From positions 1 through 37,544 of IMG/VR virus record IMGVR_UViG_3300042938_003015: a DNA stretch of 37,544 bases. The stretch is one strand, 5' to 3'. A program made the translations under genes and the position numbers. The DNA comes from a virus. Every line of letters begins with the position of its first letter. Positions within the stretch are counted from its first letter, which is position 1. Below are positions 1-37,544 of the stretch, in pieces. The notes beneath the pieces were generated by a model. The model saw only the letters and a list, made by a program, of their open reading frames with translations, did not search any database and had not been told where the DNA came from.

Positions 1-300
1 GATCTACCAAATCTGGATGACGAATCGGATCTATCCGATGTAAAAAAGAATCATAGACTTTATTACCTATTAAAAAAGTCATTAGGTGTGGACGATAATG
101 ATGATAGAGAAAATTTTTATAAATATTTTGAAGAAAAATTAGGTAATTTTAAAGACGAAAATGACACTAATCTAAGTCCAGAGATGAAAAAATCTAGGAT
201 TGATGATGGAAAAAAATTGAAGGATCTTAAAAATATAGCAAATACGTTTAAGAACGAGGACGAAATAAGAAAAATATTTCCAAAAAACTTAGTAAATTAA
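1..300 (+). CDS. C-terminal part of unknown acidic/Lys-rich protein (5' truncated)
   Basis: The frame is open from the first base of the window to a TAA at 298-300, so this is the last 99 residues of a gene starting upstream. A GTG at 88 could serve as a start, but the reading frame continues before it without a stop, which makes a truncated longer gene more likely. The fragment is rich in Asp, Glu, Lys and Asn, looks largely helical, and has no motif I recognise. It is followed by a hairpin at 318-361, so it is probably the last gene of an upstream unit. Function unknown. Confidence 0.6.
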   Translation, partial: DLPNLDDESDLSDVKKNHRLYYLLKKSLGVDDNDDRENFYKYFEEKLGNFKDENDTNLSPEMKKSRIDDGKKLKDLKNIANTFKNEDEIRKIFPKNLVN

Positions 301-317
301 TACTAAAATAACGAAAC

Positions 318-361
318 AAAACTCCATTATATAATCTACAATGTTTATGCAATGGAGTTTT
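318..361 (+). terminator. Hairpin terminator, possibly bidirectional
   Basis: Perfect 11-bp inverted repeat: AAAACTCCATT at 318-328 and AATGGAGTTTT at 351-361, with a 22-nt AT-rich loop. The right arm runs into a short T tract (358-362) and the left arm starts with A residues, so it could work on either strand. It lies 18 bases after the stop at 300 and before the start at 405. The large loop makes it weaker than a classical intrinsic terminator. Confidence 0.6.
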
Positions 362-404
362 TGTATACAAAGGATCCTAAATTGAAAAAAGAAAAATAAA
401 TAAA

Positions 405-1061
405 ATGGTATTTAGTATTAAAAATCTTTTTTCGTCAAAAAATAAAAAACAGAAAAGAATGAATTTAGCTGAAATTAAAACTGTGGATGAAATAAGAGCC
501 ATATATGGTAATATGGAATTTCAATGGATTAAAGGTGATAATATGGGATCGATTGAATCTTATAAGAATGTTACCTCAATCGGTGAAGATTATTTTATTG
601 AATTTACCAGTGGAAAAAGGATGAACATTAATCTGTTAGATGAGTTTTTAATGTATTATCCAGCTCCGCCTAAGCAAGATTTAGGTCTAAGAGCCGAATT
701 TACTGAGGTTATGAGTAAGCCATCCAGTGTAACATCAATAGTATACAGTGATGCTTATCCTATAAACCAATCTGAAGAATCACCGATATATAAGTTACTT
801 AGAAAGCAGAAAAAAAATTCAGTAGAGGTTTCAATAAAGCTCAAATTGAATTTACCATCAAAGGAACTTTATAGTGTTTTGTCTAGCTCTTTCGATGATG
901 CAGAGAAGGATATAATAGATTTTGTTCTTTCCGGTGTTGATATAGAAGATATAAAAGCATCACTTGCTGATTCGATAAGACAATCATATTATGTTTCCGA
1001 AAAAAAAGAAACAACAAAATCGGGAAAAAATCAGTTGAATAAAAAAGAAGACGATGAATAA
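405..1061 (+). CDS. Unknown 218-aa protein, possibly baseplate-associated
   Basis: The ATG at 405 follows an A-rich leader (AAAATAAATAAA) of the type used throughout this window. A second in-frame Met at residue 19 (position 459) is a possible alternative; it would drop the Lys/Ser-rich N-terminus. The C-terminal half (about residues 127-200) looks helical, with alternating charged and hydrophobic residues, and the last 20 residues are a polar tail. It overlaps the next gene by 8 bases, suggesting translational coupling. I do not recognise the family. Its place just before a contractile-tail block allows a small hub-assembly role like T4 gp26/gp51, but that rests on position only. Confidence 0.55.
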   Translation: MVFSIKNLFSSKNKKQKRMNLAEIKTVDEIRAIYGNMEFQWIKGDNMGSIESYKNVTSIGEDYFIEFTSGKRMNINLLDEFLMYYPAPPKQDLGLRAEFTEVMSKPSSVTSIVYSDAYPINQSEESPIYKLLRKQKKNSVEVSIKLKLNLPSKELYSVLSSSFDDAEKDIIDFVLSGVDIEDIKASLADSIRQSYYVSEKKETTKSGKNQLNKKEDDE

Positions 1062-1641
1062 AAAAGAAAAAATACTATTAGAAACACCAAAATTTAAGGT
1101 TGTTGAGAGGAATGAAAAACCTGGTGTAGTATCGAGCGTTGAAACGGTTATGATACTGCCGTTTATAAGTGATGATCAGGGACTTCCGCTAATGATCGGT
1201 GTTCTCAAGGAAGAGAATCTTTTTAGGGAGGGCGGTAATTCTCAAAGCTTAATAACAGGAACCTGCGAGGATGAGGATCCAGATTATTTGGCAACAGCAA
1301 AAAGAGAATTATTAGAGGAATCTGGGTATGATGTTGCTGATAGTAATAAGTGGTATTTTTTAGGAACAGTATCCGGAAATAAATTTGTCGACAAGGAATA
1401 TCCTGCTTTTGCTGTTGATGTTACTGGAATAGAAAAGGGTAAAGCCAAGGGTGATGGATCTAAACAAGAAAAGAATGCAGTCTTTCATTTTATACCAGCG
1501 AATGATGTTGTGAAAGCAAGGGATATATTTATACCTGGTCTTTTTCTAAAATTGTTTAAATTTGTAGTTGGTATGGATTTATATAACAGAGAAGATTCAG
1601 TTTTTGGTAAACCCAGTGGATTTAGTGAGGTTGAACTTTAG
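1054..1641 (+). CDS. Nudix-family hydrolase
   Basis: Residues 69-92 carry a Nudix-box-like segment, with REL at 84-86, the metal-binding EE pair at 88-89 and G91. The match is clear in the REUxEExGU half. The upstream Glu of the canonical GX5EX7 half is replaced or shifted (Asp/Pro near 75-76). Nudix enzymes cleave nucleoside diphosphates linked to another moiety, such as ADP-ribose, NADH, dinucleoside polyphosphates or mRNA caps; the substrate cannot be read here. At 195 aa it is somewhat longer than the minimal Nudix fold. The start lies inside the end of the previous gene (ATGAATAA at 1054-1061), so the two are probably co-translated. Phage Nudix enzymes are known (for example T4 NudE), but one in a virion-gene block is less usual. 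Confidence 0.8.
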   Translation: MNKKEKILLETPKFKVVERNEKPGVVSSVETVMILPFISDDQGLPLMIGVLKEENLFREGGNSQSLITGTCEDEDPDYLATAKRELLEESGYDVADSNKWYFLGTVSGNKFVDKEYPAFAVDVTGIEKGKAKGDGSKQEKNAVFHFIPANDVVKARDIFIPGLFLKLFKFVVGMDLYNREDSVFGKPSGFSEVEL

Positions 1642-1653
1642 CATTTAATTTTT

Positions 1654-1944
1654 ATGAGCAACAGAAAAGAAAGAAGACATATTTTAAGATCTATGGGACT
1701 TTTGAATGTATCTAAAAATGATCCATTTAATAATAAGCTTAAACTCGAGGAGGGTAAGAATAAACATAGAATACATTTACAGAGAATTAAAAACGAACAA
1801 ATAAAGAAGGAAAATAGAGGAGATTCGAGTGATGATTTCTTTATATATAGACAGCAGGAATCCGAATATTCTTCATTTCGATCCATGTTGATCGAAAGAG
1901 ATTGGAATAACCTGGAATCAAATGATGATAATGCAGGAAATTAA
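1654..1944 (+). CDS. Small charged protein, unknown
   Basis: A 96-aa ORF starting 12 bases after the Nudix stop and overlapping the next gene by 23 bases. The N-terminal two thirds are strongly basic (clusters of Arg and Lys) and likely helical; the C-terminus is acidic and Asn-rich. No domain recognised. Its place in a chain of overlapping same-strand genes supports it being real. The opposite-strand ORF over the same region (1638-1886) has no such context and looks like a shadow. Confidence 0.6.
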   Translation: MSNRKERRHILRSMGLLNVSKNDPFNNKLKLEEGKNKHRIHLQRIKNEQIKKENRGDSSDDFFIYRQQESEYSSFRSMLIERDWNNLESNDDNAGN

Positions 1945-2257
1945 AGTAAATTTTTATTTATCAAAATATTCACCAAAGGAAGCCAAGAAAAGATCCACCA
2001 TCGGATCTGATTTTTATGTTGTTGATATATCAAAAATTATAAGGGATCTTGGCTATGAACTTGATAATCTTACCAGTGAATCAGAGTTCGTGATAAACTA
2101 CACTATTCGAAAGAAAATACTACAAGGAATATATAGTACAAAGTGTGATGGTATACTTGTGTGCTATAAGAATATAAATCAGGATTTTATAGAGAATCTT
2201 GAGAATCTACTAGACGAACACCCAGAAGAAATACAGTATACCATTCACGATCTTTAA
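1922..2257 (+). CDS. Small conserved-looking protein, unknown
   Basis: A 111-aa ORF overlapping the previous gene by 23 bases and ending 16 bases before the large structural gene at 2274. It begins with Met-Met-Ile-Met, so the true start may be 1922, 1925 or 1931. The composition is that of a compact alpha/beta protein, with hydrophobic strands around residues 6-12, 29-34 and 74-82 and an acidic C-terminal helix. No signal peptide, membrane segment or catalytic motif is visible. Function unknown; the position suggests a small assembly factor or virion component. Confidence 0.6.
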   Translation: MMIMQEIKVNFYLSKYSPKEAKKRSTIGSDFYVVDISKIIRDLGYELDNLTSESEFVINYTIRKKILQGIYSTKCDGILVCYKNINQDFIENLENLLDEHPEEIQYTIHDL

Positions 2258-2273
2258 AAAAGATTAGTGATAT

Positions 2274-4124
2274 ATGAATCCAATATTTAACAGCGGAGCT
2301 AGCGCTCCTTCTCTAGAGGAATTAAGAGGTAAGGGTGTAGTAAATGACATTGTACAAAAATGGAGTAATTTAGGTTCCGGCAATATATTTAAGGGTCCTA
2401 CCGCAAGGACCCTTTTCTACGAGGCGGGAAAGAGAAAACCCGGTAAATATGGACAATTTCTATTTTATTCGCTGGGAAATCACGAGAACAACTTTATTGA
2501 TGCCTATTATAGATCTGAAAATAGACAATATAATAGATCAATATCTTCGAAAAAATCCAAAAATCCATCTGCTGGTTTTCTAGTAAGAGAAACCTCTGCT
2601 CTTGAAGCTGTGTCTGTCAATTGTAATAGTATATTTAGCGGATTCACAACAAATTTCGAAAAAAACATAGTTGGTGGCATGGCAGCTCCGTATTACTGGA
2701 AGGATTTCCTTTTCTGTAAGTATTATGCAACAATACCGAATAACTATATGCTAACATTAAGAAGATTCCCAACACCAGTTCTCGATAATCTTTCTGTTCC
2801 AGCCGCTCTTAAATCATCATCAGCTTATAATGCGGAGGGTGTAGGTAGACCTGTTGCGCAAGCTGTAACTTGGTTTGGTGGTAATACCGGTAATAAATTA
2901 AATGATATTATTCAATTTAGTACTGGTATAAAATGGAAATCAAAGGAACAGTCAGCTGAAGTTATACAGCAAGCTATGTCCCAGGGTTTTCTAGATGATA
3001 CCAGTAGAATTTTTGGAGATATTTTTGGTGGTCTTGGTGATGGCGCTGAAATAAGAAATACTAAAGCACTTCTTAATGCAGCTGTCATAGCGTCTGATCC
3101 AAATAATACTAGTGTTGCTAATACTAAGTTTATGAAGTTTAGAGATTTGATGAAGAATGGTGAGAAAAATGCTGGTCTTCTTAGTGAATACATATGGACA
3201 TCCGTAGATGTAGTAAACAAAACTAATATTAGGGATATTGGTCTACCGTTCACCTGGGGAGCTGGAGACGGTATAACGGTTACTTTTGAATATGATCTAA
3301 CTTCAGTTGGAGAGGTAAACACAAAAGCTTCCATGCTGGATATAATAGGTAATCTATTAAGTATTGGAACAAATTACGGATCTTTTTTAACCCCCGATTT
3401 TAGATACAATTCTAATTTTCCAGCTTTTGGTTTTCCTGGTGGTAGCAGAGGACTTGAAATGTTCTATAGAGACCCAATACAATTTGTTCTTGATTATGCA
3501 GAAGAGCTAGTAAATCCAGCATCCAGCGCCAAGACATCAGCTGATATTAATAAAGGTTCCTTTGGCGATAATAACGATATATCTAAATTAAAGAATGCTC
3601 TCGAAACTGTTACCAAAAACAACGGGAATCCTGCTGCCGCTATAGAGGCTATAAAAAAAGAATTTGGCGGAGCTGCTGGGAGATTATTACAAACTACATT
3701 TACGCCAGGATTTTTTGAACAATATCAATTTCCTGCCAGTTTGTTGACGGGAGCTCCTATTGGTGAATGGCATCTTGTTGTTGGTAATCCATGTAACCCT
3801 ATAGCAATGATAGGTAATCTTATATGCGAAAAAGTGAAAATAGATTTTGGCGAAGCATTGGGACCCGATGATTTTCCAACCTCAGTTAAAGCAGTATTCA
3901 GCTTGAAACACGGTAGGGATAGGGAAAGAGGTGAGATAGAGAGTATATTTAATAGAGGTGACGGTAGATTATATCAATCATCTATGCCGACAACAGCCAA
4001 TGCACAGTCTTACGATGCTATTTCAACGGTTGACGGAAGAACATTAAAAAATGCAGTGTCCGACATTTTCGATCAGAGAGCATATGGTGGATTCTCTAGT
4101 GATCAAACATCTCCAGGTAGATAA
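2274..4124 (+). CDS. Large virion (tail/baseplate) structural protein, unknown family
   Basis: A 616-aa ORF opening the dense plus-strand structural block. It has no signal peptide, membrane segments or enzyme motif; composition (Gly, Asn, Phe, Tyr, Pro) suits a beta-rich virion protein. The C-terminal part, roughly residues 477-570, looks the most constrained: it contains short motifs GEWHLVVGNP, LGPDDFPTS and GRDRERGEIESIFNRG, the last rich in charged residues. It is followed 15 bases later by the LysM-like gene and then the hub-like gene, so a baseplate or tail-tube-initiation role is plausible, but I cannot assign a specific T4 counterpart. Confidence 0.6.
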   Translation: MNPIFNSGASAPSLEELRGKGVVNDIVQKWSNLGSGNIFKGPTARTLFYEAGKRKPGKYGQFLFYSLGNHENNFIDAYYRSENRQYNRSISSKKSKNPSAGFLVRETSALEAVSVNCNSIFSGFTTNFEKNIVGGMAAPYYWKDFLFCKYYATIPNNYMLTLRRFPTPVLDNLSVPAALKSSSAYNAEGVGRPVAQAVTWFGGNTGNKLNDIIQFSTGIKWKSKEQSAEVIQQAMSQGFLDDTSRIFGDIFGGLGDGAEIRNTKALLNAAVIASDPNNTSVANTKFMKFRDLMKNGEKNAGLLSEYIWTSVDVVNKTNIRDIGLPFTWGAGDGITVTFEYDLTSVGEVNTKASMLDIIGNLLSIGTNYGSFLTPDFRYNSNFPAFGFPGGSRGLEMFYRDPIQFVLDYAEELVNPASSAKTSADINKGSFGDNNDISKLKNALETVTKNNGNPAAAIEAIKKEFGGAAGRLLQTTFTPGFFEQYQFPASLLTGAPIGEWHLVVGNPCNPIAMIGNLICEKVKIDFGEALGPDDFPTSVKAVFSLKHGRDRERGEIESIFNRGDGRLYQSSMPTTANAQSYDAISTVDGRTLKNAVSDIFDQRAYGGFSSDQTSPGR

Positions 4125-4139
4125 AAATAAAATATTTAT

Positions 4140-4733
4140 ATGTCAAGTTTTCTTATAGATACAATAGCAAAAAATAAAAGCGTGTTCAATCCGAATCCAA
4201 TGCAAGATGCAAATTCTTATGGAATATGGAACCTTACTGAGGCATCTGTTAATTATGCTGGTGGTATGAGTCTGGATGATTTTTTTGTTGTTACTGAGTA
4301 TTATCAGATGAGACCTGATCTTGTTGCTGCAATAAAATACGGTGATCATGGTAAAGTTGGATCGTTACTTAAATTTAATGGTATAAGTAATCCATTTGCC
4401 ATCAGGGAGGGAAATGTTCTTCTTATACCGAATCCAAAATCCATCGATGATTCATTTAATACCAGAAAAATATTAAGCCAATCTCAAGCTCAAGCAGATA
4501 ATAATACAAATACTAATCAGAATACAGTGTTTAAGAAAAATCAGGAAAGCAAGAAATTTAAGGTTAGCGATGCTAGAAGAAAATTTCTTGAACAGAAAGT
4601 TAAAAATCAACCAAATATTGTTTTACCCCCTAATGTATTGCAACCAGACGAGAAAACAATAATGAAGAAGGATGGATTCTTGGTATTTGCACCTAGTGCA
4701 GGCGGGGGAGGATTTAATAAACCTACCAATTAA
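4140..4733 (+). CDS. LysM-like baseplate protein (gp53-type candidate)
   Basis: A 197-aa protein. Residues 46-98 resemble a LysM-like module: an aromatic start (FFVVTEYY), a helix with RPDLVAAI, the segment LLKFNGISNPFAIREG and a closing LLIPNP. T4 gp53, a baseplate wedge protein, has a LysM-like fold, and the neighbouring hub-like and spike genes fit that role. The C-terminal half is a low-complexity Asn/Gln/Lys linker followed by a Pro-rich stretch and a Gly-rich end. It is followed after 2 bases by the next start. The assignment to a gp53-like function is inferred from fold-type resemblance and gene order. Confidence 0.6.
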   Translation: MSSFLIDTIAKNKSVFNPNPMQDANSYGIWNLTEASVNYAGGMSLDDFFVVTEYYQMRPDLVAAIKYGDHGKVGSLLKFNGISNPFAIREGNVLLIPNPKSIDDSFNTRKILSQSQAQADNNTNTNQNTVFKKNQESKKFKVSDARRKFLEQKVKNQPNIVLPPNVLQPDEKTIMKKDGFLVFAPSAGGGGFNKPTN

Positions 4734-4735
4734 TA

Positions 4736-6277
4736 ATGACGGAAAAGGATATAAAAATAAATTCTATAGCTCTCAATAACATCAAACTTGATGAGATGAT
4801 TATGGTTGATAATGCGGATGGTTCGGAAGATCCTAATATTAAGAGGGAAACTAATTCCTCCGCAGAAAAAGCTACTGGTCTAAATTCTCCATTTGTTGTT
4901 ATTAACGGATATAGCGTTTCCAGATACATGCGAAATTTCAGCTTGGACCTTTGCGGATTTATCCCAGTTATAAAATTTACTTTTGCCGCAGCGGATACTA
5001 TATTTATGTCAGTAAATTATCCCAAGGATGGTGATATAGTTTCTGTTTATATAAGATCAGCAGACAATTATTATAAACCATTTAGAATGGATTTTTTAAT
5101 ACTTAGTGTGCTAGGTGACGTTTCCAGTGCATATTCGGAGAGAGGAACAGATCCGGAGGGTGAATATTTTAGATTTAGTATTGTTGCTGAATGCTATATT
5201 CCTGGTTTATATAAGCAGAGAATAAAAGCATTTCCTAATATTCCTTCGATTGATGCTTTGTTAGAGGTGTCACAGGAACTGAATTTAGGATTCTCTACCA
5301 ACGACAAATCCACTAATGATATAATGTCATGGATCTGTCCTAATTATTCATACTATGACTTTATACAGGAAGTTTCAATTAGGGCATATAAGGATGATGA
5401 AACAAGTTTTTATGATTGCTGGATAGATTCTTATTATAACTTGAATTTTGTAAATTTAGGCTCACAATTTTCTTTTGAAGGTATATCTAAAGAAACAGCT
5501 TATTTTACTCCTGGGTATACGCCTGATGGAATAAAGGTTGATGCTGCTGTTCCCGGAACACCAGCTCCAAAAACAGAAGCTGTTCCATTGGTTCTAACAA
5601 ACTTTGCTGGTTCCAATATAACCCCATTTTTTATAAATGGTTATACATTAACATCCAGAGCCGGTAATAATTCAAATTCTATGGGTTATGTAACTAATAT
5701 AGGATTCTATGATGATATAGATCAGAAGGTTGATCCGAAAGAAAAATATGTAAAATATAATATCGAGTCATTAACGACCGATGTAGTTTCCACCGGTATA
5801 ATGTTACAAAAAGGTAGGGTTAGAAGTTCGGATTATAAGGAAGAAACAAGATCAGAGTGGTTAGGTGTCCTTAATAGATTTTCAGATGGCTCTGGTGTAC
5901 ATCAAAATTATTTGCATTCAAAATTTCAGAATTTAATAAATATTAATGATGTAACAAAAATAACATTAGAAGTTGAGATTTCGACATATTATCCGGGTAT
6001 AATAAGGGGACAAGTTATACCAGTTTCTATATATGTTACCAAATCTGGTAATAGACAACAGAACGTTGGACAGGTTCCAAATAATAAACCAAACAACACA
6101 AGTACACCAACTCTGGATTCGTTCCTTTCCGGTAATTATGTTGTTATGGGAATGGAAGTTACCTGGTCATCCACAGGTAAGATGCGGGAAAAATTGATAT
6201 TATCTAAGAGAACATGGCAGGCTAATTCGTCTGGTCCGGTTCAAAGATCTTTCCCTAATAATATAGTGAATAAATAA
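4736..6277 (+). CDS. Baseplate hub-like protein
   Basis: A 513-aa protein with the look of a gp27/gpD-type hub. An N-terminal acidic segment is followed by beta-rich sequence (about residues 50-135) describing an interface domain, then alternating aromatic/hydrophobic strands. Near the C-terminus lie IIRGQVIPVSIYV (about residue 420) and, after a disordered Asn/Pro/Thr linker, a second beta segment ending in MREKLILSKRTWQ. The order of strand-rich domain, helical middle, strand-rich domain and short polar tail matches hub proteins that carry a spike. The spike gene is two genes downstream. Family membership is inferred from pattern and context; no exact signature was matched. Confidence 0.5.
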   Translation: MTEKDIKINSIALNNIKLDEMIMVDNADGSEDPNIKRETNSSAEKATGLNSPFVVINGYSVSRYMRNFSLDLCGFIPVIKFTFAAADTIFMSVNYPKDGDIVSVYIRSADNYYKPFRMDFLILSVLGDVSSAYSERGTDPEGEYFRFSIVAECYIPGLYKQRIKAFPNIPSIDALLEVSQELNLGFSTNDKSTNDIMSWICPNYSYYDFIQEVSIRAYKDDETSFYDCWIDSYYNLNFVNLGSQFSFEGISKETAYFTPGYTPDGIKVDAAVPGTPAPKTEAVPLVLTNFAGSNITPFFINGYTLTSRAGNNSNSMGYVTNIGFYDDIDQKVDPKEKYVKYNIESLTTDVVSTGIMLQKGRVRSSDYKEETRSEWLGVLNRFSDGSGVHQNYLHSKFQNLININDVTKITLEVEISTYYPGIIRGQVIPVSIYVTKSGNRQQNVGQVPNNKPNNTSTPTLDSFLSGNYVVMGMEVTWSSTGKMREKLILSKRTWQANSSGPVQRSFPNNIVNK

Positions 6278-6292
6278 AATAATTGAAAGCCA

Positions 6293-8740
6293 TTGGGAGC
6301 AACAGATAAAGAGAGAAGTTTATTTCTAAAAGGATTTAAACTTTCTAAGCAAGGTCAATATGAAGATCCAACATATTTAGGATTTAAGATTGTTATAGAT
6401 TTTGGAAATCTACCTATAAATGGCGAGGACGGATTACCTCCTAGTCCACTCTTTAGAGAAACAAGTTATAATAACGATAGAGGTAATGATTTCTTTGGTA
6501 GGAATCCATTTGGACAGGAACAATACGATTTTAGGACCCAAACAAATACCTCTTTCTATAGTGCTATAAGCTATTTGGAGGAGAGAGAAGCTGACTTTAG
6601 CAATTCTGGTGGTAAAAGAGCGGATATGTTAAAGCAATTCAAAAACACATTCAATGATTTATTAACAAATTCCCCTTGGTTTATACAATCGATAACTGGT
6701 CTGGATGAGCTTATGAAGGTTCCTAGAGGTGGATATCAAACGCAATCCGAGACATCATCGGTATTTAATGTTCAAAGAACAATGGGCAAAACCTTAACTT
6801 TTAATACTTTGGAATCTATGAATCTTAGGGTAACAGCTATGGCAGACCTTTATAACCAAGCAACTTTCGATTATGATTTTATGCGTGAACTTGTACCAAG
6901 GAATCTTAGAAAATTTACGATGTACATATTTGTTTCTGAGATAAGAAACTTCTTTAAGACCTCGAGATTACTAGGGTCATCAACAGCTTTAACAGCACTA
7001 GACGGCTTATCTTCCCTGCTGGCTTCTGGTAATAACCCAGGAACCAATATCGCTTCTTCAACCAACGTCGCTCAAGAACAAAATAAAACTTTTAGTAATG
7101 GTGGTCCAGGTAATATAAATCCTGCCAGTCCTTTTAACGCCTTCGTTGGTAATATATTTAATCAAGCTGGACTTGATAATGATTTTTCTTTATTGAAAAA
7201 TCAACAGGACCAATCTGGTATAAAGCCTATGCTTGTTTTTGAATGTAAAAATTGTGAATTTGACTTCAGTGAAAGTACACCCATACAGAATCAATTGTAT
7301 GCTGGTACCAATCAAGGTAGTGCCACTCCAGAAGCACAGAAGTTTAAAATACATGTTGGTAAAGTGAGAATGAGAAACCAATATCCTAATATAAGATCGG
7401 ACGGTAAACCATTAATCCTTGGTGATAGCTGGGATTCCGCTAGATCATCCGTCCAAAAATCTCCTCCCGCTGACATAAATGATATATTAAGTGTAGGTGG
7501 TGAATTACTAACAAATTTTGTAAGTAATTCATTGAATGACCTTATAAATGAAGGTGTTACAAATCTTGCTAAAAATTTGGAGGGAATAGATAAGGCAATT
7601 TTAGGTAATGCATATAGTTTCAACCCAAGCGAGCTTTTGTCAAATCTTTCATTCAACAGTGCTCAGGATTTTCTTTCCCAACTAGGAGGAGCAAATATAG
7701 GAATAACCAAAACAACACTACCGAATCCGCAATCGATGGGTCTTGGTGGTCCTCCAAATAGGGTTTATAATTCACCCTCTGGTGATGCTTATCCAAAATC
7801 ACCCGGAGGTGATCTTGGTCTTCCGCAAAGAATCTATAATGCACCTTCCGATGATGCTTATCCAAAATCACCTGGTGATGACCTTGGTCTTCCGCAGAGA
7901 GTTTACCCAGCTCCTGTTGGAGATGTATATTCAGAATCACCTGGACCTGATTTAGGTTTGCCCGATAGAATCTATCCTGCTCCTGTAGGTGACGAATACC
8001 CAACATCACCAGGATCTGATCTTGGATCTCCGGATAGAATCTATCCGCCAACGACAGGTGACGAATACCCAACATCACCAGGATCTGATCTTGGATCTCC
8101 GGATAGAATCTATCCGCCAACGACAGGTGACGAATACCCAACATCACCAGGATCTGATTTAGGTGCACCTGATAGGACATATCCGCCAACGACAGGAGAC
8201 GAATACCCAACATCACCAGGATCTGATCTTGGATCTCCAGATAGAATCTATCCGCCAACGACGGGTGACGAGTATATTAAATCACCAGGACCCGATTTAG
8301 GTGCACCTTCACGAATATACAAATCTCCAAGTGGTGATGAATACCCAGGATCACCAGGACCTGACTTAGGTTTACCCGGTAGAATTTATAAGAATGCTTC
8401 TGGCGATGAATACGTGGGATCACCAGGACCTGATTTAGGTTTACCCAACAGATCATATGAAGGTGTAAATGAAAATGTGTACCCGAATCAAGGGGTTGTT
8501 TCCGCTAATGGAAGATTGATAAACGAGAATAATAGTTTTCAACAATCACCAGGAAGTGTTTATACTTCACCACCGATAAACACAAACCCAATATCAAGGG
8601 GAGATATGGGTAAAATATATCCACCCACAAGCGGGGACTTTTCTTTAGAAACACCACTAAATCTCGGGAACCTAAAGCCACATACTAAATATAATATAAG
8701 TACTGATGGATTTAATGGTGATATAAATGATTTTGAATAA
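6293..8740 (+). CDS. Virion protein with ten 23-residue Pro/Gly tandem repeats
   Basis: An 815-aa protein. An in-frame TGA at 6284-6286 leaves TTG at 6293 as the only plausible start before a long Met-less stretch, so a TTG start is inferred. Residues 1-480 form a globular region with aromatic strands and a helical segment around 405-440. Residues 490-719 are ten 23-residue units of the form RIYPPTTGDEYPTSPGSDLG plus SPD, followed by a degenerate eleventh copy and a Pro/Asn-rich end. Lying between the hub-like and spike genes, it is likely a tail or baseplate component; the repeats suggest an extended, proline-kinked rod. It could play a tape-measure-like or fibre role, but this is speculation. 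Confidence 0.65.
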   Translation: MGATDKERSLFLKGFKLSKQGQYEDPTYLGFKIVIDFGNLPINGEDGLPPSPLFRETSYNNDRGNDFFGRNPFGQEQYDFRTQTNTSFYSAISYLEEREADFSNSGGKRADMLKQFKNTFNDLLTNSPWFIQSITGLDELMKVPRGGYQTQSETSSVFNVQRTMGKTLTFNTLESMNLRVTAMADLYNQATFDYDFMRELVPRNLRKFTMYIFVSEIRNFFKTSRLLGSSTALTALDGLSSLLASGNNPGTNIASSTNVAQEQNKTFSNGGPGNINPASPFNAFVGNIFNQAGLDNDFSLLKNQQDQSGIKPMLVFECKNCEFDFSESTPIQNQLYAGTNQGSATPEAQKFKIHVGKVRMRNQYPNIRSDGKPLILGDSWDSARSSVQKSPPADINDILSVGGELLTNFVSNSLNDLINEGVTNLAKNLEGIDKAILGNAYSFNPSELLSNLSFNSAQDFLSQLGGANIGITKTTLPNPQSMGLGGPPNRVYNSPSGDAYPKSPGGDLGLPQRIYNAPSDDAYPKSPGDDLGLPQRVYPAPVGDVYSESPGPDLGLPDRIYPAPVGDEYPTSPGSDLGSPDRIYPPTTGDEYPTSPGSDLGSPDRIYPPTTGDEYPTSPGSDLGAPDRTYPPTTGDEYPTSPGSDLGSPDRIYPPTTGDEYIKSPGPDLGAPSRIYKSPSGDEYPGSPGPDLGLPGRIYKNASGDEYVGSPGPDLGLPNRSYEGVNENVYPNQGVVSANGRLINENNSFQQSPGSVYTSPPINTNPISRGDMGKIYPPTSGDFSLETPLNLGNLKPHTKYNISTDGFNGDINDFE
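7760..8449 (+). repeat. Ten tandem copies of a 69-bp (23-codon) unit
   Basis: Ten in-frame 69-bp units end to end within the gene at 6293. Central copies (about 7967-8270) are nearly identical at DNA level, with runs such as GACGAATACCCAACATCACC recurring, while the outer copies have diverged, especially at the first few residues after the Tyr. The pattern of identical centre and diverged edges fits unequal recombination or slippage. Confidence 0.93.
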
Positions 8741-8742
8741 TT

Positions 8743-9420
8743 ATGCCTAGTGAAAAAACATACCTTGGACAGATAGTTGATATTAACGATCCTCTTAAGC
8801 AGGGAAGAGCCAGAGTTTCTGTATTTGGGTTGTTCGATGATTTAGCAGTTGAGAATATACCCTGGGCGGAACAAAATTCGTGTTTATCTTTTGGTGCCAA
8901 TTATGGTGGCGGTAATATAACAGTTCCTAGATTGGGTGCTGTTGTATCTGTTCATTTTGAGGAGGAAAACTACTATAAGATAACATACGATTATATAAAG
9001 GAGCAATCCCATGATATTGCTGCCGAATTGCAAGAAGAAAATTCATACGAGGGAACGCAGTCTCTAGTTTATGATGGTGAAGCTCTCCCTGGTGCGCTTA
9101 AGATAATATACACTAGAAAGAAGGGTCTTGTCATATCCCTTGGCGATGCTAAGGTTCAATTGGATACACAAAATGGTGGTGAGCTTAGAATCGTTGTTAA
9201 AATGGGAGAGGATGAGATACGGATGGAAAAAAAGAAAGTAATCGTAAAGTGTGAAAATATAGAACTTGGAGAAGGTGCTATAGAAAAGCTAGTTAAAGGT
9301 AGTACTTTCTTAAAATATTTCAATACCCACACGCACCCGACCGGAGTAGGTCCATCTGGAACACCCATTGTTAAAATGACTGATAAACAGCACCTAAGTC
9401 AGGTATCAAAAACTAAATAA
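8743..9420 (+). CDS. Baseplate spike protein with OB-fold (gp5/gpV-like), no lysozyme domain
   Basis: A 225-aa protein. Residues 5-85 match the N-terminal OB domain of spike proteins: YLGQIVDINDPLKQGRARV at 7-25, then VFGL at 27-30, a PWAEQ strand start at 40-44, and VPRLGAVVSVHF at 61-72. Residues 105-185 are repetitive short beta strands like those of the triple beta-helix, and residues 196-199 (HTHP) with following Pro/Gly residues resemble the His-x-His metal-binding tip of contractile spikes. T4 gp5 carries a lysozyme domain between OB and helix; none is visible here, so this is a gpV-like membrane-piercing spike. It follows the repeat protein after 2 bases and precedes the next gene by 2 bases. 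Confidence 0.85.
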   Translation: MPSEKTYLGQIVDINDPLKQGRARVSVFGLFDDLAVENIPWAEQNSCLSFGANYGGGNITVPRLGAVVSVHFEEENYYKITYDYIKEQSHDIAAELQEENSYEGTQSLVYDGEALPGALKIIYTRKKGLVISLGDAKVQLDTQNGGELRIVVKMGEDEIRMEKKKVIVKCENIELGEGAIEKLVKGSTFLKYFNTHTHPTGVGPSGTPIVKMTDKQHLSQVSKTK

Positions 9421-9422
9421 TA

Positions 9423-11276
9423 ATGGCAGCAGATTGGGTAACATTCATAACTAAGGTTAGTGATAAATTGGGATCTCAGTCCATTAAATCCTATGATGAA
9501 ATGGCGGATTTTCTTAAAAAGGAATACATCTCTGCGACAGTTGGTAAAGCGGCATCACCCTATGGGGAAATCCACGTCAAGGGAAAGGATAAAGTCATGT
9601 TGGATGGTTTTAAAAAGGGATTTAAGATGCTTTATGAGAAGGGCGATCTATCATTTGAGGATAAGCAAACAAATCCAGAATACGCAGATTTAGATGTGCA
9701 GCCACCTACTGTAGATATATCGGATGCTGCGGATCAGGTGGAACTTGATTTTAGAGATTGGACTGATACAAACAAAGCGACAATACCAGATTTTACATAT
9801 TCACAATTTTTTTCCCAATATCCAAATTTTCCCGCTGATAGGAATCAAGCAGTTATAGAGATAGCTAGAAAAATATTGCATCAATTTGATGGTACTGGTT
9901 CATATTTGCAATGGATGTATTCCTTGAGAACAGGAGCATACAGTAACTGGGGAAATTTAATAATGGATCAGGTGGTGAAATTAATAAAATCTGAAGTTGA
10001 TCGTCCTCTTCAGCCCGGGGATCTTGTTAGAGGTTATGCGAAGTATAGGAACGCCGACACAATATATTTTGTTAAAACGATCGACGGTGGTATTAATGCA
10101 AGCTCATATACCACAACCGAACCTTCTGGATTCAACAGCGGCTTTGGAAATTTCACAAACCAATCGAGTTTAAAATTGAAAGATGCATTTAATTTAATAA
10201 AGGGTGATGTGAATGTAGATAGCATGGACCTTACTAGTTCAGCTATCGGTGTTACTAATAAAGAAAAATACCCCCTTGATAGAAGTGATCTTGTGGAGGG
10301 AAAAATTGTATCCGTATCTGGTTTGGATGGAGCTAAAACAACAAAAATATCAATTTTTAGTAAGCAGTATAATAGAACTTTAATAAAGACACTAATTCCA
10401 GGAACTATAAACAGAAAGCTAGATGTGAAGGAGATTGCTGCAAATTTGCCCTCAGTTTTACTAAGTGATAAATTATTACAAGAACAACATTATGCAAATC
10501 CAAAAAAAATACCTGATTATCTTACCGCTGAATTTATAACCACTTTTACATACTCTGCTAAATATGATACTAAGTATTTGAAGGCCTGGCTGGGGTCAAA
10601 TAATCTTTCGGATTCAATCATAAAGAAAATAGAATCTGAATTTGATGATTCATATCAGTATGCTGATGAAATATTTGGCTTATTTTCTAATAATCTTGCA
10701 AGAAGTGGATTTTTTACTAGAAATATAAATTATCTGGGTGGAAATCAGTCAAATATAAATTATAAATTCAATTTTAATTCAGAAAAGCAACGACGCGATC
10801 GAAATAAAAGAATCGAATATGGAGCGGAGGAGGAAAGATACAGAAATCTTAAAATTAGATGGATCAATGAGATAGCTGAGGAAGCTAGAAAAAACTCAGA
10901 TCTAGATAAGCCCGAGGATCCTTATGATGTTATGGCTAAAGGGGTACTTGATTATTGGAAATCTTGTGCACAAAAACCACTATCAAAGGAACCCGCTGCT
11001 CCACCGTGTGTTATTTCCCTTCCGCAAGGTGGTCTTTACGTTCCTATATATTATGGAAGCCAGACAATGCTTGGTAATAATATGAGAAGAGCTTTCAATA
11101 CAGGAAAAAGATTTAATGAACCATTCGAAAAACCAATTGCTTCCAAATTGGTAGCATCAGCCCTTGCCTATTCTTTTGGTATGCATTTGCTCGAATTAAA
11201 ATTCATTTATCGTGGTGGTATACCTGGTCCGAATGGTCCAGTTCCTATGATTGGCTTTATACCGCTCGTCTACTAA
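9423..11276 (+). CDS. Unknown 617-aa virion-block protein
   Basis: This gene starts 2 bases after the spike gene. The N-terminal 90 residues look helical (for example a segment around FLKKEYISATVGKA). The middle contains Tyr/Trp-rich helices (YLQWMYSLRTGAYSNWGN, about 161-178) and a highly charged helix around residues 455-495 (Arg/Glu-rich). The C-terminal 90 residues have a Pro/Gly-rich loop, then a hydrophobic helix (SKLVASALAYSFGMHLLEL) and a Gly/Pro-rich end. The helix is amphipathic rather than a clear membrane span. No enzyme motif found. Its operon position suggests a baseplate or virion protein. It is the last gene before a spacer holding a promoter candidate. Confidence 0.5.
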   Translation: MAADWVTFITKVSDKLGSQSIKSYDEMADFLKKEYISATVGKAASPYGEIHVKGKDKVMLDGFKKGFKMLYEKGDLSFEDKQTNPEYADLDVQPPTVDISDAADQVELDFRDWTDTNKATIPDFTYSQFFSQYPNFPADRNQAVIEIARKILHQFDGTGSYLQWMYSLRTGAYSNWGNLIMDQVVKLIKSEVDRPLQPGDLVRGYAKYRNADTIYFVKTIDGGINASSYTTTEPSGFNSGFGNFTNQSSLKLKDAFNLIKGDVNVDSMDLTSSAIGVTNKEKYPLDRSDLVEGKIVSVSGLDGAKTTKISIFSKQYNRTLIKTLIPGTINRKLDVKEIAANLPSVLLSDKLLQEQHYANPKKIPDYLTAEFITTFTYSAKYDTKYLKAWLGSNNLSDSIIKKIESEFDDSYQYADEIFGLFSNNLARSGFFTRNINYLGGNQSNINYKFNFNSEKQRRDRNKRIEYGAEEERYRNLKIRWINEIAEEARKNSDLDKPEDPYDVMAKGVLDYWKSCAQKPLSKEPAAPPCVISLPQGGLYVPIYYGSQTMLGNNMRRAFNTGKRFNEPFEKPIASKLVASALAYSFGMHLLELKFIYRGGIPGPNGPVPMIGFIPLVY

Positions 11277-11308
11277 AAAATCCTGCAATTTAAAGGAACT
11301 AAAGATGT

Positions 11309-11316
11309 GATATATA
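11309..11316 (+). promoter_or_regulatory. GATATATA promoter-like motif upstream of the S1/amidoligase unit
   Basis: The octamer GATATATA lies in the 83-bp spacer between the 617-aa gene and the S1-like gene, 43 bases before the ATG at 11360, followed by an AT-rich stretch (GTATAATTAATAG). The same octamer precedes four other unit-leading genes. It could be the -10-like element of a phage late or middle promoter. No -35-like partner is evident. Confidence 0.5.
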
Positions 11317-11359
11317 GTATAATTAATAGTAATGTATAATCATCTAAAAACTAAAAAAA

Positions 11360-12520
11360 ATGAATTCAGATTTCTTAGAAAATTTTGAATGGGAGCTACC
11401 TAACGGATTATCCCTCAATTCTAAAATCAAATCACCGGCAGGATCTAGAATATATTGCCACGAACCTTACGCTGAGGAGCTAGCGAAACTTTATTTTTCG
11501 AGTAATGATAAATTTGAGGGCGGATCTAAGGATCTTTCCGATGGTGGAGTTTACACCTGTACAATCGTAAGTGTTAAAGCTGATGAGGCTCTAGCTCAGA
11601 CTGATTCAGGTCAAACGATTTATATCGATCTCAAAAGGGAGAGAAGAGATGCTGAAAAGTTGAATATAACTGGAATAGGTTTCTATCCTGGTGAAGAACT
11701 TAAAGCAAGAGTTAGAAAAATGAATGGAAGCTATTCAGGTTCCGTTATAGAATATTACATACACAGTCTTAGAGCTGAATTATTTGAGCAAATTAAGAAA
11801 GAAAGCAACGCTTATCTTATTAAGATTATTAGCATTAATAAAGGTGGATATATTGCTGAATTGTCAGGAATTAAATGCTTTATGCCTGGATCATTAGCAG
11901 CTGCAAATAAAATAACCGATTTTGAATCATACATCGGGAAAGAGATGCATGTTATGATTGAAGGTTACGTAGAAGCTAAGGATATATTTATTGTTTCTTA
12001 CAAGAAATACCTTAATAGAATCATGGATTCTAAAATACAGGAGCTTGATCTTACTAAGAAATATAGAGGATATGTTACAGGAACAAGCGATTTTGGTGTG
12101 TTTGTTGAATGGGATGATATTTATACAGGTCTTATTCATAAGACTGAGTTTGCAGAGGGTAACAGTCTATCCGCTCTTTCACCAGGTATAGAAATAGAAT
12201 TCTATGTTAAGGAGATCAAAGACAATAATAGACTGACTCTTACTTTGGACCAACCTCTTGAAAGAAACGTTATTATACAGGATCTTGAATCTCAGGTAAA
12301 TGACGGAACTGTTGAACCGATGGAAGCAAAAGTTAAACATAAAAGAAAGAATGGCGCTCTAGTTGAAATTGGGGAGTTAGGACTTTTAGCGCTAATACCC
12401 CAAGATAAATTGGGTAAGAGAGGAAACAACATAAGGGTCGGTGACGACGTAACTGTAATTCCTTACGAGGTTGAAACCATCTCGGGAAAAATATTCGTTA
12501 AAGTAGTAGATGTCGGATAA
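11360..12520 (+). CDS. S1-like RNA-binding protein with four OB-type repeats
   Basis: A 386-aa protein built from S1-like OB repeats at about residues 63-135, 150-218, 233-298 and 319-385. The third is the most typical: YRGYVTGTSDFGVFVEW at 235-251, GLIHKTEF at 257-264, and a closing strand RLTLTL at 291-296. The second (AYLIKIISINKGGYIAEL, then FMPGSLAA) and fourth (MEAKVKHKRKNGALVEI) keep the same plan. In cells, ribosomal protein bS1 uses such repeats to bring mRNA to the ribosome; an S1-like phage protein could act in translation or RNA metabolism in the cytoplasm. Its end overlaps the start of the amidoligase-like gene by 11 bases. It has its own promoter candidate at 11309. Which RNA it binds cannot be told. 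Confidence 0.8.
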   Translation: MNSDFLENFEWELPNGLSLNSKIKSPAGSRIYCHEPYAEELAKLYFSSNDKFEGGSKDLSDGGVYTCTIVSVKADEALAQTDSGQTIYIDLKRERRDAEKLNITGIGFYPGEELKARVRKMNGSYSGSVIEYYIHSLRAELFEQIKKESNAYLIKIISINKGGYIAELSGIKCFMPGSLAAANKITDFESYIGKEMHVMIEGYVEAKDIFIVSYKKYLNRIMDSKIQELDLTKKYRGYVTGTSDFGVFVEWDDIYTGLIHKTEFAEGNSLSALSPGIEIEFYVKEIKDNNRLTLTLDQPLERNVIIQDLESQVNDGTVEPMEAKVKHKRKNGALVEIGELGLLALIPQDKLGKRGNNIRVGDDVTVIPYEVETISGKIFVKVVDVG

Positions 12521-13916
12521 TAGAACACATTTTGATAAGTTAAATGCACTCAGCTCAGCCGTAATAGGATTCGAATTTGAATTCTACACAGATCTTTTAA
12601 AAGGTAAGGCTGCTGAAGCATTATCCCAGCTTGTCAAAAAGAAAGTTATAGTTTCAGAAAAATATCACTCAAAAACTCCTGTAGATGCTAATAACTTTAA
12701 GTTAGAACCCGATTATTCGGGTGGTAACAAAATGGTAGAGCTTATTACAGGACCACTTCCATATCTGGAGGCAATTCCAATTTTAATAAAAATATTAAAA
12801 TGGATAGACGAGAATGGATGGACAAACGATAGATGTGCATTTCAATTTTCGGTAAGCTTCGATAAAAACAGAAAAGACGTAAAGGATAAAATCGAAACGA
12901 TGGATAAACTTAAGTTTATATTAGGCCTTGATGAAGGTCTAATATACTCTAAGTTTGGTTCGAGAGAGAAGAACGTCTATGCAAAATCTGTAAAAAAAGT
13001 ACTACCTAGAAATAGATTTTCAATACTTGAAAATATCACCACCATAGATCCTAAAATGTATAAAATACCGGAGGACAAATATTATGGTGTAAATTTTACT
13101 AAAATGCCCAAAGGTTATATAGAATTTAGATATCTGGGTAACAGAGATTATCAGAAAAAAATTAAGGATATAAGAGAAATAATAGATTATATAATTCTCT
13201 ATCTTTATGATCTATTAAGTGGTAGAATATCAGGTTATAGCAAACAGGACCTTGCTACTTTGCAGGGAATGATGAATAAATACGCTAAAGTTGTAAGGTC
13301 ATTCAGTGATCCTGATATTTTTTTTAAAAATTATCCAGATTTCCATATATTCATAGATCTCAAAGGCTGGGACGAAAATGTTAAAACGTACTTCTTTGCG
13401 ATAAGAGAAAAAATATTTGATCTCATAGTTGATGGTAATATAACATCATGTTATTTTAATTATGACACGACTACGGGAAGATGCCAGATAAAAGAAGCTA
13501 GAAGTAGGGGAGCATTTGAGATTGAAGGTGTTGATCTTATATTATGTGATATAAAAAATGCAACAGTTAGAAATTGTAATATTTATAACTGCTCAATAAA
13601 AAAATCATGCATCGAGGACTCTGCCATTTTCGGTGGGACCAAGGTTATCTCATCGAAAATCAAAGCAACGATTGTTGATTTTAGTAATGAATTAAAAGAT
13701 TGTTTTATTGATTGTGAAAATAAAAACATAAACTGTAAAATTGTTGGTGGTGTTTTTAGAGGCGGTATACTCGGTGATAATTCGGAGCTTAGCAAAGAAA
13801 CGATGAAGGTAAAAGCTCCAGAGGATATAAGAATGACCAGATTTGTTACTGATAGCAGACTTAAGAATCTTAACGATCAGTACGGTGGTTCAAAGTTCGG
13901 TAATATGAACTACTAA
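12510..13916 (+). CDS. Amidoligase-like enzyme fused to a pentapeptide/beta-helix-like C-terminus
   Basis: A 468-aa protein. Residues 15-300 show the motif order of the Amidoligase_2 type of the COOH-NH2 ligase fold: IGFEFEF at 19-25, a substrate-side MVELITGPLPY at 75-85, a strand FQFSVSFD at 111-118 where relatives often have His-x-His, YGVNF at 192-196 and IEFRYLG at 204-210. Such enzymes are thought to form amide or peptide-like bonds using ATP. Residues about 335-425 are short strands with regularly spaced Cys/Asn/Ile (NCNIYNCSIKKSC at 355-367), like a pentapeptide or right-handed beta-helix repeat. The start overlaps the S1-like gene by 11 bases. The replaced His residues leave open that activity is altered. 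Target unknown. Confidence 0.7.
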   Translation: MSDNRTHFDKLNALSSAVIGFEFEFYTDLLKGKAAEALSQLVKKKVIVSEKYHSKTPVDANNFKLEPDYSGGNKMVELITGPLPYLEAIPILIKILKWIDENGWTNDRCAFQFSVSFDKNRKDVKDKIETMDKLKFILGLDEGLIYSKFGSREKNVYAKSVKKVLPRNRFSILENITTIDPKMYKIPEDKYYGVNFTKMPKGYIEFRYLGNRDYQKKIKDIREIIDYIILYLYDLLSGRISGYSKQDLATLQGMMNKYAKVVRSFSDPDIFFKNYPDFHIFIDLKGWDENVKTYFFAIREKIFDLIVDGNITSCYFNYDTTTGRCQIKEARSRGAFEIEGVDLILCDIKNATVRNCNIYNCSIKKSCIEDSAIFGGTKVISSKIKATIVDFSNELKDCFIDCENKNINCKIVGGVFRGGILGDNSELSKETMKVKAPEDIRMTRFVTDSRLKNLNDQYGGSKFGNMNY

Positions 13917-13930
13917 AATAAAAACTTAAT

Positions 13931-14719
13931 ATGACACAAGACGAATTAATACAGGAAATCACCGATGCATTAAATTTTAGTTGTGCATTACCTTATAGCT
14001 TAAACGCAACTGAAATTGAAAGAATCATAAAAAGAGCTAAAGCCTGGTTTTATGATAATTATCAGTATGCTGTTGAGGATAGGGTTTTTGTTATAGCTAA
14101 TAATATATTTGCTCATCCTGAATTTAAAAGAACACGCCAAATAACACTTCCCAAGTCAATAATAGGTGTATATGAAGTTAGAGAATTAGGTGGATCTGGA
14201 GTATCGGGAACACCGGATAGAGACTTTGGCGATTCTAAATTACTTGGATCTGAATTATTACTTTCCCCCTTCATGGGAGACAATATGGTTTATAGAACTG
14301 TAATGTATTCATACTTTGATCTAGCAAAAGCGTATCAACTGAATACCTTTGCATATAGATATAATAAAAACACAAAAGCATTAACTATATTAGGTAGGGA
14401 TCCGAATAGATCGGGTAAAGGCGGACAACAAGCCCAGCTTGCTCAGGGATTTGGTGTTGGTGGTATTGATGTGTCTGTTAGATGCCATGTTGCTATTCCC
14501 GACGAATATCTTTTTGATGATGAGCTTTTTGTTAGATATTGCATAGCTAAGTCCAAAATATCGCTTTCGCAGATGCTTAGTGTTTTCACGTATAATCTTC
14601 CTGGTGGCGTTACTATAAACGCTAGTGAAATAGGATCTCAGGGAACTACCGAGCTTCAGGAGGTAATGGACATGATAAATGGGGAAAACACAAGTTCTTA
14701 CTTTTTGCAGTGGAATTAA
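13931..14719 (+). CDS. Possible neck/head-tail connector protein
   Basis: A 262-aa protein starting 14 bases after the amidoligase-like gene. The N-terminus is helical (TQDELIQEITDALN, then EIERIIKRAKAWFYDNY), followed by a beta-rich middle with RQITLPKSIIGVYEVREL around residues 64-81 and a Gly-rich loop, and ends in helices. A helical start followed by a small beta domain is seen in connector and neck proteins of tailed phages, and T4-like neck genes lie near baseplate genes, but the match is one of general architecture. It is the last gene before a strong hairpin and an inverted endonuclease gene. Confidence 0.45.
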   Translation: MTQDELIQEITDALNFSCALPYSLNATEIERIIKRAKAWFYDNYQYAVEDRVFVIANNIFAHPEFKRTRQITLPKSIIGVYEVRELGGSGVSGTPDRDFGDSKLLGSELLLSPFMGDNMVYRTVMYSYFDLAKAYQLNTFAYRYNKNTKALTILGRDPNRSGKGGQQAQLAQGFGVGGIDVSVRCHVAIPDEYLFDDELFVRYCIAKSKISLSQMLSVFTYNLPGGVTINASEIGSQGTTELQEVMDMINGENTSSYFLQWN

Positions 14720-14727
14720 CAGTAATC

Positions 14728-14764
14728 TAACGATATTTCTGATAATATATCAGAAATATCGTTA
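14728..14764. terminator. Perfect 17-bp hairpin between convergent genes
   Basis: Arms at 14728-14744 and 14748-14764 pair perfectly around a 3-nt loop (left arm TAACGATATTTCTGATA). On the plus strand it is followed by an AT-rich stretch with five T residues (14769-14773), fitting an intrinsic terminator for the unit ending at 14719. It also sits just beyond the stop of the minus-strand endonuclease at 14772, so it may end both transcripts; the minus-side U tract is poor. Confidence 0.8.
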
Positions 14765-14771
14765 ATTATTT

Positions 14772-16103
14772 TTATATATTTACTAGATTACCTTTGCTAT
14801 CAAATATCATGAATTCAAAATCCATACCCATTTCGAGACATCTTTGCATTTTCATTATATTTTTATCTTCGTGCATTTTATAAGTATATGGGCTTTTAAC
14901 TTCCAATATTTTATTTATTGATTTTATATAGATATCGGGGTAATATCTATTTCCCCCACTGTATATTATTTGGCCGGTTATATTTGATATATCATGCATA
15001 TCTGTAAGTATATCATTCTCTTCGAATTGAGTCAATAATATATCCATTGCAAACTTTTCGTAGCCCTGAAGTTTTATGATTTTTCCACTCGGCAATGTAT
15101 AATCATAATACCTTCTCATTCCTAACATTGCTTTTTCGTGTATTTCTGGGATTCTCATATTGTGTTCAACCCCGTACTTTTCAAGCATTGATTTTTTCAT
15201 AAGATCTATATCCATTAATGCGCACTTAAATCCATATTTTCCAATACTGGTTTTATATTTTTTATCCTTTGTTGATTGGTGGCTTGTTGGATGTTTCCCG
15301 TCCCAATCCAGATTGTACTTCTTTGTGCATTTTTCTCTGAATTGATTTGTGCTGGTATAATATTTAGCACCATGTCTTTCCAGATTAGTCTTCTCTATGC
15401 CTTCTCTATATCCAGGTATATCCCAAGGATTTTCGATACCATATTTATTAAGCATTCCATTTTTGGAACCTTTTACTGTTGCTTTTTTTTTGCAAATTTC
15501 AGAATTACATGCTTTCGAATAGTTTGAATCCTTTTTATCTCGTATTTCAGAGAATTTATTCATAAAGCCATATTTCCTTGGTTTCCCACAAAATTCACAC
15601 AATTCCAACTCCATTTTATTAAAGAATACATGATAGAATCTTTGGGAATCACTTATGTTTGTATATTCTTCATCCAGGAACATAGTCAGCGAAAGCAGTT
15701 GATTTCTGGTATCTGTGTCTCCCGATATTTTTGCTATTAGCGAACCATATCCCTGTTTGCTATTGCCTCTTTCTTTAAAGTCATCTATTAGGCAGCTAAC
15801 TGAACCGCAATGTGTGTAATAGTTTGAATCCTTTTTATCAATCTTATCCGAGAATCTATCATACACTGAAAATTTGGCATTTCTTGCACAGTATTTACAT
15901 TTTATTATGTTGTGCTCATTAAACCATACATGGTAGAATCTTTGTCCTATAGACACATTATCATATTCTGTGTCCAGGTATCGTGTTGATTCCTCTAATT
16001 CTGAGATCATACCTGAATCCCGTTTCATTTTATTTATAAATGGTCCTAAAACTTTGGTTTCCTTATTTTTCTCTTTCTCTATTAATTCTTCTAAATTTTT
16101 CAT
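14772..16103 (-). CDS. Free-standing mobile endonuclease with duplicated zinc-finger modules and PD-(D/E)xK-like nuclease
   Basis: A 443-aa protein on the minus strand inside a plus-strand virion operon. Residues 41-104 and 141-204 are two copies of one module: each has QRFYHV, a CxxC pair (69-72; 169-172), KKDSNY and a second Cys pair (99/104; 199/204), so each can bind one zinc. The middle has repeated segments around KYGIENPWDIPG (220-231) and KYGVEHNMRIPE (309-320), common in phage-borne nuclease-like genes. The C-terminus has RYYPDIYI (387-394) and EVKSPYTY (401-408), a PD...ExK pattern, with E349 in GYEKF as a possible further acidic residue. It probably cuts DNA at a recognition site and spreads like a homing endonuclease. 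It has its own GATATATA motif (16122-16129). Confidence 0.75.
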   Translation of the reverse strand: MKNLEELIEKEKNKETKVLGPFINKMKRDSGMISELEESTRYLDTEYDNVSIGQRFYHVWFNEHNIIKCKYCARNAKFSVYDRFSDKIDKKDSNYYTHCGSVSCLIDDFKERGNSKQGYGSLIAKISGDTDTRNQLLSLTMFLDEEYTNISDSQRFYHVFFNKMELELCEFCGKPRKYGFMNKFSEIRDKKDSNYSKACNSEICKKKATVKGSKNGMLNKYGIENPWDIPGYREGIEKTNLERHGAKYYTSTNQFREKCTKKYNLDWDGKHPTSHQSTKDKKYKTSIGKYGFKCALMDIDLMKKSMLEKYGVEHNMRIPEIHEKAMLGMRRYYDYTLPSGKIIKLQGYEKFAMDILLTQFEENDILTDMHDISNITGQIIYSGGNRYYPDIYIKSINKILEVKSPYTYKMHEDKNIMKMQRCLEMGMDFEFMIFDSKGNLVNI

Positions 16104-16121
16104 ATCTTGGTGTGTTTTCTC

Positions 16122-16129
16122 TATATATC
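16122..16129 (-). promoter_or_regulatory. GATATATA motif upstream of the endonuclease gene (minus strand)
   Basis: Read on the minus strand, GATATATAGAGAAAAC lies 18 bases before the ATG at 16103. The distance matches that of the plus-strand copy at 16174-16181 (17 bases), so the 95-bp spacer holds two divergent promoter candidates of the same type. Confidence 0.45.
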
Positions 16130-16173
16130 ATATTTGAATTTATTATTTTAATTTATCATCGTCAAATTTTATT

Positions 16174-16181
16174 GATATATA
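16174..16181 (+). promoter_or_regulatory. GATATATA motif upstream of the gp25-like gene
   Basis: GATATATAGGATGAATTAAT begins 25 bases before the ATG at 16199. It is the start of a long plus-strand baseplate unit. A leader this short would leave only about ten bases of 5' UTR if the motif is a -10-like element. Confidence 0.5.
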
Positions 16182-16198
16182 GGATGAATTAATTCACT

Positions 16199-16570
16199 AT
16201 GAGAGAAATTTATAATAGAGATCCCAACGATCCAAAGTACAATCCCTACCAACTTGAGGTATCAGATCCTGTGGAGATCTGTACAGGTCAGCTTAAAATG
16301 CTACTACTTACAAACAAAGGGGAAGTTTTAGGCGATCCTAAATTTGGATTGAATTTGGAGGATCTTATTTTTAATCTGGAGCTTTCTGAATATAGTATAA
16401 AAAAGGAACTTGATCTTAACCTTAAGGTCTATGTTCCTCTTTTTGCGGCATTGGGTGGTACATATCAATTGAATTTTTATGTTGGCACACAAAGGGATAT
16501 AGCAACACTTGATTTTAATATAGAATCTGACGGAGGACTTAGTCCGCTGGTTACACTAAAATTAACATAA
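16199..16570 (+). CDS. gp25-like baseplate wedge protein
   Basis: A 123-aa protein of the usual length for the gp25/GPW family. Residues 40-58 (KGEVLGDPKFGLNLEDLIF) match the family core in which a Gly-rich turn leads to an FG pair and an LE helix. A helix at 63-75 and the strand LKVYVP (75-80) follow; the EPR triad seen in many relatives is not clearly present. In T4, gp25 sits in the inner baseplate next to gp6 and gp53 and nucleates sheath contraction. Here the next gene is gp6/J-like, as in other contractile systems. Confidence 0.88.
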   Translation: MREIYNRDPNDPKYNPYQLEVSDPVEICTGQLKMLLLTNKGEVLGDPKFGLNLEDLIFNLELSEYSIKKELDLNLKVYVPLFAALGGTYQLNFYVGTQRDIATLDFNIESDGGLSPLVTLKLT

Positions 16571-16577
16571 CAAAGAA

Positions 16578-18302
16578 ATGAATATATTTAAAAAAAATAA
16601 TATACTTATAGATGGATTATTAGGTGATACCTTTGCATTCCTTCAGAGCACGTATAATCAGACAGCTAATGTCTTTACTGTTGCATCAGCATGGGGACAG
16701 ATACTTTTTGTTCTGCAGAATCTCTCACAGCTTATACTTTATTTTATAGAAGATTCGATAACCGAATTAAATATTCAGCAAGCAACCAGGGATTATTCGG
16801 TTAGAAGTTTGGCTAGAATTGCGGGTTATGATCCAGGTAGAGCATCAGCAGCTCAGGGTGAAGTTTCTATTTCGTGGAATACCAGGGATGGAGATGTTAG
16901 TGGTGGTGCTGTTATAATAAAGAATAATTCACAGATAAGATGCTTGCAAAATGGTAAAATATATTCTCTTAGATTTGGTAGTAACGAAATTACTATCCCA
17001 TTGGTAAGAGGAAACTCCATATCCGCTAAGATAGTTCAAGGAAATTTCGAGAGCGCGACCCTTACCGGGGGTGGTACAGCTTTGCAAAGCTTCAATCTGC
17101 CATCAACTGCAGGAGCATACATAGATCAATTTTATATAGATGTTTATGTCAACGAGGAAAAATGGAGAAGATATGATTCACTTTATGATATACCTCTTAA
17201 TGGGAAGGGATATTTAATTAGAAGCGGTATTCAGGAGGGTATAGATCTTTATTTTGGTAATTCTAATTTTGGTATGGTCCCACAACCAGGATCAATGATA
17301 AGAGTTGAATACCTACAAACTAGTGGCATAAGTGGTAATAGTAATTCAACAAAGGAAACCCCTCTCACTTACAAATTTGTAACATCAGGAACGGATCTTT
17401 TTGGCGGCGAAGTTGATTTGAATTTATACATAGACATTAAAAACAATATAGATCCCACCTTTGGTACCAACCCCGAAAGTATATCACTTATAAGGTTGGT
17501 TGCTCCAAAAACTAGTAGATCTTTTGTTTTTGCAAGACCTGAAAATTATGAGATATTCTTAACTAAATTTGGTGTATTTTCTCAAATCCAGGCATTTTCA
17601 ACATTTGATGATGATTATCTCGATGATGATAACATAGTTTATCTTTATTTAGTACCCGATATAACTCTAAATTTAACAACTAACGAGGATTATTTTAGTG
17701 TTCCTTATGCTAACTTTCTCCTAACTGCACAACAGAAAACAAAAATATTAAATCTGATACAGGATACGGGATCGATGATAGCAACCACAGTCGTGAAGAT
17801 AGTTGAACCAGTTATAGCAAGATATGTTATTAATATTATTATATCAATTTTTGAAGGTAATGACCCAGAGACTATAAAGCAGTCCATTAGGAAGGGAATT
17901 TCTGATTATATGTTAAATAATAAAAGGAGAGATAAAATACCTAAATCTGATTTTATAGCTCTTATTGAGGGAATAGATGGTGTTGATTCAGTTTCACTTT
18001 TCTTCATAGGCCAGAAAAATGAGGAGAATCAAATAGCAATTAAAAATCTTACTAATGTTAGTAATGCACAATATGAAGAGATTATAGGAATGGATAGTTT
18101 TGGCGATATAATTATAGGTAGAAACGAACTAGTTATACTAAGAGGAGGATGGGATGATAGAAACGGAACATCTTTCACTGAGGGTGTAGTAGCAGGTAAG
18201 CCTGGACCACTTAATATAACTGTTGCTTCCCTAGTCCCTAGAAATTTTAGAAGCGAATTGACAGCTGATTTAAAAACTAGATTAGCCGCTCAAAATAAAT
18301 AA
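16578..18302 (+). CDS. Baseplate J / gp6-like wedge protein
   Basis: A 574-aa protein starting 7 bases after the gp25-like gene. The N-terminus has QQATRDYSVRSLARIAGY (about 62-79), typical of the start of J/gp6-type proteins, and the C-terminal part has the J-type order: VVKIVEPVIARYVINIIISI (about 406-425), a helical stretch GNDPETIKQSIRKGISDYM, and then IPKSDFIALIEGIDGVDSVSL (about 454-474). Three copies or dimers of this protein build the inner baseplate ring around the hub. The gene order gp25-like then gp6-like is the strongest support. Confidence 0.85.
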   Translation: MNIFKKNNILIDGLLGDTFAFLQSTYNQTANVFTVASAWGQILFVLQNLSQLILYFIEDSITELNIQQATRDYSVRSLARIAGYDPGRASAAQGEVSISWNTRDGDVSGGAVIIKNNSQIRCLQNGKIYSLRFGSNEITIPLVRGNSISAKIVQGNFESATLTGGGTALQSFNLPSTAGAYIDQFYIDVYVNEEKWRRYDSLYDIPLNGKGYLIRSGIQEGIDLYFGNSNFGMVPQPGSMIRVEYLQTSGISGNSNSTKETPLTYKFVTSGTDLFGGEVDLNLYIDIKNNIDPTFGTNPESISLIRLVAPKTSRSFVFARPENYEIFLTKFGVFSQIQAFSTFDDDYLDDDNIVYLYLVPDITLNLTTNEDYFSVPYANFLLTAQQKTKILNLIQDTGSMIATTVVKIVEPVIARYVINIIISIFEGNDPETIKQSIRKGISDYMLNNKRRDKIPKSDFIALIEGIDGVDSVSLFFIGQKNEENQIAIKNLTNVSNAQYEEIIGMDSFGDIIIGRNELVILRGGWDDRNGTSFTEGVVAGKPGPLNITVASLVPRNFRSELTADLKTRLAAQNK

Positions 18303-18307
18303 TAACG

Positions 18308-18838
18308 ATGCAATCATATTCCCCATTTTTTCCCGATTCTGATTTGAGTATTAATTATACAGTTAAAGGAATAACACCCAAAACTACTAATACGACTTTC
18401 TATGATAAGAAGGATTTATATCCAACAGTCGATCTTGCTACCAGCAGGGCCTATAATATAGGATGCTCCGGATATAGAGCTATTACTGCAAACGCTAATG
18501 GTAGTTATATGTTTGGTCCATGCTCCTCAGTTTCGGATTATAAAAAAATAATGAAGGAGCTTTCTCCTGAAAATGTTGATAGAAGATATTATGATTTTGA
18601 TCCTGATCAGAATTTATATGACGTGAGGGATGCACAGAATGACAATTTATACAATGGATTTAATTATAGAGAGCAGATTCTTAGAAGAAGCTTATCCAAT
18701 GTTATATATAAGGATCCCGTTAAGGAAGGGATTCTAAGCTATTTTGAAAGGGTAGTATATGGATTGATTGAATCAACAAAGGAGATAAAAAACTTTGTTA
18801 ATTATACAGTTAAAAGAAACAATAAAAGAGTTTTCTAA
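18308..18838 (+). CDS. Small baseplate-block protein, unknown
   Basis: A 176-aa protein between the gp6-like and gp7-like genes, with gaps of 5 and 6 bases. It is Tyr/Asn/Asp-rich, with an extended N-terminal third (Thr-rich segment around residues 18-32), a Gly/Ser-rich middle and a helical basic C-terminus (FERVVYGLIESTKEIKNFV, then KRNNKR). No known motif recognised. Position suggests a baseplate wedge accessory protein. Confidence 0.6.
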   Translation: MQSYSPFFPDSDLSINYTVKGITPKTTNTTFYDKKDLYPTVDLATSRAYNIGCSGYRAITANANGSYMFGPCSSVSDYKKIMKELSPENVDRRYYDFDPDQNLYDVRDAQNDNLYNGFNYREQILRRSLSNVIYKDPVKEGILSYFERVVYGLIESTKEIKNFVNYTVKRNNKRVF

Positions 18839-18844
18839 TTTAAA

Positions 18845-21800
18845 ATGGCAAATCTAAATCTTAATTTTTATAATAAAAACGGTAATCCATTAAATTTTGA
18901 TTACATAGGAGCAACCGGTCCAACCCCTCTTGATACCAAGTTTTCTCATATCTTAGGTGCTTCCGCATCTACGTCTGGTTATTTTCAATGGAGTGAAACA
19001 TCCGATGATTATTCGCTGGTTTTTAATATAGCTGATGTAAATAGTACGGATCTTTATAAATGGTGTTTAGAAGTAAATGATTTTATAAATAAAGGTGCAA
19101 CTGTTTATCTCAATGGTTATATAGCAGTTGCTAATACAAACTTTAAAGGTAAAATCACAAGCGTTAGTAATATTGGTTCAACCTTTACTATTACCTTACC
19201 CAAGAGTTATTTTCTTGGTCAGAATATAATAAGCTATGACACCCAAATTTATTTCGAGGGAACATACGATAACAGACCTGGCGGGTACTTTAAAGGTAAT
19301 ATCTATTTTGATCCGATATCAACTGGTCTCTATGAGAACCAGCAGGTTTTTGTGGTGCAAGAATTTATAAATGGTTCTGGCGATGTTGAATATGGTCTTC
19401 CACACACCTCGAATATTGGTTTAACCGGTGCAAGATGGAGAACTAGATGGTATAATAATAATTATGGTGATGTTGATGTTTCTGAGATTATATTCACTTA
19501 TGCGATAGAGGATCAGTTAAGTGGTGGGGAGGGTCAACCTTTAATTATCAGTTATCCAAATATGGCTATTCCTGTTGGATCTTCTGTGGGAGATTCCTAT
19601 TCCAATGGATTAATTGTTACTAGCAATATTGAATCTGATGCTATAGCAATAAACGTAGCACTAAATTCACCGGATGATCTGGATAATGTTTATGAGAGGA
19701 AACTTATCATTGAAGACATAACAACAGATACTCCACAGAAAGTTATAGAAATTGATTTCTATGGACAGACCGTTGCGGAGGACGAAAGATTTAAGGTTCT
19801 TCTTGAAAATATAGGAAGATCATTTTATAACAGTGACTCTATCATACTAAGAGATCATGATCCGGCTGAACCTGTTCCAAATTTCGTGGAAATCAACGAA
19901 AAGAGAAAAGAATTGCTTATAGCAGGTGATGAAATATTTCCCTATATTGGTAGCTATAAGGGTCTTATTAATGCTCTTAAGTTCTTTGGGTACCAGGACA
20001 TGAGGATAAAGGAGTATTGGTTAAATCTAAACTATAAAAATCTAAAATTAGAATCACCATTACAACAAAACCAAACCTTTCTTAATAAGATAAAGAGTGG
20101 AGAATCTAAAAATGGATATTCGCAATCGTATAACGTTGGCGATGTTTTGGATAATGAAAATTCCGGGAAATATAAGCTTATACAGACTTATGGTCCCGAT
20201 GGTGATGGAAATTATGTGCTTAATGTCACTTCCGAAAATACACAACTACCTAGTAAATCCATTAAAAAAACATCTCTATTTGGACTTTATTATGATCTGA
20301 ATAAGGTTACCGGTGACATTGACGAATATGGGTATCCTATTGTTACTGATGCTTTTAAATTTACGCAGGAGGAGATATTAATAAAAATATTTGCTTTAAA
20401 GGAAAGACTTAAAAGAGATTATCTGCCATTAAATGCCAGAATAATTGACATAACTGGGGAAGGTGTTTATTTCATGATACAGAATACAAAATCATGGACA
20501 GATCAGATGATAAGATCTGATATAAACATAGGGTATGATTTCGATTTTTTTCCTAATCCCGATTTTGGTTTTATTGAGGATCTTAGAAATTTTAACATAA
20601 GACCAAATTCCAATTATATACAAACTCCAAGTTCCTATGACAATTCATATGAACTGGATGTTAGTTTTCCTGGTGGAACCGGAAGTGCCATTAGATTTTC
20701 TGGTAGTATACCATATGGTATCACTGGAGACAATCCCACTATAAAATTAGAAGCTGGTAAAACATATAATTTCAAAGTTAATGATTCATCCGGATATGGA
20801 CTGGATTTTAATATAACAAACTATGCGGAATTTCCTAACAATCAGCAATTATGGAATTCTAATGTGCCATCGGGTATAATTAATAACGGAGCTACTGGCG
20901 GTAGTTCCCTGGAGTGGTATATAGCTCCTGGTGCTACTGGCACAATCCATTATTATTCAAATAATAATCCGGTTTCTTTATCCGGCAGTGTTGAAATAAT
21001 ACCTGCCACATTATCGGACCTTGGTAATATAGTGAATCCCCTGGATTTTCAACAAAATTATACACCTGCTCAAAACGAATCCCTATTGTTGGCTATTGAT
21101 AAATTTTATAATCTAAAGCAAAATGGCAAGATAGTGGAGCTGGGTGATGATAGATTTGATTCACCTGAATATATCGATCCGTTAACTGGAATTCCGTACG
21201 AAACCCCTGTTGGTATGCCAATAATTCTTGAATTATCGACAGATAGATGGGAATGGAATGAATTAAATATAGATTGGGATGCACTGCTGATACCAACGTA
21301 TAGACCTGGGGATAGAGTTAAGGTTAAATCGACAGGCATATTTGGTACCGTTAGAGTTGTCTATTATAGCACCGGCGAATATGAGATAGCATTAGATAAT
21401 TCAACGACAGCAATTTTCGGCGAGACTGAGCTTTTTTCAACAGTTCAGAATTACACCATATTAAACTGGAAGAATGTTGATTTCTCTAATATGGTGGAAA
21501 TTGAATGGCTGCTAAATAAATCTGCAACCCAACCGGGTACTCCATATAATTTCGCATTTAGAGGGTCTATAGTGGACTATTATAAACTTGCCCACTTCTT
21601 ACCTTACACTGGGGAATATCAGGTTATATGTAACACCTATGATGCTTTTAATACGAAAACCACAGTTATTAAGAATGCATCAATATTTGTAGATCCTAAA
21701 ACCATTGATATAGATTCATGGACAAGATACAGGGAGGTTGAGAATTATCTATGGGACAATGTGGATCGGGAATGGAAGGAATATGAATCCATATGGGAGT

Positions 21801-24340
21801 ACCCAGCGGAGGGATCAACAATAGACACTCTTAGAAAAACTATACCTACTGAGATACTTGACTTTGCAACATATGGAAATAAGGCCGATGACGGTCAGGA
21901 TCTATTGGTTAGAACCACAGAGTCACCAACTGGAGCTTATGGCACCATAATATTGAATCAGGAAATTCTTGTAGTTTCTAGTGTAATATCGAATCAGATC
22001 ACGATTGGCCAGTACGGGTATGCAATAGTCACAACAACAACCCCACACTCTTTACAAAATGGTGATAATGCAACATTAACTGGAAGTATACCAGAGATCA
22101 ATGGTAGATGGCCAGTAACAGTTACTGGTGCGTCATCTTTCTATATACCAGTTACCCTCAGTTATGCATGGTCCGGTGTTTTATTAGAAATGACACCAAT
22201 AAACTATCTGTATGTTGATATCTCCATATACACATCTCAGGAAATTCTAAGTATCGGATCAATATCCATTTATGTTAATAATAGACTGATTGGAAATAGT
22301 AAAACCGGCGACACTTTATATAACACAGCAAATGAGATAACGTCATCTATAAATTCTCTTAGAACATATCCGGATTACTTTGCATCGTGCGAGAATCCAC
22401 AGGAAAATCCAGTGACAATCACAATATATGCACCGGGTGAGCTTGGAGCGGAACAAAATGGTGTGCCTTTGAGGGTTGAAGAAACCGGATCTGTAAATGT
22501 CATTTCATATTCACCAGTTTTAAGCGGCGGTATTAATTCTAGTGATTATTATGTTTATTGGGACGAGAACGGCGAGAATTATCCAAACCCAAATCTTAAA
22601 TATTGGGGAACGAAGAGATTAAATTGGCAGATATTTAATGATAGTACATGGGATAATGGCTATGCCCATTCTTGGTATGATTATGAGTTTAATAACGATT
22701 GGTTGGGTGGATATGAATTACATTCAATTGTAGCAAACGATAAACTTAGAATTCCCACTGGTAATGAGACTTATCCATTTCCAAGCACTCTAACTTTTTC
22801 TGGTGGTTATAATCTAACCTTATCGGAAGCAGCAGCACAGCTTAATGCTGCTGATTCACATATAACAAATTTTTACTATAGAGTAATTCCAGACGATACA
22901 GGTTCGTTGCTAACAGTAAATGGTCCAATGAATATCGATATGGGTAATTCGATATTGAATAATGGACCATATCCACCGCCTCCATCATTGATCGGGGGAA
23001 GTCCATTACTTGTGGTTGATTTTGGTTATGCCGGGGGATCTCCTGTTACAACATCAACGACAACAACAAGTACAACAAGTACAACAACAACGACAACCAC
23101 GACAGCTGCTCCTACAACAAGTACCACCACCACAACAACATTACCTACGACTTATAGTTATCAAGCAATTATTTATGATTGTGTGACATGTACTCCTACT
23201 GGAAGCAATGTTAGCTTTACGAATGGTGAATTATTAACTGTAGGTAAATGGTATGCATGGGAAAATTACTCAACTGGAATTTATTATAAAATCTTAATTG
23301 ATGTTTATAATGGTACAATTGGAGGTACTCCTAATGCGATACTATATGATGTAGATAAGAAAGATACCTGTGCGGAGGTAGTCTGTACGGATTGCGCATT
23401 TGCTGGGGGTACCGCTGTTTTTGTACCTGCAACCACAACCACAACAAGTACTACTAGCACAACAACAACCACAACAATACCGGTTCCTGTTTCTAGTAAA
23501 TATGGAGATACTGCAAATAACCCAAGATTTATGGTTATGGATTCCTCTGGTAATCTTTATGTAACAACTTCTTATTCAAATATTATAACAAAAATAACAC
23601 CTGGAGGTGTATCAAGTACTTTTGCAACAGTGGGAACTGGTCAGCAGGGTCCGATGGGAATTACTATTGACCCTTCAAATAATCTCTATGTTGCAAATGA
23701 ATTTGCAAGTACTGTTTCAAAAATAACACCTGCTGGTGTAGTTACTATTTTTGCAACTACTGGATCTGGTCCATGGGGAATTGTTAGGGATCGTTTTGGG
23801 TATTTTTATACTTCAAATAGTAATGCAAATAGTGTTACGAAAATAACTCCGGGAGGGGCTTCTAGTCAATACGGAGGCACGATAGGAGCTGCTCCCCGTG
23901 GAATTGTTATTGATTACGATGGTAATGTCTATGTAGCATGTCAGGGTTCAAATTCAGTTTGGAAAATTACACCTACTGGAACTACTTCTAAATTAGCAGA
24001 TACCGGAATTAGTCCAAATGGAATTGTTATGGATTCATCGGGTAATATTTATACTGCAAATACAGGATCTGATAATGTTACAAAAATAACGCCTGCGGGT
24101 GCAGTTACTACTCCTTTTGCAACTACTGGCGATGCGCCAATTTCGATTGCTATTGATCCTTCGGGTAATCTTTATACTTCAAATTATGGATCTAATAATG
24201 TTTCAAAAATTACTACATCAGGGGTATCTACAATATTAGGAACTACTGGAAATAATCCATATGGAATTTTTCTTGATCCTTTGAATAATGTATATACAGC
24301 GAATTTGAATTCGAACACAGTAACAAAAATAACAGTTTAA
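18845..24340 (+). CDS. Giant gp7-like baseplate/tail protein with C-terminal beta-propeller
   Basis: An 1831-aa protein directly after the gp6-like block, where T4-type phages have gp7. Residues about 345-395 (EINEKRKELLIAG, then GSYKGLINALKFFGY) resemble the short helical signature of tail protein I/gp7-type proteins. Residues about 600-720 look cupredoxin-like (GKTYNFKVNDSSGYG, IAPGATGTIHYYSNN, LSGSVEII) but lack the copper-binding His/Cys set. Thr/Ser-rich linkers at 1402-1436 and 1530-1544 bracket a small Cys-containing domain (CVTC; CAEVVCTDC). Residues about 1550-1831 are seven NHL-like repeats of about 40 residues, each with a DxxGNLY-type strand and a KITP-type strand. T4 gp7 is about 1030 aa, so this is a fusion with receptor-binding-type extensions. 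Confidence 0.75.
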   Translation: MANLNLNFYNKNGNPLNFDYIGATGPTPLDTKFSHILGASASTSGYFQWSETSDDYSLVFNIADVNSTDLYKWCLEVNDFINKGATVYLNGYIAVANTNFKGKITSVSNIGSTFTITLPKSYFLGQNIISYDTQIYFEGTYDNRPGGYFKGNIYFDPISTGLYENQQVFVVQEFINGSGDVEYGLPHTSNIGLTGARWRTRWYNNNYGDVDVSEIIFTYAIEDQLSGGEGQPLIISYPNMAIPVGSSVGDSYSNGLIVTSNIESDAIAINVALNSPDDLDNVYERKLIIEDITTDTPQKVIEIDFYGQTVAEDERFKVLLENIGRSFYNSDSIILRDHDPAEPVPNFVEINEKRKELLIAGDEIFPYIGSYKGLINALKFFGYQDMRIKEYWLNLNYKNLKLESPLQQNQTFLNKIKSGESKNGYSQSYNVGDVLDNENSGKYKLIQTYGPDGDGNYVLNVTSENTQLPSKSIKKTSLFGLYYDLNKVTGDIDEYGYPIVTDAFKFTQEEILIKIFALKERLKRDYLPLNARIIDITGEGVYFMIQNTKSWTDQMIRSDINIGYDFDFFPNPDFGFIEDLRNFNIRPNSNYIQTPSSYDNSYELDVSFPGGTGSAIRFSGSIPYGITGDNPTIKLEAGKTYNFKVNDSSGYGLDFNITNYAEFPNNQQLWNSNVPSGIINNGATGGSSLEWYIAPGATGTIHYYSNNNPVSLSGSVEIIPATLSDLGNIVNPLDFQQNYTPAQNESLLLAIDKFYNLKQNGKIVELGDDRFDSPEYIDPLTGIPYETPVGMPIILELSTDRWEWNELNIDWDALLIPTYRPGDRVKVKSTGIFGTVRVVYYSTGEYEIALDNSTTAIFGETELFSTVQNYTILNWKNVDFSNMVEIEWLLNKSATQPGTPYNFAFRGSIVDYYKLAHFLPYTGEYQVICNTYDAFNTKTTVIKNASIFVDPKTIDIDSWTRYREVENYLWDNVDREWKEYESIWEYPAEGSTIDTLRKTIPTEILDFATYGNKADDGQDLLVRTTESPTGAYGTIILNQEILVVSSVISNQITIGQYGYAIVTTTTPHSLQNGDNATLTGSIPEINGRWPVTVTGASSFYIPVTLSYAWSGVLLEMTPINYLYVDISIYTSQEILSIGSISIYVNNRLIGNSKTGDTLYNTANEITSSINSLRTYPDYFASCENPQENPVTITIYAPGELGAEQNGVPLRVEETGSVNVISYSPVLSGGINSSDYYVYWDENGENYPNPNLKYWGTKRLNWQIFNDSTWDNGYAHSWYDYEFNNDWLGGYELHSIVANDKLRIPTGNETYPFPSTLTFSGGYNLTLSEAAAQLNAADSHITNFYYRVIPDDTGSLLTVNGPMNIDMGNSILNNGPYPPPPSLIGGSPLLVVDFGYAGGSPVTTSTTTTSTTSTTTTTTTTAAPTTSTTTTTTLPTTYSYQAIIYDCVTCTPTGSNVSFTNGELLTVGKWYAWENYSTGIYYKILIDVYNGTIGGTPNAILYDVDKKDTCAEVVCTDCAFAGGTAVFVPATTTTTSTTSTTTTTTIPVPVSSKYGDTANNPRFMVMDSSGNLYVTTSYSNIITKITPGGVSSTFATVGTGQQGPMGITIDPSNNLYVANEFASTVSKITPAGVVTIFATTGSGPWGIVRDRFGYFYTSNSNANSVTKITPGGASSQYGGTIGAAPRGIVIDYDGNVYVACQGSNSVWKITPTGTTSKLADTGISPNGIVMDSSGNIYTANTGSDNVTKITPAGAVTTPFATTGDAPISIAIDPSGNLYTSNYGSNNVSKITTSGVSTILGTTGNNPYGIFLDPLNNVYTANLNSNTVTKITV
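23048..23152 (+). repeat. Low-complexity Thr/Ser codon tract (linker 1)
   Basis: About 35 codons, mostly ACA/ACC/ACG/AGT, encoding a Thr/Ser/Pro/Ala-rich linker at residues 1402-1436 of the gp7-like protein. Similar tracts occur at 23432-23476 and in the gene at 24475. Confidence 0.9.
23432..23476 (+). repeat. Low-complexity Thr/Ser codon tract (linker 2)
   Basis: Fifteen Thr/Ser codons encoding residues 1530-1544, just before the beta-propeller of the gp7-like protein. Confidence 0.9.
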
Positions 24341-24474
24341 GTAAATAAAACCAAATGATAGTATTCCTAATATTAGTCACTAAGCTGGGATTAGTTTATG
24401 TATACACATTTAAACGCATCTCCTGGTTAAAACCACTTTAATTATGAGCTTATATTAATAGAAATATAAAATAA

Positions 24475-25233
24475 ATGAAAACAACTCTTGTAACAATAAA
24501 TACCCCAGGCATAACAACTGGACCAACTTTCGATATATTTTCCAATGTGGATCTTATTATACCGCTGGTTTCTGGTGTGGCAAAAAGTTCACTCCTTTCT
24601 GGTTACAGTGTAACGAATGTACCTGATGCAGCCACTAGCATCAGAGTTCAATCTATAGGAACATGCACAACATATGTAGATCTCTCTATAACAACACCAA
24701 CTACCACCACAACTAGTACCACCACTAGTACAACTACCACCAGTACAACTACCACAAGTACAACAACGATTTTATCCTGGCCATCGGCATTATTTTCGTT
24801 TTATTATGCTACTGGGGGAATAAACAATTGGGAAATTTATGGATACAGCGATCAATCTTCACCGATAAATATTCTCGGCGGTGGTCAGGATTTTGGTTCA
24901 TTAGCAGTCCCAACGGACCCTGCATTTAATAATTTCGAAGTTGTTACATTTCAGTGGTACGGAGAAACGTGGGCAGGACCTGGCTATAGAAATACAGTTG
25001 TTACACTCACAATAAAAGGTGCAACATCTGAACCTACAGGTTGGTCTAATATAACAGTTAATTACGCTGGAACAATAACAACACTACCTAGAATAGGACC
25101 TAATACCGTAGTTCAAATATACAATGAGCAGGATGGTTTTGGAATTTATAATAATTATGTTACATGGAGATGGACCAATGTTACTCCTATACCTTTTGGA
25201 TATAACTGGTCAGTTACTGTTGATGTTAACTAG
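24475..25233 (+). CDS. Small tail/adhesin protein with Thr-rich linker
   Basis: A 252-aa protein in two parts joined by a Thr/Ser-rich linker (residues 73-98). The N-terminal part is a small beta domain with a Cys near its end (GTCTTYVDLSI). The C-terminal part (about 100-252) is rich in Trp, Tyr, Gly and Asn with alternating strands, like a carbohydrate-binding or receptor-binding beta-sandwich. No signal peptide. Unlike its neighbours it is flanked by long spacers (134 and 115 bases), suggesting it was inserted as a separate cassette. The linker codons resemble those of the gene before it. Confidence 0.6.
   Translation: MKTTLVTINTPGITTGPTFDIFSNVDLIIPLVSGVAKSSLLSGYSVTNVPDAATSIRVQSIGTCTTYVDLSITTPTTTTTSTTTSTTTTSTTTTSTTTILSWPSALFSFYYATGGINNWEIYGYSDQSSPINILGGGQDFGSLAVPTDPAFNNFEVVTFQWYGETWAGPGYRNTVVTLTIKGATSEPTGWSNITVNYAGTITTLPRIGPNTVVQIYNEQDGFGIYNNYVTWRWTNVTPIPFGYNWSVTVDVN
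24691..24768 (+). repeat. Low-complexity Thr/Ser codon tract in the small adhesin gene
   Basis: Twenty-six codons, nearly all Thr with regularly spaced Ser (ACTAGTACC-type units), encoding residues 73-98. Its DNA resembles the tracts at 23048 and 23432. Confidence 0.9.
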
Positions 25234-25348
25234 TATAATTATGAATATGATAGAATAAAAAAATAAATCATTCAGGTTTTGATTGTAATTTCATATACAC
25301 GAAACAATAAATATTCATCATTCTATAACTTTTAAATATTTTTAACCT

Positions 25349-26311
25349 ATGCTGAATAAGGTCGTTTTCATTTGTGCTCAACCCGATGTTCCATATTTTC
25401 ATTGGCAGGTTGAGGTTTTCATACATAATGCTATGAAAAATGGCATAAATCCCAATTGGATTGAGATTGTATTTGGTTATGATGCTTCACCATCTGCGGA
25501 GGGTATGGCTCTTGCTGGAAGATACCCATATGTTAGAGTTTTCTTTTATAAGCAGGATAAAATTGAAAATTATGGATATATCCCAGTACTGAGGCCAAAC
25601 ATCCTCTCCAAGCATTTCGATGTTTATCCTGAACTTACCAATGAGAATATATTTTATCATGATTCTGATATTATATTCAGGGAGCTTCCTGATTTTGATC
25701 TTTTAACAAATGATGATGTCTGGTATCTTAGTGATACTGTTTCTTATATAGGATCAAATTATATAAAAAGTAAATCTGAGGATCTATTTATGGATATGTG
25801 CAATATTGCTGGTATTGATCCTGTAATCGTTTCTAAAAATAATCAAAATTCCGGAGGTGCTCAGTATTTAATGAAAGGAATAGATAGTGAATTTTGGAAG
25901 GAAGTTGAATTTCTATCTCTTGATCTTTATAAATATATGAGCGATAGAGAATCCTCGGAGAGATCCAATATGCATGCAGCGGATATTGCTTCATATAATC
26001 CAATTCAAAAATGGTGTGCAGATATGTGGGCTGTTTTTTGGTGCGGATTAAAGAGAGGTAATACCATTAGAATATCGGATGAACTTGGGTTTAGTTGGGG
26101 TTCATTCCACGGGAGAAGCGAATGGGAAAGGCATAAAATTATGCATAATGCTGGAGTTGTCGATAACGGGAATGGTAAATTTTTCTATAAAGGAGAATTT
26201 ATAAACAAGTCACCATGGGAAGCGGATTTTAGTCAAATTGATCCACATCACAATTCATACAACTACGTTCAAGCAATATTGTATGCTAAGGAAAGAAGGA
26301 ATCTTCCATAG
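25349..26311 (+). CDS. Glycosyltransferase (GT-A-like)
   Basis: A 320-aa soluble protein. It opens with a Rossmann-type strand (KVVFICAQPD), has a DxD motif in FYHDSDIIF (DSD at 105-107) for metal-nucleotide-sugar binding, then NSGGAQYL at 167-174 and HNAGV at 266-270, in the order expected for acceptor and product-side loops of GT-A enzymes. Such enzymes move a sugar from a nucleotide-sugar to a protein, lipid or glycan in the cytoplasm. Set among tail/adhesin genes with Thr-rich linkers, it may glycosylate phage virion proteins, or alter host surface glycans. The sugar and acceptor cannot be read. Confidence 0.7.
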   Translation: MLNKVVFICAQPDVPYFHWQVEVFIHNAMKNGINPNWIEIVFGYDASPSAEGMALAGRYPYVRVFFYKQDKIENYGYIPVLRPNILSKHFDVYPELTNENIFYHDSDIIFRELPDFDLLTNDDVWYLSDTVSYIGSNYIKSKSEDLFMDMCNIAGIDPVIVSKNNQNSGGAQYLMKGIDSEFWKEVEFLSLDLYKYMSDRESSERSNMHAADIASYNPIQKWCADMWAVFWCGLKRGNTIRISDELGFSWGSFHGRSEWERHKIMHNAGVVDNGNGKFFYKGEFINKSPWEADFSQIDPHHNSYNYVQAILYAKERRNLP

Positions 26312-26332
26312 TTTTTGTGTCGATTTTTTTTA

Positions 26333-26340
26333 GATATATA
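26333..26340 (+). promoter_or_regulatory. GATATATA motif upstream of the PKD-like protein gene
   Basis: GATATATAATCTGAATAAAA begins 28 bases before the ATG at 26361, in the 49-bp spacer after the glycosyltransferase gene. It has the same octamer and a spacing similar to those at 16122 and 16174. Confidence 0.5.
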
Positions 26341-26360
26341 ATCTGAATAAAAATCTATAA

Positions 26361-28205
26361 ATGGCAGATGTACAATTAGGCATAAATCAGGGAGATCGTA
26401 TATATTATTATGATCTTAGTCAAGGAGGTGTATCCAGACAATGGACATTCCAGGGTGGTACGCCAGCTACTGGTGCTGCATATGGACCTGATATTATGTA
26501 CTATGGAGTTAACTACAGTGGATACGACACTGGTTTAGTCGTAACTGGGGCAGGTGGATTAACTGCGGAAGCTTACAAATCCGGTATAGTGGTTGTTTAT
26601 CCCGAGATATTTGATCCATCTATGCTGATAACTACAGGAATTCCAGTTGATGTTGTAAGTAGATCATCTCTGGGTAAAACCCTCACTTATGGGGTGACTG
26701 GAACTGTGAGTAGTGGAATAGATTTGTATAGCTGGACAATACCACAATTGGGGCCAAGTAATTCTCCAACTGTGGATTTTACTTATAATGATTGGTATTT
26801 ATTAACTGGTACATATTTAGGAAGCCCAAATTCATCCTATATTACAAATGTTACCGCTGGTGTTGTATCTGTAGTTGGTAACGAGACACTATTAACCAAA
26901 CAAATAGATTTTAGAAAAATCGGGGTTACAGAGAGTGTTAATTACTGGTCTCCTGGTACTTATGCAACCTCAGGTAAATATTATGATTGTTCAGTTATGC
27001 CACAGAGAACCTCCGCTTTAGGGCTCGGCGGAAACTCTCTTGTAATTAAGATAGATTTTAGCCAGTATTCCCCTAGATGGAATAATACAAGTTTTCATTC
27101 GACGCAGGAGGCAGTATATCTATTACCAAATAGTCCGGATCTATCCAAGACATATTCACCAATAAAAACAAATATTATTTTGAATGGCGATGTACTTGTT
27201 AATATTGGTGCAACGGGAGGATATTCTACTCAGCCCGGAGTTATGCTAGGAAATTATATAATACCTAATGATATAGCATCCAGATTTGCAAGCAAATTTT
27301 TTATAACTGACCAGTCTTTAGGCGGTGTGATAACTGCATTGGTGGATGGTAATAGAAAATGGAATAATAATGCCGTATCCGATTTTATGGAAAATAAGTA
27401 TTATCTTTCAGGTTCTAGTAAATTTATAGAATTAGGTGGATTCTACCAAACTGCACTAGATGGTGCTACTGTTAATTTACCCAATGTCAATCTTGCCTCT
27501 GGGATGGGATTTATGAATGAAAGTGGAAATTATACCTGGGACGGCGGATGGCCAAATGTGGATGGACCTCCATTCCCGAGTGAATGGTTTCATGGAGTTT
27601 CTATACCTTCCAGTCGTCTTTTGTATGATCTATATAATTATACAGTTAATATTGATGTCAGATTGAAACTTAGAGATTCTGCTGGATCCATCATAGATGA
27701 TTTTCAATTTATAATTTCTCCCGTCAACGGGGAAGGAAATACACCAGATTATTTAATGATAACTGCAAGTGAAACCAGCTACGGTAGCTCCAATGGTTTA
27801 GATTATTTAATCAATAGCGGAATAGCCTCCAGGGGAGGAGGATTATCTAACAATATAATATTTGAAAATAATCAGGATCTTTCTCCTTACAATGACACAC
27901 CCACTGGACTTTATAATGGATATGGGGCTTTTGGTGCTCTCAAAATGTCAATAATAGATCCCAGAACTAGCTCGTCATATTCAAATCGTTATATACATTC
28001 ACTAGAAATAACTTGGGGAACACAAATGTCCGAATTTTTATTTTATATGGTTGGTGATCAAGTAAATTTCCCATCTTTCCCATTTGCATCGGATGTTAAT
28101 GGACCTACAATATCATGGACTGGATTACCTAGTAAAATAACAGTACCAACATCGTCATATACCAATTACTTTAGAGGCTGGTACATAGGCGGTGGATTAT
28201 CATAA
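26361..28205 (+). CDS. Tail/adhesin protein with N-terminal PKD-like domain
   Basis: A 614-aa protein. Residues about 8-80 follow a PKD-like pattern: a strand ending in QWTFQGGTP, a gap, a YYGVNYSGYDTGLVVTG strand pair and a closing SGIVVVYP. PKD domains are common in extracellular and carbohydrate-binding proteins of Bacteroidota. The rest is beta-rich with many Gly, Tyr, Ser and Asn residues and no enzyme motif, as in long receptor-binding proteins. It starts after a promoter-like motif and is followed by the 1364-aa gene after 20 bases. Likely a virion-surface protein. Confidence 0.6.
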   Translation: MADVQLGINQGDRIYYYDLSQGGVSRQWTFQGGTPATGAAYGPDIMYYGVNYSGYDTGLVVTGAGGLTAEAYKSGIVVVYPEIFDPSMLITTGIPVDVVSRSSLGKTLTYGVTGTVSSGIDLYSWTIPQLGPSNSPTVDFTYNDWYLLTGTYLGSPNSSYITNVTAGVVSVVGNETLLTKQIDFRKIGVTESVNYWSPGTYATSGKYYDCSVMPQRTSALGLGGNSLVIKIDFSQYSPRWNNTSFHSTQEAVYLLPNSPDLSKTYSPIKTNIILNGDVLVNIGATGGYSTQPGVMLGNYIIPNDIASRFASKFFITDQSLGGVITALVDGNRKWNNNAVSDFMENKYYLSGSSKFIELGGFYQTALDGATVNLPNVNLASGMGFMNESGNYTWDGGWPNVDGPPFPSEWFHGVSIPSSRLLYDLYNYTVNIDVRLKLRDSAGSIIDDFQFIISPVNGEGNTPDYLMITASETSYGSSNGLDYLINSGIASRGGGLSNNIIFENNQDLSPYNDTPTGLYNGYGAFGALKMSIIDPRTSSSYSNRYIHSLEITWGTQMSEFLFYMVGDQVNFPSFPFASDVNGPTISWTGLPSKITVPTSSYTNYFRGWYIGGGLS

Positions 28206-28225
28206 AATTAATAAAAAATAAATAA

Positions 28226-31200
28226 ATGGCAAGTTACGGCTTAATAATGAATCAAATAGCTTTGGATAGCGAATTCTATGTTTGGGGGAGCGGGCAGGAT
28301 ATTAGAAAATATAACGGAACAAGCTGGGAATATTACGACCATACTAATTCTGCTGTCCCTAGCGGATCCCCATATTTTTTAGATACTAGAAGTATAGATA
28401 TAGATAATGAGGATGTTTTGTGGGCTGGCGTTGCACAAGGACCAACCTCTGGATTGAATGAATTTGCTGTTTTTTCCATGGATATAAAGGATGTGTCGGT
28501 TGGTAATAAATGGAAATTTTCGGACCTTGGTGTTTTTGATCAACCACAGGAAATATCTCTTGTTTATGCTTGCCCCTTCGGTGATGACGTACTTGTATTT
28601 TCAACACCATTGAATGGCATTGGTGGAACAGGAGCTTCTGGATACACTGAAGTTAGTGGTGTTACTGGTGGTAGACTTTTTTATTATCTTAAGACGATTG
28701 ATAAATGGCGGGAAACTGTACCTGGATATAAATGGCCACATATTTATGATATAAAAGCTAAGGGATATGACGGAAATGATTATTTTTATTATGTTGCGAC
28801 ATCCGAAGGGTTATATATAATGCCGGAGGGATCACAAGAGATCCAATACCTTAATGGCACAGGTGAAATAATAGAACAGGTTGAGGTTTATAATACGAAA
28901 ACATCTGGTATATTATCAGATAATATTCATTCTTTGGATCTTGACGAGGATGGAAATTTATGGATAGGTACAGATCTGGGTATTTCCTTTTTTGACGGGA
29001 AAAAATTCTGGAATTACTCATTCGAAGATTATCTTGGTTATAATGCACCTGCTACTAAAATAATTTCTAGACCAAATGGACATGTATACTTTACATTAGG
29101 TGATGGAGAATTGCAGCAGGGAACAGGATTCTGGCACTTTAATGGGTCTACTTTTGACCAGTTCGATACAAGCAACAATTCGATAAAGATGACCAATAAT
29201 AATGTTCTGGATCTAAAACTCATAAAGCATAATACAAAGCAGGGGGATACCACGTTATATGAGAATTCTTTATGGGTTCTTTGTTATAATGATCTAGCTT
29301 ATTTCAATTACGATCAGCCACATATTTATGGTTCATCCAAATATGCAGGTGCAACTGGATGGAACTTTACATACTTTAATGATTACGAATTGCCTATTGC
29401 TATTTCCTTACCAAAAGTTAATAAATATACATGGACGTATCCAGAATGGATGGTATATCAGGATGAATATCTGGTTAATAGATTTCCAGGTCTCGATGAA
29501 AGAAATCTTTTTCTAACAACGAGACTTAGCGATATAGCTGATGGTAAAGCAGGTAAACAGGCATATTGGAATAATTGGCCAATTGAATCTTTTGAGGAAA
29601 CACAAATCGGGAACTCGATAAATTCGCCATATTTCCAGGATCAAATAACTCTACTCCAATTATCACCGCCAGGTTCGGGAGGAATATATGTGGGCGATAT
29701 CACTATTACCTGCTCCACAACAATAAAAACGAGAAATGGTACAAAGTATTACATCGGGGGTTACCTGACTGGTAATGTTTTAGCTACCTTTGGTTACAGA
29801 AATAGATATCAAGGAGAACCTGCGACACTAAGAAATCTTAACCCAACTCTAGGTGGAGTTTGTAATAGCTTATCTTATCCATCATATTCACAGGATTATG
29901 GGACTATGGGTTTTGTTGTTTGCTACAATGAATATGGCGAGGTCGAAGCGATAGCGCCTTTCAGGGGATATAAAACATATGTCCAAGATATAGCCCCTTC
30001 TGAGGATGGTAACTTTGTGGCTGTCTCTGGATATTTTTCCAGATTTATTGAGGATGGTCCATATATCTGGGATTCATTGGAGGGAGAAAATGCATTGAGA
30101 GGCGGACCAACAGGAGCTCCTGCTGGTTTAACTAATATTAATTATTACAATGAGCATAGCACAGAGTATCCCTGGATAGGAGGTGGAAACTCAATCGCAG
30201 GAAGCGGGGATTGGCTATATGCAACAGCCGATCCGCCAACTTTTGGTGGTTTTGGGATCGGTTTTGAGAATAATCAGGTTTTGGAAGAGATTATATGGTT
30301 TTCTTTTAACTATAATGATACTGTTCCTGACAACCAAACAGGTTTATTGCGATCGCTAGTAACCGGTAATTCTATAACTATTACCGGTGTCTCGTCGTAT
30401 CTGATTGAATCAATTCAATCTGTTCCTGGCTATACTGGATTAAAGTATAATGTAAAATATGCTAGCGGAGCAAAGGGTTCATTACCCCAATCTATTGGTG
30501 ATACGTTCACCTTTACGTTTTATGATTATGCGTCAGATGTGTTTCCTCTAGTTAGATTATTGAGAAGTAGAACAAGTTCCTGGAATACAAATTCGTGGAT
30601 AAATGATAGTCCATTCGTTGCTAAAATAGGAAGGGATCTTGGTGGTGTAACATCATTTAGTGGTCTTGGTTCCAATTCCGATTACCATAGTGACGTTAGA
30701 AAATCATATAGAGGTTTAGGGTTTAGACATTTTCCTGCAATATACGCATCTATAGGAACCGATATTAAGGAGAGCAAGGTTGATGTCACTAAATATTCGA
30801 TAGATCTTTCCCTTAAATCGCAAGTCGACCTTCGATTAAACGGGAGAAATCCTGGTGATATGTCGACATTAAAGAATTTATGGAATAGATCCAATGATGG
30901 TTACTACACATCTGACAAAATACTTGGTACGACGTATCCAATTTCCCAATCAACCGCATGGTGGGGCGATTCTGTATTATCGTATGTTAGATTGCTATCT
31001 GATGATCTTTCTCTTGCGGCAACAATTACCTCAGCAACATATCAGACTTTTCCGCAGGGAACAAAAATAAGGGCAACAAGGTTTCTTAGTAGCACAAAAT
31101 CTATGCAAAATGATACTAGCACCATCATAACTGGTGTTTCCAGTACGTCATTCAGTATGGCTGGTATTGATTTTATAAATATCTATGGAGGAAGTTACTA

Positions 31201-32320
31201 TGAGCAATTCTATTTGCTTGTTGATAGAAATGGAATTGGTTTAACCGGTGGCTACCTTGAAGGTTCAGCTGGGACTATACAATTGCCGAAGGCAACCAAC
31301 GATCAATCAGTTTATTATATAACAACAGAATTTTCAGCATCGGGTAGCTATTTTGGAAATGATTTCATAGCAGATTCCAATACTGGTACATATTTTCTTA
31401 CTGCTACTATAACCGAACAAGGAACACCTAAATCATTTTATAAAACATTTGTTGATCAGCCATCAGCTTCGCTATATCTGCTTGACGTTGGGCTTTCCGG
31501 TTCAGATCAATACTATATAGCATATAGAAATAGCGCAAGTGTGGCTTTGCCACTTTATAACGTAGTTAAAACAGATATGAACGGGACTATTTTATCTAAT
31601 ATTAATTTTGGAAATGCTGCTATAAACTCATTCGCAACAACTTCCGATGCGGATGGTAGCATCTTTATGTCCGGTTATTATACTAATTATACTGGTATTA
31701 CTGGAGATTCATACATATATTTGCCCCCTAATAGCGGATTTAGTTTATTATCCAAAAGATATAAACCCGAACTTGGACTTAATATGGGACAAATAATATC
31801 TAGACCTGGATCCGGAGCTTGGACATGGTGTGATGTACATTCGGCAGATAGCGGAATGAAAATACCACTTATGACTACTGTAGTTTTCAATAATTATGCA
31901 TCGAATCTATATGGCAAGAAAAATAACAAATGGATACTTGGTAACTCCATAACGGGGGAGGAAATTTTAAACGTAAAGAACACACCTTATTTCATTTATA
32001 CCTTTACAACCTCTGGTAACTATACTATTTATAATAGTGTTGAGGACGCAGCTGGTAATGTGTATATAAAGACCAATCCTGGGTACATTGAAGTTATAGA
32101 CCATAAACAAAAAAATCCGGACGATAAACGACCGGATTCTGTGGATTCTTTTGATTATGGAGAACCTGATGTTTTTCCTGGCAGGGATTATCAAGCCGCT
32201 AAATTAGCTAAGGATCTTGCTGAGGAAGAGTCATCAATACTTAGTGATAATATCATCCCGTTTGGTGTAGGATTCACAGTTTATAATAATCCTGATGCAA
32301 CATTTAGGAAGGATGTGTAA
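28226..32320 (+). CDS. Giant virion protein with Reg_prop-type beta-propeller repeats
   Basis: A 1364-aa protein. In the N-terminal third (about residues 40-380), propeller-like repeats occur, the clearest being DNIHSLDLDEDGNLWIGT at about 232-249 followed by FFDGKKFWNYS. That is the Reg_prop pattern known from Bacteroidota hybrid two-component sensors, where it forms periplasmic sugar-sensing propellers; here there are no membrane or kinase parts. Later stretches (for example around 590-610 and 1080-1160) again show short DxDG-type strands. The C-terminus is acidic and helical. The start follows an A-rich leader with no space for another promoter, so it is co-transcribed with the PKD-like gene. 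Likely receptor-binding. Confidence 0.6.
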   Translation: MASYGLIMNQIALDSEFYVWGSGQDIRKYNGTSWEYYDHTNSAVPSGSPYFLDTRSIDIDNEDVLWAGVAQGPTSGLNEFAVFSMDIKDVSVGNKWKFSDLGVFDQPQEISLVYACPFGDDVLVFSTPLNGIGGTGASGYTEVSGVTGGRLFYYLKTIDKWRETVPGYKWPHIYDIKAKGYDGNDYFYYVATSEGLYIMPEGSQEIQYLNGTGEIIEQVEVYNTKTSGILSDNIHSLDLDEDGNLWIGTDLGISFFDGKKFWNYSFEDYLGYNAPATKIISRPNGHVYFTLGDGELQQGTGFWHFNGSTFDQFDTSNNSIKMTNNNVLDLKLIKHNTKQGDTTLYENSLWVLCYNDLAYFNYDQPHIYGSSKYAGATGWNFTYFNDYELPIAISLPKVNKYTWTYPEWMVYQDEYLVNRFPGLDERNLFLTTRLSDIADGKAGKQAYWNNWPIESFEETQIGNSINSPYFQDQITLLQLSPPGSGGIYVGDITITCSTTIKTRNGTKYYIGGYLTGNVLATFGYRNRYQGEPATLRNLNPTLGGVCNSLSYPSYSQDYGTMGFVVCYNEYGEVEAIAPFRGYKTYVQDIAPSEDGNFVAVSGYFSRFIEDGPYIWDSLEGENALRGGPTGAPAGLTNINYYNEHSTEYPWIGGGNSIAGSGDWLYATADPPTFGGFGIGFENNQVLEEIIWFSFNYNDTVPDNQTGLLRSLVTGNSITITGVSSYLIESIQSVPGYTGLKYNVKYASGAKGSLPQSIGDTFTFTFYDYASDVFPLVRLLRSRTSSWNTNSWINDSPFVAKIGRDLGGVTSFSGLGSNSDYHSDVRKSYRGLGFRHFPAIYASIGTDIKESKVDVTKYSIDLSLKSQVDLRLNGRNPGDMSTLKNLWNRSNDGYYTSDKILGTTYPISQSTAWWGDSVLSYVRLLSDDLSLAATITSATYQTFPQGTKIRATRFLSSTKSMQNDTSTIITGVSSTSFSMAGIDFINIYGGSYYEQFYLLVDRNGIGLTGGYLEGSAGTIQLPKATNDQSVYYITTEFSASGSYFGNDFIADSNTGTYFLTATITEQGTPKSFYKTFVDQPSASLYLLDVGLSGSDQYYIAYRNSASVALPLYNVVKTDMNGTILSNINFGNAAINSFATTSDADGSIFMSGYYTNYTGITGDSYIYLPPNSGFSLLSKRYKPELGLNMGQIISRPGSGAWTWCDVHSADSGMKIPLMTTVVFNNYASNLYGKKNNKWILGNSITGEEILNVKNTPYFIYTFTTSGNYTIYNSVEDAAGNVYIKTNPGYIEVIDHKQKNPDDKRPDSVDSFDYGEPDVFPGRDYQAAKLAKDLAEEESSILSDNIIPFGVGFTVYNNPDATFRKDV
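32104..32138 (-). terminator. Intrinsic terminator for phoH embedded in the opposite gene
   Basis: On the minus strand AATCCGG (32138-32132) and CCGGATT (32120-32114) form a 7-bp stem with four G-C pairs and an 11-nt loop, followed at once by a T-rich run (TTTTTGTTT). It lies about 200 bases past the phoH stop and inside the 3' end of the 1364-aa plus-strand gene. Confidence 0.65.
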
Positions 32321-32336
32321 ATATGTATAGTTCCTA

Positions 32337-33110
32337 CTAATCTAAATTATTTTCCTCCTTATATTTTTCATAATTATCGGTAAGTTCAACAAGAATTGGG
32401 TTTCTAACTATATCATCCCTTGTAAAAGTAAATGAATCGCATTGACCCACTCCATTCGCTATTTTTTCGTAAAAAGTTAGTAGATCTTTTTTTCTTGTTT
32501 TCAAGTCCCATTGTGTAACATCCCCACATATGATTATTCTTGAATTGTGACCCATTCTGGTTACAACCAACATTATTTGCCTAAGATCCGCATTTTGTGC
32601 TTCGTCCAATATAAGTATCGTGTCATCAAAAGTTCGGCTCCTCATGAATGCTAAAGGTTGCATATCGATGGTTTTTGTATCAGTCATCAGCTTTATTTTT
32701 TCCTTAGCTTTAAGTATTTTTTCCATATTAGAAATATATCCCTCCATATAGGGAGCTATTTTTTCATCAACAGATCCCGGAAGAAACCCTAAGTTTTCAC
32801 CGGCTTCAACTGCTGGTCTTGCTAGAATTATTTTGGAATGCTCCCCTTTTCTTATAAGATCCAGTGCTGCATAGCATGCAACAAAGGTTTTCGCTGTACC
32901 TGCGGGACCTGTACAAACTGTTAGAAAATTATTTTCAATCGTTTTGAAGAATTTTAACTGGGAATCAGTAAATTTGATGTAATTAAAATCTTCTTTTTGA
33001 AGAATTGGACCTTTCGGTGTGCTGTCAGTTTTAGTTATTCCTGTTGATTTAATTTGATTTTTTTCAACGTTAACCGGGATTGGTTCATTTTTTGTTTTTT
33101 TTCTTGGCAT
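32337..33110 (-). CDS. phoH: PhoH-like P-loop ATPase
   Basis: A 257-aa protein of typical phage PhoH length. Walker A is GPAGTAKT at 68-75, the family signature ARPAVEAGENLGFLPG lies at 96-111, Walker B is ILILDEAQ at 164-171, and GDVTQ is at 195-199 with an Arg at 235 that could act as the arginine finger. The N-terminal 40 residues are a Lys/Pro-rich disordered tail. PhoH is an ATPase linked to RNA metabolism; its role in phages is not settled. The gene converges with the 1364-aa gene (stop-to-stop gap 16 bases) and diverges from the gene at 33227. It ends in TAG. Confidence 0.95.
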   Translation of the reverse strand: MPRKKTKNEPIPVNVEKNQIKSTGITKTDSTPKGPILQKEDFNYIKFTDSQLKFFKTIENNFLTVCTGPAGTAKTFVACYAALDLIRKGEHSKIILARPAVEAGENLGFLPGSVDEKIAPYMEGYISNMEKILKAKEKIKLMTDTKTIDMQPLAFMRSRTFDDTILILDEAQNADLRQIMLVVTRMGHNSRIIICGDVTQWDLKTRKKDLLTFYEKIANGVGQCDSFTFTRDDIVRNPILVELTDNYEKYKEENNLD

Positions 33111-33152
33111 TTGAAAATTTGTTTTGTTTTATTTATTTAATAAGAACATTTT

Positions 33153-33183
33153 AAATCAACATTAAGGTTTGTAGTGTTGATTT
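33153..33183. promoter_or_regulatory. 9-bp inverted repeat in the divergent phoH/33227 spacer
   Basis: AAATCAACA (33153-33161) and TGTTGATTT (33175-33183) are perfect inverted repeats separated by 13 bases, midway between the phoH start (33110) and the start at 33227. The arrangement fits an operator or a leader hairpin for one of the two genes. No binding protein can be named. Confidence 0.4.
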
Positions 33184-33190
33184 GAACATA

Positions 33191-33198
33191 GATATATA
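33191..33198 (+). promoter_or_regulatory. GATATATA motif upstream of the Gly/Ser-rich virion gene
   Basis: GATATATATTTAACTTAAAA begins 36 bases before the ATG at 33227, immediately downstream of the inverted repeat 33153-33183. An AT-rich leader follows. Confidence 0.5.
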
Positions 33199-33226
33199 TT
33201 TAACTTAAAAAACAAATAAAAGAAAA

Positions 33227-34132
33227 ATGGCAACAGTAAACATTAATGAAATCTTAGGATCCGACTCCATTTCTGGATCTAGAGTAACTATAAATTCTAA
33301 CTTTCTCGTACTCCAAAATTGGATTAATGGTTATGTTAGCGTTTTCGGTATAGATACAACAAACGGTATATTGGATCTTTCCGGTGCTTCGACAGGTAAA
33401 GTTCAGGCAAAGATAGGTAGATTCGATTCCTTATCACTTCCATCGAGTGGTACTTCAGCAGCATCAATCAGCTCCGCTGGAGCAGCTTTATTTTCCAGTG
33501 TACAGACAACAACATTTATTTCCTCCGGAGCTTTATATGCAAATGGATCTGTAGCATTCGGGACAAGTTCAAGTTTTACCGTTGGTGGAACAGCATCCTT
33601 TAATTCCCAGCTGGTAGCAAATTCTGCTATTTTATTAGGACCACAAGGAAGAATAACTGGGCAGAACACAACATTTGTTAATGGTGCTACTGTTGGACAA
33701 GCATTTGCTGCTAATAATGTAGGGGGAGGTGGGGTAGCTACATCATTAAACTCCCCATATTCGATAACAGGTTTAGAAGATGTTATCTATGCAAATTGTG
33801 GTTCCACCGGATTTTATATGAAAGTTTGTGACGGCACTTCGCCAGTCGGTGGTACCGCTCCTAGTATAGCAGCAGGTACGAGAATAACTATAATTAATAC
33901 TTCAGCTTCAGCTGGATATATCGTAACTGGAGTTACAGGATCTCCTACATATTACACTGGATTTAATACTGCAGCGTTATATGGTGGATTCAATTCACCA
34001 GGTATAACTGCTTCAGCTGGTAAAGCTTATAGATCTTCAGTAACTCTTCAATGGGAACCAAGAGTTGGTAAGGGTCAAGCAACACAAAATGGATCTTGGG
34101 TAGTTCTAAGCCATAGTAATATGACATTATAA
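33227..34132 (+). CDS. Gly/Ser/Ala-rich virion protein, fibre-like
   Basis: A 301-aa protein. The N-terminus has a short helical part (INEILGSDSI) then long Ser/Gly/Ala/Thr-rich beta repeats (about 45-170), such as SSGTSAASISSAGAALFSS, as in trimeric beta-solenoid fibres. The C-terminal part (170-301) is a compact beta domain with two Cys residues and a Trp-rich end. It follows a candidate promoter and precedes an inserted homing endonuclease gene. Likely a fibre or head-decoration-type protein; no exact family assigned. Confidence 0.55.
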   Translation: MATVNINEILGSDSISGSRVTINSNFLVLQNWINGYVSVFGIDTTNGILDLSGASTGKVQAKIGRFDSLSLPSSGTSAASISSAGAALFSSVQTTTFISSGALYANGSVAFGTSSSFTVGGTASFNSQLVANSAILLGPQGRITGQNTTFVNGATVGQAFAANNVGGGGVATSLNSPYSITGLEDVIYANCGSTGFYMKVCDGTSPVGGTAPSIAAGTRITIINTSASAGYIVTGVTGSPTYYTGFNTAALYGGFNSPGITASAGKAYRSSVTLQWEPRVGKGQATQNGSWVVLSHSNMTL

Positions 34133-34142
34133 AATAAAATAT

Positions 34143-35009
34143 ATGCAAGTAATTTATAAAATAAAAAATATTTTGGATTCTAAATTTTATATAGGTAGTT
34201 CCATTGATTTCGATAGGAGAAGAGAAAGACATATATATGAACTCAGAAAGGGTATACACGCAAATAAACATTTATTGAATGCGTGGAAAAAATTTGGTGA
34301 GCCCTCGTTTATATTTGAAATAGTGGAGATAGTAAACGATTCAAAAATTTTATTGGAAAGAGAACAGTATTATATCGATACTACGGAAGCTTGCGATTGT
34401 AAAATTGGTTATAATATTTCGAAAACTGCTGGCAGCTGGTTGGGCAATAGACATACGGAGGAAACTAAAAATAAAATAAGTAAAAAAATATCTGGTACTA
34501 TACATAGCGACGAATCAAAAAAACTGATGTCAAAAAATAGTCCTAGACTTTCCGGCGATAAGCATCCTATGTATGGTATTAAACATTCCGATGAATCTGT
34601 GAATAAAATGAAAAATTCTAGTAAAAGAATTTCTGGGTATAATCATCCAATGTTTGGAAAAAAATTAACTGATGATCAGATTTGTGTGTTATCTGAAAAA
34701 TCTTCCGGTGAAAATAATCCCATGTATGGCATTAATGTATATAATACATGGATAGAAAAATATGGCTATGATATTGCAAAAGAAATGTGGAACGATTGTA
34801 ATAAAAGAAGATCTCTAAATTGTTTAAATAAAGGAACAAAGGGTGTAATCCAAATGACTATTTTAGGTAAGTATATTTGTGAATTTATATCATTAACAGA
34901 GGCATTTACTAATACAGGAATAAATGTTAGTTCAATATCGCAGGTATGTAAAGGTAATAAAAATACCGCAGGCGGATATAAATGGGAATATAAAAATAAA
35001 ATAAATTAA
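34143..35009 (+). CDS. Free-standing GIY-YIG homing endonuclease
   Basis: A 288-aa protein. The N-terminal nuclease has VIYKIKN (3-9; VIY in place of GIY) and FYIGSS (15-20), Arg residues at 25-29 as catalytic candidates and LEREQYYID (71-79) with the metal-binding Glu. The middle holds NUMOD3-like DNA-binding motifs with GNRHTEETKNKIS at 101-113, GDKHPMYGIKHSDESV at 138-153, and GYNHPMFGKKLT at 165-176. The C-terminus (234-284) looks like an IENR1/NUMOD1 helix-turn-helix unit. It lies 10 bases after one virion gene and 5 bases before another, as for a mobile gene dropped between two genes; no flanking-intron signature is visible. Confidence 0.92.
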   Translation: MQVIYKIKNILDSKFYIGSSIDFDRRRERHIYELRKGIHANKHLLNAWKKFGEPSFIFEIVEIVNDSKILLEREQYYIDTTEACDCKIGYNISKTAGSWLGNRHTEETKNKISKKISGTIHSDESKKLMSKNSPRLSGDKHPMYGIKHSDESVNKMKNSSKRISGYNHPMFGKKLTDDQICVLSEKSSGENNPMYGINVYNTWIEKYGYDIAKEMWNDCNKRRSLNCLNKGTKGVIQMTILGKYICEFISLTEAFTNTGINVSSISQVCKGNKNTAGGYKWEYKNKIN

Positions 35010-35014
35010 ATAAT

Positions 35015-37231
35015 ATGGCAAAAACCCCATTTGTGAGGCCCCTTCAGGTCCAGGGAGGTACATTCTATAGTTTCTCTTCGTCAGCGGAGGATCTTTCATT
35101 TACATTTAATAACACATCCAATAAATTTAGATTCTCTAAATTTGCACTTCTAAACATACCTAATTTTGATGACGGTACGGGTACCACTGGGGGATTTGCT
35201 AATTACGCTAAGCTAAATGCACCTGATAGTGCATTCTTGGATTATGCAAATTCATCTAGAGTAATCATAACGGGAAATGGAAATATAGATTTCTCCCAGA
35301 GTTTTCAAAGCTATTGCTTGAACCTGGAATCAACCATAACCGGAACCGATGATTATGATTCATCGCTTAAGCAAAACGTATCGGAGAGAATATTTTTTAA
35401 GTGGTTAAAGGAGATTGGTGCTATAAGATGGAGAAATGCAAATAATAGTGAGGTCGCAGGATCATTGAATCAGACAATAGTAACATACGATTCTGCTGGT
35501 TTACCAGTAACACAAAAAAGATATGCAGAGGGTGATGCTCCTGCAGGTACAACTGGATCTAGAGGAATGACTGGTGCTGGATATAATAGAGTTGTTCAGT
35601 ATGTTGGTAATCTTGATATAGTAAATTCTGTAAAAAATTCAACAAATGCATATTCAGAAGTTTATGTTTATGTTCCTACCAAAGATGGTAATTCACCCAC
35701 GGTTTTATTTAAAAATGTGGTTGATACCAATTATTATCCCGATTATCAATGGACTAATAATCCACCAAATCCACTTAATGATGAATATCTGCATGGTAGA
35801 AATTATGACGAGACAAATCCTAGTGGTCTTACGAACCTTGCTATATTTGATGATGATGTTCTAGGATCACCTACATCTTCATACATTGACACCTATACTG
35901 GTACATCATATACTGGAAATTGGTATTCACCTAGAGATACAGCAAATACATATTTTACTGATTCCCAATCGGCATTTACTGATCCTTCAAATTATCTTAT
36001 AACCAAGAGTGCTAATAATATTGATGTAACCTACGTTAGAAGTAAACTTGATTCAATAGGTATAGATTTTGATCCCAACTCATACCAGGGTATAATAGGC
36101 AATCCTAATATATCAACACTTGAAGAATTTAATGCAACTGCTGATTCATCGGATTTTGAATTCAATGCTATTTTGATATACTATGATGTTTATGATCCTG
36201 CTACACCTTCCAATGTGGCTACTAATCTTTATGGTGTACTGTTTATTGATGATGTTAATCTAAATAGCGGTGATACATTTATACCTAGACTTCAAAAAAA
36301 TAGACCAAATCCAGTAACTAAATTAAATGGTAATTCCTATGGATTTAAGATCAATCTTAAATTTGATACTGATATAGACCAAACCGGGGTTGAACAAGCT
36401 ATAAATGATTACTCCCCCTTCTCATTGTCCATGTTTATGGACTCTATGAATGTGTTACAAGACGCTAGCTCAACATTAAATAATGCTGCAACTGAATTCA
36501 TAGATCTTAGCAACAGGGTCACTAATTTAGAAAATATAACCCTATCGTCATCGACAACAATCAATATTGATAGAAGAATATCACAACTGGAACAAGCATT
36601 TGCAGCTAATCAGGCATTATTTAATAACACTCAAGCGGTAATGGGGCTTATAAATCAGAATTATGATTTGGTTAGAGCTATTATTAACAATCAAACTAGT
36701 GTTGAAGTAACATATAATTTAGATGTTTTAAAACAAGGTCCGGGTGTCCTCTTAGATAGATCAACCCCAAATCAGGTTGTTATCACTAATGCGAGTCAGG
36801 ATTTTAATATGATAAACACATTAGGAGTTGGTACATTTACACAAAATGGTGATAATACGATAGAACTTTTAACTTTCTCCAATTATTATAAACATATAAA
36901 CAATTCCACTCCATTAACGCTGACTGGTGATTTAACAATAAGAATAGATGACAGTAAAACAAATTGGAAGAATGGGCAGAGATTTAGATTGTCTTTCGGC
37001 GATGAAATATTTCCGGGTAATTACATAATAAATATAGTTACCAATGCCCTTGGTAAATACCCTATTTCCAATCCTACAACAAGTGCATATTCCACAATTA
37101 TAGTATCTTTAGACGATAGTGTATTTTTATCCCAGGAATATGAACCAGTTTTTGATATAGTCTGTATAGACGGGGATAATCTCAAATTCCAGGTTGATGT
37201 GATAGGAAAAAGTTTAACAAATAATCAATAA
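35015..37231 (+). CDS. Virion structural protein with coiled-coil segment
   Basis: A 738-aa protein. The N-terminal two thirds are beta-rich, with Tyr/Asn/Asp/Gly-rich loops and no enzyme motif. Residues about 485-560 contain a coiled-coil-type region (NRVTNLENITL and RRISQLEQAFAANQALFNN). The C-terminal 150 residues again look beta-rich. The pattern of globular domain, short coiled coil and C-terminal beta domain fits a trimeric fibre or whisker-type protein. It follows the homing endonuclease by 5 bases and precedes the last gene by 13. Confidence 0.6.
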   Translation: MAKTPFVRPLQVQGGTFYSFSSSAEDLSFTFNNTSNKFRFSKFALLNIPNFDDGTGTTGGFANYAKLNAPDSAFLDYANSSRVIITGNGNIDFSQSFQSYCLNLESTITGTDDYDSSLKQNVSERIFFKWLKEIGAIRWRNANNSEVAGSLNQTIVTYDSAGLPVTQKRYAEGDAPAGTTGSRGMTGAGYNRVVQYVGNLDIVNSVKNSTNAYSEVYVYVPTKDGNSPTVLFKNVVDTNYYPDYQWTNNPPNPLNDEYLHGRNYDETNPSGLTNLAIFDDDVLGSPTSSYIDTYTGTSYTGNWYSPRDTANTYFTDSQSAFTDPSNYLITKSANNIDVTYVRSKLDSIGIDFDPNSYQGIIGNPNISTLEEFNATADSSDFEFNAILIYYDVYDPATPSNVATNLYGVLFIDDVNLNSGDTFIPRLQKNRPNPVTKLNGNSYGFKINLKFDTDIDQTGVEQAINDYSPFSLSMFMDSMNVLQDASSTLNNAATEFIDLSNRVTNLENITLSSSTTINIDRRISQLEQAFAANQALFNNTQAVMGLINQNYDLVRAIINNQTSVEVTYNLDVLKQGPGVLLDRSTPNQVVITNASQDFNMINTLGVGTFTQNGDNTIELLTFSNYYKHINNSTPLTLTGDLTIRIDDSKTNWKNGQRFRLSFGDEIFPGNYIINIVTNALGKYPISNPTTSAYSTIIVSLDDSVFLSQEYEPVFDIVCIDGDNLKFQVDVIGKSLTNNQ

Positions 37232-37244
37232 AAAATAAACAAAA

Positions 37245-37544
37245 ATGTCAGGAACACAAAATACCATAAGTTCTTTAGTAGCTCAGTTTCTAAGACTTCA
37301 GAAGAATTCTCTCGAAATAATGAACGGGTTGAATCAAGTGGCTGTATCAACAAACAATACGGTGTCAATAGAGGTTCTTGATGAACAGGGTTTACCTAAA
37401 ACCGCAAATATACCTTCCTATGGATTTCTTAGAGGTGAAATAGATAGATTGGATTCAAATATAAAATCTCTTGCAGGAATCGGGGATTCCTCATCGACCG
37501 TTAGAAATCCTGATGGAACATATTCTCAGGTTTTTAAAGTGGAA
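37245..37544 (+). CDS. N-terminal 100 residues of a virion-block protein (3' truncated)
   Basis: The ATG at 37245 follows the leader AAAAAATAAACAAAA, of the same type as upstream genes. The frame is open to the last base. The first 45 residues look helical (QNTISSLVAQFLRLQKNSLE), then a stretch with Asp/Glu/Gly/Pro resembling a short beta part. No family recognised from this fragment. It is probably co-transcribed with the 738-aa protein and may be another virion component. Confidence 0.7.
   Translation, partial: MSGTQNTISSLVAQFLRLQKNSLEIMNGLNQVAVSTNNTVSIEVLDEQGLPKTANIPSYGFLRGEIDRLDSNIKSLAGIGDSSSTVRNPDGTYSQVFKVE

Follow-up and report, generated by a model that had tools for sequence, protein, structure and literature searches.

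A bS1-like gene overlapping an amidoligase-like gene among the virion genes of a phage

Why should a gene for an S1-like protein run into a gene for an amidoligase-like protein in the midst of the tail genes of a virus? The question was raised by a preliminary description of IMG/VR record IMGVR_UViG_3300042938_003015 (positions 1 to 37,544; this whole stretch of 37,544 nucleotides is called the window here), which suggested that the pair may modify or redirect the host ribosome, or modify a virion protein.

Layout of the locus and its candidate promoter

All features are given on the plus strand of the window. The gene of the S1-like protein, S1 (11360..12520, 386 aa), and that of the amidoligase-like protein, AL (12510..13916, 468 aa), lie between genes for the baseplate and one for a T4-gp13-like neck protein. 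Upstream lie a hub-like baseplate protein with a gp5-like OB domain (8743..9420, phrog_430) and, directly before the S1 leader, a 617-aa protein of unknown function (9423..11276), the ORF with the weakest constraint among seven genes compared. The neck protein (13931..14719), with phrog_211 matches in 21/21 and a PDB match to gp13 at E 2.2e-5, is the third gene of the S1-AL-neck unit. It is followed by a 17-pair hairpin (14728..14764), a candidate terminator of a kind whose sites are overall near chance (5 observed, 3.8 expected), and further downstream by a gp25-like baseplate protein with weak matches (16199..16570) and a baseplate wedge protein (16578..18302, phrog_219). The pair was described as lying between virion genes, and these are indeed found on both sides; because of this context we take the unit to be a late one.

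S1 is separated from the 617-aa ORF by a leader of 83 nt (11277..11359), which is A-rich before the start and contains no Shine-Dalgarno-like match. At 11309..11316 it carries GATATATA, a candidate promoter element that corresponds to the promoter-like motif noted earlier and is conserved in 50 of the 52 distinct S1 leaders (the runner-up 8-mer, in 23). In 35 related sequences, 87 of its 92 copies lie outside ORFs of at least 100 aa, and 62 stand 25-65 nt before a start on the same strand. Control 8-mers lie outside ORFs in 2/53 (GTATATAA), 13/87 (AATATATG), 10/126 (GATATAAT), 7/95 (GATATTAA), 1/73 (TAATATGA) and 26/159 copies (TATAAATA), with 0, 0, 4, 0, 11 and 2 copies, respectively, at 25-65 nt before a start. 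A further 8-mer, ATATATAG, has 41/62 copies outside ORFs and 20 at that distance; it overlaps GATATATAG and hence is no control. Within the window, GATATATA is about as frequent as expected by chance (6 copies, with 5.85 expected), so its weight lies in position and conservation only. Sigma-70-type sites, considered as a promoter by motif count, are at chance in the window (33, with 36.2 expected). At the 26 starts with A-rich leaders in the window (58% A), GGAG or GAGG is found at none and a looser pattern at one, an absence which is not itself significant, since shuffles give 0.25 expected.

The 11 nt shared by the end of S1 and the beginning of AL, ATGTCGGATAA (12510..12520), are exactly as first described, and the overlapping state is kept in relatives. 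An overlap of 8, 11 or 14 nt is present in 62/62 distinct S1-AL pairs (the window's own pair is contained both in this tally and in another of 63 pairs), at S1 identities as low as about 52%. At other junctions in the operon, overlaps occur in 6/51, 5/21, 0/32, 1/63, 0/61 and 0/65; the 0/32 belongs to the junction of the 617-aa ORF with S1 (median gap 82), and five negative gaps between the hub gene and the 617-aa ORF (-161 to -438) resemble mis-set starts. Because all 62 distinct pairs overlap, the arrangement is, judged from these comparisons, not due to chance, and it may couple translation of the two genes. The two rank among the region's most constrained genes: dN/dS against three close relatives is about 0.03 for each, indicating strong purifying selection. 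Thus the genes and the order in which they stand, an overlap in every pair, the conservation of GATATATA and the strong purifying selection are all observed.

The two proteins

The description of S1 as a four-OB S1-like protein holds. A profile built from 34 S1 rows matches residues 14-345 of E. coli bS1 at E 1.4e-56, profile positions 57-383 being collinear with bS1 domains 1-4, and the AlphaFold2 model contains four OB barrels (near residues 64-128, 152-213, 234-295 and 321-384, preceded by a helix at 38-51), with structural matches that include bS1 on the 30S. The 34 rows are what was left of 37 representatives (107 S1 rows kept) after removal of L090, L029 and L102 by hand; for both proteins, rows that were short, contained N, were truncated at an end or did not begin with ATG had been excluded before representatives were chosen. 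The S1 profile gives a single match per record in 16 records, three of which have weak matches of the rpsA model TIGR00717 to other, longer S1-domain ORFs. That model matches in 12/13 records, never above its curated cut-off of 577 bits, which just 2/14 control genomes pass. In the N-terminal helix, position 37 is aromatic in 31/34 rows, with A38 in 26, Q/E39 in 25 and L41 in 28. We likened positions 37 and 41 by eye to Phe5 and Phe9 of E. coli bS1; by this comparison, the Phe9 equivalent is mostly Leu (28/34) in the phage rows. Anchoring of bS1 to uS2 through Phe5/Phe9 of its N-terminal helix is described in an excerpt of PMC10123108. Since S1 appears from its sequence to be a relative of bS1, its role is likely in ribosome or mRNA work.

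The other gene product is harder to name. AL misses the curated cut-off of 22 for PF12224 (Amidoligase_2) narrowly (20.6 bits, E 4.5e-4), and we therefore call it amidoligase-like and do not file it in a family. Of the relatives, L120 is above the cut-off with 27.8 bits, and 29/37 members give a match with an E value no higher than 0.1. The AL model aligns with glutamine synthetase (GS) 4bax with a Z of 12.2 and an rmsd of 3.3 for 181 residues; Foldseek TM-scores are low, about 0.3, and many of the viral matches are named amidoligase, the best one being uncharacterised. As modelled, AL has a GS fold, located in residues 7-241 (12528..13232). Its C-terminal third contains a feature overlooked in the preliminary description, a predicted pentapeptide-repeat-like beta helix (residues 324-421, 13479..13772), which aligns across both great AL clades. 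Both halves of the protein are under strong constraint. A second, weak partial match of the AL profile occurs in two records.

The alignment of 76 AL rows consists of 75 distinct locus sequences and the window, whose sequence is repeated by L001; the representatives were 37 of 124 kept rows, with the window used in place of its identical copy. E77, E205 and R207 are invariant in 76/76 rows, and E22 and E24 in all 75 rows covering them, so the acidic residues, whose loss in relatives would have spoken against an enzyme, are kept. By analogy we take the GxExE, E and ExR motifs to hold the acidic residues and the Arg of a metal and ATP site, and the His of an H-x-H/N strand to be a GS metal ligand. 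It is this His that differs: the codons at 12843..12851 encode Q112-F113-S114, where outgroup rows have His-x-Asn. Position 112 is Gln in the window and 63/76 rows and His in 13; Ser114 occurs in 62/76, and Gln112, replacing the family His, is fixed throughout the window's clade. Thus the GS-type fold and the invariant acidic residues and Arg speak for the amidoligase-like enzyme first described, but the claim of an amide ligase is weakened because the window's clade is without the family His.

Pairing, separation and competing interpretations

Co-occurrence and gene order, named at the outset as a check on the pairing, are conserved in the clade but not throughout the relatives. S1 homologues occur in LR756500-504, LR745206 (records that presumably stem from the huge-phage study of Al-Shayeb et al. 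2020) and Lak. In four records of 634-735 kb, S1 and AL lie 48-441 kb apart; AL was not detected in two Lak records carrying S1; and S1 is missing next to AL in 14/61 AL-seeded loci, including five within the clade of the window. At all five of the latter, two of which carry the same AL gene sequence, GATATATA is found 13-15 nt upstream of AL, and one nested subclade has AL only, with GATATATA directly before it. From these sequences S1 looks like a removable cassette, and since some relatives lack one gene or hold both apart, the two proteins probably do separate jobs. The wider association of AL, by gene profiles, is with tail and neck genes, which are near it in 15 of 17 distant loci. In LR756501, tail-gene profiles have no match within 10 kb of AL, and S1 comes immediately after a tail-tube-like gene (phrog_45, E 1.2e-4); LR756504 encodes a homologue of its product, 207 aa long and without a PHROG match of its own, one gene from S1. 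The Lak neighbours of S1 are a 292-aa protein without a library match and a weakly zinc-ribbon-like protein, with no recognised virion genes. A contig scan of cellular genomes with AL gave a single locus, L134; because its neighbours are phage genes, we take it for a phage contig that was assigned to a MAG. A constant bS21 partner for S1 was considered and dropped, bS21 being found in only 5/13 records searched.

We tentatively favor the interpretation of the locus as a late unit of a huge tailed phage, read from GATATATA in the order S1, AL, neck protein, in which S1 favors SD-less mRNAs and AL works in neck or tail assembly. S1 would dock on the host 30S through its N-terminal helix and OB1-OB2, at the uS2 site as in bS1, while OB3-OB4 would recruit the A-rich, SD-less late mRNAs of the phage, a preference that has already been proposed for huge phages. 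Ribosomes finishing S1 could re-initiate at the overlapping AUG of AL, which would then be made in proportion to S1, and AL may be either an ATP-dependent ligase whose substrate is a virion protein or a divergent assembly factor with a GS fold. Expression would thus be common to both proteins, the substrate not necessarily so. Late operons also carry passengers, and AL could be unrelated to virion function.

A rival reading is a catalytically dead or metal-altered GS-fold AL that has been reused in the neck or tail, whether as a structural component or for assembly, with the pentapeptide helix as binding surface. The fixed Gln112, the frequent Ser114, the constraint on both halves, the helix shared by both great clades and the tail or neck neighborhood all agree with it; we nevertheless regard it as unlikely, though deserving some weight, since a dead enzyme need not keep the five invariant residues and Gln112 might still contact metal or water. 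The original idea, that S1 and AL form one device modifying the ribosome or S1 itself, draws on the invariant overlap and on the shared constraint. It is very improbable given the split or incomplete loci, and Gln112 is present in S1-less loci too, which means that the change in the active site is not tied to S1. The idea that the pairing redirects the ribosome or modifies a protein therefore stands only in its parts, a conserved co-occurrence and order within the clade, a bS1 relative and a GS fold, while a dedicated two-protein device is unsupported, and none of the evidence found points to a ribosomal substrate for AL. The pairing may also be mere gene packing, S1 having landed once between promoter and AL, with the overlap inherited without selection. 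The AL tree, which carries long-branch warnings, makes a single origin plausible, and the nested subclade without S1 retains AL; but the overlap shifts in length and never opens at the S1 identities sampled while neighboring junctions vary, which makes packing quite improbable.

It is also unlikely that AL is an active ligase working on the cell envelope or making a small peptide-like metabolite for the exclusion of other phages, as suggested for phage amidoligases found with glutamine amidotransferases. An adjacent amidoligase-amidotransferase device was looked for and rejected: Pfam scans of the genes adjoining AL in the window gave no GATase, and GATase_6 matches occur in five of 13 records, 16-17 kb from AL, and in none of the other eight. 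The window's clade does encode an asparagine-synthetase-like protein (Asn_synthase above cut-off in 15/25 records, all of this clade, and below it in G014), with GATase_6 and Asn_synthase domains in the one tested and 15 phage matches at 22-27% identity. However, where the distance was measured, its gene and AL are separated by 15-16 kb (eight records) or, in two records without S1, by 40-41 kb, and the gene was not detected in any of seven named huge phages, five of them with AL.

Returning to the late unit, its fullest version has a GS fold with a pentapeptide helix and a lost His acting as a neck or tail assembly factor or altered ligase, dosed by re-initiation behind an S1 that switches ribosomes to late mRNAs. 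This is improbable as a whole; if true, a late-stage translation switch would be wired to virion assembly. Here a phage bS1 is part of a defined unit for which there is a candidate promoter, and the relatives of the locus offer a natural deletion series (S1 coupled; S1 absent with GATATATA at AL; genes apart). Both the redirection of ribosomes to SD-less late mRNAs by a phage bS1 and the function of phage amidoligase-like proteins become testable thereby.

Comparison with known systems

Phage S1 is collinear with domains 1-4 of E. coli bS1 and differs in its length of 386 aa, a longer N-terminal region and the lack of domains 5-6. The rpS1-like proteins of huge phages (Al-Shayeb et al. 2020, PMC7162821) share the bS1-type domains, and in passages of that paper phages with rpS1 are said to rarely have SD sequences and a redirection of translation is proposed; the tail-operon placement and the amidoligase-like coupling found here are not described in those passages. 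A jumbo cyanophage carries six ribosomal proteins including bS1, according to part of PMC13157829. Phage-encoded bS21, as excerpted from PMC9723584, is a different protein with a similar setting: a ribosomal protein gene in a virion gene cluster, late expression and predicted Bacteroidetes hosts. No report of S1 paired with an amidoligase was found among the literature listings searched, subscription journals lying mostly outside their coverage.

Among possible relatives of AL, gp124 of Salicola phage SCTP-2 (440-kb genome) is matched in a tblastn search with the LR756500 AL (E 9e-7, 40% of the query covered); it has 647 aa and no Pfam match, and in a 24.6-kb stretch of SCTP-2 the AL, S1 and tail-gene profiles have no match at E 1e-3. 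The portion of PMC6102473 on the Atu_ph07 virion proteome does not name the amidoligase of this phage, and in the available text of the jumbo-phage overview PMC7824862 "amidoligase" occurs in the reference list only. The Amidoligase_2 proteins of LUZ24-like, phiEco32-like and OM43 phages are phage-encoded and have a GS-type domain, like AL. They are reported with GATase proteins (GATase_6 in LUZ24-like, PMC3890496, and OM43 phages, PMC10580990), and the LUZ24-like ones belong to an early module and also occur with an ATP-grasp enzyme. In contrast, AL lies in a virion operon, has a fused pentapeptide helix and has lost the His in the window's clade, and its link is to neck and tail genes, not to amidotransferases.

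Genomic context of the S1-like and amidoligase-like genes

The preliminary description had reported a coupled S1-like/amidoligase-like unit inside a tail operon, and this observation proved correct in each detail checked. The S1-like gene (S1; 11360-12520, 386 aa) and the amidoligase-like gene (AL; 12510-13916, 468 aa) overlap at 12510-12520 (ATGTCGGATAA). The genes upstream of S1 encode a hub-like protein and one of 617 aa without known function; those after AL encode a 262-aa protein, an inverted DUF7487 protein, a protein with weak matches to gp25, and a baseplate wedge protein. In a profile search of PDB the 262-aa family hits gp13 of T4, a neck protein (E 2.2e-5), and 21/21 of its members match the head-tail adaptor phrog_211. 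The DUF7487 gene (14772-16103, minus strand), for which a very weak PHROG match suggests a homing-endonuclease-like product, is an insertion separating the neck gene from the gp25-like gene, and DUF7487 relatives occur near AL in several distant loci. The tail cluster also contains a 1831-aa protein (18845-24340), whose C-terminus matches Vgb_lyase/NHL beta-propeller models; a PhoH-like ATPase gene (32337-33110, minus strand) and a homing endonuclease gene (34143-35009) are found further along. The window, a virus record of 37,544 bases, is probably a fragment; a 102-kb contig (L033/L063) is 100% identical to it for the nine proteins compared, and contigs of near relatives reach 430-434 kb.

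S1 adjoins AL in 46 of the 61 loci collected with AL as seed (not in 14; one is too short), and AL is present in 64/65 S1-seeded loci, the two sets having contigs in common and being skewed towards close relatives. Of the distinct S1-AL pairs, which number 63 with that of the window, 60 overlap by 8, 11 or 14 nt and the other three (L120, L122 and L123) have a gap; when the count is made per distinct AL and runs as far as locus L119, 62/62 overlap. Overlaps at the other junctions counted amount to 6/51, 5/21 (starts doubtful), 0/32, 1/63, 0/61 and 0/65, and to 0/2 between the 617-aa ORF and AL in S1-less loci.

Among the huge phages, S1 and AL are separated by 1.3 kb in LR756500 and, on the linear record, by 206 kb in LR745206, 441 kb in LR756501, 252 kb in LR756502 and 48 kb in LR756504. 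A single S1 was detected in each of 16/23 records searched, including two Lak records, in both of which AL was undetected; S1 was not found in the other seven (G009-G013, 18-99 kb contigs belonging to the S1-less group; G015, 50 kb; G014, 330 kb). The 5.9-kb contig L134, filed as a Deltaproteobacteria/Myxococcota MAG, carries baseplate genes as well as, in this order, the C-terminus of phage S1, an insert containing a homing-endonuclease-like gene, AL, and the neck gene. Tail or neck gene profiles were detected near AL in 15 of 17 distant loci, some of them near-duplicates, and not in L054 (a 9-kb contig) and L125. In LR756501 a tail-tube-like protein (phrog_45, E 1.2e-4) precedes S1, and its homolog in LR756504 stands two genes ahead of S1. 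In Lak-B5 (L127, around 8993-11364) S1 has on one side a 292-aa protein that matches nothing in the library and resembles a sliding clamp by eye only, and on the other a 104-aa protein weakly similar to a zinc ribbon.

An AsnB-like gene, whose ORFs measure 465-474 aa and score above the Asn_synthase cut-off, was detected in 15/25 records, all belonging to the window's clade, and not in the seven named huge phages. One such relative encodes, about 16 kb upstream of AL, a 468-aa asparagine-synthetase-like protein with GATase_6 and Asn_synthase domains (L154:2512-3918).

Features of the two proteins

AL matches PF12224 with E 4.5e-4, under the score cut-off, which its relative in L120 exceeds. 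In the AL model (mean pLDDT 84.5, pTM 0.78) residues 7-241 align with glutamine synthetase (Z 12.2, 181 residues, rmsd 3.3), and a pentapeptide-repeat-like helix spans about residues 324-421; the closest viral model, A0A6J5PQ40, covers nearly the full length (TM 0.83/0.89). E77, E205 and R207 are invariant in the 76-row alignment, as are E22 and E24 in all 75 rows reaching them. At position 112, 63 rows have Gln and 13 have His, this His being, as we assume by analogy, the glutamine-synthetase metal ligand; at position 114, Ser (62 rows) prevails over Asn (14). Rows carrying His comprise L120, L122 and L123 (LR756500) together with the tree's other great clade, to which the 634-735 kb phages belong, and L134, the nearest outgroup, already has the Gln and retains the Asn. 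AL experiences strong purifying selection: against three relatives (dS 0.7-1.9; two more distant ones were saturated or higher) its dN/dS is 0.026-0.037, low in both halves (0.019-0.043), compared with 0.031-0.033 for S1, 0.032-0.049 for the gp13-like protein, 0.055-0.061 for the wedge and 0.146-0.163 for the 617-aa ORF.

A profile built from 34 S1 rows aligns in order with domains 1 to 4 of E. coli bS1 (residues 14-345; E 1.4e-56). The S1 model (mean pLDDT 79.6, pTM 0.49) has four OB barrels; in Foldseek it is matched best by bS1 chains of 30S structures, at low TM-scores, since its domains are loosely placed. A helix (residues 38-51) precedes the first barrel. E. coli bS1 is anchored to uS2 by an N-terminal helix via Phe5 and Phe9 (PMC10123108); compared by eye, the Phe5-equivalent position is aromatic in 31/34 rows and the Phe9-equivalent mostly Leu (28/34).

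The GATATATA element and the probable S1 cassette

The octamer GATATATA (11309-11316) is present in the S1 leader of 50/52 distinct cases, every other 8-mer reaching at most 23/52. Over 35 sequences, which are related so that sites are not independent, 87/92 copies lie outside ORFs, in the 8.4% of bases that are non-ORF, and 62/92 stand 25-65 nt ahead of a same-strand start, versus 2/92 for the complement. In the window, copies occupy intergenic stretches before genes at 11309, 16122 (minus strand), 16174, 26333 and 33191, and a sixth, at 785, is within a gene. GATATATA is likely a clade-wide promoter element.

Five loci of the window's clade are S1-less (L034, L035, L036, L051 and L052, the AL of the first two being identical), and all have GATATATA 13-15 nt before the AL start (L034:9979-9986). 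Should GATATATA act as a -10 element, these phages would make a nearly leaderless AL mRNA. Among 16 other uncoupled AL starts examined, ten of them read at the aligned start, GATATATA lies upstream of only L122; TATATATA-like stretches of other kinds occur at several. In the AL phylogeny, row L035, which is S1-less, is nested in clades possessing S1, thus loss of S1 is the simpler reading, under which S1 and its leader behave as a cassette that can be removed from between promoter and AL.

Possible roles and relation to known systems

Shine-Dalgarno sequences are rare in huge phages with rpS1, for which translation redirection was proposed (PMC7162821), and phage bS21 is expressed late, together with structural genes (PMC9723584). 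GGAG/GAGG is absent from all 26 window starts examined, and the last 15 nt before them are 58% A. Taken together, these observations suggest that S1 would be a late translation-initiation helper. AL, judging from the overlap, may be coupled to S1 by re-initiation and would be a neck/tail-linked protein. Alternatively, AL might modify the envelope, as suggested for other phage amidoligases (PMC10580990), or might be a structural pseudo-ligase. A joint S1-AL device modifying the ribosome, raised in the preliminary description, is possible and is not favoured here.

The S1 half of the pair is of an already known kind. As far as the literature searches made show, novelty lies in the S1-AL coupling, the candidate promoter element, the behaviour of S1 as a cassette, and the amidoligase-like lineage with its altered residues and fused helix.
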